Shown: in pieces, positions 1 to 64,000 of the stretch
How positions within the stretch are numbered: the stretch's first letter is position 1
How the letters are laid out: every line of letters starts with the position of its first letter
Source of the DNA: Burkholderia seminalis DSM 23518
Lineage (GTDB): Bacteria; Pseudomonadota; Gammaproteobacteria; Burkholderiales; Burkholderiaceae
Assembly: GCF_902832885.1 (NCBI RefSeq)
Contig: NZ_CADFDK010000002.1
Coordinates: 806,001 to 870,000, forward strand
Length of the DNA: 64,000 nucleotides
Direction: 5' to 3'
Made by a program: the position numbers and the translations under genes
Notes under the pieces: model-generated
Told to the model about the DNA's origin: nothing
The model's input: only the letters and a program-made list of their open reading frames with translations
Database searches by the model: none

Positions 1-2
1 AA

Positions 3-28
3 AAAAGACGGGCCGAAGCCCGTCTTTT
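3..28. terminator. Intrinsic terminator after the Rieske oxygenase gene
   Basis: An 11-base-pair stem (3-13 with 18-28) closes on a CGAA tetraloop and is flanked by A and T runs, so it can work in both directions. It lies just past the stop of the leftward Rieske gene and probably ends that transcript. Confidence 0.8.
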
Positions 29-71
29 CGTCTGCCGGATACCATGCGGCGTCAAGGCGCCGCACCGGCCG

Positions 72-1178
72 TCAGAGGTCGCCGAGGTGGCGGCGCAGGA
101 ATTCGTGGAAGTGCTGCATGCCGTCTTCCATCGGGCTCTGGTACGGGCCGACCTGCGACTCGCCGCGTGCCATCAGCGCACGGCGGCCTGCGTCCATCCG
201 CATGGCGATCTCGTCGTCCTCGACGGCCGTTTCCATATAGGCGGCGCGCTCGGCCTCGACGAATTCGCGTTCGAACAGCGCGATTTCCTCGGGGTAATAG
301 AACTCGACGATGTTGGTCGTCTTCTGCGGGCCGCGCGGGATCAGCCACGACACGACGAGCACGTGCGGGTACCACTCGATCATCAGGCCCGGGTAGTAGA
401 CCATCCAGATCGCGCCGAACTCCGGCGGCACGCCGTTGCGGAACTTCAGCACCTGCTCGTGCCATTTCTGGTAAGTCGCGCTGCCCGGTTTCGCGAGCGC
501 GTTGTGCACGCCGACCGTCTGCACGCTGTACCAGTCGCCGAACTCCCACTTGAGGTCGTCGCACGACACGAAGCTGCCGAGACCCGGGTGGAACGGGACG
601 ACGTGGTAATCCTCGAGGTAGACCTCGATGAACGTCTTCCAGTTGTAATCGCACTCGTGCACTTCGACGTGATCGAAGTGGTACTCGGAGAAGTCGAAGT
701 GATGCTTGGTGCCGAGGTGGGCAAGATCGCGCGCGACGTTGCGGCCTTCGGCCTCGAACAGCAGCCCCTGCCAGTTTTGCAGCGGGCTCTTGCCGAGGTT
801 CAGGCACGGCTTGTCGGGGAAGTGCGGTGCGCCGAGCAACTCGCCTTCCAGGTCGTACGTCCAGCGGTGCAGCGGGCACACGATGTTCTGCGTGCGGCCG
901 CGCCCGTTGAGCATGATCGCCTGACGGTGGCGGCAGACGTTCGACAGCAGTTCGATCTGGTTCGTCTGGTTGCGGACCAGCACGCGGCCTTCCTGCTCGG
1001 ACGGCAGCGCGAAATAATCCCCCGCCTCGGGCACCATCAATTCGTGCCCGACGTAACGAGGTCCTTTCTTGAAGAGGGTTTCGATCTCGCGCTCGAGTAG
1101 CGCCTCATCGAAATATGCAGTGACTGGAAGCTGGCTGTGGGCCGACTTCAACTGAAGCGCATCGCTCAGATTGGACAT
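72..1178 (-). CDS. Rieske [2Fe-2S] aromatic ring-hydroxylating oxygenase, alpha-subunit type
   Basis: 368 residues. The N-terminal Rieske domain carries C82-x-H84 and C101-x2-H104, the ligands of a [2Fe-2S] cluster. The catalytic domain shows the mononuclear-iron motif with N179, D190, H192 and H197 (His-x4-His), and an Asp-rich stretch near the C-terminus can supply the third ligand. Such enzymes hydroxylate aromatic or quaternary-amine substrates with electrons from a separate reductase. No reductase or beta subunit lies beside it, so it probably draws electrons from a partner elsewhere, and the substrate cannot be named. The frame opens 45 bases earlier, but the ATG at 1178 follows a good GGGAG Shine-Dalgarno and starts the conserved protein. 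It is transcribed away from xseB. Confidence 0.88.
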   Translation of the reverse strand: MSNLSDALQLKSAHSQLPVTAYFDEALLEREIETLFKKGPRYVGHELMVPEAGDYFALPSEQEGRVLVRNQTNQIELLSNVCRHRQAIMLNGRGRTQNIVCPLHRWTYDLEGELLGAPHFPDKPCLNLGKSPLQNWQGLLFEAEGRNVARDLAHLGTKHHFDFSEYHFDHVEVHECDYNWKTFIEVYLEDYHVVPFHPGLGSFVSCDDLKWEFGDWYSVQTVGVHNALAKPGSATYQKWHEQVLKFRNGVPPEFGAIWMVYYPGLMIEWYPHVLVVSWLIPRGPQKTTNIVEFYYPEEIALFEREFVEAERAAYMETAVEDDEIAMRMDAGRRALMARGESQVGPYQSPMEDGMQHFHEFLRRHLGDL

Positions 1179-1250
1179 TCCCACTCCCGGTGTTAGCGTG
1201 AAAGCAGTGAACAACCCAACCATCGAAAAATCGATTTAGGGAAACGGGGA

Positions 1251-1256
1251 ATTATA
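1251..1256 (-). promoter_or_regulatory. Candidate -10 element for the Rieske gene
   Basis: On the minus strand this reads TATAAT, a perfect sigma-70 -10 box, about 75 bases before the Rieske start. No convincing -35 element is seen 17 bases upstream, so the promoter may be weak or activator-dependent. Confidence 0.4.
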
Positions 1257-1448
1257 CCCGGTTCGCCTCGCAAGGCTAGGATTAAGTGCCTGATTTGTGT
1301 CAATTTTTTGTCGGGCGACCCGCGGGAGGCGCACAATGTGCGTCGGAGATGGGGCCGGAATATGTACCGGGGTGCCCACGACGGCAGGTCGGAAAATTCT
1401 CTTTTGCCGTAGAATGTCCGACTTGTTTTGAAATTTGACACCTCGTCC

Positions 1449-1742
1449 ATGGCGAAAACCGCATCCCCAGGCGCCACGCCGCCCGGCAATGGCACCGAAC
1501 CGTTGCCGGACAATTACGAGATGGCGCTCGCGGAACTCGAGACGCTGGTTGCCCGGATGGAAGGCGGCGCGTTGAGCCTCGAGGATTCACTGACGGCATA
1601 CCGCCGCGGTGCGGCCCTCGTTGCGTTTTGCCAACAGCAGCTCGAGAAAGTGGAGCAGCAGGTTCGCGTGCTCGACGGCGCGACGCTGAAGCCGCTTTCG
1701 TCCGGAACGGCCGCCACGGACGGCGAAGACGACGATCTATGA
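1449..1742 (+). CDS. xseB: Exonuclease VII small subunit
   Basis: 97 residues, the usual size for XseB, the small helical subunit that wraps around XseA to form the nuclease that degrades single-stranded DNA from both ends. The family core, around the stretch EMALAELETLVARMEGG and the following SLEDSLTAYRRG, is clear and predicts a helical hairpin. The C-terminal tail is acidic (GEDDDL). I start at the ATG at 1449; the frame stays open to a TTG at 1428, but that adds residues not typical of the family. Its TGA overlaps the ispA ATG (ATGA), so translation of the two is probably coupled. xseB next to ispA and dxs is a common arrangement in proteobacteria. Confidence 0.93.
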   Translation: MAKTASPGATPPGNGTEPLPDNYEMALAELETLVARMEGGALSLEDSLTAYRRGAALVAFCQQQLEKVEQQVRVLDGATLKPLSSGTAATDGEDDDL

Positions 1743-2623
1743 CATTCGAACAATGGATGCGGTCCGTGCTTGACCGTGTCGAGAACGCACTCGGCCACTA
1801 TCTGCCCGCCGATACCGCGATGCCCGCGAAACTTCACGAGGCGATGCGCTACGCGGTCCTCGGTGGCGGCAAGCGGGTTCGTCCGCTGCTGTGCCATGCA
1901 GCAGGCGAACTGACCGGCGCGACGGAAGCGGCACGCAATGCGGCGGCGGCGGCGCTGGAGATGATCCACGTCTATTCGCTCGTGCACGACGACATGCCGT
2001 GCATGGACGACGATGCGTTGCGCCGCGGCAAGCCGACCGTGCACGTGCAGTACGACGAGCCGACGGCCCTGCTGGTCGGCGACGCGCTGCAGTCGCAGGC
2101 GTTCGTCGCGCTGACCGACGCCGAGGCGCTGTCGCCGGTGCAGCAGGCCGCGCTCGTGCGTGAACTGGCGCTTGCGAGCGGCTCGATCGGCATGGCGGGC
2201 GGGCAGGCGATCGACCTGGCGAGCGTCGGCCTCAAGCTGACGCGCGAACAGCTCGAAACGATGCACCGGATGAAGACCGGCGCACTGCTGCGCGCGGCCG
2301 TGCGGATGGGCGCGCTGGCCGGCGAGACGCCGTCGGCGGAAACGATGGCCGCGCTCGACGTCTATGCGGGGGCCGTGGGTCTGGCCTTCCAGGTCGTCGA
2401 CGACATTCTCGACGTCACGACCGATTCGGCGACGCTCGGCAAGACGGCCGGCAAGGACGCGGCGAACGACAAGCCGACCTACGTATCGATCCTCGGCCTC
2501 GAGGCGTCGCGCGAGCTGGCAGCGCAGCTGCGCGCCGAAGCGCACGACGCGCTGAAACCGTTCGGCGCACGCGCACAGCGTCTCGCCGAACTTGCCGACC
2601 TGGTAGTGAACCGGGTCAGCTGA
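1739..2623 (+). CDS. ispA: Farnesyl diphosphate synthase
   Basis: 294 residues, normal for bacterial IspA. It condenses dimethylallyl and isopentenyl diphosphates to geranyl and then farnesyl diphosphate, the precursor of undecaprenyl carrier lipid and quinone side chains. Both Mg-binding aspartate clusters are visible: the first, DDMPCMDD, at 84-91, and the second, DDILD, at 221-225. GGGKRVRPL near residues 42-50 binds the diphosphate. The ATG sits inside the xseB stop, and dxs, which makes the first committed intermediate of the same pathway, follows 81 bases downstream. The cytosolic enzyme thus lies in an isoprenoid operon. No feature is missing. Confidence 0.95.
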   Translation: MTFEQWMRSVLDRVENALGHYLPADTAMPAKLHEAMRYAVLGGGKRVRPLLCHAAGELTGATEAARNAAAAALEMIHVYSLVHDDMPCMDDDALRRGKPTVHVQYDEPTALLVGDALQSQAFVALTDAEALSPVQQAALVRELALASGSIGMAGGQAIDLASVGLKLTREQLETMHRMKTGALLRAAVRMGALAGETPSAETMAALDVYAGAVGLAFQVVDDILDVTTDSATLGKTAGKDAANDKPTYVSILGLEASRELAAQLRAEAHDALKPFGARAQRLAELADLVVNRVS

Positions 2624-2664
2624 CGCGAAAGCCCGCCGCCGCGCACACGCTACGGTGCGTGCAA

Positions 2665-2670
2665 TAGAAT
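2665..2670 (+). promoter_or_regulatory. Possible -10 element before dxs
   Basis: TAGAAT lies 35 bases upstream of the dxs ATG in the short ispA-dxs gap. It could give dxs a promoter of its own besides read-through from xseB-ispA. No good -35 element is visible. Confidence 0.25.
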
Positions 2671-2704
2671 GCGGGCGCGTTTGATTTCCTACAATGGAAC
2701 GACG

Positions 2705-4609
2705 ATGTACGACTTGCTGAAAACCATCGACGACCCGGCGGATTTGCGCCGCCTCGATCGTCGCCAACTGCAACCGCTCGCGGATGAACTGCGTGCGTTC
2801 GTGCTCGACAGCGTGTCGAAGACGGGCGGCCATTTGTCGTCCAACCTCGGGACGGTCGAGCTGACGATCGCGTTGCACTACGTGTTCAACACGCCGAACG
2901 ATCGCATCGTCTGGGACGTGGGCCACCAGACCTACCCGCACAAGATCCTGACGGGCCGCCGCGACCAGATGCATTCGCTGCGTCAGCAGGACGGCATCTC
3001 GGGCTTCCCGCGCCGCAGCGAATCCGAATACGACACGTTCGGCACCGCGCACTCGAGCACGTCGATCTCGGCCGCGCTGGGCATGGCGATCGGCAGCCAG
3101 CTGAACGGCGACGACCGCTTCTCGATCGCCGTGATCGGCGATGGCGCGATGACGGCCGGCATGGCGTTCGAGGCGATGAACAACGCGGGCGTGTCGGAAG
3201 ACGCGAAGGTGCTCGTGATCCTGAACGACAACGACATGTCGATCTCGCCGCCGGTCGGCGCGCTGAATCGTCATCTCGCCCGCCTGATGTCGGGCCGCTT
3301 CTATGCGGCCGCGCGTGCCGGTGTCGAGCGCGTGCTGAGCGTGGCGCCGCCGGTGCTCGAACTCGCGCGCAAGCTCGAGGAGCACGCGAAGGGCATGGTC
3401 GTGCCGGCCACGCTGTTCGAGGAGTTCGGCTTCAACTACATCGGCCCGATCGACGGTCACGATCTCGATTCGCTGATCCCGACGCTGCAGAACATCCGCG
3501 AACTGCGCGGCCCGCAGTTCCTGCACGTGGTGACGAAGAAAGGCCAGGGCTACAAGCTCGCCGAAGCCGATCCCGTGCTCTATCACGGTCCCGGCAAGTT
3601 CAACCCGGCCGAAGGCATCAAGCCGTCGACCACGCCCGCGAAGAAGACCTACACGCAGGTGTTCGGCGAATGGCTGTGCGATGAAGCCGAGCGCGATACG
3701 CGCGTCGTCGGCATCACGCCCGCGATGCGCGAAGGCTCGGGCATGGTCGAGTTCGAGAAGCGTTTCAAGGATCGCTACTACGACGTCGGCATCGCCGAGC
3801 AGCACGCGGTGACGTTCGCGGGCGGCCTCGCAACCGAAGGGCTGAAGCCGGTCGTCGCGATCTATTCGACGTTCCTGCAACGGGCATACGACCAGCTGAT
3901 TCACGACGTCGCGCTGCAGAACCTGCCGGTCGTGTTCGCGATCGACCGCGCGGGCCTCGTCGGCGCGGACGGCGCGACGCACGCGGGTGCGTACGATCTC
4001 GCGTTCATGCGCTGCATCCCGAACATGACGATCATGGCGGCATCCGACGAGAACGAATGCCGCCAGATGCTGCACACGGCGCTGCAGCAGCCGAACCCGA
4101 CCGCGGTGCGTTATCCGCGCGGCGCGGGCACCGGGGTGGCGACGGTGAAGGAATTCACCGAGATCCCGGTCGGCAAGGGCGAAGTGCGTCGCCGCACGTC
4201 GCAGCCGGAAGGCAAGCGCGTCGCGATCCTCGCATTCGGCACGATGGTCGCACCGTCGCTGGCGGCGGGCGAGGAGCTCGACGCAACGGTCGCGAACATG
4301 CGCTTCGTGAAGCCGGTCGACGCGGCGCTCGTGCGCGAGCTCGCCGAAACGCACGACTACCTCGTCACGGTCGAGGAAGGTTGCGTGATGGGGGGCGCGG
4401 GCTCGGCCTGCGTGGAAGCCCTGATGGAGAGTGGGGTTATCCGACCCGTACTACAATTGGGCCTCCCTGACCTGTTCATCGATCACGGCGATCCCGCGAA
4501 GCTGCTGTCGCAATGCGGCCTCGACGGCGCGGGCATCGCGAAATCGATTCGCGAACGCTTTCTGAGCCCGGCGGCCGATGTCGCCGGTCAGGCGAAGCGC
4601 GTCGCATAA
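2705..4609 (+). CDS. dxs: 1-deoxy-D-xylulose-5-phosphate synthase
   Basis: 634 residues, full length. It is a thiamine-diphosphate enzyme that joins pyruvate and glyceraldehyde 3-phosphate in the first step of the MEP isoprenoid pathway and also feeds thiamine and pyridoxal synthesis. Landmarks are H43 and H74 (DVGHQ), the GDGAMTAG cofactor motif from 145, and D360-V-G-I-A-E365-Q-H, which holds the glutamate that activates the thiamine ring. The C-terminal transketolase domain is intact to SIRERF. The ATG at 2705 begins the conserved MYDLL sequence; an upstream in-frame start at 2669 adds unconserved residues. It follows ispA in the same direction and ends before a strong terminator. Confidence 0.97.
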
Positions 4610-4671
4610 GCTGGCGCCGCCCGCGGGCGGTGCCGGTGCGACTGGCGCAACCGGTCTTCATTGATGCGGAA

Positions 4672-4701
4672 AACATGGGCCTGCGGGCCCATGTTGCTTT
4701 T
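4672..4701 (+). terminator. Intrinsic terminator of the xseB-ispA-dxs operon
   Basis: A 10-base-pair stem (4672-4681 with 4686-4695) closes on a TGCG loop and is followed by a short T run (GCTTTT). It lies between dxs and folE2. Confidence 0.65.
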
Positions 4702-4763
4702 CCGGCTGCCGCATGACGCGGCGTGCGCGTCGTCGGACGCGCGGCTTACAAGGATTGAACAAG

Positions 4764-5573
4764 ATGAACCAGATGAATCCCGCCTTCGTGATGCCCGACG
4801 TGCAGAGCACGGTGGATACCCGTCAGATCCCGATTCAGCGCGTGGGCGTGAAGGCGGTCCGGCATCCGTTGACGGTGTGCACCGAAAGCGGCGACGTGCA
4901 GCCGACCGTCGGTGTCTGGAACCTCGACGTCCGCCTGCCTGCCGACCAGAAAGGCACGCACATGTCGCGCTTCGTCGCGCTGCTCGAAGAGAACCGCGCG
5001 CCGCTGACGGTCGAGCGTTTCCGCGCGATGCTCGCGTCGATGCTCGAGAAGCTCGAAGCCGAAGCCGGCCGCATCGAGGTCACGTTCCCGTACTTCGTGA
5101 ACAAGACGGCGCCGGTGTCGGGCGTGCAGAGCCTGCTCGACTACGAAGTGACGCTCGCGGGCGAAAGCCGCAACGGCGACACGCGCCTGTTCCTGAAGGT
5201 GCTCGTGCCAGTGACGAGCCTGTGCCCGTGCTCGAAGAAGATCTCGCAGTACGGCGCGCACAACCAGCGCTCGCACGTGACGATCGATGCGGAGCTTGCA
5301 GCCGACCTGCCGGTCGAGGCGCTGATCCGTATCGCGGAAGAAGAGGCGTCGTGCGAACTGTGGGGCCTGTTGAAGCGTCCGGACGAGAAGTTCGTTACCG
5401 AGCGCGCCTACGAGAATCCGAAGTTCGTCGAGGATCTCGTGCGCGACGTCGCGCAGCGTCTCGATGCGGACGAGCGCGTGGCCGCCTACGTGCTCGAGGC
5501 CGAGAACTTCGAGTCGATCCACAATCACAGCGCGTACGCGCTGATCGAGCGCGACAAACGTCAGGCTGCATGA
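4764..5573 (+). CDS. folE2: GTP cyclohydrolase FolE2 (type IB)
   Basis: 269 residues, the size of GCYH-IB enzymes. It converts GTP to 7,8-dihydroneopterin triphosphate for tetrahydrofolate synthesis. The metal-site segment is clear: [10 protein letters not shown] with Cys154 and Cys156, followed by [10 protein letters not shown]. This enzyme type is not strictly zinc-dependent and often replaces FolE when zinc is scarce. I see no Zur box and cannot say whether it is zinc-regulated here. I start at the ATG at 4764 because AAGGA lies 9 bases before it; the frame also opens at 4713. It stands alone between two terminators. Confidence 0.95.
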
Positions 5574-5601
5574 CGCCGCGTCTTTTTGTCGCGCCATGAA
5601 G

Positions 5602-5628
5602 AAGGCCGCTCGAACGAGCGGCCTTTTT
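5602..5628 (+). terminator. Intrinsic terminator after folE2
   Basis: Near-perfect 11-base-pair stem (5602-5612 with 5615-5625) around a tiny loop, followed by T5. It separates folE2 from the converging tsaD and may also act weakly on tsaD transcripts. Confidence 0.85.
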
Positions 5629-5661
5629 GCTGTGTTGCGTGCGGTGTCGCGTTGCGGGGAG

Positions 5662-6702
5662 TCAGCGGGCGAGCGACGCGAGATCCCAGCGCGGCTTCAC
5701 CGTGAATGCGTAGTCCGCATTCGCCTGCTCGGGCCAGCGGCCGAGCCGCAGTGCGCCCGCGAGCGCGATCATCGCGCCGTTGTCGGTGCAGAGCGCGAGA
5801 TCGGGGTAGTGCACGTCGAAGCCGCGCTTGGCCGCGGCGGCCGACAATGCCGCACGCAACTGGCGGTTCGCGCCGACGCCGCCCGCGACCACGAGGCGCT
5901 TGAGTCGGGTCTGCTTCAGCGCGGCGAGCGACTTCGCAACGAGCACGTCGACGGCCGCGTCGACGAAGCCGCGCGCAAGATCGGCTTTCGCGCGCTCGAG
6001 TGCTTCGCCTTCCAGCTTCGCCGCCTCGAACTTCTTCATCTGCGTGAGCACGGCAGTCTTCAGGCCGCTGAAGCTGAAGTCGAGATCGCCCGAATGCAGC
6101 ATCGGGCGCGGCAGCACGACCGCGCCCGGCGTGCCCGTCTCGGCGAGCTTCGACACTTCCGGGCCGCCCGGGTAGCCGAGGCCGATCAGCTTCGCCGTCT
6201 TGTCGAACGCTTCGCCGGCCGCGTCGTCGAGCGTTTCGCCGAGCGTCTCGTACACGCCGACGTCGGTCACGCGCATCAGCTGCGTGTGGCCGCCGGATAC
6301 CAGCAGCGCGATGAACGGAAACGGCGGCGGCGCGTCGACGAGCAGCGGCGACAGCAGGTGGCCTTCGAGGTGATGGATGCCGACGGTCGGCTTGTTCCAT
6401 GCGAGGGCGAGCGCATTCGCGATGCTCGCGCCGACCAGCAGCGCGCCGGCGAGGCCGGGGCCCTGCGTGAACGCGATCGCATCGATGTCGTCGCGGCGCG
6501 TGCCGCTTTGCGCCATCACTTCCTCGAGCAGCGGCAGCGCGCGGCGGATGTGGTCGCGCGACGCGAGCTCGGGCACGACGCCGCCGTAGTCGCGGTGCAT
6601 CGCGATCTGCGAATGGAGCGCGTGCGCGAGCAGGCCGCGCTGCGTGTCGTAGAGCGCGAGGCCGGTTTCGTCGCAGGAGCTTTCGATGCCGAGAACGAGC
6701 AT
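5662..6702 (-). CDS. tsaD: tRNA N6-threonylcarbamoyladenosine transferase TsaD
   Basis: 346 residues. It transfers threonylcarbamoyl from its adenylate onto A37 of ANN-decoding tRNAs, working with TsaB and TsaE. It is an ASKHA-fold ATPase. The start [13 protein letters not shown] is the family signature, and the metal-binding H111-x3-H115 (HHLEGH) and GGHTQL are present. I start at the ATG at 6702; the frame runs 132 bases further upstream but codes for nothing conserved there. tsaD often lies opposite rpsU-dnaG-rpoD, and here it diverges from the flavoprotein gene just before rpsU. Confidence 0.96.
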
Positions 6703-6832
6703 GGGTGCGGGCAGGGCGCGCGGTGTCGGGCGCGCCGCGGGAAGGTCAACGTAACCGGAAAGTATAGCAGGCGAGGGCCGGCCGGCGCAGGCGGCGGCCC
6801 GGGCCCGATGCCGGGCAGGTACAATCCGCGCC

Positions 6833-8053
6833 ATGGAAACCTATGACATCGCCGTGATCGGCGCGGGCGCCGCCGGGATGATGAGCGCCGCGGTCGCCGG
6901 GCAGCTCGGCCGCCGCGTCGTGCTGATCGATCACGCGCCGCGGCTCGCCGAGAAGATCCGCATCTCGGGCGGCGGCCGCTGCAACTTCACGAACCTGTAC
7001 GCCGGCCCCGACAACTATCTGTCGTCGAATCCGCATTTCGCGCGCTCGGCGCTGGCGCGCTATACGCCGCGCGACTTCCTCGGGCTGCTCAAGCGCCATC
7101 ACGTGACCTGGCACGAAAAGCACAAGGGCCAGCTCTTCTGCGACCACGGCAGCGACGCGATCATCGACGTGCTGAAGCACGAGTGCGACGCGGGCGGCAT
7201 CGCGTGGCGCCGGCCCGTCGTCGTCGATGCGGTGCGCCACGCGCCGGCCGACGGCTTCGTGCTCGACACGCAGCAGGCCGGCGCGATCGGTGCGCGCGCC
7301 CTGATCGTCGCGACGGGCGGCCTGTCGATTCCGAAGATCGGCGCGACCGACTTCGGCTACCGGCTGGCGAAGCAGTTCGGCCACAAGCTCGTCGATACGC
7401 GGCCCGCGCTCGTGCCGCTGACGTTCGCGCCGCAGGACTGGGAGCCGTTCGCGGCGCTGTCGGGCGTGTCGCTCGAGGTACGCGTGTCGACCGGCGACAG
7501 GAAGCGCGGCGGCGAATTCGTCGAGGATCTGCTGCTGACCCATCGCGGCCTGTCCGGGCCCGGCATCCTGCAGATCTCGAGCTACTGGCAGCCCGGCGAC
7601 CCGATCCGCGTCGACCTGCTGCCGCAGCGCGACTCGGTGGCCGACCTGCTCGACGCGAAGCGCACGTCGAAGCGCCAGATCGGTTCGCTGCTCGCCGACT
7701 GGGTGCCGTCGCGTCTCGCCCATGCGTGGCTCGATACGCATCGCGTCGCGGCCGACGCGCGGCTCGCGGACCTGCCCGACCGGACGCTGCGCCAGATCGG
7801 CGAGGCGCTGTCCGGCTGGACGCTGACGCCGAACGGCACCGAGGGCTACAAGAAGGCCGAAGTGACGAAGGGCGGGGTCGATACGCGCGAGCTGTCGTCG
7901 GCGACGATGATGAGCGCGCGGGTGCCGGGGCTCTATTTCGTCGGCGAGGCGGTGGACGTGACGGGCTGGCTCGGCGGCTACAACTTCCAGTGGGCATGGG
8001 CGTCCGGCACGGCGGCCGGGCAAGCGGCGGCGGAGTATTCGCGCGCCGCCTGA
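6833..8053 (+). CDS. Flavoprotein of the HI0933/BaiN family
   Basis: 406 residues. The N-terminal dinucleotide-binding motif (GAGAAGMM) and the following acidic end of the second strand mark an FAD-binding Rossmann fold. The segment [12 protein letters not shown] is the family's hallmark. The C-terminal end [12 protein letters not shown] is also typical. Members are FAD-dependent oxidoreductases; some act in bile-acid metabolism in gut bacteria, but the substrate of proteobacterial members is mostly unknown. It is divergent from tsaD with 130 bases between starts, and precedes rpsU. A short GC hairpin (8053-8071) follows the stop but lacks a T run. Confidence 0.85.
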
Positions 8054-8113
8054 CGGGCCGCGGCGGCCCGTTCAAGCGGGACCAGGCCCCGTGCCTTTAG
8101 GCAATCGCTCTGC

Positions 8114-8119
8114 TATACT
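8114..8119 (+). promoter_or_regulatory. Candidate -10 element of the rpsU operon
   Basis: TATACT lies 40 bases before the rpsU ATG, in the place expected for the main promoter of the macromolecular synthesis operon. The -35 region is weak (GTGCCT at a 17-base spacing). Confidence 0.45.
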
Positions 8120-8158
8120 CGGTAGTCTTTCCCTGCAAACCTTTATTCGTGTCGGATC

Positions 8159-8371
8159 ATGACGATCATTCGCGTTAAAGAGAACGAGCCGTTCGAAGTT
8201 GCAATGCGTCGCTTCAAGCGCACGATCGAGAAGAATGGTCTGCTGACCGAGCTTCGCGCGCGCGAGTTTTACGAGAAGCCGACCGCGGAGCGCAAGCGCA
8301 AGAAGGCCGCTGCGGTGAAGCGTCATTACAAGCGGATTCGCAGCCAGACGCTGCCGAAGAAGCTGTACTGA
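8159..8371 (+). CDS. rpsU: 30S ribosomal protein S21
   Basis: 70 residues, rich in Lys and Arg, with the standard bS21 start [20 protein letters not shown] and the basic [15 protein letters not shown] tail. It sits near the anti-Shine-Dalgarno of 16S rRNA and helps initiation. It is the first gene of the rpsU-dnaG-rpoD group, here with a yqeY-like gene inserted second. A terminator-like hairpin between this gene and the next suggests that S21 is made in excess over primase and sigma factor. Burkholderia often carry more than one rpsU; this is the copy linked to dnaG. Confidence 0.97.
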
Positions 8372-8478
8372 ACGATTGGGCGCCGCGCGGTTCGCTGAGC
8401 GGCGCACCGGCGACTCCGTGCGATCGGGTGCGATCGCACAGCCGATCAGGCGGCGAGTCGCCGATGCCGGATTCGAGC

Positions 8479-8516
8479 AACCCGCTTGAGACACTGTCCC
8501 AAGCGGGTTTTTGTGT
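8479..8516 (+). terminator. Internal terminator of the rpsU operon, with a second hairpin behind it
   Basis: A 10-base-pair stem (8479-8488 with 8500-8509) followed by a T run. A second stem without T run (8518-8525 with 8530-8537) comes directly after. It lies between rpsU and the yqeY-like gene, as in other macromolecular synthesis operons, where partial termination lowers expression of dnaG and rpoD. Confidence 0.75.
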
Positions 8517-8565
8517 TGACGCCCGTTCACGGGCGTCGGATTCACGTTTCCATCCCGGGTGAAAG

Positions 8566-9012
8566 ATGAGTTTGAAAGAGCAGATCAGCGAAGACATGAA
8601 GGCCGCGATGCGCGCGAAGGAAAGCGAGCGCCTGGCGACGATTCGCCTGCTGATGGCCGCGATCAAGCAGCGTGAGGTCGATGATCGCGTGACGCTCGAC
8701 GACGCGGGCATCACGGCCGTGATCGACAAGATGATCAAGCAGCGCAAGGATTCGATCAGCCAGTTCCAGGCCGCCGGCCGCGACGACCTCGTCGCGAAGG
8801 AGCAGGCCGAGCTGACCGTGCTGGGCGGTTACATGCCCGCGCAACTGTCGGACGCCGAAGTGGCGGCCGAAGTCCAGGCGGCGGTCGCGCAAACCGGCGC
8901 AGCCGGTCCGCAGGACATGGGCAAGGTGATGGGCGTGCTGAAAGGCAAGCTCGCCGGTCGTGCCGACATGACGGCCGTTTCCGCGCAGGTCAAGGCCGCG
9001 CTCACGAAGTAA
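8566..9012 (+). CDS. GatB/YqeY domain protein
   Basis: 148 residues, the usual size of free-standing YqeY proteins. The fold resembles the tail domain of the amidotransferase subunit GatB that contacts tRNA. The family start SLKEQISEDMKAAMRAKES and the motif QAELTVLGGYMPAQLSDAEV are clear. Its biological role is not established. In many beta- and gammaproteobacteria the gene sits, as here, between rpsU and dnaG. It is cytosolic and shows no signal peptide. It starts 54 bases after the attenuator hairpins, with a weak GGGTGAAAG upstream of the ATG. Confidence 0.93.
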   Translation: MSLKEQISEDMKAAMRAKESERLATIRLLMAAIKQREVDDRVTLDDAGITAVIDKMIKQRKDSISQFQAAGRDDLVAKEQAELTVLGGYMPAQLSDAEVAAEVQAAVAQTGAAGPQDMGKVMGVLKGKLAGRADMTAVSAQVKAALTK

Positions 9013-9082
9013 AACCCGTTCCCGGCGCGCCCAGCGATGCGTGCGCCGGGCGTCGTATTGTCTTTTTTCGTTCGATCCCACG

Positions 9083-10960
9083 GTGATTCCGCATTCGTTC
9101 CTGCAGGACTTGCTGAACCGCGTCGATATCGTCGACGTGGTGGGTCGGTACGTGCAGCTCAAGAAGGGCGGCGCCAACTTCATGGGGTTGTGCCCGTTCC
9201 ATAACGAGAAGAGCCCGTCGTTTACCGTCAGCCCGACCAAGCAGTTCTATCACTGCTTCGGTTGCGGCGCGCACGGCACGGCAATCGGCTTCCTGATGGA
9301 GCACGCGGGGCTCACGTTCCCGGAAGCCGTGCAGGAACTCGCGCAGTCCGTCGGGCTGACCGTGCCGCACGAGCCATCGATGCGCGGCGGAGGCGGGGGC
9401 GGGGGCGGTGGCGGCGACTATCCGGCGCCGGTGTCGAAATCGGTCGCGACCGCGCTGTCCGATGCGATGACGGCCGCGTGCGACTACTACCGCAAGCAGT
9501 TGCGCGGTGCGACCGTCGCGATCCAGTACCTGAAGAACCGGGGCCTGACCGGCGAGATCGCCGCGCGTTTCGGCCTCGGCTACGCGCCGGACGGCTGGCA
9601 GAACCTCGAAGCCGCGTTCCCGGACTATCGCGACGAGTCGCTCGTCGAGTCGGGGCTCGTGATCGTCAGCGAGAAGGCCGACGCGCAGGGCGTCGCGCGC
9701 CGCTACGACCGGTTCCGCGAGCGGATCATGTTCCCGATCCGCAACGTGAAGGGACAGGTGATCGGCTTCGGCGGCCGCGTGCTCGGCAGCGGCGAACCGA
9801 AATACCTGAACTCCCCCGAAACGCCGCTGTTCAACAAGGGCAGCGAACTGTACGGGTTGTTCGAGGCGCGGCTCGCGATTCGCGAGCGCAAGTACGTGCT
9901 GGTCGTCGAAGGCTACATGGACGTCGTCGCGCTCGCGCAGCTCGGGTTCCCGAACGCGGTCGCGACGCTCGGCACCGCGTGCACGCCGATTCACGTGCAG
10001 AAGCTGCTGCGCCAGACCGACACGGTCATTTTCAGTTTCGACGGCGATTCGGCCGGGCGGCGGGCGGCGCGGCGCGCGCTCGAGGCCTGCCTGCCGCATG
10101 CGGGCGACAACCGCACGATCCGGTTCCTTTTTCTGCCGACCGAGCACGATCCGGACAGCTATGTGCGCGAGTTCGGCGCCGAAGCGTTCTCCGAGCAGGT
10201 CGAGCGCGCGATGCCGCTGTCACAATTTCTGTTGAACGAAGCAATTTCGGGCAAGGCGCTCGATCAGCCGGAAGGCCGCGCGAAGGCGCTGTTCGATGCG
10301 AAGCCGCTGCTGCAGGCGCTGCCCGCGAACGCATTGCGCGCGCAGATCATGCACATGTTCGCGGACCGCCTCGATATTCCGTTCGAAGAGGTCGCGGCGC
10401 TGTCCGACGTCGATACGCGGATCGCGGCGCCGCCGCGCCAGGCGCCCGCGCGCAGCGAGCGGCGCCGCGTGACGGACAGCGAAAAGCGCGCACTGCGCAC
10501 GCTGGTGATGCATCCGCGCATCGCGTCGCAGCTCGACGACGAGCAGATTGCGACCCTGCGCACCTTGCCGCGCATCGGCGAGCTGTTCGCGGAAGTCGTC
10601 GACCATGCGCGCGCGCTGGGCGACGGCGCGGAGTTCCGGTTGCTGTCGGATGTCCTGCGGACGTCCTCGAACGGGGCGACTTACGAGGAAATCTTCCGCG
10701 AAATTCTGGACTATGATGAAAACGTCCGCGATTTGCTGTTACAGAATCCGGCAGACGAGACGGTGCCCGAGCGGCAGCGTGAGCAGGAACGGATCGCGGG
10801 GGAGGAGCTGCAGGCGGCGGTGCTCAAGATGCGTTATGACGCCTGCTGCGACCGGCTTGACCGGCTGGCGCGGCAATCCACCTTCACACCCGAGGAGTTG
10901 GCCGAATTGACGGAATTGAACCAGCAGCGAACCGACATGAAACGTCGGCTCGGGCTGTAG
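9083..10960 (+). CDS. dnaG: DNA primase
   Basis: 625 residues. It makes the RNA primers for lagging-strand synthesis at the fork with DnaB. The N-terminal zinc-binding domain has C37, H40, C58 and C61. The TOPRIM core has LVVEGYMD with E276 and D280, and FDGDSAG with D320 and D322, the catalytic metal ligands. The C-terminal helicase-binding domain is present. A run of ten glycines (102-111) links the zinc domain to the polymerase core. I choose the GTG at 9083 (MIPHSFLQDLL), the usual primase start; the frame is open from a GTG at 9041, which adds 14 unusual residues. The third gene of the operon. Confidence 0.96.
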   Translation: MIPHSFLQDLLNRVDIVDVVGRYVQLKKGGANFMGLCPFHNEKSPSFTVSPTKQFYHCFGCGAHGTAIGFLMEHAGLTFPEAVQELAQSVGLTVPHEPSMRGGGGGGGGGGDYPAPVSKSVATALSDAMTAACDYYRKQLRGATVAIQYLKNRGLTGEIAARFGLGYAPDGWQNLEAAFPDYRDESLVESGLVIVSEKADAQGVARRYDRFRERIMFPIRNVKGQVIGFGGRVLGSGEPKYLNSPETPLFNKGSELYGLFEARLAIRERKYVLVVEGYMDVVALAQLGFPNAVATLGTACTPIHVQKLLRQTDTVIFSFDGDSAGRRAARRALEACLPHAGDNRTIRFLFLPTEHDPDSYVREFGAEAFSEQVERAMPLSQFLLNEAISGKALDQPEGRAKALFDAKPLLQALPANALRAQIMHMFADRLDIPFEEVAALSDVDTRIAAPPRQAPARSERRRVTDSEKRALRTLVMHPRIASQLDDEQIATLRTLPRIGELFAEVVDHARALGDGAEFRLLSDVLRTSSNGATYEEIFREILDYDENVRDLLLQNPADETVPERQREQERIAGEELQAAVLKMRYDACCDRLDRLARQSTFTPEELAELTELNQQRTDMKRRLGL

Positions 10961-10973
10961 GCGGCCGGGGCGC

Positions 10974-11002
10974 TTAGAGAGGGCTCCCCAGCGTGCTATA
11001 AT
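10974..11002 (+). promoter_or_regulatory. rpoD promoter
   Basis: TATAAT at 10997-11002 with TTAGAG 17 bases upstream at 10974-10979, about 47 bases before the rpoD ATG. This gives rpoD its own sigma-70 promoter inside the operon. The -10 box is perfect and the -35 box matches in part. Confidence 0.6.
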
Positions 11003-11048
11003 ATAAGGTTTCCAGCGGTTTGTTTTCTAAGCAGAGGCGAGATTCGCG

Positions 11049-13469
<2,421 letters not shown>

Positions 13470-13489
13470 TTTCCAGCGTCTCTCCTGCG

Positions 13490-13527
13490 AACGCCGCCGG
13501 CATCCGCGTGATGCCGGTGGCGTTTGT
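13490..13527 (+). terminator. Terminator of the rpsU-dnaG-rpoD operon
   Basis: A 14-base-pair stem with one G-T pair (13490-13503 with 13511-13524), followed by TTTGTCTCCTTTG. It lies 20 bases after the rpoD stop. Confidence 0.65.
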
Positions 13528-13598
13528 CTCCTTTGTTGTTACAATGCCGGCCCGGCTTCGTTGCCGGGGTCGCGTGTAGCACGCGTCGTCATTCACCA

Positions 13599-13674
13599 GG
13601 GCTTGTAGCTCAGCGGTTAGAGCAGTCGACTCATAATCGATTGGTCGCGGGTTCGAACCCCGCCGGGCCCACCA
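13599..13674 (+). tRNA. ileX: tRNA-Ile2 (anticodon CAU, lysidine-modified)
   Basis: A 76-base cloverleaf with encoded CCA. The acceptor stem is GGGCTTG/CGGGCCC, the anticodon stem GTCGA/TCGAT, the loop CTCATAA and the T arm GCGGG-TTCGAAC-CCCGC. The anticodon CAU could mean Met or Ile2. The D arm and the ACTCATAAT anticodon context closely resemble E. coli ileX from memory and lack initiator features (it has a G1-C72 pair), so I assign Ile2, which reads AUA after TilS turns the wobble C into lysidine. The siderophore locus begins about 270 bases downstream. Confidence 0.88.
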
Positions 13675-13707
13675 GATTCGCTTCCAACGTTGTCCGAGGA
13701 AGTCTCG

Positions 13708-13744
13708 AAACCCGCGATGCCATAAGGCTTCGCGGGTTTTTTGT
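13708..13744 (+). terminator. Intrinsic terminator after tRNA-Ile2
   Basis: A 10-base-pair stem (13708-13717 with 13730-13739) with a 12-base loop and a T6 run. It ends the tRNA transcript. Confidence 0.85.
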
Positions 13745-13948
13745 TTCCTGCGGTGTCCAGGGGATTCCATGGACAGTGACAGGGCAAGCGAGGGCGGCAG
13801 GTGGACTTTTCCCGTTATCTGTTGCCCCCGGACCTGTGCCAGCTTCGCGAATCGCCGTGAGTCCGGTGCGGCCATGCTCGGCGCCCGAGCGACGGCTATC
13901 GGACGATAGGGCCGTCCGTGGCGCAACGGATTGGCCCCGAGGCGGCGC

Positions 13949-16123
13949 CTAGAAATCCGAGCGCACCGTCAACATCACGTTGCGCGCGTCGCCGAATACG
14001 CTGTAATAGGTGCTGGGCGGACGAATGTAGTACCTGCGATTGAACACGTTATTCAATTGCAGCGACGCCGTCACGTGCTTGTTGAAACGATATCCCGCTT
14101 GTGCGTCGAAAACCGCATAGCCACCCTGTTCGACGCCCCGCGAAATACGCGTTTGCGCGAGCATGCCGCCCCCGATCGAGAATCCGCGTAACGGGCCTTG
14201 CGAGAGCGTATATCGGGTCCACAGCTTGAACAGATGCTTCGGATCCGTGCCGTCGGTGAGATCGGGCGAGTCGTTCTCGTAGTGGGCGTTCAGATACGTG
14301 TAGCCAGCATAGAGATTCCAGTCCGGCGTCGGCTGGCCGGTGAGTTCGAGTTCGATACCCTGATTGCGTGCCTTGCCTGCGGATACGTAATAGAACTGAT
14401 GGGCAGGATCGGCAACGGCGCGGTTGTCGTCGTTGATGCGGAACAGCGCGGCGTTCGCATTCAGGCGGCCATCGAGCAGGCTGCTTTTCATGCCCACTTC
14501 ATACTGCTCTCCCGAGCGCGGCGGCAGGCCCGGCCCCGAGTACGTGCCTTGCGTTTGCGCATCGAGGAAACGCGCATAGTTGGCATAGGCCGTCAGCGAC
14601 GGCGCGATGTCCCACAGCAAGCCGGCGGACGGCAGGAAGCGATGATTGACCTGCGCGTTGGTCGTCCAGTCCGCGACGCTCGGCAACGTCGACTGCGTGC
14701 GGTCTTGCAGGAACGCCTCGCGGCCGCCGAGCACGAGTGTCAACGGCGCGGCGAGCTTGATGCGCGCCTGCGCATAGACGCCGTATTGCACGGTGCGGTG
14801 ATTGGTGCCGAACGTGTACGGTACGTCCACGGCGGGTACCGCATTGGGATCGTAGAGACTGTAGGCGCCCCCGTACGGGCCGCTCAACGCGCGGTAACCC
14901 GACTGCGCGCCCGAGGTCATCACCGCGTAGTTCGCGCCGATGGTCAGCGTATGCGTTTGCCCCCAGAGGCGGACCGGGCCGGACACATTGGTGTCCGCGC
15001 CGAACCAGTCGTAGCTCGTGCGCTGCCGCTGGTCTCCGAAACGCGCGAGGCCGTTTGCGGTCGCGCCGGGGCCGGAGTACGCGTAGTAGGCCTTGGAGAG
15101 TTCGTGGCGGTAGAACAGCGTGGTCGAGGATTGCCACGCGCTTTCGAACCGATGCACGAGGTTGGCGTTGACCTCTTGCAACGAGGTGTACGCGTAGTTC
15201 CAGCTCGGGCTGAAGTTCCGCGTATATTCGCTCGGCACGCGCCCGGTGAGCGCGGTACGTGTGCTGTTCAGCACGCCGCCCGCACCGTAATCGATGCCGG
15301 AAATCGGCGAGACCTGATAGCCGCCCGAGAGCGACAGCGTCGTGCGCGGCGTGAGGTCCCAATCGAGCGCGCCGTAGGCCATCGCCTCCTTGCTGCGCGT
15401 GCGCTCGATGGATTGCGGACCGGTGCTGCCCACGAGAACGGCACGTCCGCGCAGCGTGCCGTCCTTGTTCAGCGGCCCGGTGACGTCGATCATCTGGCGC
15501 ACGCTGCCGAACGAATCGACCTGTGTTTCCGTGGCGAGGTGGAACTGATCCTGAGGGCGCTTGCGCACGAGATTGACGACGCCGCCCGGCTCGCCCATGC
15601 CATCGATCGAGCCTGCCGGGCCGCGCAGGATTTCGACGCGGTCGTACATCGCCAGATCGAATTGCAACTGGTACTGCAGGCCGCTCAGTGTCGGGACCCC
15701 GTCGAATTCAATGCCGAGCTGCGAGCCGCGCGCGCGGAAGTACGCGGTACCGTCGCCGTAGTCGATCGAACTGACGCCGGTCACGGAGCGCAACGCCTGC
15801 TGGATGGTCGTGATGTTCTGGTCGTCCATCCGCTCGCGCGTGAGCACCGAGACCGAGTTCGGCGTCTCCTTGATCGATTGCGCGACCTTTCCGCCGATGG
15901 TGGCCCACTTTGCAGCGTAGCTGCCGCTGCCTTCGGTGGTCGCATCGGCGTCCCTTGTGCCCACCACCGTCAAGGCGGGCAGCATGTCGCCGGCCGGGGC
16001 CGGCGTGCCTTGCGCGTGCGCCCACGAGGAGGCGAGGCACAGCGCCGAAAAGGCGAGCGGGGCACCGCTGCATCGCCCCGTCGTCGCGCGCCGTGCGCGC
16101 GGGTGGTCTATTCTCGTTGTCAT
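13949..16123 (-). CDS. TonB-dependent siderophore receptor
   Basis: 724 residues. A signal peptide is cut after AHA at 35-37. The plug domain shows the usual elements (ETPNSVSVLTRERMDDQN, and GGVVNLVRKRP near its end), followed by a 22-strand barrel ending in F724, the expected aromatic terminus. Such receptors bind a ferric siderophore at the surface and use TonB energy to bring it into the periplasm. There is no N-terminal signalling extension, so it does not act through a FecIR-type sigma cascade. It is the last gene of a leftward cluster, 180 bases behind the permease genes, with a GGGAT ribosome site. Ligand unknown; a hydroxamate is a guess based on the FhuB-like permeases. Confidence 0.92.
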   Translation of the reverse strand: MTTRIDHPRARRATTGRCSGAPLAFSALCLASSWAHAQGTPAPAGDMLPALTVVGTRDADATTEGSGSYAAKWATIGGKVAQSIKETPNSVSVLTRERMDDQNITTIQQALRSVTGVSSIDYGDGTAYFRARGSQLGIEFDGVPTLSGLQYQLQFDLAMYDRVEILRGPAGSIDGMGEPGGVVNLVRKRPQDQFHLATETQVDSFGSVRQMIDVTGPLNKDGTLRGRAVLVGSTGPQSIERTRSKEAMAYGALDWDLTPRTTLSLSGGYQVSPISGIDYGAGGVLNSTRTALTGRVPSEYTRNFSPSWNYAYTSLQEVNANLVHRFESAWQSSTTLFYRHELSKAYYAYSGPGATANGLARFGDQRQRTSYDWFGADTNVSGPVRLWGQTHTLTIGANYAVMTSGAQSGYRALSGPYGGAYSLYDPNAVPAVDVPYTFGTNHRTVQYGVYAQARIKLAAPLTLVLGGREAFLQDRTQSTLPSVADWTTNAQVNHRFLPSAGLLWDIAPSLTAYANYARFLDAQTQGTYSGPGLPPRSGEQYEVGMKSSLLDGRLNANAALFRINDDNRAVADPAHQFYYVSAGKARNQGIELELTGQPTPDWNLYAGYTYLNAHYENDSPDLTDGTDPKHLFKLWTRYTLSQGPLRGFSIGGGMLAQTRISRGVEQGGYAVFDAQAGYRFNKHVTASLQLNNVFNRRYYIRPPSTYYSVFGDARNVMLTVRSDF

Positions 16124-16303
16124 GGTTGATCATCCCGATGTTGAAAAATGTCGAACTGCTTCCTCCCGCCAGCGGCGGGTTGAAAAATGGGGGGGACGAT
16201 CGTTATCGACGGGCATCTGAGAGCCTCGTCTATCTGTAAATCAATGCACTACTGAATAACTTCCGGACCGACATCGTGGTCGATCCCGCGACCCGTGACG
16301 CAA

Positions 16304-17296
16304 TTACCGCCGCAACCCGCGCAGCATCACGAGCGCGACGAGCCACGGTCCGCCGAGCAGCGTGGCGACGAGGCCGGTCGCGATTTCCTGCGGAAAAGCG
16401 ATCTGCCGCCCGAGCCAGTCCGCCGTCACCATCAGCAGCGCGCCGAGCGTTGCGGCCAGATAAAGCTGCGGCACGGGGCGGCGCGCACCGGAAAACCGAG
16501 CGATATGCGGCGCGATCAGCCCGACGAACGACAACGGCCCGACAATCACGGTAGCCGCCGCCGTTGACATGGCCGCCAGCAGCAGCAACGCGAAGCGCGC
16601 GCGACCCACGGGCACGCCGACGCTTGCCGCGACGTCGGTGCCGAGCGCAAGAGCGGCGAGCCAGCGTCCGGTCAGCGGTGCAACGGCGAGCGTCAGGAGC
16701 GCCAGTGCCGCGACGCTCCAGGCGATGTCGGGCGCGACGTAGTAGGTGGATCCGATCAGCAGATCGACGAGCACGCCCGCGCGCGGATCGCCGCTTGACA
16801 TCAGCGCGCCGACTACCGCGTTGAACAGCGCACTGATCGACAGCCCGACGAGCAGCAGGCGCTCGGGCGCGAATCGCGCGCGCCGTCCGAACCAGACGAG
16901 CAGCACCAACGTCGCGAACGTGCCGGCCACGCACCCTGCCACCAGTGCGGCGGGAACAAGGTGGTGACTGAGAAACAGTACGGCAACCATGCCGAACATG
17001 CCGCCGGAACCCACGCCGAGCACGTCGGGACTTGCCATCGGATTCGCGCTCATGCGTTGCAGCAGTGTTCCCGCGACGGCGAGCAGAGCGCCCGCCGCCA
17101 GCGCCGCGACGAGGTGGGGTACGCGCCAGAACAGCAGGCTTTCGATTTGCGTGAGCGTGGCGACGCTCGCGCCGGCGGGGCCGCGAGAGACCGCCAGCGA
17201 CAGCACGCATGCGAGCGGTAGCAGCATGACCCACGCCAGCGCCATCGCGCGAGGCGCGCGACGCTCATGCCGGGGGGGCTGCTGCAGTATGCGCAT
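16304..17296 (-). CDS. FecCD-family siderophore ABC permease (second half)
   Basis: 330 residues with about nine or ten membrane helices. The family signature for contact with the ATPase (GPLSFVGLIAPHIARFSGA) is near residue 240, and GTLLQRMSANPMASPDVLGVGSG is the classic FecCD segment after the first helices. It forms the inner-membrane channel for ferric siderophores together with the preceding permease. The ATG at 17296 lies 32 bases inside the upstream permease gene, so the two are tightly coupled. In E. coli FhuB both halves are fused into one chain; here they are separate. Confidence 0.92.
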   Translation of the reverse strand: MRILQQPPRHERRAPRAMALAWVMLLPLACVLSLAVSRGPAGASVATLTQIESLLFWRVPHLVAALAAGALLAVAGTLLQRMSANPMASPDVLGVGSGGMFGMVAVLFLSHHLVPAALVAGCVAGTFATLVLLVWFGRRARFAPERLLLVGLSISALFNAVVGALMSSGDPRAGVLVDLLIGSTYYVAPDIAWSVAALALLTLAVAPLTGRWLAALALGTDVAASVGVPVGRARFALLLLAAMSTAAATVIVGPLSFVGLIAPHIARFSGARRPVPQLYLAATLGALLMVTADWLGRQIAFPQEIATGLVATLLGGPWLVALVMLRGLRR

Positions 17297-18329
17297 CGGG
17301 CCGCGTGCGCAAACGCGGCAGCAACCCGACGAGCAGCGGCACGCCCACGATCGCGGTCGCGCTTCCGGTCGCGATCACGTGCGCGGAAAACATGTCGGCC
17401 CGCGCGGCCGTGCGCACGATTTCATCGGTGAGCCACAGCAGCGCCGCGCCGGTGAGCGGTGACCACACGAGCCGCGCGCGCAATTGCCGCGCGCCGGCCA
17501 GGCGGGCCAGCAACGGCGCGGCCAGGCCGATGAAGCCGATGACGCCCACTTCGGCGACCACGAACGCCGTGAGCGCGACCGCGACGAACAACGCGGCGCC
17601 GCGCACCCATCCGACCGCGACACCAAGATGGCGCGCCGTCGTGTCGCCTGCGTCGAACAGACTCAGCGGACGATAGAGCAGTGCGGCGGCGCCCGCGCAG
17701 GCGGCGAGCTGCATGCCCAGATGCAGCGTCGGTTGCCAGCCGTTCTGGTCGAGCGCGCCGCCGCCCCAGATCTGCAAGCCTGCAAGCCGGTCGAAATGCA
17801 CCACCGAGATCGCGAGACTGATCGCGCCGCAGTACAGGTTCACGACCATGCCGCCGAGGATCACGCCGAGCGGCGACATACGTTGCGCCCATGCCAGCGC
17901 GAACACGACGAGCATCGCGGCCGCGCCGCCCGCCAGCGCCAGCGTGCTTCGACCCATGGCCAACCAGCCGGGCATCCAGATCGTCGCGACAGACAGCGTG
18001 AGATACGCGCCGGGGAACACCCCGAGCGTCATGGGTTCCGCGAGCGGATTGCGCAGCACCTGTTGCATCAGCGCGCCCGCGAGACCGAGTGCGGCGCCGC
18101 ACAGCAGGGTCATCGCGACGCGCGGCAGCAGGCTGTAGTGGACGAGCAGGGCCCCCACGTCCTGCGTGTCCGCGGTGGCCGCGAGCGCGCGCCACAAGGA
18201 TGCGCTCGCCAGTGCGCGATGCACGTCCGTGGCGGTGAGGCACGCGGCGAGTACGGCCATGGCGCCGACCAGCGCCAGGCGCCGATCGCTTGTCCGCGCG
18301 ATGCGTCCGGCCAGCACGAGATTACGCAA
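17265..18329 (-). CDS. FecCD-family siderophore ABC permease (first half)
   Basis: 354 residues, multiple membrane helices. Family segments are visible: GLAGALMQQVLRNPLAEPMT early, GVILGGMVVNLYCGAIS in the middle and VGVIGFIGLAAPLLARLAG as the ATPase contact loop. It pairs with the second permease. The frame starts with TTG at 18329, overlapping the binding-protein gene by 8 bases; a GTG at 18317 is an alternative. Both halves differ from each other, as in FhuB-type transporters, which points to a heterodimeric channel. Confidence 0.9.
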   Translation of the reverse strand: MRNLVLAGRIARTSDRRLALVGAMAVLAACLTATDVHRALASASLWRALAATADTQDVGALLVHYSLLPRVAMTLLCGAALGLAGALMQQVLRNPLAEPMTLGVFPGAYLTLSVATIWMPGWLAMGRSTLALAGGAAAMLVVFALAWAQRMSPLGVILGGMVVNLYCGAISLAISVVHFDRLAGLQIWGGGALDQNGWQPTLHLGMQLAACAGAAALLYRPLSLFDAGDTTARHLGVAVGWVRGAALFVAVALTAFVVAEVGVIGFIGLAAPLLARLAGARQLRARLVWSPLTGAALLWLTDEIVRTAARADMFSAHVIATGSATAIVGVPLLVGLLPRLRTRPDAHTAAAPPA

Positions 18330-19296
18330 GGCCGCCTCCGCCTTGCTCCAGTGTGGCCAGTGCGATCGAGACGGCCGCGGCGAAGCGGTGCATCGACACG
18401 AGTCCGCCGAAGGCCGCGATCATCGGCAGGACTGCGACGCGTTTCTCGCGCACGGCAGGCAGCGCACGCCACAACGGGCTCTGGTTCAGCGCGGCACGCA
18501 CGGCGGCGCGCAGCGGACCGATCAGCAGGATGTCCGCGTGCGGAACATCGAACAGGCGTTCCAGCGCGACGGCGGCCGAACCGGTGACGGAGGTGCGCCA
18601 CGGCGTGGCGACCGTTCGGCTCGCCGCGTCGCGAGGATGGGCGGCATTGTCGACACCGATGCGCGCGAGCACGTCGTCGAACAGGCTACCCGTGCCATAG
18701 ACGCGAAAATGTCGCTCGTCGAGTGCTTCGGCGACGATCACGGCTCGCGCCGGGTGAGCCCCGGTGTTCGCGATCCGGGTGGCCACCGACGCGAATTCCC
18801 GTTGCGCGGCGGCGATCAGCTCGGTGGCGCGTAGCGGCGCATCGATCGCTCGCCCCATCGCGGATGTTTCGTCGCAGAGCACCTCGAGAGGCCGTGCAGC
18901 GCTCATGTATGTGCCGAGCGTGAGCGTCGGCGCGATGCGTCGCAGCGGCGTCATCAACGCGGCATGCGCCGGCGTGACGATGATGAGATCCGGCGCGAGC
19001 GCGAGCAGCACCTCGAAATTCGGCTGATAGAGCAGGCCGACATCGGCGACGCCGGGCGGCAACGGCGGCGTCACGATGCCGCTCGCATACCAGTCGGGCA
19101 ACGGAATGCCGACGGGCGCGCGCCCGAGCGCGAGCAGCGTTTCCGTGAGTTCCCAGTTGAGCACCACGATGCGATGCGGGAACCGCGTGACCGCGGCAGC
19201 GACGCATGGCGCGGAGAACCATGGGCCTGAGCCGGCGAGCGCGGTGAGCGCGACGAGCAGTTGCCGGCGGCGCGGATTCGCAACGAGCAGGTTCAT
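18322..19296 (-). CDS. Periplasmic ferric-siderophore binding protein (FhuD/FepB-like)
   Basis: 324 residues. The N-terminus has a basic PRRRQLLVAL stretch and a hydrophobic core ending ...CVAAA, a possible twin-arginine signal. The segments RIVVLNWELTETLLALGRAP and LLALAPDLIIVTPAHA are the usual signatures of class III (FhuD-like) binding proteins. It carries the ferric siderophore from the outer-membrane receptor to the FecCD permease. The ATG overlaps the ATPase stop (ATGA), and its own stop overlaps the next permease start, so the four import genes are translationally linked. Confidence 0.9.
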   Translation of the reverse strand: MNLLVANPRRRQLLVALTALAGSGPWFSAPCVAAAVTRFPHRIVVLNWELTETLLALGRAPVGIPLPDWYASGIVTPPLPPGVADVGLLYQPNFEVLLALAPDLIIVTPAHAALMTPLRRIAPTLTLGTYMSAARPLEVLCDETSAMGRAIDAPLRATELIAAAQREFASVATRIANTGAHPARAVIVAEALDERHFRVYGTGSLFDDVLARIGVDNAAHPRDAASRTVATPWRTSVTGSAAVALERLFDVPHADILLIGPLRAAVRAALNQSPLWRALPAVREKRVAVLPMIAAFGGLVSMHRFAAAVSIALATLEQGGGGLA

Positions 19297-20123
19297 GCCG
19301 GAAACCCCAGACGCCGCCCGCTGACCGGATCGGCACTCACGCGCATCGGCACGCCGTAGATCGATTCGAGGTGCACCGGGTTCATGATGTCGGCGGCGCG
19401 CTCGCGCATCAGCAGACGGCCCTCGCGCAGCGCCACGATACGGTCGCAGAACCGCGCGGCCATGTTCACGTCGTGCAGAACGACGACGGCGCTCATCGCC
19501 CTCGTCGCGCAGAGCGTGCGCACGAGTTCGAGCACGGAGAGCTGATGGTTGAGGTCGAGCGCCGACGTCGGTTCGTCGAGCAGCATGCAGCGGCAGTCCT
19601 GTGCGACCAGCATCGCCAGCCATGCACGCTGACGCTCGCCGCCCGACAGGACGTCGACGGGACGATCGGCGTGACGGAGCACATCCGCTGCACGCATCGC
19701 GCGCTCGACGTGCGCGGCGTCTTCTTCCCCGAAGCGACCGAGTGCGCCATGCCACGGGTAACGCCCGAGGGCGACCAGTTCGTGCACGGTCATACCGTCG
19801 GTGGGCGGCGTCTGCTGCGGTAAATACGCGACCTGACGCGCGAACTGGCGTGCGCCCCAGCCGGCGAGCGGCTTGCCCGCGTAGCGAATCGTGCCGGCAG
19901 TGGGGGCGAGCTGACGAGCGAGCAATTTGACGAGCGTGGATTTGCCCGAACCGTTGTGCCCGACCAGTCCGGTCACGCATGCGGGTTCGAGCGCGAGATC
20001 GATCGATTGCAGCAGGGGACGGCCGCTGGCGACGTACGACACGCGTTCGAGCGAGAACGTCGCGGCAGGGCCGGTGTTGCCGCATGCGGAGCGGGCTGCT
20101 TCGTCGCGCACGATTGGGCTCAT
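19293..20123 (-). CDS. Siderophore ABC transporter ATP-binding protein (FhuC/FepC-like)
   Basis: 276 residues. Walker A GHNGSGKST, Q-loop YLPQQTPP, signature LSGGERQRAWLAM, Walker B CMLLDEPTSALD and the switch His in VVLHDVNMAARF are all present. The segment ELVALGRYPWHG is typical of the FepC/FhuC group. It powers the FecCD permeases encoded downstream. The ATG at 20123 overlaps the TGA of the exporter gene by four bases (ATGA); a long upstream reading frame in the same phase is antisense-like noise inside the exporter. Confidence 0.93.
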   Translation of the reverse strand: MSPIVRDEAARSACGNTGPAATFSLERVSYVASGRPLLQSIDLALEPACVTGLVGHNGSGKSTLVKLLARQLAPTAGTIRYAGKPLAGWGARQFARQVAYLPQQTPPTDGMTVHELVALGRYPWHGALGRFGEEDAAHVERAMRAADVLRHADRPVDVLSGGERQRAWLAMLVAQDCRCMLLDEPTSALDLNHQLSVLELVRTLCATRAMSAVVVLHDVNMAARFCDRIVALREGRLLMRERAADIMNPVHLESIYGVPMRVSADPVSGRRLGFPA

Positions 20124-21853
20124 GCCGCGCTCGCCATGTCGTTGCCGCCCGTACGCCGCGCATGGTCCGCGCCGGCCGTGTCGGCGGTAATCGCGGCGAT
20201 TCGCCCGTTCTCGAGCTTGACGAGCCGGTCGGCAAGATCGAAGTAGCGATCGTCGTGCGTGATGACCAGCACGGTCTTGCCGTTCGCCTTCAGCGCGGGC
20301 AACAGCGTGCGATAGAACACGTCCTTGAAGGCCGGGTCCTGATCGGCCGCCCATTCGTCGAAGACATAGAACGGTCGATCCTCCAGGAATGCGACCAGCA
20401 GCGCGAGGCGTTTGCGTTGACCTTGCGAAAGGGCGAGCGTGGAGAACGTGCCGTGCTCGATGCGCACCTTGTGGTCGAGTTGCAGCGCGACGAGCAACGT
20501 ACGTGCCATCCCTTCGCGTTCGCCGGTCAGGCCGAGCAGCGAATCGAACAGATGGAAATCGCTGAAGACCACCGAAAAACGCTGTCGATACGCGGCGCGC
20601 GTCGCGTCGTCCACGGCGACGCCGTCGACGAGCAGACGGCCGCGCTCGGGCGCGTAAAGGCCGACGAGCAGCTTCGCGAGCGTGGTCTTGCCGCTGCCGT
20701 TGCCGCCGACGAGATACACGAGTTCCCCCGCGTCGAAGGTCAGATCGATGGGCCCGAGCGTGAACAGGCCATCGTCGCTTTCGCGCACATAACGATGTTC
20801 GACACCCTCGAACACGATGCACGAGAATCCCTCGGCCGGGGTCGGTGCGGCGGCGGAATCGGCGTGATTGCCTGGTTCGGCCGGCAGCGCCGCCTCGAGC
20901 TCGCCGATGCGCTCGAACGCAACGCGTGCCGAGTTGAGCGATGGCAGCGCGGCGAGCAGCCCTTCGACCGGCATGATCAGATAGAGGAACACGAGCGCGT
21001 AGCCCGACATGACGTGCGCGTCGGCGCCGAACAGATGCGCGAGCACGAAAGTCGTCAGGCCGACGAAGCCGAACAGCAGCAAATTTCCCCAGCTTGCCGC
21101 GAGCGCGTGCAGCACATAACCGCGCGTGCGCTGCACGCGCACCGCCTCCACGTGCGGTGCGAGCTCGCTACCGACGAACGCGTTCGCACGCGCGCGATGC
21201 AGCTTGAGTTCCTTGGCGCCGTCGAACAACGCGCGAAACCGGTTCAGCAGCTTGTCCTCGCGGTCGCGCGATGCGCGCAGATGACGCAGCGCGCGGGTGC
21301 TCACCAGCTGCGTGCCGAGCGTGCCTGCCCCGAGCACGCCCAATGCGACCGCGAGGATCGGCAGCGACAGCATGCCGAGGTACGCGAGACACCCGACGAT
21401 CACGGCGCCCTGCATCGCCATGGAGGGCAGGCTCACGAAGAACACGACGATGCTGTCGAGATCCTGGGTCAGCGCGCCCATCGCGCGGGCCGCGCCGCAG
21501 CGCTCCAGATCGCGGAACGACGCGGCGGTAATGCGGCCGATCGTCTGCATGCGAAGTTGCGCCTTGACGCGTTGACCGAGATACATGAATAGCGCCTGCG
21601 AGCCGATGCGCGTCACGAGTACCAGCGCGGCGAGCAGCACGAAGCGCATGCCCAGGTGCATCAGTTGTGCGCCCGACGCTTGCAACGCCTGATTGATGAG
21701 GGCCACGAGCGCCGCGTTCGCGAAGCCGCTCGCGAGACTCGCGAGCAACGCGACCGGCAGCAGCCAGCGTGAGTAGCGGATCAATGAGGCAATCAGAGGC
21801 ATAAGTGGCGGAAGGTTCGTGCTGACGTGCAGGCTGCACGTGTCGTGTCTCAT
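20120..21853 (-). CDS. PvdE/SyrD-type cyclic-peptide (siderophore) export ABC transporter
   Basis: 577 residues as drawn. A six-helix membrane domain is fused to an ATPase with Walker A GGNGSGKTT, signature LSQGQRKRLAL and the hallmark FDEWAADQDPAFKDVFY, typical of PvdE, OrbE and SyrD exporters that move peptide siderophores or their precursors across the inner membrane. It heads a leftward operon of importer genes. The frame opens at 21853. Met18 at 21802 stands directly before the first membrane helix and may be the true start; neither site has a good Shine-Dalgarno. If 21802 is right, the repeat array at 21848-21867 is promoter or leader rather than coding. No peptide synthetase gene is nearby. 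Confidence 0.9.
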   Translation of the reverse strand: MRHDTCSLHVSTNLPPLMPLIASLIRYSRWLLPVALLASLASGFANAALVALINQALQASGAQLMHLGMRFVLLAALVLVTRIGSQALFMYLGQRVKAQLRMQTIGRITAASFRDLERCGAARAMGALTQDLDSIVVFFVSLPSMAMQGAVIVGCLAYLGMLSLPILAVALGVLGAGTLGTQLVSTRALRHLRASRDREDKLLNRFRALFDGAKELKLHRARANAFVGSELAPHVEAVRVQRTRGYVLHALAASWGNLLLFGFVGLTTFVLAHLFGADAHVMSGYALVFLYLIMPVEGLLAALPSLNSARVAFERIGELEAALPAEPGNHADSAAAPTPAEGFSCIVFEGVEHRYVRESDDGLFTLGPIDLTFDAGELVYLVGGNGSGKTTLAKLLVGLYAPERGRLLVDGVAVDDATRAAYRQRFSVVFSDFHLFDSLLGLTGEREGMARTLLVALQLDHKVRIEHGTFSTLALSQGQRKRLALLVAFLEDRPFYVFDEWAADQDPAFKDVFYRTLLPALKANGKTVLVITHDDRYFDLADRLVKLENGRIAAITADTAGADHARRTGGNDMASAA

Positions 21854-21867
21854 ACATGAGAATGAGA
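21848..21867. promoter_or_regulatory. Hexamer array, possible operator of the siderophore operon
   Basis: On the plus strand TCTCAT and ATGAGA form an inverted repeat around AC, and ATGAGA is repeated at once. Three copies of one hexamer in 20 bases at the head of the operon suggest a protein-binding site. It fits the 19-base Fur consensus poorly, so the divergent AraC protein is a better candidate binder. Confidence 0.35.
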
Positions 21868-21965
21868 CGTATTAAATATGTCGGACGGGATTTGGCCGTG
21901 ACCATTGATGGATAAGGAGATTAATGCCTCAAGCCGCCGAAAGGTAGACACCCGATATCGATTTT

Positions 21966-21996
21966 TTGACAAAATTTGGTGAATTTGAAATATCAT
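21966..21996 (+). promoter_or_regulatory. Promoter of the AraC-family regulator gene
   Basis: TTGACA at 21966-21971 is a perfect -35 box. AATATC or TATCAT follows at a 17- to 19-base spacing, in a very AT-rich stretch between the divergent exporter and regulator genes. Confidence 0.5.
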
Positions 21997-22022
21997 GGCT
22001 CACCTCCTTTCGACCGTCTCCG

Positions 22023-22808
22023 ATGAAGGCCTTCCTGCTCAAGCGCTATCCGCTGGCGCGGGTGCCGCTGCCGCGCGAAGTGGCCGCCACCCTCGTGAAT
22101 TACCGTCAAGGCGAACGCGTTGCCTGGCATCAGCATCGTCATGGCCAGCTCGTCTTTGCAGCCAAGGGCGTCGTCCGCGTGCTCACACCGGCCCGCACAT
22201 GGACACTCCCGCCGTCGCGGGCGGTGTGGCTGCCGTCGGACGTCGATCACGAACTGCACGCCGTGGGCGACACCGCGCTATGCAGCGTCTATGTGGAGCC
22301 CGAGGTGTTTCCGTGGTCCTGGGAAGAACCGGCGGTCATCGCCGTGTCGGTGTTGCTGCGGGAGCTCGCGCTCACGGTGGTCGACGGGGCGGATACTTAT
22401 ACGGCCACGAGCCGCGCCGGGCTGGCCGCGTCGTTGCTGATGAAAGTGCTCGCGGAAACGCCGAGCCTCGCCGAGCCTGGTGTGCCCTTGCCACGCGACG
22501 AACGCCTGCTCAAGCTGTGCGAGCACATGATGAACGACCCCGCAAGCGATCTCACGCTGGACTTCTGGGGCGAGCAATTCGGCGCCAGCGGCCGTACGCT
22601 CGCGCGCCGGCTGCATGCCGAGACGGGGCTGACGTTCGTGGCCTGGCGGCAGCAGATGCGTGTCGCGGAAGCGATCACGCGCCTCGCGCTCGGCCAGTCG
22701 GTTGCGCAGGTGGCGAAGGATCTCGGGTATCGCAGCGCGAGCGCGTTCATCGTCATGTTCCGGCGGATCACCGGCGAATCGCCGCAGCGATATCTCGCGG
22801 CAGGTTGA
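22023..22808 (+). CDS. AraC-family transcriptional regulator of the siderophore locus
   Basis: 261 residues. An N-terminal cupin sensor domain (WHQHRHGQLVFAAKGVVRV) is followed by an AraC DNA-binding domain from about 170 with both helix-turn-helix units (LDFWGEQFGASGRTLARRL and VAQVAKDLGYRSASAFIVMF). The arrangement resembles NimR/RipA-type proteins. It is divergent from the exporter-importer operon, so it probably controls it, perhaps with the siderophore as co-inducer as for PchR or AlcR. The ATG at 22023 starts the conserved sequence; the frame also opens with a TTG at 21966, but that TTG is part of the -35 box. Confidence 0.9.
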   Translation: MKAFLLKRYPLARVPLPREVAATLVNYRQGERVAWHQHRHGQLVFAAKGVVRVLTPARTWTLPPSRAVWLPSDVDHELHAVGDTALCSVYVEPEVFPWSWEEPAVIAVSVLLRELALTVVDGADTYTATSRAGLAASLLMKVLAETPSLAEPGVPLPRDERLLKLCEHMMNDPASDLTLDFWGEQFGASGRTLARRLHAETGLTFVAWRQQMRVAEAITRLALGQSVAQVAKDLGYRSASAFIVMFRRITGESPQRYLAAG

Positions 22809-23010
22809 GCGGCATGATTCGGACGGTCGGCGGTTCGGCGACATGACCGGCGGGAAACACGGAAATGGTGCAGTACCGGTCGCAATCGAAGTATGCTGTG
22901 GCGCGGCACGGCCCGTGCGCGATACGCGTCGCGCAACGGACGGCCGACCCGCGCCGTGAGTCATCCGGCGACCAGAAAAACAGACTTCGCCGGGAGTGGG
23001 GACGGTCATC

Positions 23011-24561
23011 ATGACCATGCTGCGTTCGTGGGGTGCGATTCTTTCGTTGCTGGCGCTCGTTGCGTGCGCCAGCCTTCCGCCGCAGGCCGATCGCGCGCCG
23101 ACGCATGCGTACACCGATACGGAACACACCCGCCTGGGCGCGGCGTTCCAGCAGCAGGCCAGCGCCCATCCCGGGCAGGATGCGTTCCATCTGCTGACCG
23201 ATCCGGTCGATGCGCTGGATGCGCGCGTGCTGCTGGCCGACCGGGCCGACCGGTCGCTGGATCTTCAGTACTACATCTGGCACGACGACCTGACCGGACA
23301 TGAACTGGCCGATGCGGTCATTCGCGCGGCCGATCGTGGCGTGCGCGTGCGCGCGCTGCTCGACGATCTCGGCACGAACGCGGACGACCGCAAGCTGCTC
23401 GAGATCAGTTCGCATCCGAACATCGAGATCCGGTTGTTCAATCCGGTGGCCACGCGCCGGTTCAAGAAGATCGGCACGGTGTTCGAGTTCGCGCGCGTCA
23501 ACCGGCGCATGCACAACAAGGCGATGATCGCGGACAACCAAGTGGCGATCGTCGGTGGCCGCAATATCGGCGACGAGTACTTCGGCGCATCGTCGATGCT
23601 GGAGTTCGGCGATCTCGACGTCGTCGTCCACGGTCCGGCCGTGAAGGACATCTCGACCGAATTCGATACGTTCTGGAATTCTCCGTACGCGTATCCGATC
23701 GATGCGCTGGTCGGGCACGATGCGGCGCCGGGCGGGCTCGATCGCGAGCGCGAACGGCTGCGCGACTACCTGCGGGCGATGGAGGACAATCCGTACGTGC
23801 TCGAGGCCCGGCAGCGGCTCGACCAGATCGTGCATGGGCAGGGCACGGAACTGTCGTGGGGGCACGCGACGGTGCTGTACGACGATCCGTCGAAGATCGC
23901 GCATGCGCCGAAGGACGCCGACGGACACCTGATGCCGCAGCTGCGCGCGCTTGCATTGCAGCCTCGGCACGACCTGCTGATCGTGTCGCCGTATTTCGTG
24001 CCGGGCAAGGAGGCCGTCGAACGATTGCGGGCGCTTACGGCGCGCGGCGTGCGCGTGACGGTGCTGACCAACTCGCTTGCGTCGACCGACGTGGCGGCCG
24101 TGCATGCCGGCTATCGGCATTATCGAAGCGATCTGGTGAAGGCCGGCGTGCGGCTCTACGAGCGGCGGCCGTCGGGCGACAAGAGCATTTCGAAGCAGGT
24201 CATCATCGGCTCGTCGCGCGCGTCGCTGCACGCAAAGACTTACGTGTTCGATCACACGAGCATTTTCATCGGATCGATGAATCTCGATCCGCGCTCGTTG
24301 AACCTCAATACGGAGATCGGCGTTTACTGCGAGAGCCCGGCGATTGCGTCCCAGGTGGCGAACGATCTCGAAGCGCGACTCGACCGGATCGCGTGGCGTG
24401 TCGAGCCGCGCACCGATGCGGCCGGGCAGGGGCGGCTCAAGTGGATCCAGACCGATGCGGACGGGAAGGTCACCGAGATCGATCACGAGCCGGAGGTTTC
24501 AGCGGCGCGACGAATGGAAGTCTGGTTTCTGGGGTTGTTTCCGATCGAATCGCAACTGTGA
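23011..24561 (+). CDS. Phospholipase D family lipoprotein (cardiolipin-synthase-like)
   Basis: 516 residues. The N-terminus is a lipoprotein signal with lipobox LVAC. Two HKD motifs define the PLD fold: H168-x-K170-x4-D175 (MHNKAMIAD) followed by VGGRNIGDEYF, and H407-x-K409-x4-D414 (LHAKTYVFD) followed by IGSMNLDPRS. Members include ClsC-type cardiolipin synthases and secreted phospholipases; the long spacing and the GGRNIGDEYFGAS stretch fit the ClsC group. The lipid anchor implies action at the periplasmic face. I start at the ATG at 23011 after GGGAGTGGGG rather than at an earlier GTG. It converges with the MocR gene, 7 bases apart. Confidence 0.88.
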   Translation: MTMLRSWGAILSLLALVACASLPPQADRAPTHAYTDTEHTRLGAAFQQQASAHPGQDAFHLLTDPVDALDARVLLADRADRSLDLQYYIWHDDLTGHELADAVIRAADRGVRVRALLDDLGTNADDRKLLEISSHPNIEIRLFNPVATRRFKKIGTVFEFARVNRRMHNKAMIADNQVAIVGGRNIGDEYFGASSMLEFGDLDVVVHGPAVKDISTEFDTFWNSPYAYPIDALVGHDAAPGGLDRERERLRDYLRAMEDNPYVLEARQRLDQIVHGQGTELSWGHATVLYDDPSKIAHAPKDADGHLMPQLRALALQPRHDLLIVSPYFVPGKEAVERLRALTARGVRVTVLTNSLASTDVAAVHAGYRHYRSDLVKAGVRLYERRPSGDKSISKQVIIGSSRASLHAKTYVFDHTSIFIGSMNLDPRSLNLNTEIGVYCESPAIASQVANDLEARLDRIAWRVEPRTDAAGQGRLKWIQTDADGKVTEIDHEPEVSAARRMEVWFLGLFPIESQL

Positions 24562-24568
24562 GCGCCGC

Positions 24569-26035
24569 TCAGCGGCGCGGGCGGCCGAATCGTTCGATGA
24601 CGGCCGCGAACTGCGTCGTCGCCGTTTCGATCGTCGCGTCGTCCAGCCCGGAATAGCCGAGCACGAAGCCGTTGTACGCGCGGCCCTCGCCGACGCGATA
24701 GCTGCTCAGCGGCTGCAGCAGCAGGCCATGCGCGGAGGCGGCGCGCGCGACTTCGGCGTCGTGCAGCGGCGCCGCGAGATCCGCCGACAGATGCATGCCG
24801 CCCGGGCTGTCACGCACGCTCAACACGGTGCGGAGGTGGCGCGCGAGGGCCGACTCGAGGCGGCTGCGCCGGTCGGCATAACGCGACTTCATCGTGCGCA
24901 GATGCCGTGCAAAGAGGCCGGTGTCGATGAATTCGGTCATCGCGAGCTGATCGGCCGAATGACCGCGATGGACGAGCTCGCGCAGCGTCCGGGTGAAGTG
25001 CTCGACGAGGGCTGGCGGCACGACCATGAAGCCGAGCCGAAGCGCCGGAAACATCGTCTTGCTGAACGTGCCGAGATAACAGACCGGCGCGTCGGGATGC
25101 AGGCCCTGTATCGCGGGCAGCGGCTGGCCGCCGTGACGGAATTCGCTGTCGTAGTCGTCCTCGATGATCCATGCCCCGCACGCGCGTGCATGCTCGACGA
25201 GCGTTGCACGCCGTTCCGGGCTCATCAGCGCGCCGAGCGGGTATTGATGCGAGGGCGTCGTATAGATCAGCCGGGGCGGCTGGTTACGCCACTGCTCGTC
25301 GGTGGGCGCCATCCCTTCGTGATCGACCTCGATCGGCACGAGATTCAGGCCGGTCGACCGGAAGGCCGTCCGGGCGCCGTTGTAGCAGGGGTTCTCGAGC
25401 CAGCCGTATTCGCCGGGATTCGCGAGCATGCGCGCGCACAATTCGAGGCTGCCTTGCGTGCCGTCGGTGATGAATACCTGGCCTGTGTCGCACCGCACGC
25501 CGCGCGACACGCGGATGTAGGCGGCCACCGCGCGCCTGAGTTCGGGCAGCCCTTCGACCGGGCCATACGCGAGCTGCGCGGGCTTGATGGTTTTCCACGC
25601 ACGCTCGATGCAACGACGCCACTGCGCAACCGGGAATTCGTCCAGTGACGGGAGGCCGGGGACGAACGGCAGCATGCGTTCGGGCTCGGGATCGGCGCTC
25701 TCCAGCCCGTGCACGCGCGCCGACAGTTGCACTGCCGGCGAGCCGTCGTCATGCGTGGCGCCTGCCCGGCCGCATCCGTCCCATAGCGTGATCGTGCCGT
25801 TGCGCGTGGCGGCCACGAAGCCTTCTTCCGCCAGGCGCTCGTACGCATAGACCGCCGAATTACGGGCAATGCCCAGCTCGGCCGCGAGCACGCGCGTCGA
25901 TACGAGCCGCGTGCCGGGGGGAAGATGCCCGTCGAGCAGCAGTGCGCGCAGGCTCCGGTACAGCGCTTCCTGCTGGCTGTGTCGAGTCGTGCCGTCCTGC
26001 CGGGAGCGCGACGAGATGAGCAGCGCGAGATCCAT
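24569..26035 (-). CDS. MocR/PdxR-type GntR regulator with aminotransferase domain
   Basis: 488 residues. A GntR winged helix (about 20-90, PGTRLVSTRVLAAELGIARNSAVYAYERL) is joined to a fold-type I aminotransferase domain with the PLP lysine in TFSKTMFPALRLGFMV. Family members sense PLP or an amino compound and control the divergent gene. The divergent neighbour encodes a pyridoxamine-phosphate-oxidase-like protein, so control of vitamin B6 or a related flavin reaction is a fair inference. The start codes for MDLALLISSRS. No operator repeat was convincing by eye in the 234 bases between the divergent genes. Confidence 0.92.
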   Translation of the reverse strand: MDLALLISSRSRQDGTTRHSQQEALYRSLRALLLDGHLPPGTRLVSTRVLAAELGIARNSAVYAYERLAEEGFVAATRNGTITLWDGCGRAGATHDDGSPAVQLSARVHGLESADPEPERMLPFVPGLPSLDEFPVAQWRRCIERAWKTIKPAQLAYGPVEGLPELRRAVAAYIRVSRGVRCDTGQVFITDGTQGSLELCARMLANPGEYGWLENPCYNGARTAFRSTGLNLVPIEVDHEGMAPTDEQWRNQPPRLIYTTPSHQYPLGALMSPERRATLVEHARACGAWIIEDDYDSEFRHGGQPLPAIQGLHPDAPVCYLGTFSKTMFPALRLGFMVVPPALVEHFTRTLRELVHRGHSADQLAMTEFIDTGLFARHLRTMKSRYADRRSRLESALARHLRTVLSVRDSPGGMHLSADLAAPLHDAEVARAASAHGLLLQPLSSYRVGEGRAYNGFVLGYSGLDDATIETATTQFAAVIERFGRPRR

Positions 26036-26269
26036 GGGCTGGTTCCAGAAATTTCCGTTGTGCTGGTTCTTTTGAAGATGCCACGCGCATCGTATCGTTC
26101 ACGTTCTTGCGATGTGCCCCGGCGCGCGGGGCGTTCCTGCGATCGTCGAGCGTATTGCACGCGCGTATTGTGATCGATTTGACGCGCGGCTGTCGACGCG
26201 CCCGGCGGCCGTACATGCGGGCGTCAACGCCCCACGATACCGATTTGATTCACTTCGCAATCCGAATAT

Positions 26270-26920
26270 ATGAAAATCATGACCGCCATTTCTTCCTCGC
26301 CGCTGACCACCATTCGCCGCCTGTCCGAGCTGGCCAGTCACGATCGCGCGATGCTCCACCGCATCGTGGACGAGGCCTATGTCTGCCATATCGCGTTCGG
26401 CGACGGCGAGCACACGCACTGCATCCCGACCGCGCACTGGCGGCGGGGCGACGACCTTTATATTCATGGATCCAATGGCAGCCGGATGATCAAGGCGCTA
26501 TCGGCGGGCGTGCAGGCTTCGGTCGCGATCACGTTGCTCGACGGCCTCGTGCTGGCGAAGTCGGCCTTCAACCATTCGATGAATTACCGGTCCGCGGTGA
26601 TCTACGGGCGGTTCGACGCGGTGGAGGACGGTGCGGAAAAACGCGCGGCGCTGGACGCCTTGATGGACAAGATCGCGCCCGGCCGCAGGCATGAAGCGCG
26701 GCCGGGCAATTCGAAGGAAATCAATGCGACCAGCGTGCTGCGGATTGCGATGGACGAAGCGGCGGTGAAAATCAGCGATTCGCTGCCGTCCGACAAGGAC
26801 GAGGATCTGGCGTTTGCGGTGTGGACCGGAATACTGCCGCTGAAGACGGCGCTCGGCACACCGGTGCATGCGGACGGCGGCGTGCCCGTGCCGGACTACG
26901 TGCGGAGCTGGGCCGATTGA
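26270..26920 (+). CDS. Pyridoxamine 5'-phosphate oxidase-related flavin-binding protein
   Basis: 216 residues, a split-barrel FMN-binding fold. Typical parts are VDEAYVCHIAFGDGEHTHCIPTAHWRRGDDLYIHGS, AITLLDGLVLAKSAFNHSMNYRSAVIYGRF and a C-terminal region with VWTGILPLKTALGTPVHAD. It matches the group often annotated as Npd- or PPOX-like proteins, not canonical PdxH. The reaction is unknown. It is divergent from the MocR-type regulator and probably its main target. The ATG at 26270 is the first; another lies at 26279. Nothing marks a clear ribosome site. Confidence 0.85.
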   Translation: MKIMTAISSSPLTTIRRLSELASHDRAMLHRIVDEAYVCHIAFGDGEHTHCIPTAHWRRGDDLYIHGSNGSRMIKALSAGVQASVAITLLDGLVLAKSAFNHSMNYRSAVIYGRFDAVEDGAEKRAALDALMDKIAPGRRHEARPGNSKEINATSVLRIAMDEAAVKISDSLPSDKDEDLAFAVWTGILPLKTALGTPVHADGGVPVPDYVRSWAD

Positions 26921-26971
26921 TCGGCGGATCGCCCGACGGCAGCGCGGCATTCGCGCTACCGTCGGCGGGAC

Positions 26972-28666
26972 TTACCCCGGATGATGCTCGTGCGACTCAT
27001 GCTGCGGGTGGGATTCGGGCGGGTGCGGATGCGGCGCCGCCGCGTGCTCGGTTGCCGGTTGCCGAGGGCGCGGTGCCGCGTGTTCCTGCAGCGGCGCTTC
27101 GGCGTGCGGCTGCATCTCCTTGCGTTGCTGCTGCTGAGCCTCGTTGCGTTGCTGGGCATCCGCGCGTTGCTGCTGCGCTTCGTTGCGTTGCTGGGCGTCC
27201 GCGTGTTGTTGCTGCGCTTCGTTACGTTGCTGGGCCTGCGCGCGTTCCTGTTGTTGCGCTTCGTTGCGTTGCTGCAGCGCTTCGCGTTGCTGCGCCGCGT
27301 TATGCTGTTGCATTTCCTCGCGTTGTTGTTGCTGTGCTGCCGCATGATTTTCCTGCGCGGCTGCACGCTCCTGTTGCATCGCCTGCTGCCGCTCGTTGTG
27401 CGTCGTGCCGGACGGATGCTGCGCCGGTGCCACGGCATGTGGCGCATTCGCACGGTTTTGCGCGAATGCTTCTGGCGCGGGTCGCGTGCCGGGGCGCGCG
27501 TCGTTCGCGCCAAAATGCGGCATCGTCATCGGCGCTGCGCCCGCGCGCGGCGCCATGGCCTGTCCGCGCATCGGTTCGGCACCCGGCTGTGCGGCATTGC
27601 GTTCGATCGTCGTGTTGTTGGTGGTGACGTTGCCGCCGTAGTTGTTCGTGATGCGCGTGTTGCGGATGTTGGTGATGTTGTTGATCACGGTGGTCGACTT
27701 CGTCACGTACGTGGTGTGGTTGTACACCACGGCCGGGCGCTGCCACCCGCCGTTCCACCTTGGGCCTTCCGGATGCGGTGCCCCCCAGTTCACGCCCCAC
27801 GCATGCCAGCCCCAGTCGTGGTGTCCGAAGATCGCGGCGCCGACGGCGATGCCGACGCCGAACGTGATCACGCTGGCCGCCACGACTTCGCCGGTGCTGT
27901 ATGCGGGCGGCCGGTAAACGTAGCCGGGGTAGGCCGATACCGGCTCGCCGTAGACGACGGTCGGATTGTACGACGGCACGTACACGACATCCGGCTGCGC
28001 GGGCTCGATCTCGATTGCCTGCCCGGGCGGCGGCACGATCGCCCGCCCGGCGTACCCCACGGGCGCGTCGGTGGCCGGCGTATAGCCGGTCGGCGCGGCC
28101 CGCGCGACTTGCGTGACGCGTATCTGGCCGCCCGAGCGGAGATGGCCGGACGTCTGGGCGCGCTGGCGCATCACCTGGATCGCGTTCATCACGTCGGTCG
28201 GATCGTTGTAGTACGCCTGGCCGAGCGACGTGGTCCAGACCGGGTTTGACGCCATCTGCGACAGCACCGCGGGGAAGGCGGTCAGCGCCTTGACGGACGG
28301 GTCCCACGGCTGCGCATCGGCGGCGGCCGCGAGTGCCTGCCCCTTCAATGCCGGATTCTGCGTGACCCAATTGTTCGCGGCGCTCACCTGGTCCGGATAC
28401 GTCGCACCCGCCAGCACCAGCGCGACGAGCTTGTCGGGGAACAGCGCGATCGGCGCGACCATCTGGTAGAGCTGGTCGGCGCTCGGCGGCGTGTAGGCAA
28501 CGGGTGTCGAGGCCGGCTGCGCGGCCGCCGCCGCGCTCGCGTCGCTCGCCGGTGCGGCGGGGCTGCCGTCGCCGTTCTTGTTGCAGGCCGACAGGCCGAG
28601 CAGCGACACGATGAGGGACGAAGCGATCAACGTCCTGACGGGGCGGTGTGCACGTGTGTTGTTCAT
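26972..28666 (-). CDS. DUF3300 lipoprotein with Gln/Asn-rich repeat tail
   Basis: 564 residues. A lipoprotein signal ends in the lipobox LSAC. The DUF3300 domain (about 50-300) contains LYQMVAPIALFPDKLVALVL, YPDQVSAANNWV and PDVVYVPSYNPTVVYG. Then comes an Asn/Thr-rich part, and the last 150 residues are dominated by Gln, Ala, Glu and Asn in a 13-residue repeat, ending in a His-rich stretch (ESHPQHESHEHHPG). The function of the domain is unknown; the lipid anchor places it at the outer membrane or periplasm. I start at the ATG at 28666, since the lipoprotein signal begins there; the frame extends 246 bases upstream without meaning. Confidence 0.85.
   Translation of the reverse strand: MNNTRAHRPVRTLIASSLIVSLLGLSACNKNGDGSPAAPASDASAAAAAQPASTPVAYTPPSADQLYQMVAPIALFPDKLVALVLAGATYPDQVSAANNWVTQNPALKGQALAAAADAQPWDPSVKALTAFPAVLSQMASNPVWTTSLGQAYYNDPTDVMNAIQVMRQRAQTSGHLRSGGQIRVTQVARAAPTGYTPATDAPVGYAGRAIVPPPGQAIEIEPAQPDVVYVPSYNPTVVYGEPVSAYPGYVYRPPAYSTGEVVAASVITFGVGIAVGAAIFGHHDWGWHAWGVNWGAPHPEGPRWNGGWQRPAVVYNHTTYVTKSTTVINNITNIRNTRITNNYGGNVTTNNTTIERNAAQPGAEPMRGQAMAPRAGAAPMTMPHFGANDARPGTRPAPEAFAQNRANAPHAVAPAQHPSGTTHNERQQAMQQERAAAQENHAAAQQQQREEMQQHNAAQQREALQQRNEAQQQERAQAQQRNEAQQQHADAQQRNEAQQQRADAQQRNEAQQQQRKEMQPHAEAPLQEHAAPRPRQPATEHAAAPHPHPPESHPQHESHEHHPG
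27136..27300. repeat. Tandem 39-base repeats within the DUF3300 gene
   Basis: Copies of a unit beginning TTCGTTGCGTTGCTG start at about 27141, 27180, 27219 and 27261. The spacing is 39, 39 and 42 bases, so frame is kept. On the coding strand each unit gives AQQRNEAQQQxAD or a close variant. Copy number is likely to vary between strains. Confidence 0.85.
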
Positions 28667-29013
28667 GTTGTTGTCCGTTCGGTGTGGAGGCAGCGTTGGC
28701 AGGCACGCGGGCTGCGCGATCGGCTTGAGCACCGTGCCGCGATCGTCCGCGCCTGCGCCGGCGGCAGCGGCCGGCGCAGGCGGCAAGATCGTGTTCGCAT
28801 GATGGAAGTCCCGCGACGAATCGTCATATTCGGTTAAACGCACGACACGCGCGGAAGTTGTCGGAGCGTTGTGTAACAGTGTGTACCTTGCGGTCCGTAA
28901 GCGGGCGGGCACCCGGCGGGTAAGGAACCTGAAAGTTGCTGGCGCAACGATTGCAAGGTCGGCGCGCGTATCGTCACGCCCGATGCTGCTTCGCGAGCTG
29001 ACGCGGAATGCAG
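28667..29013. other. Gap upstream of the DUF3300 gene
   Basis: About 350 bases between the DUF3300 start and the terminator of the sedolisin gene. It should hold the DUF3300 promoter. I see no coding frame with sense and no clear promoter boxes. Confidence 0.5.
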
Positions 29014-29049
29014 AAAACCCGCGACGGCTTGCACCTGTCGCGGGCTTTT
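29014..29049. terminator. Bidirectional terminator after the sedolisin gene
   Basis: An 8-base-pair GC-rich stem (29018-29025 with 29037-29044), with A4 before and T4 after. It lies about 70 bases beyond the stop of the leftward peptidase gene and is placed to end its transcript. Confidence 0.7.
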
Positions 29050-29117
29050 ACGCGGTTGCGTGCGGTCCCGGGCGCGCGTAACGACGCGCACGCGGAACCG
29101 CGTCGGTCATCGGCGCA

Positions 29118-30950
29118 TCAGCGTGCGAAGTCCGACGTGCTCTGGATGAATGTATTCAGCTTCGAGATGTTCACGCTGCCGAAGCCCGTCGTCGCGTCCC
29201 AGCCGGCCTTCGCCTTGTAGCCGTACGTGCCGCTGCCGTTGTTGCCGGACGTGACGTCGTGCAGCAACGCCGCGTTGGACGGGAAGTACTTGTAGATGCT
29301 CGACGCGGGGAAGCCGAGCGCATTGTTGTTGGCCGACTGCAGCCGCGCCCAGATGCCCGTGAAGATCGGCGCGGCGAGGCTCGTGCCGCCTTCGTTGTTC
29401 AGGTAGCCCGAGCCCCACAGCGTGTCGGAGGTCTGGCCGTTCACGACGAGAATCGCGCCGGTGCGCAGGTCGGCGTCGAAGCCGACGTCGGGCAGCGCGC
29501 GCTTGGTCGAGCCGGTCAGGGTCGACGACTGCCACGTCGGCGCGGCCTCGTACTTGCTGTACCCGCCGCCCGTCGACCACACCGTGCCCGGCTGCCAGCT
29601 CGGATCGTTCCAGACGATCTCGCTGTTGTACGCGTTGGTCGACGTATTCGTGAACAGCGTCGTGCCGCCTACCGCGATCACGTACGGCGACGTGGCCGGT
29701 TCGCTCACCGTGTAGGTCGAGCGCGACGGCGTGCCGCTCGCGCATTCGTACGCGCCGTGGTCGCCGGCCGACACGGAGAAGGTCTGCCCCTGCGCGACCG
29801 CCTGTTTGAAGATGGTGTCGTCGGTGGCCTGCGAGCCCGTGCTGTTGGCGGACGATTCGCACACGCCGAGCGACACGTTGATCACCTTCGCGACGTTGTC
29901 GGTCACGGCCTTGTTGTAGGCGGCGGTGATCGCGGTGAGCGTCATCGACGGCGCCACGTAGAACACGACCTGCTTCACGGCACCGCCTGCCGAGCCGACG
30001 ATCGACTGGCTGTCGAGGTTCCATTCGACGGTGCCGTCGGTGTCGGTGTACGAACTGCCGGACGGGCCGGTCTTCACGATGGCGCTTGCGATCGTGCCGA
30101 GGCCGTTGTTCGCCGCGAACGTATTGAGGTCGCTCACCGTCTGCGACAGGTCGCCTTCGGAGATGACGCCGACGGTGGTTTGCGACGCGTTCGGCACGCC
30201 GTCGCCGCCGTAGATCGACGAGAACTCGGTCGGGTTGTGCGGCACCGCCGACGCGCCGGCCGGAATCGTCAGGTTGCTGGTGTTGCCTTGCGGCTTGCTG
30301 CCCGCACCGGTATGCATCAGCTCGACGTTCTGCAGCCCGAGCACCGCACCCACGATGTTGCCGATCGCGTTCGGCACTTGCGCGGCATCGGTATTCGCAT
30401 AGACGCTGCGGCCGTTGCGCGTGAAGCGCTTGAGCGTCGTGCGGAATGCGGACTTGACGGTCGCCGCGGTGCCGGACGCGGATACCAGCAGGCGGTTCGG
30501 CGCGACCACGATGTTCACGAAACCTTCCTTGCGCAGGTGCGCGACGACGGACGCGACCTGCTGGTCGGTCGGCGCATATTGCGCGGCGAACTGCGCCGGC
30601 GTGAGGAACTGCCTGTAGTGCGGCGAGCCGGGCGTATGCAGATCGCGCAGGTACTGGTCGAGTTGCGCCTCGTTGCGCAGGTTCAAGCCGAGCACGATGT
30701 CGACCGATTCGCCGGGCGCCATCTCGATGGCCGAGGCGGCAGCGGCGGCCGTGCTCGCGGCGGGCGCGCCGGCGGTACCGGCTTCGCTCTGCTGCACGAG
30801 CGGCAGGAATCCCTTGGTGCGGGTTTCCGTCCAGCCTGCCGCCGGTGCGGCATGGGCGGTCGCCATGCCGAACGAAGCAAATGCCGCGGCGGCGAGTGCG
30901 AGCTTGACGATGCGAATGTGCTTGTGTTTCTTGTCTGCAACCTGATTCAT
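29118..30950 (-). CDS. Secreted serine-carboxyl peptidase, sedolisin family (S53)
   Basis: 610 residues. A signal peptide (AAAAFASFGMATAHA) is followed by a pro-kumamolisin activation domain (to about 210) and the S53 catalytic domain. The catalytic set is visible: E309 and D313 in VEWNLDS, the oxyanion D397 in SAGDHGAYE and S524 in GGTSLAAP. The calcium-site region near the end (LHDVTSGNNG and GWDATTGFGS) is present. Such enzymes are acid endopeptidases that mature by self-cleavage outside the cell. The ATG at 30950 follows a strong GGAGGGG; the frame runs about 300 bases further upstream but without a signal peptide at its start. It is monocistronic, with a long AT-rich leader. Confidence 0.94.
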   Translation of the reverse strand: MNQVADKKHKHIRIVKLALAAAAFASFGMATAHAAPAAGWTETRTKGFLPLVQQSEAGTAGAPAASTAAAAASAIEMAPGESVDIVLGLNLRNEAQLDQYLRDLHTPGSPHYRQFLTPAQFAAQYAPTDQQVASVVAHLRKEGFVNIVVAPNRLLVSASGTAATVKSAFRTTLKRFTRNGRSVYANTDAAQVPNAIGNIVGAVLGLQNVELMHTGAGSKPQGNTSNLTIPAGASAVPHNPTEFSSIYGGDGVPNASQTTVGVISEGDLSQTVSDLNTFAANNGLGTIASAIVKTGPSGSSYTDTDGTVEWNLDSQSIVGSAGGAVKQVVFYVAPSMTLTAITAAYNKAVTDNVAKVINVSLGVCESSANSTGSQATDDTIFKQAVAQGQTFSVSAGDHGAYECASGTPSRSTYTVSEPATSPYVIAVGGTTLFTNTSTNAYNSEIVWNDPSWQPGTVWSTGGGYSKYEAAPTWQSSTLTGSTKRALPDVGFDADLRTGAILVVNGQTSDTLWGSGYLNNEGGTSLAAPIFTGIWARLQSANNNALGFPASSIYKYFPSNAALLHDVTSGNNGSGTYGYKAKAGWDATTGFGSVNISKLNTFIQSTSDFAR

Positions 30951-31580
30951 TTGAATTACCCCTCCGGTTGAACATCGAACGGCACGAACAACAACGGTCG
31001 ACAGCGGTGCGGATCGTGCACCGCCGCTTGCTGCCGCATGCGTGCGGATGGCACGGACGCGACAGGGCCTTTCACCCGATCCGGAGAGATGGGTTTGCTC
31101 CGGGGGCGAAATACGGAAAACGCGATAACGGGAGGGCTGCGTCGCGCTGCGAGGCAGCCGCGCCGGACTGGATGCGGGCGGGATTGCTAGAGCAACAGTT
31201 TCGTTGTCCTGCTCATTTGATTCGATCCTTCGGCCCGCTGCCGGATGACAGCCGTCCAATGAGATGCATCGGGATATTGCATGCGCCGGTGTGCGAGAAA
31301 ATCAGCCGGCGGCGAGCACTGCGGTGCGGCGGAAGCGAAAAAACGTAGAGCGGAATCGATTGCGTGGTGAGCAATCCGTCAGATTGCTTGCATCGGAAGT
31401 TATCAAGAACGAAAGCGCAGTGTCAAACTTTTTTTGATTATATGAAACAAAATTAAACCGAATAAAGCGCAATGATTTTGAAAAGATCGACGGCATTTTG
31501 TAATGATCGAAGCCGGCAAGAAAGGTAATGCCGGAATCGATTCGTCGATCATTTCCGATTCGTTTCGTAATGGCCGGTTG
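30951..31580. other. Long upstream region of the sedolisin gene
   Basis: 630 bases between the peptidase start and the end of the regulatory operon. The outer part (about 31380-31560) is markedly AT-rich for this genome and carries a good sigma-70 promoter pointing to the peptidase. I see no gene in it. Confidence 0.5.
31398..31426 (-). promoter_or_regulatory. Candidate promoter of the sedolisin gene
   Basis: On the minus strand TTGACA (31426-31421) and ATAACT (31403-31398) are 17 bases apart. This would give a 5' leader of about 440 bases before the peptidase ATG. Confidence 0.45.
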
Positions 31581-32393
31581 CTATCGAGGAAATGCTCGAA
31601 TGGCCGGCGGGTGCCGCGGGAGGTCGAATTCGAGAACGGCATTGCCGCGGGGCGAGGCGAGATGGCGCAACTGCCCGCCGTGCGCCTGGACGATCGCGCG
31701 CGCGACGAACACGCCGAGCCCGGATTCGGCGAATCGTCGCGAACCTTCGTCTTCGATCCGGACGACGGCGCCCGCGGCGCGGTCTTCGACGAAGAGCTTC
31801 AGCGTGGCCGGCGCGGAATGGCACCGCATGTCGTCGAGCAGCGCGAGAACGGCCTGCCGGATGCGCGCGCCGTCGCAGGTCACGACGGTTGCGTCGGTCG
31901 TCAGGTCGATGACGAACCCCGCTTCTCGAAACGCTTTGCGGACCGAATCGATGGCACCGACGATTTCGCGGTCGAGCGCCGTCGAGCACAGGTCGAGTGT
32001 CAACCCCTCCGGTCGTTCGGCAACCTGAAGGTCGTCGACGAACCGGAACAGGTCGTCGACATGGTGAAGCAGCGTGTCGCTTGACGATGCGTCGGCTTCG
32101 TCGACGAGCCCCTTGATGGCTTCGAGCCGGGTTTCGAGTGCCCGGAGATGTTTCAGTTGATGGGTCATCGCATTGAAGTCCTCGATGAAGCGCGGCAGGC
32201 CGGACATGCAGCCGTCGCGGGAAATCGCACGCGCCGACCGGTCGCCGGCGGCGATGCGGGCGGTGTCGGCGGCCATCGCGTCGAGTGCCGCGAGCGTACG
32301 GCGCATCTGCCGGAACAGGTCGAACGCGGCGGCCAGCAGGCACACGAACAGCACCGTCGCGAGCATCAGGTAAGTGGACGCGCTGCCGATCAT
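31581..32393 (-). CDS. Degenerate sensor-kinase-like protein lacking the phospho-acceptor histidine
   Basis: 270 residues. One N-terminal membrane helix (ASTYLMLATVLFVCLLAAAF) is followed by a HAMP-like linker (LDAMAADTARIAAGDRSARA) and a region aligned with the dimerisation and ATPase domains of histidine kinases. The H-box is missing: where a kinase has a histidine followed by Glu-Leu-Arg, this protein reads LEAIKGLVDEADASSSDTLL. The N-box lacks its Asn (LALLDDMRCHS), the first glycine box reads DEGSRR and only GLGVFVARAIVQAHGG resembles a normal second box. It may be a non-enzymatic partner. Its ATG overlaps the 52-residue gene (ATGA), and it is the last gene of the operon started by the response regulator. 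Confidence 0.75.
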   Translation of the reverse strand: MIGSASTYLMLATVLFVCLLAAAFDLFRQMRRTLAALDAMAADTARIAAGDRSARAISRDGCMSGLPRFIEDFNAMTHQLKHLRALETRLEAIKGLVDEADASSSDTLLHHVDDLFRFVDDLQVAERPEGLTLDLCSTALDREIVGAIDSVRKAFREAGFVIDLTTDATVVTCDGARIRQAVLALLDDMRCHSAPATLKLFVEDRAAGAVVRIEDEGSRRFAESGLGVFVARAIVQAHGGQLRHLASPRGNAVLEFDLPRHPPAIRAFPR

Positions 32394-32548
32394 CGTGCCG
32401 CCCGCTGCATCGTGCGGAAATGCCGCCGGGTGACGCGACGCGACGCGTAAAGCAGGAAGGCAACGGTGCAGGCGGTCAGCACGGCGACGATTGCGCCCAG
32501 GCCGATCGCCTGTCCGATTTGCCGGCCGGGCTTCGCCGGCAACGTCAC
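32390..32548 (-). CDS. Small membrane protein (52 residues) between response regulator and kinase-like gene
   Basis: The gene starts with GTG at 32548, overlapping the regulator's stop (GTGA), and its stop overlaps the ATG of the kinase-like gene (ATGA). The product has a short basic start (TLPAKPGRQIGQ), one hydrophobic helix (AIGLGAIVAVLTACTVAFLL) and a very basic cytoplasmic tail (ASRRVTRRHFRTMQRAAR). The exact fit between two genes with overlaps at both ends argues that it is translated. I do not recognise a family. It may be a split-off first helix of the sensor or a small regulator of it. Confidence 0.65.
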   Translation of the reverse strand: MTLPAKPGRQIGQAIGLGAIVAVLTACTVAFLLYASRRVTRRHFRTMQRAAR

Positions 32549-33237
32549 TGCAGGCCCCGCAGCCGGTAGCCGACACCGCGCATCACTTCGGGCATGCCCG
32601 GTGCGCCGGCCTGTTCGAGCTTCTTGCGCAGCCGGCAGATGTGGCTGTCGACCGTGCGCTCCAGCGCGCTCACGTCGGCCATGCACGCATCGAGCAGTTC
32701 GCCGCGCGTGAACACGCGGCTCGGCGATCGCGCCATGTGAGCGAGCAGCCGGAATTCCGTCAGCGTCAGCGTGATCGGTATCTCGGCGGAATCCGTCCGC
32801 ACGCGGGCCAGATAGCTGTCGGTGTCGATCTCCAGGTTGCCGACGCGCAACATGAGCGCCGCCGGTGGCGCGGCCGACCGGCGCAGGATCGCGCGCAGCC
32901 GCGCGACGACTTCGGCCGGGTTGAACGGCTTGACGATGTAGTCGTCCGCGCCGGCGTGCAGCGCCTGCAGCCGGTCGAGGTCGCGGTCGAACGCGGTGAG
33001 GACGACGACGGGCGTGTTGCCGCGCCGCCGCAGCTCGGTGAGCACGTTCCAGCCGTTTTCCCGCGGCATCTTCACGTCGAGCAGGATCAGGTCGGGCTTC
33101 AGGTGCGGCTGTACGTCGAGCACCGCTTGCCCGTCGGCGACGCGGTAGGTGCGAAAGCCGTCGTGCGTCAGGTATGCATCGAGGATGTCGGAGATATCGG
33201 GTTCGTCTTCTGCAATCAGTATCAGGGAATTCGTCAT
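32545..33237 (-). CDS. OmpR/PhoB-family response regulator
   Basis: 230 residues. The receiver domain has the acidic pocket E10-D11-E12, the phospho-acceptor D54 (LILLDVKMP) and the conserved lysine in DDYIVKPFN. A winged-helix DNA-binding domain follows (LTEFRLLAHMARSPSRVFTRGELL, SHICRLRKKLEQ, VMRGVGYRL). It resembles BaeR and AdeR, which control RND pumps. The RND operon lies directly upstream in the same direction, about 100 bases away, so it may regulate that pump. I start at the ATG at 33237, the normal receiver start. It is followed without gap by the 52-residue and the kinase-like genes. Confidence 0.93.
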   Translation of the reverse strand: MTNSLILIAEDEPDISDILDAYLTHDGFRTYRVADGQAVLDVQPHLKPDLILLDVKMPRENGWNVLTELRRRGNTPVVVLTAFDRDLDRLQALHAGADDYIVKPFNPAEVVARLRAILRRSAAPPAALMLRVGNLEIDTDSYLARVRTDSAEIPITLTLTEFRLLAHMARSPSRVFTRGELLDACMADVSALERTVDSHICRLRKKLEQAGAPGMPEVMRGVGYRLRGLQ

Positions 33238-33338
33238 GGGGTTCGCCGTGCGATGTCGAACAATCGGGGCAGCCCGTTGCCGGGCCGGATCGCGCCGTTC
33301 CGTCCCGCTGCCGCGCGGGGTGGGGCGGCGCCGTTCGT

Positions 33339-34769
33339 TCAGTTCTGCACCACGCTCGGCGACGGTGCGACGTCCTTGTCCGTCAGGCCGCCGCCGAGCG
33401 CCTTGTACAGTGCAACGGCGTTGCCGAGCTCGCTGCGACGCAGGTCGAGCAGCGCCTGCCGTGCCGAGTAGAGCTGCCGCTGCGAATCGAGCAGTTCCAG
33501 CCGCCCCTCGACACCCGCGCGATAGCGCAGGTTCGACAGGTCGGTGCGGCGCTCGGCCGAGCCGACCACGCGCGTCTGCGCGTCGATCTGCCGTCCGAAG
33601 GTCTCGCGCCCGGCGATACCGTCGGCTACTTCGCGGAACGCGGTCTGGATCGAGCGTTCGTACTCGGCGACGGCACTCGACTTGCGCACTTCCGCGAGAC
33701 GCAGCTCGGCGCGCAGGCGCCCGCCCTGGAAGATCGGCACCGTGACCTGCGGCGCGAAGCTCCACGTGCGTTGTCCGCCGTCGAACAGGCTGCCCATCGC
33801 CGGGCTGAGGAAGCCGATCGACGACGTCAGCGACAGGCGCGGGAAGAACGCTGCGCGTGCGGCGCCGATATCGGCATTGGCGGCGACGAGATTCTGTTCG
33901 GCTTGCTGGATATCAGGACGACGGAACAGCAGTTCGGACGGCAGACCGGCCGGCAGTTGCGTCATCACCGGTTGCTGCTGAAGCGGCACCGGCTCCGGCA
34001 GATCCTTCGGCAGATCGGTGCCGACCAGCAGGCGCAATGCGTTGCGTGCCTGCTCGACGGCGCGCGTGCGCGCTTCGAGATCGGCCGTGGCGCTCGCGAC
34101 CTGGCCTTCGGCCTGTGCGATGTCGACGCCGCTCGCCTGATGCGCATCCTTCAGGCGGCGCGCGAGGTCGAGCGACTGTCGCCAGTCGGCGAGGGTGCGC
34201 TCGGACAACTGGCGTTGCTCCTGCGCGAGGCGTTCCGCGAAGTACGCGTCCGCGACGCCGCCGACCAGCGAGATCTGCACCGCGCGGCGGCCATGATCGG
34301 TTGCGAGGTAGCGCGCAAACGCCGCATCCGACTGCGACTTCACGCGACCGAACAGGTCGATCTCGAACGCGCTGATGCCGACGTTCACGCCGTACTGGTT
34401 CTGCGTCGTGCCGAACAGCGGCGGACTCGACTGCGTGTCGTCCGACGTACGCTGGCGCGTGAAGCTCGCGCCGGCGCCGATCGACGGCAGGCGCGCGGAG
34501 CGCTGGATGCCGTACTGCGCTTCGGCGGCCTCGACGTTCAGCGCCGCGACGCGCAGGTCGCGGTTGTTCTCGAGCGCGAGCTCGATCAGCCGCTGCAGGC
34601 GGCGATCGCCGAACATCGTGCGCCAGCCGAGATCGGCGGCGTTGGCCTGGAGGTCGGCGGCCGCGGCGGCCGTGTAGGCCGTCGGCACCGGCATCGAGGG
34701 CTTGACCAGCGTCGGCGCGAGCGAGCAGGCCGACAGGGCGAGGACGAGGGGGAGAATGAGCAATCGCAT
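33339..34769 (-). CDS. Outer-membrane efflux channel lipoprotein (OprM/NodT type) of the RND pump
   Basis: 476 residues. The lipobox LSAC marks an outer-membrane lipoprotein, and two OEP repeats follow, with the typical GWRTMFGDRRLQRLIELALENNRDLR and, in the second half, LRYRAGVEGRLELLDSQRQLYSARQAL. It forms the trimeric exit duct for the RND pump encoded 4 bases upstream. The whole set (adaptor, pump, channel) resembles the OqxAB/MexEF group in gene order. From memory it probably corresponds to the system named RND-8 in B. cenocepacia. Confidence 0.94.
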   Translation of the reverse strand: MRLLILPLVLALSACSLAPTLVKPSMPVPTAYTAAAAADLQANAADLGWRTMFGDRRLQRLIELALENNRDLRVAALNVEAAEAQYGIQRSARLPSIGAGASFTRQRTSDDTQSSPPLFGTTQNQYGVNVGISAFEIDLFGRVKSQSDAAFARYLATDHGRRAVQISLVGGVADAYFAERLAQEQRQLSERTLADWRQSLDLARRLKDAHQASGVDIAQAEGQVASATADLEARTRAVEQARNALRLLVGTDLPKDLPEPVPLQQQPVMTQLPAGLPSELLFRRPDIQQAEQNLVAANADIGAARAAFFPRLSLTSSIGFLSPAMGSLFDGGQRTWSFAPQVTVPIFQGGRLRAELRLAEVRKSSAVAEYERSIQTAFREVADGIAGRETFGRQIDAQTRVVGSAERRTDLSNLRYRAGVEGRLELLDSQRQLYSARQALLDLRRSELGNAVALYKALGGGLTDKDVAPSPSVVQN

Positions 34770-34773
34770 GGCA

Positions 34774-37700
34774 TCAACCTTCCTGTCCGTGAGTCGGGGC
34801 GGCCGGCTGCTTGCGGGAAGCCCGCCATGCGCCGATGCGCTCCTGGATGCTCGTCACGAACACAAAGAAAACAGGGACGAAGAAAATGGCCAGCACCGTG
34901 GCGGTCACCATGCCGCCGAACACACCGGTACCGATCGCGTGCTGCGTTTCGGCGCTGGCACCGGTCGCGATCGTCAGCGGCACGACACCGAGGCCGAACG
35001 CGAGCGAGGTCATCAGGATCGGGCGCAGGCGCAGCTTCGACGCCTGCACGGCCGCTTCGACGAGCCCCTTGCCTTCCTCGCGCAGCTGCTTCGCGAATTC
35101 GACGATCAGGATGGCGTTCTTCGCGGACAAGCCGATCACGGTGATCATCCCGACCTTGAAGAACACGTCGTTCGGCAGGCCGCGCAGCAGCACCGCCCCG
35201 ATCGCGCCGATCAGGCCGAGCGGCACCACCAGCATCACCGACAGCGGGATCGACCAGCTTTCGTACAGCGCGGCGAGCACGAGGAACACGACGATCATCG
35301 ACAGCACCATCAGCATCGGCGCCTGCGACGCCGACTGGCGTTCCTGCAGCGACTGGCCGGTCCACTCGACCGCGAAGCCCGGCGGCAGTTGCGCGGCGAG
35401 ACGCTCCATCTCGGCCATGGCCGCGCCGCTCGACTGGCCCGGTGCGGCGTTGCCCGAGATCCGCGCGGACGGGTAGCCCTTGAAGCGCACCATCTGCAGC
35501 GGCGTCTCGGCCCATACCGGGCGAACCACTTCGGACAGCGGCACCATGCCGCCGGCCGCGTTGCGCACGTACAGCTTCATCACGTTGTCGATCTGCATGC
35601 GCGCCGGCGCGTCGGCCTGGATGATCACCTGCTGCATGCGGCCCGCGTTCGGGAAGTCGTTCACGTAGGTCGAACCCATCGCGGTCGACAGCGTGTCGCT
35701 GAGCGTCGTGAACGACACGCCGAGCGCTTGCGCCTTCGCACGGTCGATTTCGAGGCGGATGCTCGTGCCGGCAGGAAGGCTGTCCGGGTACACGCCCGCC
35801 ACGACCTTGCTTTGCGCGGCGAGTTCGAGCAGCTTGACTTCCGCCGCCTTGAGCGCCGCCGCGCCCTGGTTGGCACGGTCTTCCAGACGCATCGAGAAGC
35901 CGGAGCTGTTGCCGAGTTCGTCGATCGCCGGCGGCAGCAGGCTCATCACCGTGCCTTCGGTCACGCCGGCCATCGCTTGCTGCGCGAGCATGCCTTCCTC
36001 GAGGGTCGACGCGCCGCCCCGGTTCTTCCAGTCCTTCATCACGGACCAGTTGATCGCCGCGTTCGGACCTTGCCCCGAGAAGCCGTAGCCGATCACGGAA
36101 ATGCTCGACTGGATTGCCGGACGCGAGGCAAGATGCTTCTCCAGCGTCTCGACCACGTCGTGCGTACGTTCGGCGGTAGCGTCCGCGGGCAGCAGAAAGC
36201 TGGTGATGAAGTAACCCTGGTCCTCGTCCGGCAGGAACGACGACGGCAGGCTGCGGAAGCCGAACACCAGGGCGCCGGAGATCGCGACGAACACCAGCAT
36301 CACCCGGCCCGTGCGGCCGACCAGGCGGCCGACGCGCGTCTCGTACCATTTCGTCAGGCGATCGAAGCGGCGGTTGAACCAGCCGAAGAAGCCGCGTTTC
36401 TCGTGATGGCCCGGTTCGAGCGGCTTGAGCATCGTCGCGCACAGGGCCGGCGTGAGCGTCAGCGCCAGCAGTGCCGAGAACAGGATCGACACGGCCATCG
36501 ACATCGTGAACTGCTGGTAGATCACGCCGACCGAGCCGCTCGCCATCGCCATCGGCAGGAACACCGCGGTCAGCACCAGCGTGACGCCGATGATCGCGCC
36601 GGTGATTTCCTTCATCGCCTTCGAGGTCGCGTCCTTCGGCGACAGTCCTTCCTCGGCCATCAGGCGCTCGACGTTCTCGACGACGACGATCGCATCGTCG
36701 ACGATGATGCCGATCGCGAGCACCATGCCGAACATCGTCAGCACGTTGATCGAGAAGCCGGTCATCAGCATCACCGTGAACGTGCCGAGCATCGCGACCG
36801 GCGCGACGATGGCCGGAATCAGCGTATAGCGCACGTTCTGCAGGAACAGGTACATCACGAGGAACACGAGCACCATCGCTTCGAGCAGCGTGTGCAGCAC
36901 CTTCTCGATCGAGATCTTCACGAACGGCGACGTGTCGAGCGGAATCGAGTAGGTCATGCCGGACGGCATCGACTTGCTCAGTTCGGCCATGCGCGCGCGG
37001 ATCGCGTCCGCGGTCTTCACCGCGTTGGCGCCCGGTGCGAGCTGCACGCCGGCGAGGGTGGCCGGCTTGTTGTTCTCGCGGCTCACGAACGTGTAGTTCT
37101 GCGAGCCGAGTTCGATGCGTGCGACGTCGCCGAGCACGACTTTCGAGCCGTCCGCGTTCGCGCGCAGCACGACCTTCGCGAACTCCTCCGGCGTCGTGAG
37201 CTGGCCCTGCGCGGTGAGCGGCACGGTCACGCGCTGGCCCGGCAGCGCGGGCAGCGCACCGAGGCTGCCCGGCGCGATCTGCACGTTCTGCTGGCCGATC
37301 GCGGTCGTCAGGTCGCTCATCGACAGGCCGAAATTGATCAGCTTCTGCGGATCGACCCAGATGCGCATCGCGCGTTCGGAGCCGAACTGCAGCACCCGCC
37401 CGACGCCGTCGATTCGCCGCAGTTCCTCGGACACGCTGCGCGCCATGTAGTCGGCGAGCGCTCCTTCGTCGAAGCGGCCGTTGTCGGAGCGCAGGCCGAT
37501 CAGCATCAGGAAGCCGGACGACGCCGATTCGACGATCAGCCCGTTCTGGCGCACGGCCGCCGGCAGGCGCGGCTCGACCGACTTGATCTTGTTCTGCACG
37601 TCGACCTGCGCCATCTCCGGGTTGGTACCGGGCTTGAACGTCACGGTGATCTGCGCGGAGCCGGACGTATCGGCCGACGATTCGAAGTAGAGCAGGTTCC

Positions 37701-37917
37701 TGACGCCGGACAGTTCGCGTTCGATGAGGCTCAGCACGCCGTCGTTCATCGTCTGCGGCGTGGCGCCCGGGTAGTTCGCGGTGATCGTGACGGACGGCGG
37801 CGCGACCGACGGGTAGCGCGCGACCGGCAGTTGCGGGATCGCGATCAGCCCCGTCAGGATGATGAAGAGCGCGATCACCCACGCGAACACCGGGCGTCGG
37901 ATAAAGAATTCAGCCAT
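34774..37917 (-). CDS. RND multidrug efflux pump, HAE1 family
   Basis: 1047 residues with twelve membrane helices and two large periplasmic loops. The start AEFFIRRPVFAWVIALFI is the HAE1 signature. The proton-relay aspartates D407 and D408 lie in LAIGIIVDDAIVVVEN. The trimeric inner-membrane pump takes hydrophobic and amphiphilic drugs from the periplasm and membrane and passes them to the outer-membrane channel. It lies 20 bases after the adaptor gene and 4 bases before the channel gene, one operon. I start at the ATG at 37917. Substrates cannot be told from sequence. Confidence 0.96.
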   Translation of the reverse strand: MAEFFIRRPVFAWVIALFIILTGLIAIPQLPVARYPSVAPPSVTITANYPGATPQTMNDGVLSLIERELSGVRNLLYFESSADTSGSAQITVTFKPGTNPEMAQVDVQNKIKSVEPRLPAAVRQNGLIVESASSGFLMLIGLRSDNGRFDEGALADYMARSVSEELRRIDGVGRVLQFGSERAMRIWVDPQKLINFGLSMSDLTTAIGQQNVQIAPGSLGALPALPGQRVTVPLTAQGQLTTPEEFAKVVLRANADGSKVVLGDVARIELGSQNYTFVSRENNKPATLAGVQLAPGANAVKTADAIRARMAELSKSMPSGMTYSIPLDTSPFVKISIEKVLHTLLEAMVLVFLVMYLFLQNVRYTLIPAIVAPVAMLGTFTVMLMTGFSINVLTMFGMVLAIGIIVDDAIVVVENVERLMAEEGLSPKDATSKAMKEITGAIIGVTLVLTAVFLPMAMASGSVGVIYQQFTMSMAVSILFSALLALTLTPALCATMLKPLEPGHHEKRGFFGWFNRRFDRLTKWYETRVGRLVGRTGRVMLVFVAISGALVFGFRSLPSSFLPDEDQGYFITSFLLPADATAERTHDVVETLEKHLASRPAIQSSISVIGYGFSGQGPNAAINWSVMKDWKNRGGASTLEEGMLAQQAMAGVTEGTVMSLLPPAIDELGNSSGFSMRLEDRANQGAAALKAAEVKLLELAAQSKVVAGVYPDSLPAGTSIRLEIDRAKAQALGVSFTTLSDTLSTAMGSTYVNDFPNAGRMQQVIIQADAPARMQIDNVMKLYVRNAAGGMVPLSEVVRPVWAETPLQMVRFKGYPSARISGNAAPGQSSGAAMAEMERLAAQLPPGFAVEWTGQSLQERQSASQAPMLMVLSMIVVFLVLAALYESWSIPLSVMLVVPLGLIGAIGAVLLRGLPNDVFFKVGMITVIGLSAKNAILIVEFAKQLREEGKGLVEAAVQASKLRLRPILMTSLAFGLGVVPLTIATGASAETQHAIGTGVFGGMVTATVLAIFFVPVFFVFVTSIQERIGAWRASRKQPAAPTHGQEG

Positions 37918-37937
37918 GACTGGTGGCTCCTCGTGAC

Positions 37938-39095
37938 TCAGTGCGCGGACGCGGTGGTGGCCGCGTCGGGCGACTTCCAGTCGATCGCGGCGGCCGGCGC
38001 GCCGTCGATCAGGCGTTCCATGCCTTCGACGACGATCTTCTGGCCGGCCTGCAGGCCCGACTTGATGCGGTAGCTGCGGTTCGTCAGCTCGCCGACCTCG
38101 ACGGCCTGCAGATGCGCGGTGCCCTTCGCGTCGAGCACCCACACCTGCGGCTTGCCGCCCGCGCGCACGACCGCCTGTTGCGGCACCATCACCGCGCTGG
38201 CGTAGTGCGCGCGCGGAATGCGGGCACGCACGTACATGCCCGGCAGCAGCTGGCGTTTCGGGTTGTCGACCAGCACGCGCAGCAGCACGTCGCCGGTGCC
38301 CGGATCGACGTTGACGCCCGAGAACAGCATGCGTCCCTTCACGTCGAAGCGCGTGTCGTCGTCGCGCAGCACGTCGACCGGCAGGCCGTTGCCGGTCGCG
38401 CCCGGCTGCGCGGCAAGCGCGCCGCGCAGCGATTCGAGCGACGCGGCCGGCTGGCGCACGTCGACGTAGACCTGGTCGATCTGCTGGATGCGCGCCATCG
38501 GCTGGCTGTCGGTGCTCGACACCAGCGCGCCTTCGGTCACGAGCGCCTGGTCGATGCGGCCGGCGATCGGCGCCTCCACGGTGGCGAATTTCAGGTCGAG
38601 CTGGCGGCGCGCGAGCGTCGCGCGGGCCTGCGCGACGTCGGCGGCGGCCTGGTCGCGTTGCGACACGGCGTCGTCGTACACCTGGCGGCTGATCGCATCG
38701 GCCTCGACGAGCGGCTTGAAGCGCGCGGTCTGCACCTTCGCGCGTTCGAGCGCGGCCTGCGCGCGCTGCAGCGACGCGGCGGCCGTGTCCATGTCGGCCT
38801 TGAACGGCGCCGGATTGATCTGGAACAGCGGCTGGCCCGCGCGCACCTCGGTGCCTTGTTCGAACAGCCGGCGCTGGACGATGCCGCTGACCTGCGGGCG
38901 GATCTCGGCGATCCGCACGGCCGCGACGCGGCCCGGCAGGTCTTCGCTCACGTCGAGGGGCGCGGCCGCGAGTGTCATCGCCGCAACCGGGATGGCCGGT
39001 GCGGCGGCCTGCTGTTCGGCGGGTCCGCACCCCGCCAGTACTGCCGCCGCCAGCGCGCATACCGCGCTGTAGCAGCATCGTTTCTGATTCTTCAT
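37938..39095 (-). CDS. RND efflux periplasmic adaptor (membrane-fusion protein)
   Basis: 385 residues. The lipobox LAGC anchors it to the inner membrane. The lipoyl halves flank a coiled-coil hairpin (about 90-165, AALERAKVQTARFKPLVEADAISRQVYDD... region), followed by beta-barrel and membrane-proximal domains. It bridges pump and channel. It is the first gene of the adaptor-pump-channel operon. The promoter should lie between 39096 and about 39300; no obvious boxes are seen, and no divergent regulator gene is present, unlike many RND loci. The nearest regulator is the OmpR-type gene downstream. Confidence 0.94.
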   Translation of the reverse strand: MKNQKRCCYSAVCALAAAVLAGCGPAEQQAAAPAIPVAAMTLAAAPLDVSEDLPGRVAAVRIAEIRPQVSGIVQRRLFEQGTEVRAGQPLFQINPAPFKADMDTAAASLQRAQAALERAKVQTARFKPLVEADAISRQVYDDAVSQRDQAAADVAQARATLARRQLDLKFATVEAPIAGRIDQALVTEGALVSSTDSQPMARIQQIDQVYVDVRQPAASLESLRGALAAQPGATGNGLPVDVLRDDDTRFDVKGRMLFSGVNVDPGTGDVLLRVLVDNPKRQLLPGMYVRARIPRAHYASAVMVPQQAVVRAGGKPQVWVLDAKGTAHLQAVEVGELTNRSYRIKSGLQAGQKIVVEGMERLIDGAPAAAIDWKSPDAATTASAH

Positions 39096-39302
39096 GGCGA
39101 CTCCAGGAAATGCAGGCAGTCCATTGCCTGCTTTGACGGAGCGGAGTGTGCGTGGATTAGTTGGCGTCTTTTATGCGGAAAGATGGAGATTCGATGGAGC
39201 CGGCGAAAGGAACCGAAAAGAGGGGGCGTGCGTCGCGACGGTCGAACGAATGGGGGCGGGGCGGTATCCTGCGTGCGGTGGTGCCGGCAATCCGCACGTT
39301 GA

Positions 39303-39662
39303 CGCAGTCAACGAGGAGCGATCGCGGCCTGGCGAGCTACGCTGGCCGTCAGCCGAAAGACACGGCAGTCTGACGGCCAGTCGGACGCCGCGGTGTTCGG
39401 GCTCGATGCGCGCGATGGCTTGCGCCGGTTCGTGAAGAACGAACCGGCGGGGGCGCTGGGCGAATGGAGTGGCGAGGAGGCGCGGCTGCACCGGCTCGCG
39501 ACGACAAGGCTGCCGGGCCCGCGGCGGCTGGATGTCGTGCAGGCGGCGGGGCGCGAGCGGATGCTGCTGAATGCGGTGCCCGGCGACAACCTCGAACTGG
39601 CGCAACTCGCGCCGGCCGCGAAGATGACGATCGTTATCGACGTGTTGAAAGGCCGCGCACGA
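39303..39662 (+). pseudogene. Truncated relic of an aminoglycoside 3'-phosphotransferase gene, APH(3')
   Basis: In the frame of 39303 the translation resembles the N-terminal third of NptII/APH(3') kinases. AAW, QSDAAVF, FVK, GAL, EEARLHRLATT, LDVV, AAGRERMLL, VPG and LAPAAKMTI fall in the same order and spacing as AAW, CSDAAVF, FVK, GAL, DEAARLSWLATT, LDVV, EAGRDWLLL, VPG and LAPAEKVSI. Similarity stops near 39662, where the sequence turns AT-richer. About 170 residues, including the catalytic HGD loop, are absent. An in-frame stop at 39300 and no good start codon leave it non-functional. The comparison is from memory of the NptII sequence. Confidence 0.75.
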
Positions 39663-39751
39663 ATCGCTCCTCCTATCCGTGCGCTATCCAAATTTCGTAG
39701 TACTCCTGCTGTTTTTAAACGAATTCTCGCATTTGCTACGCATTCCCCGCG

Positions 39752-40222
39752 TCAGTCGCGATCCCGCCAGGCATTGGCGAAACGAAGGCCGTCGCCGAGC
39801 GTGCACTGGAACACCTGGGCCGGCGCGACGGGCTGGTACGTCGTGGGCGAAAGCGAGCGCACCGTTACCGTCGCGCTTTCGTCCTGCATCACGCGATACT
39901 GGATCAGCTCGAGCACCGTCGCGCCGCTCGGCTGGACGGTCAGGTGCTGGTTGGCGAACGCGAGCGTATTGCCGCCGATTTCCATGAAATCGCGTATCGC
40001 GAAACCGCCTGATACGGTGGGTACGGGTGCCCGGGTTGCGGCTTGCTGCGCGTTCTGGCACTGGTTCGGCGAGAAGATCGCGGTGACCGTCACGCCCGCG
40101 AAGAGCCGCGTGCGCAGCTGGCGATACGCATTGGCGCTGTCCGGTTGGATGCCCGCGGCCGTTGCCGCGAGGCTGGTTGCCGCGCCGGCGGCAACCAGAA
40201 CAATGGCGAAGCGATTCAGCAT
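39752..40222 (-). CDS. Hypothetical secreted protein
   Basis: 156 residues with a clear signal peptide (MLNRFAIVLVAAGAATSLAA). The mature part has two cysteines (SPNQCQNAQ and VFQCTLGDG) that could form a disulphide, and a beta-rich look (GGNTLAFANQHLTVQPSGATVLELIQYRV). I recognise no family. The ATG at 40222 starts the signal peptide; an earlier in-frame start is not needed. It lies downstream of the ankyrin and catalase genes on the same strand, 80 bases after the ankyrin gene, and may be co-transcribed. The plus-strand frame across it is an extension of the APH relic and not a gene. Confidence 0.65.
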   Translation of the reverse strand: MLNRFAIVLVAAGAATSLAATAAGIQPDSANAYRQLRTRLFAGVTVTAIFSPNQCQNAQQAATRAPVPTVSGGFAIRDFMEIGGNTLAFANQHLTVQPSGATVLELIQYRVMQDESATVTVRSLSPTTYQPVAPAQVFQCTLGDGLRFANAWRDRD

Positions 40223-40303
40223 TTTCCTGTCTCCGTGCGATGAAACCAACGGCACCATAGCACGGTGCGCTCGCATGGTTCAGACGGTTGACGCGTAGTC
40301 GCG

Positions 40304-40915
40304 CTACGGTCTGGCACCGGCTTGCCGCAGCGCATCCGCGGCATCGGTGTTGTCGTGCGTCAGCGCGAGCTGCAGCAGCGACTGGCCGCGCCGGTCGACA
40401 TGGTTCGGATTCGCGCCGTGCGCGACGAGCAGCGGAATCAGTTCGAAGCGATTGAACAGCGTCGCGAATCCCAGTGCGGTTTCGCCGGCGCCGTTCGTCT
40501 GGTCGATCGGGCAGCGCGTGTCGATCAGGCGGCGGGCGATGTCGGGTTCGTTCTTGAAGAGCGCACCCATCAGCGCCGTATTGCCGTGTCGATCGCCGAT
40601 GCACGCGTTGGCGCCGGCCGACAACAGGTAGTCGAGTGCGGCGGGCTGGCCGTCGTACGACGCGAGTATCACGGCCGTAAAGCCGCGGCTGTCGGTGGTG
40701 TCGACGGGATACCCGGCGTCGTGCAACGCGCGCAGGATGTCGACGCGGCCGACGCGGGCGGCGTCGAACCAGTCGCCGTCATAGCGGCGCAGTGCGGCGG
40801 GATCGGCCTTGCCGTACGCCGGCTGGTCGGGCAGATGCGCGCAGCCGGCGATCGCGGCCAGCGCCAGCGCCGTCGTCGCCACGCGAACCGCATGGGTGAA
40901 ACGTTCTGATCGCAT
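40304..40915 (-). CDS. Ankyrin-repeat lipoprotein (AnkB-like)
   Basis: 203 residues. Lipobox IAGC, then about four ankyrin repeats with the usual phrases (DTTDSRGFTAVILASYDGQ, IGDRHGNTALMGALFKNE, QTNGAGETALGFATLFNR, HVDRRGQSLLQLALTHDN). In Pseudomonas aeruginosa a similar protein, AnkB, is encoded with katB and is needed for full catalase activity in the periplasm. Here it follows the katB-like catalase by 78 bases on the same strand, which supports the same role. Confidence 0.88.
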   Translation of the reverse strand: MRSERFTHAVRVATTALALAAIAGCAHLPDQPAYGKADPAALRRYDGDWFDAARVGRVDILRALHDAGYPVDTTDSRGFTAVILASYDGQPAALDYLLSAGANACIGDRHGNTALMGALFKNEPDIARRLIDTRCPIDQTNGAGETALGFATLFNRFELIPLLVAHGANPNHVDRRGQSLLQLALTHDNTDAADALRQAGARP

Positions 40916-40993
40916 GAGGGTGTCCTGATGAAGAAATCGGGCCGGCGTGCGCGGCGCTCCCGCGCACGCCAGGCTGCGACCGGCGTCGCGCGA

Positions 40994-42529
40994 TCAGTTG
41001 TCGCTCAGTTTCGCCGCAAGCGACTGCACCTGCTGAACGTTCGCGTGAACGGCCTGCGCGAGCCGCGTGCCGTAGTCGGCATCGGCCTTGTAGAAGTACG
41101 ACAGCATCGCGTACTGGTTATGCGCGTTCTTCGCCTGGCCGAGATCGCCGGACAGCGCGGTGACGAGGTCGTCCTTGTCCTGCTGCGACAGGCTGCGGTA
41201 GTACTCGCCGGCTTGACGGAACAACAGCTTCTTGTGGATCGCTTCCTGTTGCGTCGTGCCGCTGAGCGGCGTGCGGACCGACTTGTACTGCGGATCCTGC
41301 GCAAGCTCGTTCAGCGTCGACGGCTCGTAGTTCACCTCGCCCTTGCGATCGCCGAAGTTCATCTTGCCGTCCTGGTTGTTGTTGACCACCGGCACGACGG
41401 GGCGGTTGATCGGCAGGTCCATGTAGTTCGCGCCGAGGCGGTACATCTGCGTGTCGGCATACGCGAACAGGCGATCCTGCAGCATCCGGTCTTCGGACGG
41501 CTCGATGCCCGGCACGAGCCGCGACGGCGCGAACGCCGATTCCTCGGTTGACTGGAAGTAGTTGTCGGGCACGCGATTGAGCGTCATCGTGCCGATCTTG
41601 CGTTCAGGTACGCCGGTCCACACCTTCGTATCGTCCAGCGCGTCGAAGTCGAAGCGGTTCAGGTCCTTCGGCGTGAGCACCTGCACGTACAGATCCCACT
41701 TCGGGAAATCGCCTTGCTTCAGCGCGCCGTACAGGTCGTTCGTCATCATGTTCCAGTCGTGCCCGATCGACGCGGCGATCTCTTGCGGACGTAGGCCGTG
41801 CACGCCTTGCTGGCTCTTCCAGTGGAACTTCACGTAGTGCACGTCGCCCTGCGCATTGACGAACTTGAACGCATGCACCGCGAAGCCGTCCATGCGGCGG
41901 TACGAGTCGGGCATCCCGGCATCCGAGTACAGCATCGTCAGCATGTGGGTCGCTTCGGGCGTATGGGCGAAGAAGTCGAACGCGAGGTTCGGGTCCTGCA
42001 CGCCGGTCACGGCGCTCGGCTTGTTCGCGTGAACGAAGTCGGGGAACTTGATGCCGTCGCGAATGAAGAACACGGGCCAGTTGATGCCGACCATGTCCCA
42101 GTTGCCCTGCTGCGTATAGAACTTCACCGCGAAGCCGCGCGGATCGCGTGCCTGTTCGGGCGAGCCGCGATAACCCATCACGGTCGAGAAGCGCACGAAC
42201 ACCGGCGTGCGGGTGCCGGGCGTGAAGACTTTCGCTTTCGTCAGGTCGGAGATGTCGGCGCTCGGCACGAACTCGCCGAATGCCCCGGTGCCGCGCGCAT
42301 GCACGACGCGTTCCGGAATGCGCTCGCGATCGAAGCGCTGCAGTTTCTCGATGAGCGCGGAGTCCTGCAGCAGCACGGGGCCGGCGGGGCCGGCCGTCTG
42401 CGAATTCTGGTTGTCGCCGACGGGCGCGCCCGTGTCGCGCGTGAGTTCGGCGGCATACGGGGAAGCGGAGAGGGCAACGCAGATCGCGGCGACTGCGTGC
42501 CGCAGCGCACGATGAGAGGATGAGGACAT
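40994..42529 (-). CDS. katB: Periplasmic catalase
   Basis: 511 residues, clade-type small-subunit haem catalase with a signal peptide (ALRHAVAAICVALSASPYAA). Catalytic H77 lies in ERVVHARGTGAFGEF and N150 in DMVGINWPVFF; the haem-ligand tyrosine is in RLFAYADTQMYRLG. It breaks hydrogen peroxide down to water and oxygen, here most likely in the periplasm. AAGGAG precedes the ATG at 42529. The ankyrin gene follows, as in the katB-ankB operon of P. aeruginosa, which is induced by peroxide through OxyR. A possible OxyR site lies about 80 bases upstream. Confidence 0.94.
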   Translation of the reverse strand: MSSSSHRALRHAVAAICVALSASPYAAELTRDTGAPVGDNQNSQTAGPAGPVLLQDSALIEKLQRFDRERIPERVVHARGTGAFGEFVPSADISDLTKAKVFTPGTRTPVFVRFSTVMGYRGSPEQARDPRGFAVKFYTQQGNWDMVGINWPVFFIRDGIKFPDFVHANKPSAVTGVQDPNLAFDFFAHTPEATHMLTMLYSDAGMPDSYRRMDGFAVHAFKFVNAQGDVHYVKFHWKSQQGVHGLRPQEIAASIGHDWNMMTNDLYGALKQGDFPKWDLYVQVLTPKDLNRFDFDALDDTKVWTGVPERKIGTMTLNRVPDNYFQSTEESAFAPSRLVPGIEPSEDRMLQDRLFAYADTQMYRLGANYMDLPINRPVVPVVNNNQDGKMNFGDRKGEVNYEPSTLNELAQDPQYKSVRTPLSGTTQQEAIHKKLLFRQAGEYYRSLSQQDKDDLVTALSGDLGQAKNAHNQYAMLSYFYKADADYGTRLAQAVHANVQQVQSLAAKLSDN

Positions 42530-42605
42530 GACGATGGAACTCCTTGAATCCGATCGGTGGTGGGGAAGCCGACTGAATTAGAAGATATCGTCAGATGATT
42601 GGCTA

Positions 42606-42631
42606 ATTGATATTCGATATGTTTTCGATAG
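42606..42631 (-). promoter_or_regulatory. Possible OxyR-binding site upstream of katB
   Basis: Reading the minus strand, CTAT, ATAT and CAAT are spaced by 7 bases each, against the OxyR pattern CTAT-N7-ATAG-N7-CTAT. Ten of the twelve bases in the three tetramers agree; the fourth does not. The stretch is AT-rich and correctly placed for katB control. Confidence 0.35.
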
Positions 42632-42754
42632 CCGCGGTGTCGAAGCGGCGCGGGCCCGCTCGTTGCGGACGAACCGAACCGGTATTGTTGCGCGCGCAAT
42701 GGGTTGTTGCGGCGCGCGTGATGCGGCGACCGTGCGTCACGCGCGCTGGCGCCG

Positions 42755-44242
42755 TCACCCTGCGTTTGCCTGCCAGCCGAGCCCAAGGCTCTTCTGCACC
42801 GACACGTAGTCCTTGATCAGTTCGGCTTGCCCTGCAATCACGTTCTGCTGCGCGGACAGCGCTTCGCGTTGCGTATCGAGCAGGTCGATCATCGACGCGA
42901 CGCCCGCACGATAGCGCTCGTCCATCAGCGAGCGCGAATGCACGGCCGATGTCTGCACCTTCGTCAAGGCGACGACGTGCTCGCGCTGGTGTCCATAGCG
43001 CTGCAATGCGGTGTTGGCATCCTGTAATGCGCCGAGCACGGCCTTCTGATAATTCGCTTCCGCTTCGTCGCGCGACGCTTCGGCTGCCCGTACCGCGCCG
43101 CGCGTGCGACCGAAGTCGAGGATGTTCCATTGCAGGTACGGCGCACCGACCCACGTGAAATTCTGCTTGCGGAACAGGTGCCCCGGGTCCGCCGCGCTGA
43201 AGCCGAGATCGCCGAGCAGCGTCACCTTCGGGAAATAGTCGGCCACATGCTCGCCGATCTGCGCATTGCTCGACGCGAGCCGGCGCTCGGCCGCGCGAAT
43301 GTCGGGGCGTTGCTTGAGCAGCGTGGCCGGATCGCCGATCGCGACGTTGCCGGGCAGCGTCGGCAGCGGCACATCCGCGCTCGACAGCGCGGCATCGAGC
43401 GCGCCGGGCGCGCGGCCCGTCAGGATCGCGAGCCGGTCGAGCGACTCCGTCACCTGCGCGTCGAGCGGGATCAGCGACGCGCGCGTGTTCTCGACCTGCG
43501 TCGTCAGGCGTTCGATGTCCGCATCGGCCGCGACGCCGCGCGCGCGGCGCTGCTGCGTGAGTTCGAGCATCTTCTGCTGCAACCCGGCGGTTTGCCGCGA
43601 CAGCGCAAGCCGCTGCTGCTGGTCGCGCAGGTCGACGTACGCATTGGCGACTTCGGCTGCGATCGACACCTGTGTATCGGCGAGGTCGGCATCCACTGCT
43701 TCGGCCTGTGCGGACGCGGCTTCGACCGCGCGGCGCGTACCGCCGAACAGGTCGATTTCCCAGGTTGCGTCGAAGCCCGCCGAATAGAGCTGCAGCGGGC
43801 CCGAGCCGCCCAGCGACGGCGACGTGCCGCCCGACGGGTTCGAGCCGTTCGACGGCAGCAGCGAACCGAGCGCGCTGATATCGGGTTCGCGCATGCGGAC
43901 GGCCGCGGCGGTGGCCGACGCTTTCGGCAACTGGGCCGCACGCTGTTGCGAGAGCTGTGCACGCGATGCACGCAAGCGTGCCTGGGCCGCGTGCAGATCG
44001 GGGTTGAAGACGAGCGCGGCGGTGATCAGCTCGTCGAGCTGGCGGTCGTTCAGCGCGCGCCACCACGCGCTCGGGGCGGGCGCGGCGGTGTCGACGCCGG
44101 TGGCGGGCGCACGCACGAACGTCGGCGCATCGGGGGCGGCGGGTGCGCCGCGATAGTCGGGGCCGACCGTGCAGCCGGCGAGCAGGCACGCGGCCGCGCA
44201 CAGCGTGAGTGCGGGGCGGCGGGGCGGGAAGAAGGGTTTCAT
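42755..44242 (-). CDS. Outer-membrane efflux lipoprotein (NodT family) of the EmrAB-type pump
   Basis: 495 residues with lipobox LAGC. The start of the mature protein (TVGPDYRGAPA) and two OEP repeats are typical; the second ends with DERYRAGVASMIDLLDTQREALSAQQN. It is the third gene of an adaptor, transporter and channel operon, 13 bases after the transporter gene. It supplies the outer-membrane duct that E. coli EmrAB borrows from TolC. Confidence 0.93.
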   Translation of the reverse strand: MKPFFPPRRPALTLCAAACLLAGCTVGPDYRGAPAAPDAPTFVRAPATGVDTAAPAPSAWWRALNDRQLDELITAALVFNPDLHAAQARLRASRAQLSQQRAAQLPKASATAAAVRMREPDISALGSLLPSNGSNPSGGTSPSLGGSGPLQLYSAGFDATWEIDLFGGTRRAVEAASAQAEAVDADLADTQVSIAAEVANAYVDLRDQQQRLALSRQTAGLQQKMLELTQQRRARGVAADADIERLTTQVENTRASLIPLDAQVTESLDRLAILTGRAPGALDAALSSADVPLPTLPGNVAIGDPATLLKQRPDIRAAERRLASSNAQIGEHVADYFPKVTLLGDLGFSAADPGHLFRKQNFTWVGAPYLQWNILDFGRTRGAVRAAEASRDEAEANYQKAVLGALQDANTALQRYGHQREHVVALTKVQTSAVHSRSLMDERYRAGVASMIDLLDTQREALSAQQNVIAGQAELIKDYVSVQKSLGLGWQANAG

Positions 44243-44255
44243 CGCGTAAGACGGT

Positions 44256-45842
44256 TCAATGGCCGGACGACATCGGTTGCGGCCCGCGCGGCGTTCTCAG
44301 CAGCAGCGCGAGCGGCACGCAGGCGAGCAGCGCGAGGCCCAGCAGATAAAAGGTTTCGGAGTAGGTCATCACGACGGCCTGGATCTGGATCTGCTGCGCC
44401 AGTTGTCCGAGCGCGCGCAGGTTCGAATACGCGAGGTCGCCGGTGTGCGAGAACCAGTTGGCCGCATAGGCGGACAGCCGGTCCTGTCCGATCAGCGAGT
44501 TGGCGGTCACCGATTCGCGGAGCATGGCTGTATGGTAGGTCGTGCGCCGGTCGATCACGGTGCCGATGATCGCGAGGCCGATCGAACCGCCGAGGTTGCG
44601 CGCCATGTTGTAGAGCCCGGCCGCGTCGCCCGAGTCCTCGCGCGCGACGGCCGCCATCGATGCCTGGTTGAGCGGCATCATCGCGAGCATCTGCGCGACG
44701 CCGCGGATCAGTTGCGACCACACGAAGTCGTGGCCGACGCTCTGCGCGGTCAGGCTGATGTCGAGCATGCAGCTCAGGCAGAACAGCAGCAGCCCCGAGA
44801 TCACGAGGATGCGGAAATCGACCTTGCCGAGCAGGCGCGGCAGGATCGGCATCACGAGAAAGGCCGGCAGCCCCGACAGCAGCATGATCGCGCCGGCCTG
44901 TTCCGCGTTGTAGCCGGCGACGATCGCGAGGAACTGCGGCAGCAGGTAGGACACCCCGTACAGCCCGGCGCCGACCGCGGACACGATCACGATCACGCTT
45001 GCGTAGCGCGGGTTGCGCATCAGCGACAGCCGCACGATCGGCCGTGTCGCGAAGCGTTGCGACAGCGCGATCAGGATCATCCCGGCCAACGACACGATGC
45101 TCAGCGTGACGATCATCTGCGATTCGAACCAGCGTTCGCGCTGGCCTTCCTCGAGCACGACGGTGAGCGAGCTCAGGCCGATCGCGAGGCCGAAGATGCC
45201 GAGCCAGTCCGCGTTGAAGAACGCGCTCCAGTGCGGGCGGTCCGACGGCAGTCCGAACACCAGCAGCGCCATCAGCAGCAGGCACACGGGCAGGTTCAGG
45301 AAGAAGCACCAGCTCCAGCTCACGTTTTCCGCGAGCCAGCCGCCGAGCACCGGGCCGAACAACGGCCCGAGCAGCACGATCAGGCCGAACAGCGTCATCC
45401 CGACCGGCAGTTGCGAGAGCGGCAGCCGCGTGCGGATGATCGTCTGCGCGGTCGGGATCAGCGCGCCGCCCGTGAAGCCCTGGCCGATCCGGCCGGCGAT
45501 CATCATCGGCAGCGAGTGCGACCAGCCGCACATCATCGAGAACGCGATGAACAGCGCGGAGTTCGTCAGCAGGAAATTGCGCAGCCCGAACACGCGCGTG
45601 AGCCACGCGGCGAGCGGGATCATCACGATCTCCGACATCAGGTAGCCGGTCGAGATCCAGGTGCCTTCGGTGCCGGTCGCGCCGATTTCGCCCTGGATCT
45701 GCGGCAACGCGGAGTTCGTGATCGAAATGTCGAGCGTGGCCATCAGCGCGCCGAGCGCGCCGGCCGCGACCGCGATCCAGTCGGTGACGCTTGCGCGGCC
45801 TTCGTGCGGCGGCGCGGGCATCGTGGCGGACGTATCAGCCAT
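44256..45842 (-). CDS. EmrB/QacA-type MFS drug transporter (DHA2, 14 helices)
   Basis: 528 residues with about fourteen membrane helices. The DHA2 signature motif C lies in GPLFGPVLGGWLAENVSWSWCFFLN, and motif D1 is near LMATLDISITNSALPQI. It exports hydrophobic compounds driven by protons together with the HlyD-type adaptor. The ATG at 45842 overlaps the adaptor gene by 8 bases. A larger open frame upstream is antisense to the adaptor gene and not used. Confidence 0.94.
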   Translation of the reverse strand: MADTSATMPAPPHEGRASVTDWIAVAAGALGALMATLDISITNSALPQIQGEIGATGTEGTWISTGYLMSEIVMIPLAAWLTRVFGLRNFLLTNSALFIAFSMMCGWSHSLPMMIAGRIGQGFTGGALIPTAQTIIRTRLPLSQLPVGMTLFGLIVLLGPLFGPVLGGWLAENVSWSWCFFLNLPVCLLLMALLVFGLPSDRPHWSAFFNADWLGIFGLAIGLSSLTVVLEEGQRERWFESQMIVTLSIVSLAGMILIALSQRFATRPIVRLSLMRNPRYASVIVIVSAVGAGLYGVSYLLPQFLAIVAGYNAEQAGAIMLLSGLPAFLVMPILPRLLGKVDFRILVISGLLLFCLSCMLDISLTAQSVGHDFVWSQLIRGVAQMLAMMPLNQASMAAVAREDSGDAAGLYNMARNLGGSIGLAIIGTVIDRRTTYHTAMLRESVTANSLIGQDRLSAYAANWFSHTGDLAYSNLRALGQLAQQIQIQAVVMTYSETFYLLGLALLACVPLALLLRTPRGPQPMSSGH

Positions 45843-46971
45843 GGCGCTGCTCGTCGCGGGCCGAACGCGTGTCGACGTCGACCGTGACCGACAGCCCCGG
45901 CAGCAGCATGCGCTGCGCGCGGGCGTTCGAGTCCAGGCGGATGCGCACCGGCACGCGCTGGACGATCTTCGTGAAGTTGCCGGTCGCGTTTTCCGGCGGC
46001 AGCAGCGCGAACTGCGCGCCGGTGCCGGGCGCGAAGCTGTCGACGACGCCGGACAACGTGCCGTCCGGCAGTGCGTCGACATGCAGCGACACGGGCTGGC
46101 CGATGCGCATGTTGCCGATCTGCGTTTCCTTGAAGTTCGCGACGAGATAGATCGAGTCGACCGGCACGACGGTCAGCAGCCGCGTGCCGGGCTGCACGTA
46201 CTGGCCGACGCGTACCGTGCGATCGCCGACGCGGCCGGCGAGCGTGCTGCGCACGATCGTGTTGTCGAGATCGAGCTGCGATTGCGCGGCGCTGGCCTGC
46301 GCGGCCTCGAGCTGCGCGTGCGCCTGCTGGAGTTGCGCGGTGAACGACGCGATCTGCGTGCGCGCGGCAGCGATCGACGCGGTGTTCGCGGCCAGCGTCG
46401 CGGCGGCCTGGTCGCGTGTGCTCTTCAGGTCGGCGACGCGTTCGTGCGTTTCGGCGCCGGTTGCCGCGAGTGGCGCATAGCGCGTGTATTCGTCGCTGGC
46501 GTGCTGAGCATTGATGCGGGACACCTTCGCCTGCGCGTCGGCCTGCTCGAGATTCGCACGCTGCTGGCTGATGTCGGCTTCGGCGCGCGCGATGTCCGCA
46601 CGGCGGGCGTCGACGGTGGCCAGCGCCTGCGCGAGCGCGACCTGGTACTGGCGGACATCGAGCCGCACGAGCGGATCTCCGGCCTTCACGGCCTGGTTGT
46701 CGCGCACATAGACGTCGGTCACGTAGCCCGCGACTTTCGGCGCGGCGGTCATGCTGTCCGCCTGCAGGTACGCATCGTTGGTGCTTTCGATGAAGCGGCC
46801 GACCGTCCACCAGCGGCCGAGCCAGACGGCGCCGCCGATGGCGGCGAGCACGGCGACGGCGAGCAGGATGCGCCGCTTCGATCCGCCGTTTCCGTTGCGC
46901 GGCGTTGTTCCGTTTTCCTGACGATCTGCTTTCTGTGGCGGGTGCTGGGGCGGGTCTTGCGGCGTCGACAT
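45835..46971 (-). CDS. EmrA/HlyD-type periplasmic adaptor
   Basis: 378 residues. A cytoplasmic proline-rich start is followed by one membrane helix (33-52, RRILLAVAVLAAIGGAVWLG), a biotinyl-lipoyl half (VAGYVTDVYVRDNQAVKAGD), a long coiled-coil hairpin and a barrel (RVGQYVQPGTRLLTVVP). It links the MFS pump to the channel. It is the first gene of the operon and diverges from the TetR gene with 91 bases between the starts. That gap carries inverted repeats likely to bind the TetR protein. Confidence 0.94.
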   Translation of the reverse strand: MSTPQDPPQHPPQKADRQENGTTPRNGNGGSKRRILLAVAVLAAIGGAVWLGRWWTVGRFIESTNDAYLQADSMTAAPKVAGYVTDVYVRDNQAVKAGDPLVRLDVRQYQVALAQALATVDARRADIARAEADISQQRANLEQADAQAKVSRINAQHASDEYTRYAPLAATGAETHERVADLKSTRDQAAATLAANTASIAAARTQIASFTAQLQQAHAQLEAAQASAAQSQLDLDNTIVRSTLAGRVGDRTVRVGQYVQPGTRLLTVVPVDSIYLVANFKETQIGNMRIGQPVSLHVDALPDGTLSGVVDSFAPGTGAQFALLPPENATGNFTKIVQRVPVRIRLDSNARAQRMLLPGLSVTVDVDTRSARDEQRHG

Positions 46972-46985
46972 GCGGGATCCAATTT

Positions 46986-47035
46986 ATTCCAAGTGGAAGA
47001 ATTATTCCAGTTGATAAAATTGTGTCAAGTAGAAT
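46986..47035. promoter_or_regulatory. Operator-promoter region between the efflux operon and the TetR gene
   Basis: Site 1, TTCCA-AG-TGGAA (46987-46998), is a perfect inverted repeat. Site 2, ATTCCAGTTGA then ten bases then TCAAGTAGAAT (47004-47035), matches at 9 of 11 positions. Both share ATTCCA. On the minus strand TTGACA (47028-47023) and AATAAT (47006-47001) form a promoter for the pump operon that lies within site 2, so a bound TetR dimer would block it. Confidence 0.6.
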
Positions 47036-47062
47036 ATCGATCGATCGAACGACGAGGAAGGC

Positions 47063-47899
47063 ATGAACGAAGCGAAGAAGCTGCGCCGCACGTCGGCAGG
47101 CGGCTACGCGCGCGGGGACGAAACGCGGCAGCGGATCATCGAGGCGGCAATCGAACTGTTCGGCGAACGCGGGTTCGCGGGCGCGTCGACGCGCGAGATC
47201 GCCGCGATGGCGGGCGTGAACGCGCCGGCGCTGCAGTACTACTTCGAGAACAAGGAAGGCGTGTACCGCGCGTGCGTGGAGACGATCGCGGAGACCGGCT
47301 GGCAGGTGTTCGCGCCCGCGGTCGGCCATGCATGGGCGATGCTCGATGCGCACGCGGAGATCGACGTGCTGATCGATGCGTTCATCGGGTTGCTGCGCGC
47401 CCTGTCGGACCGGATGTTCACAGCGCCGAAGACGATGAATCAGCGCATGTTCTTTGCGCGCGAGCAGGGCGGCCAGGAGCCGGCGAGCGCGAGCGAAATC
47501 CTGATGTCGCGCATGCGCAAGCCGCTGAACGACGTGAGCGCCGCGCTGATCGGCCGCATTTCGGGGCGGCCGGCCGACGATCCCGTCACGCGGTTGCGCG
47601 CGCTGAGCCTGTTCGGGCAGCTCACGGTATTCCACATCGCGCAGCGTTCGGCGCTGCAGTTGCTCGAGTGGGACGCGTTCGAGGGCGAGCGTGCGGCGCT
47701 GCTGATCGAGACGATCGCCGACCAGACGCGCGTGCTGCTCGAGCAATGGCATGTGCAGCGCGACGCGCCGGCGGCCGGCCCGGAAGGCGCCGCGAAGCGC
47801 GCGCCGGGTGCCGCCGCGTCGAAACGCGCGGCGAAACCGGGAACGGCACGCCCTGCGGCGAAAAAGACGGTGCGCGTGAAGAAACCCGCCGCGCGTTGA
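47063..47899 (+). CDS. TetR/AcrR-family repressor, CerR type, with basic tail
   Basis: 278 residues. The DNA-binding domain (about 20-70) has the helix-turn-helix FAGASTREIAAMAGVNAPALQYYFENKEGVYRA. The ligand domain matches the CerR/DUF1956 C-terminal family (MFTAPKTMNQRMFFAREQ). The last 40 residues are low-complexity, rich in Ala, Lys, Arg and Pro (ASKRAAKPGTARPAAKK and KTVRVKKPAAR), which is unusual for a TetR protein. It is divergent from the EmrAB-type operon and most likely represses it and itself. Confidence 0.93.
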   Translation: MNEAKKLRRTSAGGYARGDETRQRIIEAAIELFGERGFAGASTREIAAMAGVNAPALQYYFENKEGVYRACVETIAETGWQVFAPAVGHAWAMLDAHAEIDVLIDAFIGLLRALSDRMFTAPKTMNQRMFFAREQGGQEPASASEILMSRMRKPLNDVSAALIGRISGRPADDPVTRLRALSLFGQLTVFHIAQRSALQLLEWDAFEGERAALLIETIADQTRVLLEQWHVQRDAPAAGPEGAAKRAPGAAASKRAAKPGTARPAAKKTVRVKKPAAR

Positions 47900-47926
47900 G
47901 CGCGGCGCGTCACACGCGTTGAGCGA

Positions 47927-50383
47927 TCAACCCGGCTTGCGCCCCCCGTTGCCGGGCGACGGCGGCCGGGGCGGCGTGTCGGGCGCGGTGATGTCGTCGG
48001 TGGCGTGGTCGCCTTCATCGTTGCCGGCAGGCCGCGTTCCGTCCGCATAGGCAACCAGGCTGCGCTGCGGATTGGCGATCTGGATCCCGCGCTCGCGGAA
48101 GGTCTCCGCGATCCGTCGGTTGAATTCGCGCTGCACGCTCCAGCGCGCCGAGTCCGTGCACTGCATCTGTCCGGCCAGCGCGAGCGCCGCACCGTCGACC
48201 TGGTCGATACCCCAGTAGCTGAAGTCCGACAGGATGCCGTCGCGATACGTCGGATCGTCGCGCAACGCGGCGCCGATTTCCTTCAGCGTCGCGATCGCGC
48301 GATCGATGTCCTCGCCGTACGCGATGCTGACCTTGACGGCCGCGTTGCCGAGCCCGCGATTCGTATTGTTGACGGTCGTCACGGAGCTGAACGGGATCGT
48401 ATACAGCGACCCGTCGCCCGCGCGCAGCCGCACGGTGCGGATCGACAGGTATTCGACCGTGCCCGACACGCCGGCGAGCGTGACCCAGTCGCCGACCTGC
48501 ATCGCGTTTTCCATCAGCAGGAAGATCCCGGTGATGAAATCCTGCACGAGCTTTTGCGAACCGAAGCCGAGCGCGACGCCGAAGATGCTCGCCCCGGCCA
48601 GCAGCGGGCCGATGTTCACGCCGAGTTCGCTGAGGCCCGTCAGCACGACGACGAGCGCGATCATCACGAACAGCAGCGAGCGCAGCATCGGCAGCAGCGT
48701 GCGCAGCCGTGCCGCCCGCACCAGGTTGCCTTCGCGCGTCCAGCGCTGCAGGCGGCGCTCGATCGCGATGTTCGCGGCTTCCCAGACGACGAGCGCGACG
48801 ATCGCCGCGATCGCGATCGTCACCAGCGCCGACGCGAGGCGGTGGCCGATGGTGCCCGTTCCGAACGCGCGGAAGACCGGCACGCCCCAGATCTGCAGCA
48901 ACAGCACGAGGGTCACGACGCCGATCGCGCCCGATACGATCTGGCGCAGCAGCGGGTAATAGCGGTACGCGTGCAGATGGACGAGCGTGCGGTCCTCGTC
49001 GCGGCGCTGGAACAGCCGCGCGAGCGCGCCGAACACGACGATCGACACCATCCGCATGCCGATCATCACGGCGATCGAGCGGCCGCCGAGCGTGATCAGC
49101 ACGCGGTAGCCGTTGTGGACGTCGAGCGCCCACACGAACCACAGCGCCATCACGACGAAGACCGACACGGGGGCCCAGGCGTCCGCGAGCGCATTGGCGA
49201 CCACGGCGAAGGTCGGGCGGTCGGCGCCGGCCGTGCGGATCCTTGCTGCGACCGGCCGGCGGCACTGCAGGATCAGCACCGAGATCATCACGTGCCCGGC
49301 GAGCGCGACGGCTTTCAGCAGCGCGACGTGGCCGGCTTCGCTGAGGCCGAAGCTTGCGGCGATCTCGACCGCGGCCGTGCAGGTGCCGACCACGATCACG
49401 ATCCGCGCGATCGAGCGCTGCGCGAAATCGGCCCATGCGTCGCTGATATGCAGCAGCCGCAGCTGTCGCGCGTCGGGCTGGAAGAACAGCCGGCTGACGA
49501 TCGTGACGAGCCGGCAGATCACGTAGGTGTCGATCAGCGCTTCGAGCGCGGATTCGATCGGCGCGCCCGTATCGCCGAGCAGCGACATCGCCAGGCTCGC
49601 GACGCCGACGAACACGAGCAGCGGCACCGCGCGCAGCCCCAGGCTGACGAGCGCGCGCGGCATCCGGTGCAGCAGCGTGGTGTGACGCCGCGCATCGCCT
49701 TGACCGTGGGATGAAGGCGGCGCGGCTTCGGCAGCGTCGGTGGCATCGGGTGGGTCGGATGAGTCCGGCGGTGCGTCGTCGTCGGGCGGGACGGAATCGG
49801 GCGCGGCGGTACGCGATGGGCCGGCGCGCCGCGCCGCGACCGCGGACAGCGCACGCCGCAGCAACCGCCTCGCGAGCCATTCGACGAAGAGCGCGGGCAC
49901 GAGCACGGCGAGGATGGTCCAGGCCGCGTGCGTGAGCTCGGCGCGCGCGTCGGCGCGCACCAGCCTGTCATGCCACCAGTTGCCGACCGAGCCGACATCG
50001 AGCAGCGAGTGCAACGATTCCTTCAGCGCGCCGCCGATTTCGGTGGTCCAGTGCGCCCCCTGGCGAACGAGCATCGACGCGAGCCCGTTCGACGTGAGCG
50101 CGGTCGGGACCGCGGCGGCCGATGCGCTGCTCGCCGCGGCCGCATTGCTGGCGGCGGCCGCGGGCGTACTCAGTACGCCGACGGCTGCGATCGCGCGCAG
50201 CGTCGTTTCGACCTGCGCGCGATCGCGGGGTTTTTCGAGCACATTGAGTGCCTGCTGGGCCTGTTGCGGCGTCAGCGCGGGCGCGGTGCCGGAAGCGGCC
50301 GAAGCGGCGGCCGGAGCGGGGGCGGCCGCATGGGCGGCCGACACGACGGCGGCAAGCAGCCAGCCGAGGAGGAAATGTCGCAT
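47927..50383 (-). CDS. Large MscS-family mechanosensitive channel
   Basis: 818 residues. A signal peptide (LLGWLLAAVVSAAHA) is followed by an Ala-rich periplasmic part, about ten membrane helices, and the conserved MscS pore and beta domain (LLAGASIFGVALGFGSQKLVQDFITGIFLLMEN, then VGDWVTLAGVSGTVEYLSIRTVRLR and the VPNS-like IPFSSVTTV). The cytoplasmic vestibule ends in a disordered Pro-rich tail. It resembles YbiO-type channels, which release solutes on hypo-osmotic shock. A Ser/Asp/Pro-rich loop of about 45 residues (190-235) interrupts the helices. It converges with the TetR gene. Confidence 0.92.
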   Translation of the reverse strand: MRHFLLGWLLAAVVSAAHAAAPAPAAASAASGTAPALTPQQAQQALNVLEKPRDRAQVETTLRAIAAVGVLSTPAAAASNAAAASSASAAAVPTALTSNGLASMLVRQGAHWTTEIGGALKESLHSLLDVGSVGNWWHDRLVRADARAELTHAAWTILAVLVPALFVEWLARRLLRRALSAVAARRAGPSRTAAPDSVPPDDDAPPDSSDPPDATDAAEAAPPSSHGQGDARRHTTLLHRMPRALVSLGLRAVPLLVFVGVASLAMSLLGDTGAPIESALEALIDTYVICRLVTIVSRLFFQPDARQLRLLHISDAWADFAQRSIARIVIVVGTCTAAVEIAASFGLSEAGHVALLKAVALAGHVMISVLILQCRRPVAARIRTAGADRPTFAVVANALADAWAPVSVFVVMALWFVWALDVHNGYRVLITLGGRSIAVMIGMRMVSIVVFGALARLFQRRDEDRTLVHLHAYRYYPLLRQIVSGAIGVVTLVLLLQIWGVPVFRAFGTGTIGHRLASALVTIAIAAIVALVVWEAANIAIERRLQRWTREGNLVRAARLRTLLPMLRSLLFVMIALVVVLTGLSELGVNIGPLLAGASIFGVALGFGSQKLVQDFITGIFLLMENAMQVGDWVTLAGVSGTVEYLSIRTVRLRAGDGSLYTIPFSSVTTVNNTNRGLGNAAVKVSIAYGEDIDRAIATLKEIGAALRDDPTYRDGILSDFSYWGIDQVDGAALALAGQMQCTDSARWSVQREFNRRIAETFRERGIQIANPQRSLVAYADGTRPAGNDEGDHATDDITAPDTPPRPPSPGNGGRKPG

Positions 50384-50710
50384 GGAGTGGGCATGCGGGT
50401 GCGCATCGGGGCGCGGCCCGCCGGGCTGAACGATGGACGGAAGTTAACATGATCGCGGCCGGACGCGAATAGTTCCGTCGACGACGATTCGAATCGGGCA
50501 TCCCCAAGGCGGCGCGGGCGTTTGCAGTGCGCTCGCGCAGGCAAATCTCCGGTGCCGGCTCCAGATGGTCCGGCAATCGGGCGGGCACGGCTTGCCGACT
50601 CGCAAGATGCCTGTCACGCCCGTTTGCCGTCGGGCACGGGCAATCCCCTGCCACGTGCGCATTCGCCCGATCATGTGCGACGCATCGGATAAATTCGGTT
50701 TCCTGATGAA
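50384..50710. other. Gap upstream of the MscS-type gene
   Basis: 327 bases between the MscS start and the stop of the oxidoreductase. It should contain the MscS promoter. I see no gene. A small inverted repeat CCTGAT-GA-ATCAGG ends it, next to the oxidoreductase stop. Confidence 0.45.
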
Positions 50711-51670
50711 TCAGGCATGTTCGTCGTGAAAGACCGGCAGCACGTGTTCGGCGATTTCCTCGATGACCTCGCGCACGGGTCGGTCCGATCCCGGGTTCAG
50801 CGTGACATGATGCGTGCCCGCCGCACGCATGTCCTGCAGGATGTCGACCAGCGCACGGCGCCCGGTTGCGTAGCCGAGCGACAGCGCGGTGGCCGGCGCA
50901 TCGGGGTCCGCGGCGAGGTCGAGCCGCATCGACACGCCGAACGCGCGAAATTCCGGCGCGGGAAGCCGGTCGACCGCCGCGCGCCACATCGAATGGCGGG
51001 CGCGCTGCGTGTCCGGATCGCGGTGGTACGTCATCCAGCCGATCGCGTGTCGCGCGATCCAGTCGACGCTTTGTCCGCCCGAGCCGACCGCGAGCATCGG
51101 CACCGCATCGTCGCCGCGCGGCAGCAGCGTGAATTCGGGGGCGTCGGGCGGCGCCTGGTCGGGCAGCACGCGTGACGGTATGCCCAGCGCGGCCGCGACG
51201 ACCTCCCAGTGCGCGCGATAGCGGTCGCGACGCGTTTCCGCGTCGATGCCGAACGCCGCGTATTCGGGCGGCCGGTCGCCGGAGCCGAGCCCGAGGATGA
51301 AACGTCCGCCCGACAGCGTCGCGACCGACAGCGCGCCTTTCGCGATGTGCAGCGGATGTCGCAGCGGCAGTACGATCGCGCCGCTTGCCAGTGCGATCCG
51401 CCGCGTGCGCGATGCCAGTGCACCGAGCAGCACCCACGGGTCGAGATGGCCGACCGGGTCCGGGTAGTCGGCGCTGTTCAATGGCACGTCGCGAATCCAC
51501 AGCGCGCGAAAGCCGAGTGTATCGGCCAGCTCGGCGAGTTCGAGCTGCTCGTTGAAGTCGGCGACGATACGGCCGCTGCGGAGCAGCGGCAGCGTGAGGC
51601 CGATCGATAACCGTCCGTCCGAAAAGACGCGACGAGCGACGTCGGGGCGGGCAGGGGCGGGCGTGGTCAT
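50711..51670 (-). CDS. Luciferase-like (LLM class) flavin oxidoreductase
   Basis: 319 residues, a bacterial-luciferase-like TIM barrel using FMN or F420-type flavin. Family phrases include LAELADTLGFRALWIRDVP, LGALASRTRRIALASGAI, HPLHIAKGALSVATLSGGRFILGLGSGDR and TLLPRGDDAVPMLAVGSGGQS. The substrate is unknown; relatives oxidise sulphonates, long alkanes or other small molecules. The ATG at 51670 follows GAGGATCC. It stands alone between the MscS gene and a gene-free kilobase. Confidence 0.87.
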   Translation of the reverse strand: MTTPAPARPDVARRVFSDGRLSIGLTLPLLRSGRIVADFNEQLELAELADTLGFRALWIRDVPLNSADYPDPVGHLDPWVLLGALASRTRRIALASGAIVLPLRHPLHIAKGALSVATLSGGRFILGLGSGDRPPEYAAFGIDAETRRDRYRAHWEVVAAALGIPSRVLPDQAPPDAPEFTLLPRGDDAVPMLAVGSGGQSVDWIARHAIGWMTYHRDPDTQRARHSMWRAAVDRLPAPEFRAFGVSMRLDLAADPDAPATALSLGYATGRRALVDILQDMRAAGTHHVTLNPGSDRPVREVIEEIAEHVLPVFHDEHA

Positions 51671-52570
51671 GGCGGATCCTCGAGGGCGATGCAAAAGCGG
51701 ACGCGCGGCGTTCCGTGTCCGAATGCTAGCGTGTTTGCGCAACGCGCGAGCCGTGCGACATGCGCCGTCCCCGGCGCTACGCGATTCGCAGCGTCACGCC
51801 GCGCCGAGCGAGGCCGGGGCGCGACGATGGTAGGACGATTGTCCGCGGCGCGCGGACGCAACGCGCCGGTCCCCGCCCGGGTGCCCGCTGCAGCGCGACC
51901 ACGCGCAAGGCCGGCCATCGCCCCGTGCCGGCGGGCGTTTCAGTTTCGAAACGTTCGCGCTTCCTGACGGTGCGCGATCCTTTCCGACCGCCCTGCAGGT
52001 GCCCGCGCGGCCTTGCCGCGCGAAGCATGGTGCGCTCCTTGCATATCTGTAGGGGCCGTGAGTGTGATCGCGGGGGCGTAGTCGGCCCGGCGATCGCTTC
52101 AGTAGGTCGGACGCATCGGAGACGGGGACAAGAGAATGAAAAGAGACCGAATCGCAACGTGGCGTGTTGCAAACATGAATCGCCGACCTGCCAGGGTATT
52201 CGCTTCGCCGTTACGTGCGGCGACGTGAGCGCGCGGCTTTCCGTTCCATCCGAGCAATCGGGTTCGTTCTGAACGACGACGTGCACGCGGGATGCACGAG
52301 GCCGACCGGCGACGGTCGGCCGTCGGGGATGAGCCCCGAATGCATGCGGATGGCCCCCGGCCTGGATCCCGGACCGTCATGCCGTCGCGCAACGCAAGTC
52401 GTCGCGTGGCGGATGCGTTCGCGCGCCGCGCGTTGCGGCGTGGCGGACCTGACCCGGACCGCACGGAAGCGCCGGTGGCGCGACGCGGCGCAGCATCGTG
52501 GAACACGCGTAGTCCAGGGGAAGCGTTCGCCGGTGGCTGCATGGCGGACGTCGCAACTTTGTGCTGTCAG
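51671..52570. other. Gene-free stretch of about 900 bases
   Basis: Between the leftward oxidoreductase and the rightward sirtuin. Long open frames exist on both strands but have Arg/Pro/Ala-rich, low-complexity translations typical of GC-rich noise. A 30-codon frame from 52136 (MKRDRIATW...) is the only short one with an ATG in a plausible setting; I do not call it. The stretch ends in the candidate small RNA. Confidence 0.5.
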
Positions 52571-52640
52571 TTGATCCACTACCCCGATGGATCAATTGTT
52601 GAAGCGCCCATCGCCGAGCGGCGAATGGGCGTCTTTTTTT
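52571..52640 (+). ncRNA. Candidate small RNA 3' end: two hairpins and a poly-U tail
   Basis: Hairpin 1 is a perfect 8-base-pair stem (52571-52578 with 52588-52595) with a 9-base loop CTACCCCGA. After an AU-rich linker, hairpin 2 (52605-52615 with 52620-52631, one bulged A, GAGC loop) is followed by T7. This is the usual build of an Hfq-bound small RNA, and no coding gene reads into it: the upstream gene points away. No clear promoter is visible, so the 5' end is unknown. It could instead be the terminator of an unrecognised short transcript. Confidence 0.5.
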
Positions 52641-52763
52641 GTGCGCCGGTTTTGCCCCCGGGGCCGCCGGCCGGATCGGGCGGCGTTATGTATCATGTGT
52701 TGGCGCGCGGGCCGCTCGTGCGGTCGCACGGCCGGCCCGCGCGCCCGATCACGCGTTGCCAAC

Positions 52764-53660
52764 ATGAACGACACAGCCTTGCACGACTCCTCAACCGCCG
52801 GCGTCGACCCGGCCGCGCTCGATGCGCTGCACGCGTTCGTCGAGCGGCATCCGCGCCTGCTCGTGCTGACCGGCGCGGGCATCAGCACCGATTCCGGCAT
52901 TCCCGGCTATCGCGACCGCAATGGCCAGTGGATGCGCTCGCCGCCGATCCAGCTTCACGAATTCCTCGGTTCCGATGCCGCGCGGCGGCGTTACTGGGCG
53001 CGCAGCATGATCGGCTGGCCCGTCGTCGGTCGCGCGCAACCGAACGGGTCGCACGCCGCGCTGGCGCGGCTCGGCGGCGCGGGCCGGATCGAGCGCCTCG
53101 TCACGCAGAACGTCGACGGCCTGCATCAGCGCGCGGGCAGCGACGACGTGATCGAACTGCACGGCGGGATCCACGGCGTGACCTGTCTCGAATGCGGCGC
53201 ACACCATGCGCGTGCGACGATCCAGACGGTGCTCGAGGCCGACAATCCCGACCTGCTGGGCGCGCAGGCCGAGCCGGCCGCGGACGGCGACGCGCACCTC
53301 GAATGGGCCGCGCTCGACACGTTCCGGGTGCCGGCCTGTCCCGCATGCGGCGGCTTGCTGAAGCCGGCGGTCGTATTCTTCGGCGAGAACGTGCCGCGCG
53401 AACGCGTGGCGCTGGCGTCGCAGGCGCTCGACGCGGCCGATGCGCTGCTCGTCGTCGGTTCGTCGCTGATGGTGTATTCCGGCTACCGCTTCTGCGTGTG
53501 GGCGCAGGCGCGGCACAAGCCGGTCGCCGCGCTCAATCTCGGCCATACGCGCGCCGATCCGATCCTGACGCTGAAGGTCGAGGCGCGTTGCGCGCCGGCG
53601 CTCGACGCACTGACGGCCCGTCTGGGGCTTGGCGGCAACCCCGTGGAGCATGCATCGTGA
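52764..53660 (+). CDS. Sirtuin NAD-dependent protein deacylase
   Basis: 298 residues. It has the Sir2 motifs GAGISTDSGIPGYRDRNG (38-55), TQNVDGLHQRAG, the catalytic His in ELHGGIHGV, and four zinc cysteines (CLECGAHH and CPACGG). The RDRNGQWMRSPP sequence fits the class II (SIRT4-like) branch, larger than E. coli CobB, and not the succinyl-lysine class with its YR pair. It removes acyl groups from protein lysines using NAD. The ATG at 52764 starts the conserved protein; the frame is open far upstream. Its stop overlaps the GTG of the methyltransferase gene. Confidence 0.92.
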   Translation: MNDTALHDSSTAGVDPAALDALHAFVERHPRLLVLTGAGISTDSGIPGYRDRNGQWMRSPPIQLHEFLGSDAARRRYWARSMIGWPVVGRAQPNGSHAALARLGGAGRIERLVTQNVDGLHQRAGSDDVIELHGGIHGVTCLECGAHHARATIQTVLEADNPDLLGAQAEPAADGDAHLEWAALDTFRVPACPACGGLLKPAVVFFGENVPRERVALASQALDAADALLVVGSSLMVYSGYRFCVWAQARHKPVAALNLGHTRADPILTLKVEARCAPALDALTARLGLGGNPVEHAS

Positions 53661-54298
53661 CCGGCGCCCCGTCTTCGCCCGATCCCGCCGCGCGGTTGCT
53701 GGCGCCCGCGGCCGAACGCAACCGCGGGCCGATCCTCGACGTATTGCGCCGCGTGCTGCCGGCGAGCGGCAGCGTGCTCGAAATCGCGAGCGGCACCGGC
53801 CAGCATGTCGTCCACTTCGCACAGGCGTTGCCGGGCCTGCGCTGGCAGCCGAGCGACCCCGACGAACAGGCGCGGCACTCGATCGCCGCGTGGATCGCGC
53901 ATGCGGGCCTCGCGAACGTCGCCGGGCCGCTGGCGTTCGACGTGCGCGAGGCATCGTGGCCGGTCGCGATGCTCGACGCGATCGTCTGCATCAACATGAT
54001 TCACATTTCTCCGTGGGCCTGCACGGAAGCGCTGTTCGCGGGCGCGGCGCGGCTGCTGCGGCCGGGCGGCGTGCTGTTCCTGTACGGTCCGTACCGCCGC
54101 GAAGGCCGGCACACGGCGCCGTCGAACGAGGCATTCGACCTGCAGCTGCGCAGCCGCGACCCGTCGTGGGGCGTGCGCGATCTCGAGACCGTCGTCGCGC
54201 TCGGCCTCGATCGCGGGCTCGACTGTATCGAGGTCGTCGAGATGCCGGCGAACAACCTGAGCGTCGTGTTCCGCCGGTTGCCGCACGCGGAGCAATGA
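53657..54298 (+). CDS. DUF938 family SAM-dependent methyltransferase
   Basis: 213 residues. SAM-binding motif I is VLEIASGTGQHVVHFAQ; later motifs include DAIVCINMIHISPW and RLLRPGGVLFLYGPYRREG. The start APAAERNRGPILDVLRRVLP and the segment SNEAFDLQLRSRDPSWGVRDLE are typical of DUF938 proteins. The substrate is unknown. It starts with GTG at 53657, sharing four bases with the sirtuin stop (GTGA), so the two proteins are made together. Whether they act in one process is not known. Confidence 0.88.
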   Translation: MTGAPSSPDPAARLLAPAAERNRGPILDVLRRVLPASGSVLEIASGTGQHVVHFAQALPGLRWQPSDPDEQARHSIAAWIAHAGLANVAGPLAFDVREASWPVAMLDAIVCINMIHISPWACTEALFAGAARLLRPGGVLFLYGPYRREGRHTAPSNEAFDLQLRSRDPSWGVRDLETVVALGLDRGLDCIEVVEMPANNLSVVFRRLPHAEQ

Positions 54299-54395
54299 CA
54301 CGCCGGCGCGCATCGACGCCGGGTTTCCACTATCCTTTCGCCTGTGCGCGCGGCCCGGTTCGGGTCGCGCCCCGTTTTTTCCGGAGAATTGACTA

Positions 54396-55808
54396 ATGGG
54401 CAAACAAGCAATCGGTGTGATCGGACTTGCGGTGATGGGCCGCAATCTCGCACTCAATATCGAGAGCCGCGGTTACGCGGTGTCGGTGTACAACCGCAGC
54501 CGCGAGAAAACCGACGAACTGATCGCCGAATTCCCCGGCCGCAACCTGGTGCCGACCTATACGCTCGAAGAATTCGTCGCGTCGCTGGAAACGCCGCGCC
54601 GGATCCTGATGATGGTGAAAGCCGGCGAGGCGACCGATGCGACGATCGCGTCGCTCAAGCCGCTGCTCGAGAAGGGCGACGTGCTGATCGACGGCGGCAA
54701 TACGCACTTCACCGACACGATCCGCCGCAACCAGGAACTCGCGCAGTCGGGCCTGCACTTCATCGGCACCGGCGTGTCGGGCGGCGAGGAGGGCGCGCTG
54801 CGCGGCCCGTCGATCATGCCAGGCGGCCAGCGCGACGCGTACGACCTCGTCGAGCCGATCCTCAAGCAGATCGCCGCGAAGGCGCCGTCGGACGGCGAGC
54901 CGTGCGTCGCGTACATGGGCCCGGACGGTGCGGGCCACTACGTGAAGATGGTCCACAACGGTATCGAATACGGCGACATGCAGCTGATCGCCGAAAGCTA
55001 CTCGGTGCTGAAGGACGTCGCGGGCCTGACCAACGACGAACTCGGCGCGGTGTACACCGAATGGAACCAGGGCGAACTCGACAGCTACCTGATCGAGATC
55101 ACGTCGAAGATCTTCGGCAAGAAGGACGAGGAGACCGGCAAGCACCTCGTCGACGTGATCCTCGATCGCGCCGCGCAGAAGGGCACCGGCAAGTGGACGA
55201 GCCAGAACGCGCTGGATCTCGGCGTGCCGCTGCCGCTCATCACCGAGTCGGTGTTCGCGCGCGTGCTGTCGTCGCTGAAGACCGAGCGCGTCGCGGCCAG
55301 CAAGATCCTGTCGGGCCCGGCCGCCGCGCCGTTCGACGGCGATCGCGCCGCGTTCGTCGAAGCGGTGCGCCGCGCGCTGTACCTGAGCAAGGTGATCTCG
55401 TACGCGCAGGGCTTCGCGCAACTGCGCACGGCGTCGGAAGAGTACGGCTGGAACCTCGATCTCGGGACGATCGCGAAGATTTTCCGCGCGGGCTGCATCA
55501 TCCGCGCGCGCTTCCTGCAGAAGATCACCGACGCCTACGCGAAGGATCCGGCGCTCGCGAACCTGCTGCTCGACCCGTACTTCAAGGACATCGCCGCGAA
55601 CTACCAGACGGCGCTGCGCGACGTCGTGGTCGCCGCGGTCAAGGCCGGCGTGCCGGTCCCGGCGTTCGCGTCGGCGGTCGCGTACTTCGACAGCTACCGT
55701 TCCGAGCGGCTGCCGGCGAACCTCGTGCAGGCGCAGCGCGACTTCTTCGGCGCGCATACGTTCGAGCGTACCGACCAGCCGGGCAGCTTCCACGCGAACT
55801 GGTCGTAA
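54396..55808 (+). CDS. gnd: 6-phosphogluconate dehydrogenase, decarboxylating
   Basis: 470 residues, full length. It oxidises 6-phosphogluconate to ribulose 5-phosphate, making NADPH in the pentose phosphate pathway. The Rossmann motif is [13 protein letters not shown] at the start; the catalytic K184 lies in [17 protein letters not shown]; the C-terminal swapped tail includes [22 protein letters not shown] precedes the ATG. It is monocistronic, 98 bases after the methyltransferase gene. The long form (about 470) is the E. coli-like type rather than the short 300-residue type. Confidence 0.96.
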
Positions 55809-56008
55809 CCGGCGCGTGGGGGCGGCATTGTTGCGAAAATCTATTCTTTGAATAGGGTTTTTCTATCCCGGATGCCGACATTGTTGGCTCCGGGGAAACA
55901 GTGTTTTCGTTCTTTCATGGTTTTCCCTAGGTGCTGCCGGGACTAAACTCTGTTCCATCGCTGCAGACATGGTGTGTGCGGCGGAGCAAAAAAATCCCGG
56001 AGGTAATC

Positions 56009-56350
56009 ATGAAATCGCTGATCGCAACGTTCGCCGCAGCTGCTGTCCTCGCCGTTCCCGCCGTCTCGTTTGCCCAAAACGCGCCCGTCACCCGTGCACA
56101 GGTGAAGGCCGATCTCGTCGCCGTCCAGCAGGCCGGCTACAAGCTGGGCAGCGACCGCACGAACTACCCGGAAGGCATCCAGGCTGCCGAAGCACGTCTG
56201 AACCCGCAACAAAACGTTGCCGCTGCCGACACGACCGGCTACGGCGCGCAACCGGCCGCCGCGCAAGAATCGGGCGCTCCGGCTGCTGCAAAGACCGGCT
56301 GGCAAGTCAAGCGTATCGCTGACGGCGCACCGGTCTACAAGGGTCGTTAA
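56009..56350 (+). CDS. Small secreted DUF4148 protein
   Basis: 113 residues. A signal peptide (SLIATFAAAAVLAVPAVSFA) precedes a DUF4148 domain (VTRAQVKADLVAVQQAGYK and NYPEGIQAAEARL). These small periplasmic proteins occur in many copies in Burkholderia; the role is unknown. A strong ribosome site (CCGGAGGTAA) before the ATG at 56009 decides the start. The Ala/Gln-rich middle looks disordered. It ends before a strong two-way terminator. Confidence 0.9.
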   Translation: MKSLIATFAAAAVLAVPAVSFAQNAPVTRAQVKADLVAVQQAGYKLGSDRTNYPEGIQAAEARLNPQQNVAAADTTGYGAQPAAAQESGAPAAAKTGWQVKRIADGAPVYKGR

Positions 56351-56393
56351 TGGTGCGGCCGCCCCGGCGGCCGGATCCGACCCTCTGTAGTAC

Positions 56394-56435
56394 AAACAGC
56401 CCGTCGTTCCGTCATGCGGAACGGCGGGCTGTTTT
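56394..56435. terminator. Bidirectional terminator between converging genes
   Basis: An 18-base-pair stem with one G-T pair (56394-56411 with 56417-56434) and a 5-base loop, flanked by A3 and T4. It serves both the DUF4148 gene and the converging 106-residue gene. Confidence 0.88.
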
Positions 56436-56462
56436 CATTGGCGGCGCGTGACGCGCCGGCGC

Positions 56463-56783
56463 TCAATGCAGCGGGCGGCGGCCGCGCCCGATATCGCGGA
56501 ACAGCGCTTCGGCCGGTTCCAGCACCTGCAGCCACGTTTCGTCGTAGCCGCTCAGCGTGTCGAGTGCGTCGCGCAGCCGTTCGATCGCGAGGATCGGCAG
56601 CTCGACGCTGTGGCGCGTGGCGCCCGTCATGTGCGCGACGCTCGCCAGCTGGACGAGCGCATCGGCCGCTTCGGCGACATCGGTCGCGAACAGCAGGTGC
56701 CGGTTGAGCAATTCGACCAGGCCGCTGGAGCTGGCGAAATCGTCGGCGTCGAGCTGCACGGAAAGAAACGTCGCGTTGTTCAT
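56463..56783 (-). CDS. Small protein of unknown function (106 residues)
   Basis: The translation NNATFLSVQLDADDFASSSG... is acidic and helical, without signal peptide or membrane segment; I recognise no family. Two ATGs compete: at 56789 the Shine-Dalgarno AGGAG is only one base away, whereas the ATG at 56783 is seven bases from it, so I choose 56783. A TATACT box lies about 40 bases upstream. The codon choice and the shared terminator with the DUF4148 gene support a real gene. It has SVELPILAIERLRDALDTLS in the middle. Confidence 0.75.
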   Translation of the reverse strand: MNNATFLSVQLDADDFASSSGLVELLNRHLLFATDVAEAADALVQLASVAHMTGATRHSVELPILAIERLRDALDTLSGYDETWLQVLEPAEALFRDIGRGRRPLH

Positions 56784-56824
56784 TGTCATGCTCCTCGTTG
56801 TCATTGGATCGCGCTGCATCACCG

Positions 56825-56830
56825 AGTATA
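56825..56830 (-). promoter_or_regulatory. Candidate -10 element of the 106-residue gene
   Basis: Reads TATACT on the minus strand, about 40 bases before the chosen start. No good -35 box is seen. Confidence 0.4.
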
Positions 56831-57228
56831 GGCGGCGATCGAAGCGGGGAATGTGACGGCGGCGGGATGGGCTGCGCATGCGGCGGCGCGGGTGGAAAAC
56901 CCGCCCGAAGCCCGCTTGAAGCCCGCCGGACGGCCCGCCCGGCGCGGCTCGCAGGCCGCCGCCACGCCCGTGCGGCGCTGCAAGATTGTTGCCGGAACCG
57001 GCAGCCGACGCGGTCCCGACCGCGACAAATGGTATCTTTGCCGGTCGGGACGACACTGGAAAGTGCGAAAAAGGGGCCGGTGAGCCCCTTCGCGCGGACG
57101 TTCCGCTGTGGAAACTGACGGCCGCGCGAGCGGTCGGATACTGATTGGTCCGGCCGTCCGGCCGGACATCGTGCGTCGCGCACCGGGGGGGCGGTGGGCG
57201 GCGTCGCGACGCAAATCCGGGAGGACCC
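56831..57228. other. Gap between divergent small gene and LysM/LytM lipoprotein, with a leftward hairpin
   Basis: About 400 bases without a gene I can support. A 7-base-pair hairpin (57071-57077 with 57084-57090) is followed on the minus strand by a T run, so it would stop leftward transcripts, but no leftward gene lies upstream of it. Confidence 0.4.
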
Positions 57229-57960
57229 TTGAGAGAAACTATTCCCATCCACGATGCGCTGACGCGCTGGTTGCCGCAGGCGGCGCTCGTCGCTGCCGCC
57301 GTCGCGCTGTCGGGCTGTACGCTGACGCCGTGGACCGACAACTGGCAACCGGCGCGCCAGTCGACCCCGATGTCGGCAGCGACGCCGGGCGTGATCGCTG
57401 GCTATTACCGCGTAAACCCGGGCGATACGCTCGCGGGCATCGCGAGTGCCTACGGGCAACGCGTGCAGGACGTGGCCGGCTGGAATCACATGGCGCCGAC
57501 CGACGCCGTGTCGCCCGGCCAGGTGCTGCGCGTGGCGCCGCCGTCCGCCGCGCCGTCGCCCGGGCAGCCGCCCGCCGCGGCCGCGCCGGGCTCGCTCGCC
57601 TGGCCGGCAACCGGCGTCGTCGCGACGCCGTTCGCGGCCGGCAAGACACGCGGCGTCGTGATCGCCGCGTCCGGGCCCGACCACTCGGTGCGGGCCGCGG
57701 CGAACGGGCGCGTGGTCTACGCCGGGTCCGGCGTCAAGGCATACGGCCCGCTCGTGATCCTGAAGCACGACAACGGCCTCATCACGGCCTACGGGCACAA
57801 CGGCAAGCTGCTCGTCAACGAAGGCGACGCGGTCCGCCAGGGCCAGCCGGTCGCCGAGATGGGCACCGATGCGAGCGGTCGATCGACGTTCGAGTTCGAA
57901 GTCCGCCAGAACGGCAAGGTCGTCGATCCGATGAACTTCCTGCCGCGCAACGGCGGCTGA
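57229..57960 (+). CDS. LysM and LytM (M23-like) lipoprotein, NlpD-type
   Basis: 243 residues. The lipobox LSGC is followed by a LysM domain (YRVNPGDTLAGIASAYGQRV to GQVLRV) and a LytM domain (GRVVYAGSGVKAYGPLVILKHDNGLITAYGHNGKL to FEFEV). The zinc-binding residues of active M23 peptidases are lost: the first His/Asp pair is absent and the HxH is replaced by STFEF. It is therefore probably a non-catalytic activator of cell-wall amidases, as NlpD and EnvC are. The start is a TTG at 57229, chosen because GGGAGGA lies just before it and the lipoprotein signal begins there. Confidence 0.88.
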   Translation: MRETIPIHDALTRWLPQAALVAAAVALSGCTLTPWTDNWQPARQSTPMSAATPGVIAGYYRVNPGDTLAGIASAYGQRVQDVAGWNHMAPTDAVSPGQVLRVAPPSAAPSPGQPPAAAAPGSLAWPATGVVATPFAAGKTRGVVIAASGPDHSVRAAANGRVVYAGSGVKAYGPLVILKHDNGLITAYGHNGKLLVNEGDAVRQGQPVAEMGTDASGRSTFEFEVRQNGKVVDPMNFLPRNGG

Positions 57961-58008
57961 CGGCCTGCATGACCCCGTGTGCGCCGGGCGGCGCACACGC
58001 TCCCGCCT

Positions 58009-58647
58009 TCATCCTTCCCCGAGCGTCGCGGTACCGGACTGTCTAGCGTGGTTGCCGAGCCAGCGGATACCCAGCGCGAGCGCCGCCGCGCCAAGCGCGA
58101 TCAGCGAACACTGGATCGCGACCGGCAGGTAGCCGTGCGGCCGCGGATCGACGAACGGGTAGGGATACCAGTTCTCGAACGCGCCACGCACGAGCGTATA
58201 GCCGAGATAGACGACCGGAAAACCGAGCCACGCGAACGCGCTGCTTCGCGCGATCGGCCGGCGCGGTTCCACGTACAGCCAGTCGCACAGCATCACGAGC
58301 GGCACGATCCGGTGCAGCACCCAGTTGTTGAACGCCGGCGTGACATGGCGCAGCGCATCGAGCCGCGCCAGCAGGAGTTCGTAGACGATCGCGGTGATCA
58401 GCACGTACAGCACGGCGGCGCCGCGCATCGATTCGTAGCGGGCCGAGCCGGGGCGGGCGATGCGCCAGAGGCCCGCGGCCAGCATCGCGGCCGCGTAGAG
58501 GCTGCTCAGTTGCGTGAAGTAGCTGAGATAGTTGCCGAGATGGAAGTCCGGCAGGCGCCAGTAGTCGGCGACGCTGTGCAGCGTGGTGGATACCGCGAGC
58601 AACGCGGCGGTCAGCCGATAGGCCGCAACGAAGAACGCCTTGCTCAT
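58009..58647 (-). CDS. Pr6Pr family membrane protein
   Basis: 212 residues with about six membrane helices. The pattern matches Pr6Pr proteins: YLSYFTQLSSLYAAAMLAAG, then ELLLARLDALRHVTPAFNNWVLHRIVPLVMLCDWLY and a late YPFVDP motif. The function is unknown, though some relatives are linked to carbohydrate or FAR-17a/AIG1-like domains. I start at the ATG at 58647; the frame is open 72 bases further. It converges with the lipoprotein gene and is transcribed away from the cytochrome gene. Confidence 0.85.
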   Translation of the reverse strand: MSKAFFVAAYRLTAALLAVSTTLHSVADYWRLPDFHLGNYLSYFTQLSSLYAAAMLAAGLWRIARPGSARYESMRGAAVLYVLITAIVYELLLARLDALRHVTPAFNNWVLHRIVPLVMLCDWLYVEPRRPIARSSAFAWLGFPVVYLGYTLVRGAFENWYPYPFVDPRPHGYLPVAIQCSLIALGAAALALGIRWLGNHARQSGTATLGEG

Positions 58648-58863
58648 GATGCCCGCGCGCCGTCGCACCAAAGCTTCATCGTGCCACAGCCGTTTGCGTG
58701 CGCGATGCGGACTTTCCATATGAGGGGCGCGCCGGCGATTCGTCGGATATTTGACCGCGCCGCGTAAAACCGGACGCCCGTGCGGCTACAATCGCGAAAG
58801 CTTTGTCGGGCGCGGGGCCGCTTGCCGCCCGCGCGCCTCCCCGCATACAACACGAGACGACGC

Positions 58864-59400
58864 ATGAGAAACATCCTCGCGAAACAGACGCGCTACAGCT
58901 CGCCCGCGATCTTCTTCCACTGGGCCATCTTCGTGCTGGTGGCGCTGGCCTACCTGGCCATCGAGATCCGCGGCCCGAAGGGCAGCGACAGCCGCGCGTT
59001 CTGGATGAACGTGCACCTCACCGCCGGTACGTTCGTGCTCGTGCTGTCGGTGTTGCGCGTGCTGTGGCGTGTCGTCAGCCGCGTGCCGGAAGCGATTCCG
59101 CAGGCGGCGCTGCTGCGCTGGCTGTCGAAGCTCGCGCATGTCGCGCTCTACGTGTTCATCCTCGCGCAGCCGCTGCTCGGCATCATGATGATCAACCTGG
59201 GCGGCAAGCCGGTGTCGCTCGACTGGCTCGGCGTGTCGTTCACGCTGGTCGGCCCCGACAAGGCGCTGCGGCCGACGATCAAGGAAGCGCACGAACTGAT
59301 CGGCAACGCGTTCTACTTCGTGATCGGCCTGCATGCGCTGGCCGCGCTGTACCACCACTTCATCCGGCGCGACGACGTGCTGCGGCGCATGGCGCCCTGA
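58864..59400 (+). CDS. Cytochrome b561
   Basis: 178 residues, four membrane helices, a dihaem quinol-oxidising membrane cytochrome of the CybB type. Haem-ligand histidines are expected at H19 (AIFFHWAIF), in the second helix (NVHLTAGTFVL), and in the last two (KLAHVALYVFILAQPLLG and ELIGNAFYFVIGLHALAALYHHF). CybB passes electrons from ubiquinol to periplasmic partners such as superoxide. The ATG at 58864 starts the conserved sequence. Confidence 0.9.
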   Translation: MRNILAKQTRYSSPAIFFHWAIFVLVALAYLAIEIRGPKGSDSRAFWMNVHLTAGTFVLVLSVLRVLWRVVSRVPEAIPQAALLRWLSKLAHVALYVFILAQPLLGIMMINLGGKPVSLDWLGVSFTLVGPDKALRPTIKEAHELIGNAFYFVIGLHALAALYHHFIRRDDVLRRMAP

Positions 59401-59430
59401 TCGCCTCATGCGTGGCACGTCTCGCAGGCG

Positions 59431-59466
59431 GGGGGCGCATGGTTGTGTCGACAACCATGCGCCCCC
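59431..59466. repeat. Perfect 16-base inverted repeat with tetraloop
   Basis: 59431-59446 pairs without mismatch with 59451-59466 around GTCG. It follows the cytochrome b561 stop by 30 bases but has no T run. It could stop transcription with Rho, protect the RNA 3' end, or bind a protein. Confidence 0.7.
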
Positions 59467-59557
59467 GCTCCGTTTACCGGCATGGGTGACTGGCCATCGC
59501 GGTGAACATTCTGTAACATCTCGGCTGCTTTTACATTCCGCTTACTCGCCGCCGCGC

Positions 59558-59926
59558 ATGCTGCATCGACATCGTCACCTGACCGCCTGGCTCGGCGTGC
59601 TCGCGATCTGGATCGCGATCGCGGCGCCGCTGGTGTCGCAGTGGCGCATCGCGCAGGCGGCCACGCCGGACGCAATCGTCTGCAGTACGGAGCATGGCGC
59701 GCATCGGCCGGCCGATGCGCGCGGCATGCACGATCATGCGCTGCATCTCGACGCGTGCGGCTACTGCGGTTTCTTCGCTCATAGCCCCGCGCTCGGCGCG
59801 CCGGCTGCCGCGTCGTTCGCTTCCGTTCCCGCCGTTTCCGTTTCCGCCGCCGCGCCGCCTGTCGTCGCGGCGCGCGCCGACCGCTATCCGCGCGCGTATC
59901 CACGCGCACCGCCCGAGCGCGCCTGA
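59558..59926 (+). CDS. DUF2946 protein, probably copper-related
   Basis: 122 residues. A signal or anchor helix (LTAWLGVLAIWIAIAAPLVSQW) is followed by a short metal-site-like region with His and Cys (STEHGAHRPADARGMHDHALHLDACGYCGFFAHSP) and a Pro/Ala-rich tail. DUF2946 proteins are commonly encoded next to copper-transport genes and are thought to be periplasmic or membrane-associated. The next gene, 83 bases on, is a copper TonB receptor, so a role in copper handling is a reasonable inference. Confidence 0.83.
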   Translation: MLHRHRHLTAWLGVLAIWIAIAAPLVSQWRIAQAATPDAIVCSTEHGAHRPADARGMHDHALHLDACGYCGFFAHSPALGAPAAASFASVPAVSVSAAAPPVVAARADRYPRAYPRAPPERA

Positions 59927-60009
59927 CGCGCTGTTCTCCGTTCCTACTCCCGCCGATATCCGTGCGGCCCGTCGCGGCCGCGTGGAGGGCGTCACTCGGG
60001 CTTTCGATC

Positions 60010-62142
60010 ATGACCCATTTCCAGTTGCGTGCGCCGCGGGCGCCACGCAATACCCGTGCGCGGCGCGTGCCGCGAATGTTGAAACTTGCCGTGCCCGCGC
60101 TGGCCGTCGGCGCGCTGGCCGCGACTGCCGCGGCAGCCGAAACGGCGCGTGCGGACGTCGCGCCCGTGAACGAGTCGGCCGCGCCGCTGCCGCCCGTCGA
60201 GGTCGTCGCGTCGCCGCTGTCGACGCCACTCGTCGTCGTCACGGATCCGAAGGCGCCGCGCCAGCCGCTGCCCGCCAGCGACGGCGCGGATTACCTGAAG
60301 ACGATTCCCGGCTTCACGTCGATCCGCAGCGGCGGCACGAACGGCGACCCCGTGCTGCGCGGGATGTTCGGTTCGCGGCTGAACATCCTGGCGAACGGCA
60401 TGCCGACGCTCGGCGCATGCCCGAACCGGATGGATGCGCCGACGTCGTACATCGCGCCGGAAAGCTACGACAAGGTCACCGTCGTGAAGGGGCCGCAGAC
60501 CGTGCTGTACGGTCCCGGCGCATCGGCCGGCACCGTGCTGTTCGAGCGCGTGACGCCGCGTTTCGAGCGGCCGGGCATGCGCTTCGACGGCAGCCTGGTC
60601 GGCGGATCGTTCGGCCGCAACGACCAGAACCTCGATCTGACGGCCGGCACGCCGGACGTCTACGGCCGCGTCAGCGCGAACCACGCGCATTCGCAGGACT
60701 ACAAGGACGGCAACGGCAACACGGTGCCGTCGCAGTGGGACAAGTGGAACGCCGACGCGGCGCTCGGCTGGACCCCCGACGACCACACGCGTGTCGAGCT
60801 GACCGCCGGCACCGGCGACGGCTATGCGCGTTACGCGGGCCGTGGAATGGACGGCGCGCATTTCCGCCGCGACACATTCGGGCTGTCGTTCGACAAGCGC
60901 CACCTCGGCGACGTGCTCGACCGGATCGAGGCGCGCGTGTACTACAACGAAGCCGATCACGTGATGGACAACTACACGTTGCGGCAGCCCGACCCGTCGA
61001 GCAGCATGCCGATGCGGATGGCGGCCGACGTGCGGCGCCGTACGGTCGGGGCACGCGCGGCCGCGACGTTCCGTTTCGGCGACGACTTCAAGCTCGTGAC
61101 GGGTGTCGACGCGCAATCGAACCGGCTCGACTCGCGCTCGTCGATGGGGCAGCAGAACTACCGCGACCAGCCGTGGGACGCGCAGGCGACGATGTGGAAC
61201 GCGGGCGCGTTCGGCGAGCTGACGTGGTATGCGAGCGAAGTGTCGCGCGTGATCGGCGGCGCGCGCATCGACTACGCCGGCGCTCGCGACAAGCGCGCGA
61301 TGAAGAGCGGGATGATGATGAGCAAGCCGAACCCGACCTTCGACGACGATCGCTCGCGCGTGTTGCCGAGCGGCTTCGTGCGCTACGAGCGCGATCTCGC
61401 GTCGCTGCCCGTCACGTGGTACGCGGGGATCGGTCATGCCGAGCGTTATCCCGACTACTGGGAACTGTTCTCCGCGACGCGCGGGCCGGCCGGTTCGGTC
61501 AACGCGTTCTCGGCGGTGCAGCCGGAGAAGACCACGCAGGTCGACATCGGCGCGCAGTACAAGAGCGACCGGTTCGACGCGTGGGTGTCGGCGTACGCGG
61601 GCTACGTGCAGGACTTCATCCTGTTCAACTACGCGGCCGGCATGATGGGCGCGACCACGCAGGCGACCAACGTCAACGCGCAGATCATGGGCGGGGAAGC
61701 GGGCGTGTCGTGGCGGCCGGTGGCGCCCTTGCGCGTCGAGACGTCGCTCGCGTATGCGTGGGGGCGCAACGTGGCGAGCGGCGATCCGCTGCCGCAGATG
61801 CCGCCGCTCGAGGCGCGCATCGGGCTCGAATACACGCGCGGCGCATGGTCGGCCGGCGGCCTGTGGCGGATCGTTGCGCCGCAGCATCGTTATGCGTTGA
61901 ACGAGGGCAACGTGGTCGGCAAGGACTTCGGCCCGAGCGCCGGATTCGGCGTGCTGTCGCTGCACACGCAATACAACGTCAGCAAGACCGTGCAGGTCTC
62001 GGTCGGCGTCGACAACGTGCTGAACAAGGCCTACACCGAACATCTGAACCTTGCCGGCAACGCGGGCTTCGGCTATCCGGCGAACGCGCCGGTGATGGAA
62101 CCGGGCCGGACCGCGTGGGTGCGCGTGAGCGCGAAGCTGTAG
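60010..62142 (+). CDS. TonB-dependent copper receptor (OprC/NosA family)
   Basis: 710 residues. A long basic N-terminus leads into a signal peptide (VPALAVGALAATAAAA), then a plug domain with LPASDGADYLKTIPGFTSIRSGGTNGDPVLRGMFGSRL and the family marker LGACPNRMDAPTSYIAPESY. The barrel contains Met-rich loops (MKSGMMMSK, SSMPMRMAA, GMMGATTQ), and the chain ends with an aromatic-poor VRVSAKL. Such receptors import copper across the outer membrane. I start at the ATG at 60010. It follows the DUF2946 gene, probably one transcript. Confidence 0.93.
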   Translation: MTHFQLRAPRAPRNTRARRVPRMLKLAVPALAVGALAATAAAAETARADVAPVNESAAPLPPVEVVASPLSTPLVVVTDPKAPRQPLPASDGADYLKTIPGFTSIRSGGTNGDPVLRGMFGSRLNILANGMPTLGACPNRMDAPTSYIAPESYDKVTVVKGPQTVLYGPGASAGTVLFERVTPRFERPGMRFDGSLVGGSFGRNDQNLDLTAGTPDVYGRVSANHAHSQDYKDGNGNTVPSQWDKWNADAALGWTPDDHTRVELTAGTGDGYARYAGRGMDGAHFRRDTFGLSFDKRHLGDVLDRIEARVYYNEADHVMDNYTLRQPDPSSSMPMRMAADVRRRTVGARAAATFRFGDDFKLVTGVDAQSNRLDSRSSMGQQNYRDQPWDAQATMWNAGAFGELTWYASEVSRVIGGARIDYAGARDKRAMKSGMMMSKPNPTFDDDRSRVLPSGFVRYERDLASLPVTWYAGIGHAERYPDYWELFSATRGPAGSVNAFSAVQPEKTTQVDIGAQYKSDRFDAWVSAYAGYVQDFILFNYAAGMMGATTQATNVNAQIMGGEAGVSWRPVAPLRVETSLAYAWGRNVASGDPLPQMPPLEARIGLEYTRGAWSAGGLWRIVAPQHRYALNEGNVVGKDFGPSAGFGVLSLHTQYNVSKTVQVSVGVDNVLNKAYTEHLNLAGNAGFGYPANAPVMEPGRTAWVRVSAKL

Positions 62143-63456
<1,314 letters not shown>

Positions 63457-63459
63457 TCG

Positions 63460-64000
63460 ATGACGGCACGTGAAGGGCGCGCGCCGCTGGCGCGGCGCGC
63501 AGCGGTCTACGGTGTCGTGGGGCTGGCGGCGATCGCCGGCGTCGCGATGTGGAGCGGAGCGGGCCGGCATTACGGGTCGGTCGCCGCCGGTGACGCACCG
63601 GACGCGGCGGTGGCGGGCGCGGCTGCCGCCTCGCCGCAGGCGGCCGTGCCGGCGAGCGCGGGCCTGCCGCCGTCGCTGGCCGGTTCCAGCGCGCCGCGGC
63701 TGCCGCTCGACGCCGGCGGCCATCTCGCGAAGTCGCGCACGGTGCGCGATTTCTTCGACTATTGCCTGACGGCGCAGAGCGATTTGAGCGCGACCGCGCT
63801 CGATGCGTTCGTCGCGCGTGAAATCGCCGCGCAGCTCGACGGCACGGCGGCGCAGGCCGAGGCGCTCGACGTGTGGCACCGCTATCGCGCGTATCTGGAT
63901 GCGCTCGCGAAACTGCGCGATGCCGGCGCGGTCGACAAGTCCGACCTGGGCGCGCTGCAGCTCGCGCTCGATCAGCGTGCGTCGATCGCGTATCGCACGC
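63460..64000 (+). CDS. lif: Lipase-specific foldase (partial, cut by window end)
   Basis: At least 180 residues; the 3' end is outside the window. One N-terminal membrane helix (AAVYGVVGLAAIAGVAMWSG) anchors the protein in the inner membrane, followed by an Ala/Pro-rich linker and the first helical mini-domain with RTVRDFFDYCLTAQSDLS, which holds the RxxFDY foldase motif. It folds LipA in the periplasm. It follows lipA with a 3-base gap, so the two are co-translated. Length in the family is about 340. Confidence 0.95.
   Translation, partial: MTAREGRAPLARRAAVYGVVGLAAIAGVAMWSGAGRHYGSVAAGDAPDAAVAGAAAASPQAAVPASAGLPPSLAGSSAPRLPLDAGGHLAKSRTVRDFFDYCLTAQSDLSATALDAFVAREIAAQLDGTAAQAEALDVWHRYRAYLDALAKLRDAGAVDKSDLGALQLALDQRASIAYRT

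What the first reader, a model, noticed from the sequence alone, without database searches (positions are those of the whole stretch)
39303..39662. Truncated relic of an APH(3') aminoglycoside kinase gene beside the RND pump
The plus-strand frame reproduces about a dozen short motifs of NptII-type kinases in the right order and spacing over the first 90 or so residues, then ends abruptly in AT-richer sequence. The catalytic domain is gone and an in-frame stop precedes it. It suggests that an ancestor carried a chromosomal aph(3') gene, of which this lineage kept only the start. It lies directly upstream of an efflux operon, in the space where a divergent regulator gene often sits.
Basis: partly seen in the sequence, partly recalled or inferred. 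Interest (0 to 1): 0.72.

Follow-up and report, generated by a model that had tools for sequence, protein, structure and literature searches.

The report
Dead remnant of a kanamycin-kinase gene
This stretch is the leftover front part of a chromosomal gene for an enzyme of the kind that inactivates kanamycin; some related Burkholderia still carry the whole gene at this spot while others keep different broken pieces, so it is a fossil of a resistance gene lost more than once within the group.

Summary
The finding is real. Frame +, about 39323-39643, is the 5' part of an APH(3')-II-type aminoglycoside kinase gene (NF032898, E 2.7e-19; PDB 1nd4, E 2.1e-16). It is dead: about 41 nt with both candidate start codons and about 450 nt with the catalytic motifs are missing compared with an intact copy, and 18 of 20 private changes alter the protein. 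Of 65 Burkholderia genomes, 26 share this neighbourhood: 11 carry a full 254-codon gene there, 12 (window included) carry relics, 3 show no trace. Relics keep different pieces, so at least 4 deletion histories are independent without a tree; parsimony gives 9 losses on a gyrB+rpoB tree and 14 on a flank tree. The kinase tree conflicts with the gyrB+rpoB tree, so exchange between species contributed. An ordinary pseudogene with an unusually clear record of repeated decay of an intrinsic resistance gene. Eight open-access searches showed no description of it.

The parts
39323..39643 (+). Remnant of the 5' part of an APH(3')-II-type kinase gene, about gene nt 6-326 of 765; permissive alignment extends it to 39670 (gene nt 353)
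39321..39322 (+). Point at which about 41 nt present in the intact G007 copy are missing, including both candidate start codons (254- and 264-aa starts)
   Evidence: alignment with the intact G007 copy and the G053 relic
39643..39660 (+). 3' truncation: about 450 nt of the gene (all of the catalytic part) and a few bases past its stop are missing
   Evidence: interval from adapter gene to virK-like gene is 660 nt here against 1153 in G007
39655..39751 (.). AT-richer intergenic flank that follows the gene in relatives
39752..40276 (-). VirK-domain gene (PF06903), convergent with the relic
40304..40915 (-). Ankyrin-repeat gene used as right-hand anchor of the locus
40994..42529 (-). Catalase gene, right-hand anchor
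37938..39095 (-). Periplasmic adapter gene of the RND pump, divergent from the relic, left-hand anchor
34774..37917 (-). RND permease gene (NF000282, above cut-off)
33339..34769 (-). Outer-membrane efflux protein gene (PF02321)

Best explanation
The fragment is a pseudogene: what is left of a chromosomal APH(3')-II-type kinase gene that stood between an RND pump operon and a virK-like/ankyrin/catalase block in ancestors of this Burkholderia lineage. Shown: homology, position shared with intact orthologs, loss of the start region and of the whole catalytic part, and an excess of protein-altering changes. Inferred: the fragment does nothing now. Without the old start codon and catalytic residues it cannot give a working kinase, and the sequence that follows was brought next to it by deletion. 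The intact orthologs most likely phosphorylate the 3' hydroxyl of kanamycin- and neomycin-type drugs using ATP (from the family, not tested). The locus decayed by deletion several times in the group, probably because the gene is dispensable in cells already protected by efflux and their outer membrane (reason inferred). Alleles of the locus were also exchanged between species.
For: APH(3')-II model and PDB matches; 142 bits against 11.2 for the best of 2000 shuffles. Same-site intact copies in 11 genomes, each with HGDACLPN and IDCGR; 4 of 4 scanned score 365-382 bits, above the family's cut-off of 360. Two missing segments in the window. dN/dS of relic against intact copies 0.36-0.69; intact pairs over the full gene have median 0.216, range 0.095-0.316. 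18 of 20 private changes alter the protein, against 28 of 54 pooled over the 11 intact copies (Fisher p 0.0028). Relics at the same place and orientation in 11 further genomes. Losses: 9 on the gyrB+rpoB tree (8-12 over 1000 bootstrap trees), 14 on the flank tree (9-15), at least 4 distinct deletion histories from mutually exclusive retained pieces.
Against: No expression or function data. Over codons 2-106 the intact pairs reach dN/dS 0.627 (median 0.306), so dN/dS on this short piece alone does not separate the relic cleanly, and single intact copies also show mostly protein-altering private changes (3 of 3 in G019, 3 of 4 in G001). The general Pfam APH model misses the fragment. The frame is still open by chance for 331 codons. 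The kinase tree rejects the gyrB+rpoB topology (AU p 4.8e-5), so counts of loss that assume vertical descent are uncertain, and a relic allele could have arrived by recombination.
Confidence: 0.95

Rival explanations
1. The open frame (GTG at 39393, 301 codons) is a new protein-coding gene made of the kinase fragment fused to sequence antisense to the virK-like gene.
For: The frame is open to 40298.
Against: Long chance frames are common in this GC-rich window (one search lists many); the part after about 39655 is conserved intergenic flank and then the opposite strand of a conserved gene; the kinase part carries 18 of 20 protein-altering private changes.
Confidence: 0.03
2. The fragment is kept as part of the control region of the divergent RND pump operon, with the old kinase DNA serving as promoter or operator.
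For: It lies directly upstream of the divergent pump operon; the first about 120 nt upstream of the adapter gene are well conserved in the four sequences aligned.
Against: The conserved part is outside the kinase fragment; relatives that have the pump here keep different pieces of the kinase, down to 68 nt in G054.
Confidence: 0.07
3. The fragment came from a recently acquired aph(3')-IIa (neo/nptII) cassette or a cloning vector.
For: Best family match is APH(3')-II.
Against: 48.9% amino-acid identity to the plasmid aph(3')-IIa copies listed, against 67.0% to a 3.5-Mb Burkholderia arboris record (labelled plasmid); intact orthologs sit at the same place in 11 genomes.
Confidence: 0.01
4. One ancestral inactivation, followed by different later deletions and by re-entry of intact copies into some lineages by recombination, rather than many separate losses.
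For: The kinase tree conflicts with the gyrB+rpoB tree (AU p 4.8e-5), so exchange happens.
Against: Intact and broken copies interleave in two different trees; intact copies show constraint (full-gene dN/dS median 0.216). The mutually exclusive pieces show separate deletions but would not by themselves exclude one earlier inactivating change.
Confidence: 0.15

Closest known systems
APH(3')-II family (NCBIfam NF032898; solved structure 1nd4)
   Same: The relic aligns to profile positions 3-118; intact same-locus orthologs cover 1-256 of 256 and pass the curated cut-off in 4 of 4 scanned; one was matched to 1nd4 over its length.
   Different: The window copy has lost its start and everything after about codon 110; the intact orthologs have conserved chromosomal-type neighbours, while 19 of the 20 records listed from the plasmid collection (257 matching records in all) are annotated aph(3')-IIa copies at 48.9% identity.
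APH(3')-IIc, the intrinsic kinase of Stenotrophomonas maltophilia (passages of review PMC8347278 read)
   Same: A kinase of the same named class in an environmental opportunist; the review lists it as intrinsic resistance to kanamycin, neomycin, 'paromycin' (as printed) and butirosin.
   Different: Different genus; that one is described as working, the window copy is dead. I did not align the two.
Resistance-gene pseudogenes in bacteria generally (recalled)
   Same: Loss of start and catalytic part by deletion, relaxed constraint.
   Different: Here 12 genomes keep about 9 different piece patterns at one site, beside 11 intact copies.

Membership tests
APH(3')-II (NF032898), window fragment | Score above the curated cut-off of 360 bits | tested here: not met
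   69.5 bits, profile 3-118 of 256: a relic of the family, not a member as a working gene
APH(3')-II (NF032898), window fragment | Catalytic loop HxDxxxxN and IDxGR motif (patterns recalled) | tested here: not met
   Absent from the frame; segment missing in alignment
APH(3')-II (NF032898), window fragment | Start codon at the conserved place | tested here: not met
   About 41 nt missing there; the first start codon in the frame is GTG at 39393, inside the fragment
APH(3')-II (NF032898), intact same-locus orthologs | Score above the curated cut-off | tested here: met
   372.2, 382.4, 365.2 and 375.1 bits for the 4 of 11 scanned
APH(3')-II (NF032898), intact same-locus orthologs | Catalytic motifs present | tested here: met
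   HGDACLPN and IDCGR in 11 of 11
APH(3')-II (NF032898), intact same-locus orthologs | 3'-phosphorylation of kanamycin/neomycin | not testable with these tools
   Needs an enzyme assay
APH superfamily PF01636 | Score above the gathering cut-off | tested here: not met
   No hit for the window fragment; 137.5 bits for the one intact ortholog scanned, G056
Pseudogene | Intact ortholog at the same locus in relatives, disabling lesions, relaxed constraint | tested here: met

The most novel reading that the evidence does not exclude
The Burkholderia cepacia group inherited an intrinsic APH(3')-II kinase next to an RND pump with an AdeR-like regulator, and loses it over and over because losing it is favoured (or its job is done by the pump), while recombination between species keeps intact and broken versions of the locus side by side. 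In this reading the site is a natural experiment on the cost of an intrinsic resistance gene.
Probability: 0.25. Interest if true: 0.55.

Novelty: new member of a known kind. Interest (0 to 1): 0.4.

Why it matters
Whether intrinsic resistance genes are kept by selection or persist as baggage is hard to see, because lost genes usually leave no trace. Here one site shows a whole series, from intact copies to a 68-nt crumb, in closely related species with known neighbours. It makes two questions testable: what the working gene contributes to aminoglycoside tolerance in these bacteria, and whether its loss follows lifestyle or the neighbouring efflux pump. It also warns that a search by gene name may report an APH(3')-II fragment that confers nothing.

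Tried and rejected
Recent acquisition from a plasmid or vector: rejected, 48.9% identity. A second copy or the missing half elsewhere in the genome: the 10 PF01636 matches in this genome do not include the site; P0002 matches only the site; the intact-protein profile matches only the site at E 1e-40 or better, a threshold that would miss a short piece elsewhere. First gyrB+rpoB tree: discarded, because some sequences were taken on the wrong strand (alignment 2720 columns instead of 2433, one branch of length 10); redone. G053 has no rpoB in that tree (none found). Vertical inheritance of the kinase: tested and not supported (AU p 4.8e-5; Spearman 0.17, p 0.22), so loss counts are given as ranges. 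Pump and decay: a pump adapter gene adjoins the site in 10 of 12 relic and 4 of 11 intact genomes, Fisher p 0.036, not corrected for relatedness; of the 12 of 26 genomes without a full adapter at the site, 11 have an adapter elsewhere and G035 has none at E 1e-100; not used as evidence. In one search permissive scoring gave matches at E 1.5e-7 to 5.6e-5 inside pump genes (mostly minus strand) and in G008; these are treated as noise. One search's range for G039 ran into the ankyrin gene, so the ranges reported here are those of default scoring. There the pieces counted have E 7.9e-23 or better, except the short 3' pieces of G055 (1.6e-12), G026 (5.7e-12) and G039 (3.6e-8); the 5' piece of G053 rests on tblastn (1.5e-11) and the alignment. 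Weak hits in G041 (L024) and G032 (L025) lie on other contigs than the site and were not counted. Homologs outside the genus, G273 and G288, and a distant one in G048, show no DNA similarity to the window's neighbourhood (about 1.5 kb either side). Literature: eight answered searches (listings only) and passages of three papers (PMC8347278, PMC10880607, PMC4143217) showed no description of a chromosomal aph(3') in Burkholderia; parentheses cannot be searched, so a paper using only the form aph(3') could be missed.

Full report
What is at 39303-39662. The plus-strand frame starting at 39303 is open, without a stop, to 40298 (331 codons). Its first about 115 codons match APH(3')-II aminoglycoside kinases: NCBIfam NF032898 E 2.7e-19 over profile positions 3-118 of 256, and PDB 1nd4 E 2.1e-16 for the 94-residue core. 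As a control, 2000 shuffles of the 106-codon piece were scored against a model built from the intact Burkholderia copies: 142.0 bits for the piece, 11.2 for the best shuffle; in the six-frame window (stop-to-stop stretches of 20 or more codons) the next best frame reached 5.2 bits. Pfam's general APH model does not detect the piece. The frame runs on by chance through the 3' flank and then antisense to a VirK-domain gene.

The same site in relatives. A search of 65 Burkholderia genomes with the 94-residue piece matched 17, the window's own included. The right-hand neighbours (ankyrin-repeat and catalase genes) matched as long DNA at E 2.4e-291 or better in 25 of 65 genomes. One more, G057, has the kinase and a partial ankyrin gene on a short contig. 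I fetched 30 regions besides the window: the 25 others of these 26, plus five with only a distant flank (G008, G010, G062, G045, G059). In those five only weak matches or none appeared. Of the 26, 11 have a full 254-codon frame ending in the same residues, with HGDACLPN and IDCGR. Four of those were scanned and all pass the APH(3')-II cut-off (365-382 bits against 360); one was matched to 1nd4 over its length at E 1.1e-101. At the conserved 254-codon start, 10 of 11 have ATG or GTG and G018 has neither. Twelve, the window included, have partial copies in the same place and orientation. Three (G006, G035, G043) show no trace by blastn at E 1e-2. Among 15 named records, whole copies are in 9: B. 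cepacia LK29, B. arboris (two records), B. puraquae, B. cenocepacia NCTC13227, B. aenigmatica, B. lata, and Burkholderia sp. BCC1644 and D-99 (frame of the second B. arboris record checked). Partial copies are in 5: B. anthina, B. metallica, sp. MS389, sp. BCC0506 and a MAG. None was found in 1, B. catarinensis. Fourteen of these 15 are the same kinds of genome as the unnamed ones, not extra evidence: the whole copies in 8 of them are identical to copies in the unnamed set.

How it broke. Aligned with the intact G007 copy, the window lacks about 41 nt between 39321 and 39322. That stretch holds both plausible start codons. The window also lacks about 450 nt from about 39643 to just past the stop, after which the AT-richer flank resumes. 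The interval from the adapter gene to the virK-like gene is 660 nt here and 1153 nt in G007. The catalytic motifs are in the lost part.

Constraint. Over codons 2-106 the window differs from intact copies with dN 0.18-0.24 and dN/dS 0.36-0.69. Intact pairs have median dN 0.092 and dN/dS 0.306 in that region (maximum 0.627), and dN/dS 0.216 over the full gene, range 0.095-0.316. At positions fixed among the other copies the window has 20 private changes, 18 of them altering the protein, falling at codon positions 1, 2 and 3 as 10, 8 and 2 (available positions 75, 75 and 38). The 11 intact copies have 0 to 9 such changes each, 54 in all, 28 of them protein-altering (Fisher p 0.0028). The window was compared with 11 copies and each intact copy with 10, a small bias against finding private changes in the window. 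This is decay, although on so short a piece the dN/dS values alone overlap and two intact copies (G019 3 of 3, G001 3 of 4) also have mostly protein-altering changes.

How many losses. Retained pieces of the gene by default blastn (nt of 765, except where noted): window 6-317 (to 326 with another copy); G053 about 1-150 and 465-765; G055 222-539 and 717-765; G041 152-279 and 600-760; G026 63-227 and 632-689; G039 68-222 and 633-689; G037 73-193; G032 591-709; G034 591-704; G023 594-765; G011 676-765; G054 695-762. G026 and G039 evidently share one deletion, and G032 and G034 share a left edge. Window, G053, G055 and G041 each keep something that each other of the four lacks, so at least four deletion histories are independent without any tree; G026/G039 would be a fifth if their short 3' pieces are accepted. 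Parsimony with a single origin gives 9 losses on a gyrB+rpoB tree of the 26 genomes (8-12 over 1000 bootstrap trees) and 14 on a tree of the adjacent ankyrin/catalase DNA, 25 genomes (9-15). Against a simple reading, the kinase tree of the 11 intact copies rejects the gyrB+rpoB topology (AU p 4.8e-5), and its distances do not track those genes (Spearman 0.17, p 0.22). Exchange of the locus between species is therefore part of the story, and some losses or intact copies may have travelled. Several branches of the gyrB+rpoB tree are weakly supported.

Surroundings. The relic lies divergent from an RND operon: adapter 37938-39095, permease 34774-37917, outer-membrane protein 33339-34769. Next to it are a response regulator whose best model is AdeR (247 bits, cut-off 340) and a kinase whose best model is AdeS (71.5 bits, cut-off 500), both below cut-off. 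That AdeABC of Acinetobacter exports aminoglycosides is recalled, not from a call. It suggests, no more, that the pump and the kinase had overlapping jobs. In 10 of 12 relic genomes and 4 of 11 intact genomes the full adapter gene adjoins the site (Fisher p 0.036, uncorrected for relatedness).

Outside the genus. With the profile of the 11 intact proteins, 15 of 398 family genomes match at E 1e-40 or better: 13 in the genus and two of one other genus, G273 and G288. The 13 include the window and G055 relics and a distant full-length match in G048 (150 bits), which is not one of the 26; G057 is not among the matches listed. G273, G288 and G048 show no DNA similarity to the window's neighbourhood in the stretches fetched. 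So the gene at this site looks like an old resident of one part of Burkholderia; where it came from is open.

Verdict. The single fragment is ordinary. What lifts it is the series of intact, partial and vanished copies at one site. I rate interest 0.4: a specialist in resistance evolution would use it but not be astonished. Novelty: a new member of a known kind (pseudogene and orthologs of APH(3')-II). No paper describing it was seen in the listings of eight open-access searches, which do not cover most subscription journals.

Noticed in passing
window 29118-39095 and loci L010, L013, L014, L015, L019, L020: The locus comes in two layouts: in six of the 11 intact genomes the kinase gene lies directly beside the homolog of window 30303-31576 (serine-peptidase-like ORF 29118-31259; name recalled, no family search) with no pump between them; these six copies also group together in the kinase tree.
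   Followed up: partly
L030 about 3438-3845 (G058): The pump adapter gene itself is a broken remnant beside an intact kinase gene: pieces at 72% and 44% identity only.
   Followed up: no
window 31549-33237, minus strand: Response regulator and sensor kinase beside the pump match AdeR and AdeS models best, both under the curated cut-offs.
   Followed up: no
L034, L035 (G056, G055), oriented positions 4982-5086: The virK-like gene matches over only its first 35 residues there (77% identity), so the next gene along also seems to be eroding in some relatives; in several others no virK match was found beside the ankyrin gene.
   Followed up: no
G061, G030, G059: These three of the 44 genomes with a pump adapter at E 1e-100 have two copies; in G061 one (93% identical) is at the site and one (88%) elsewhere.
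   Followed up: no
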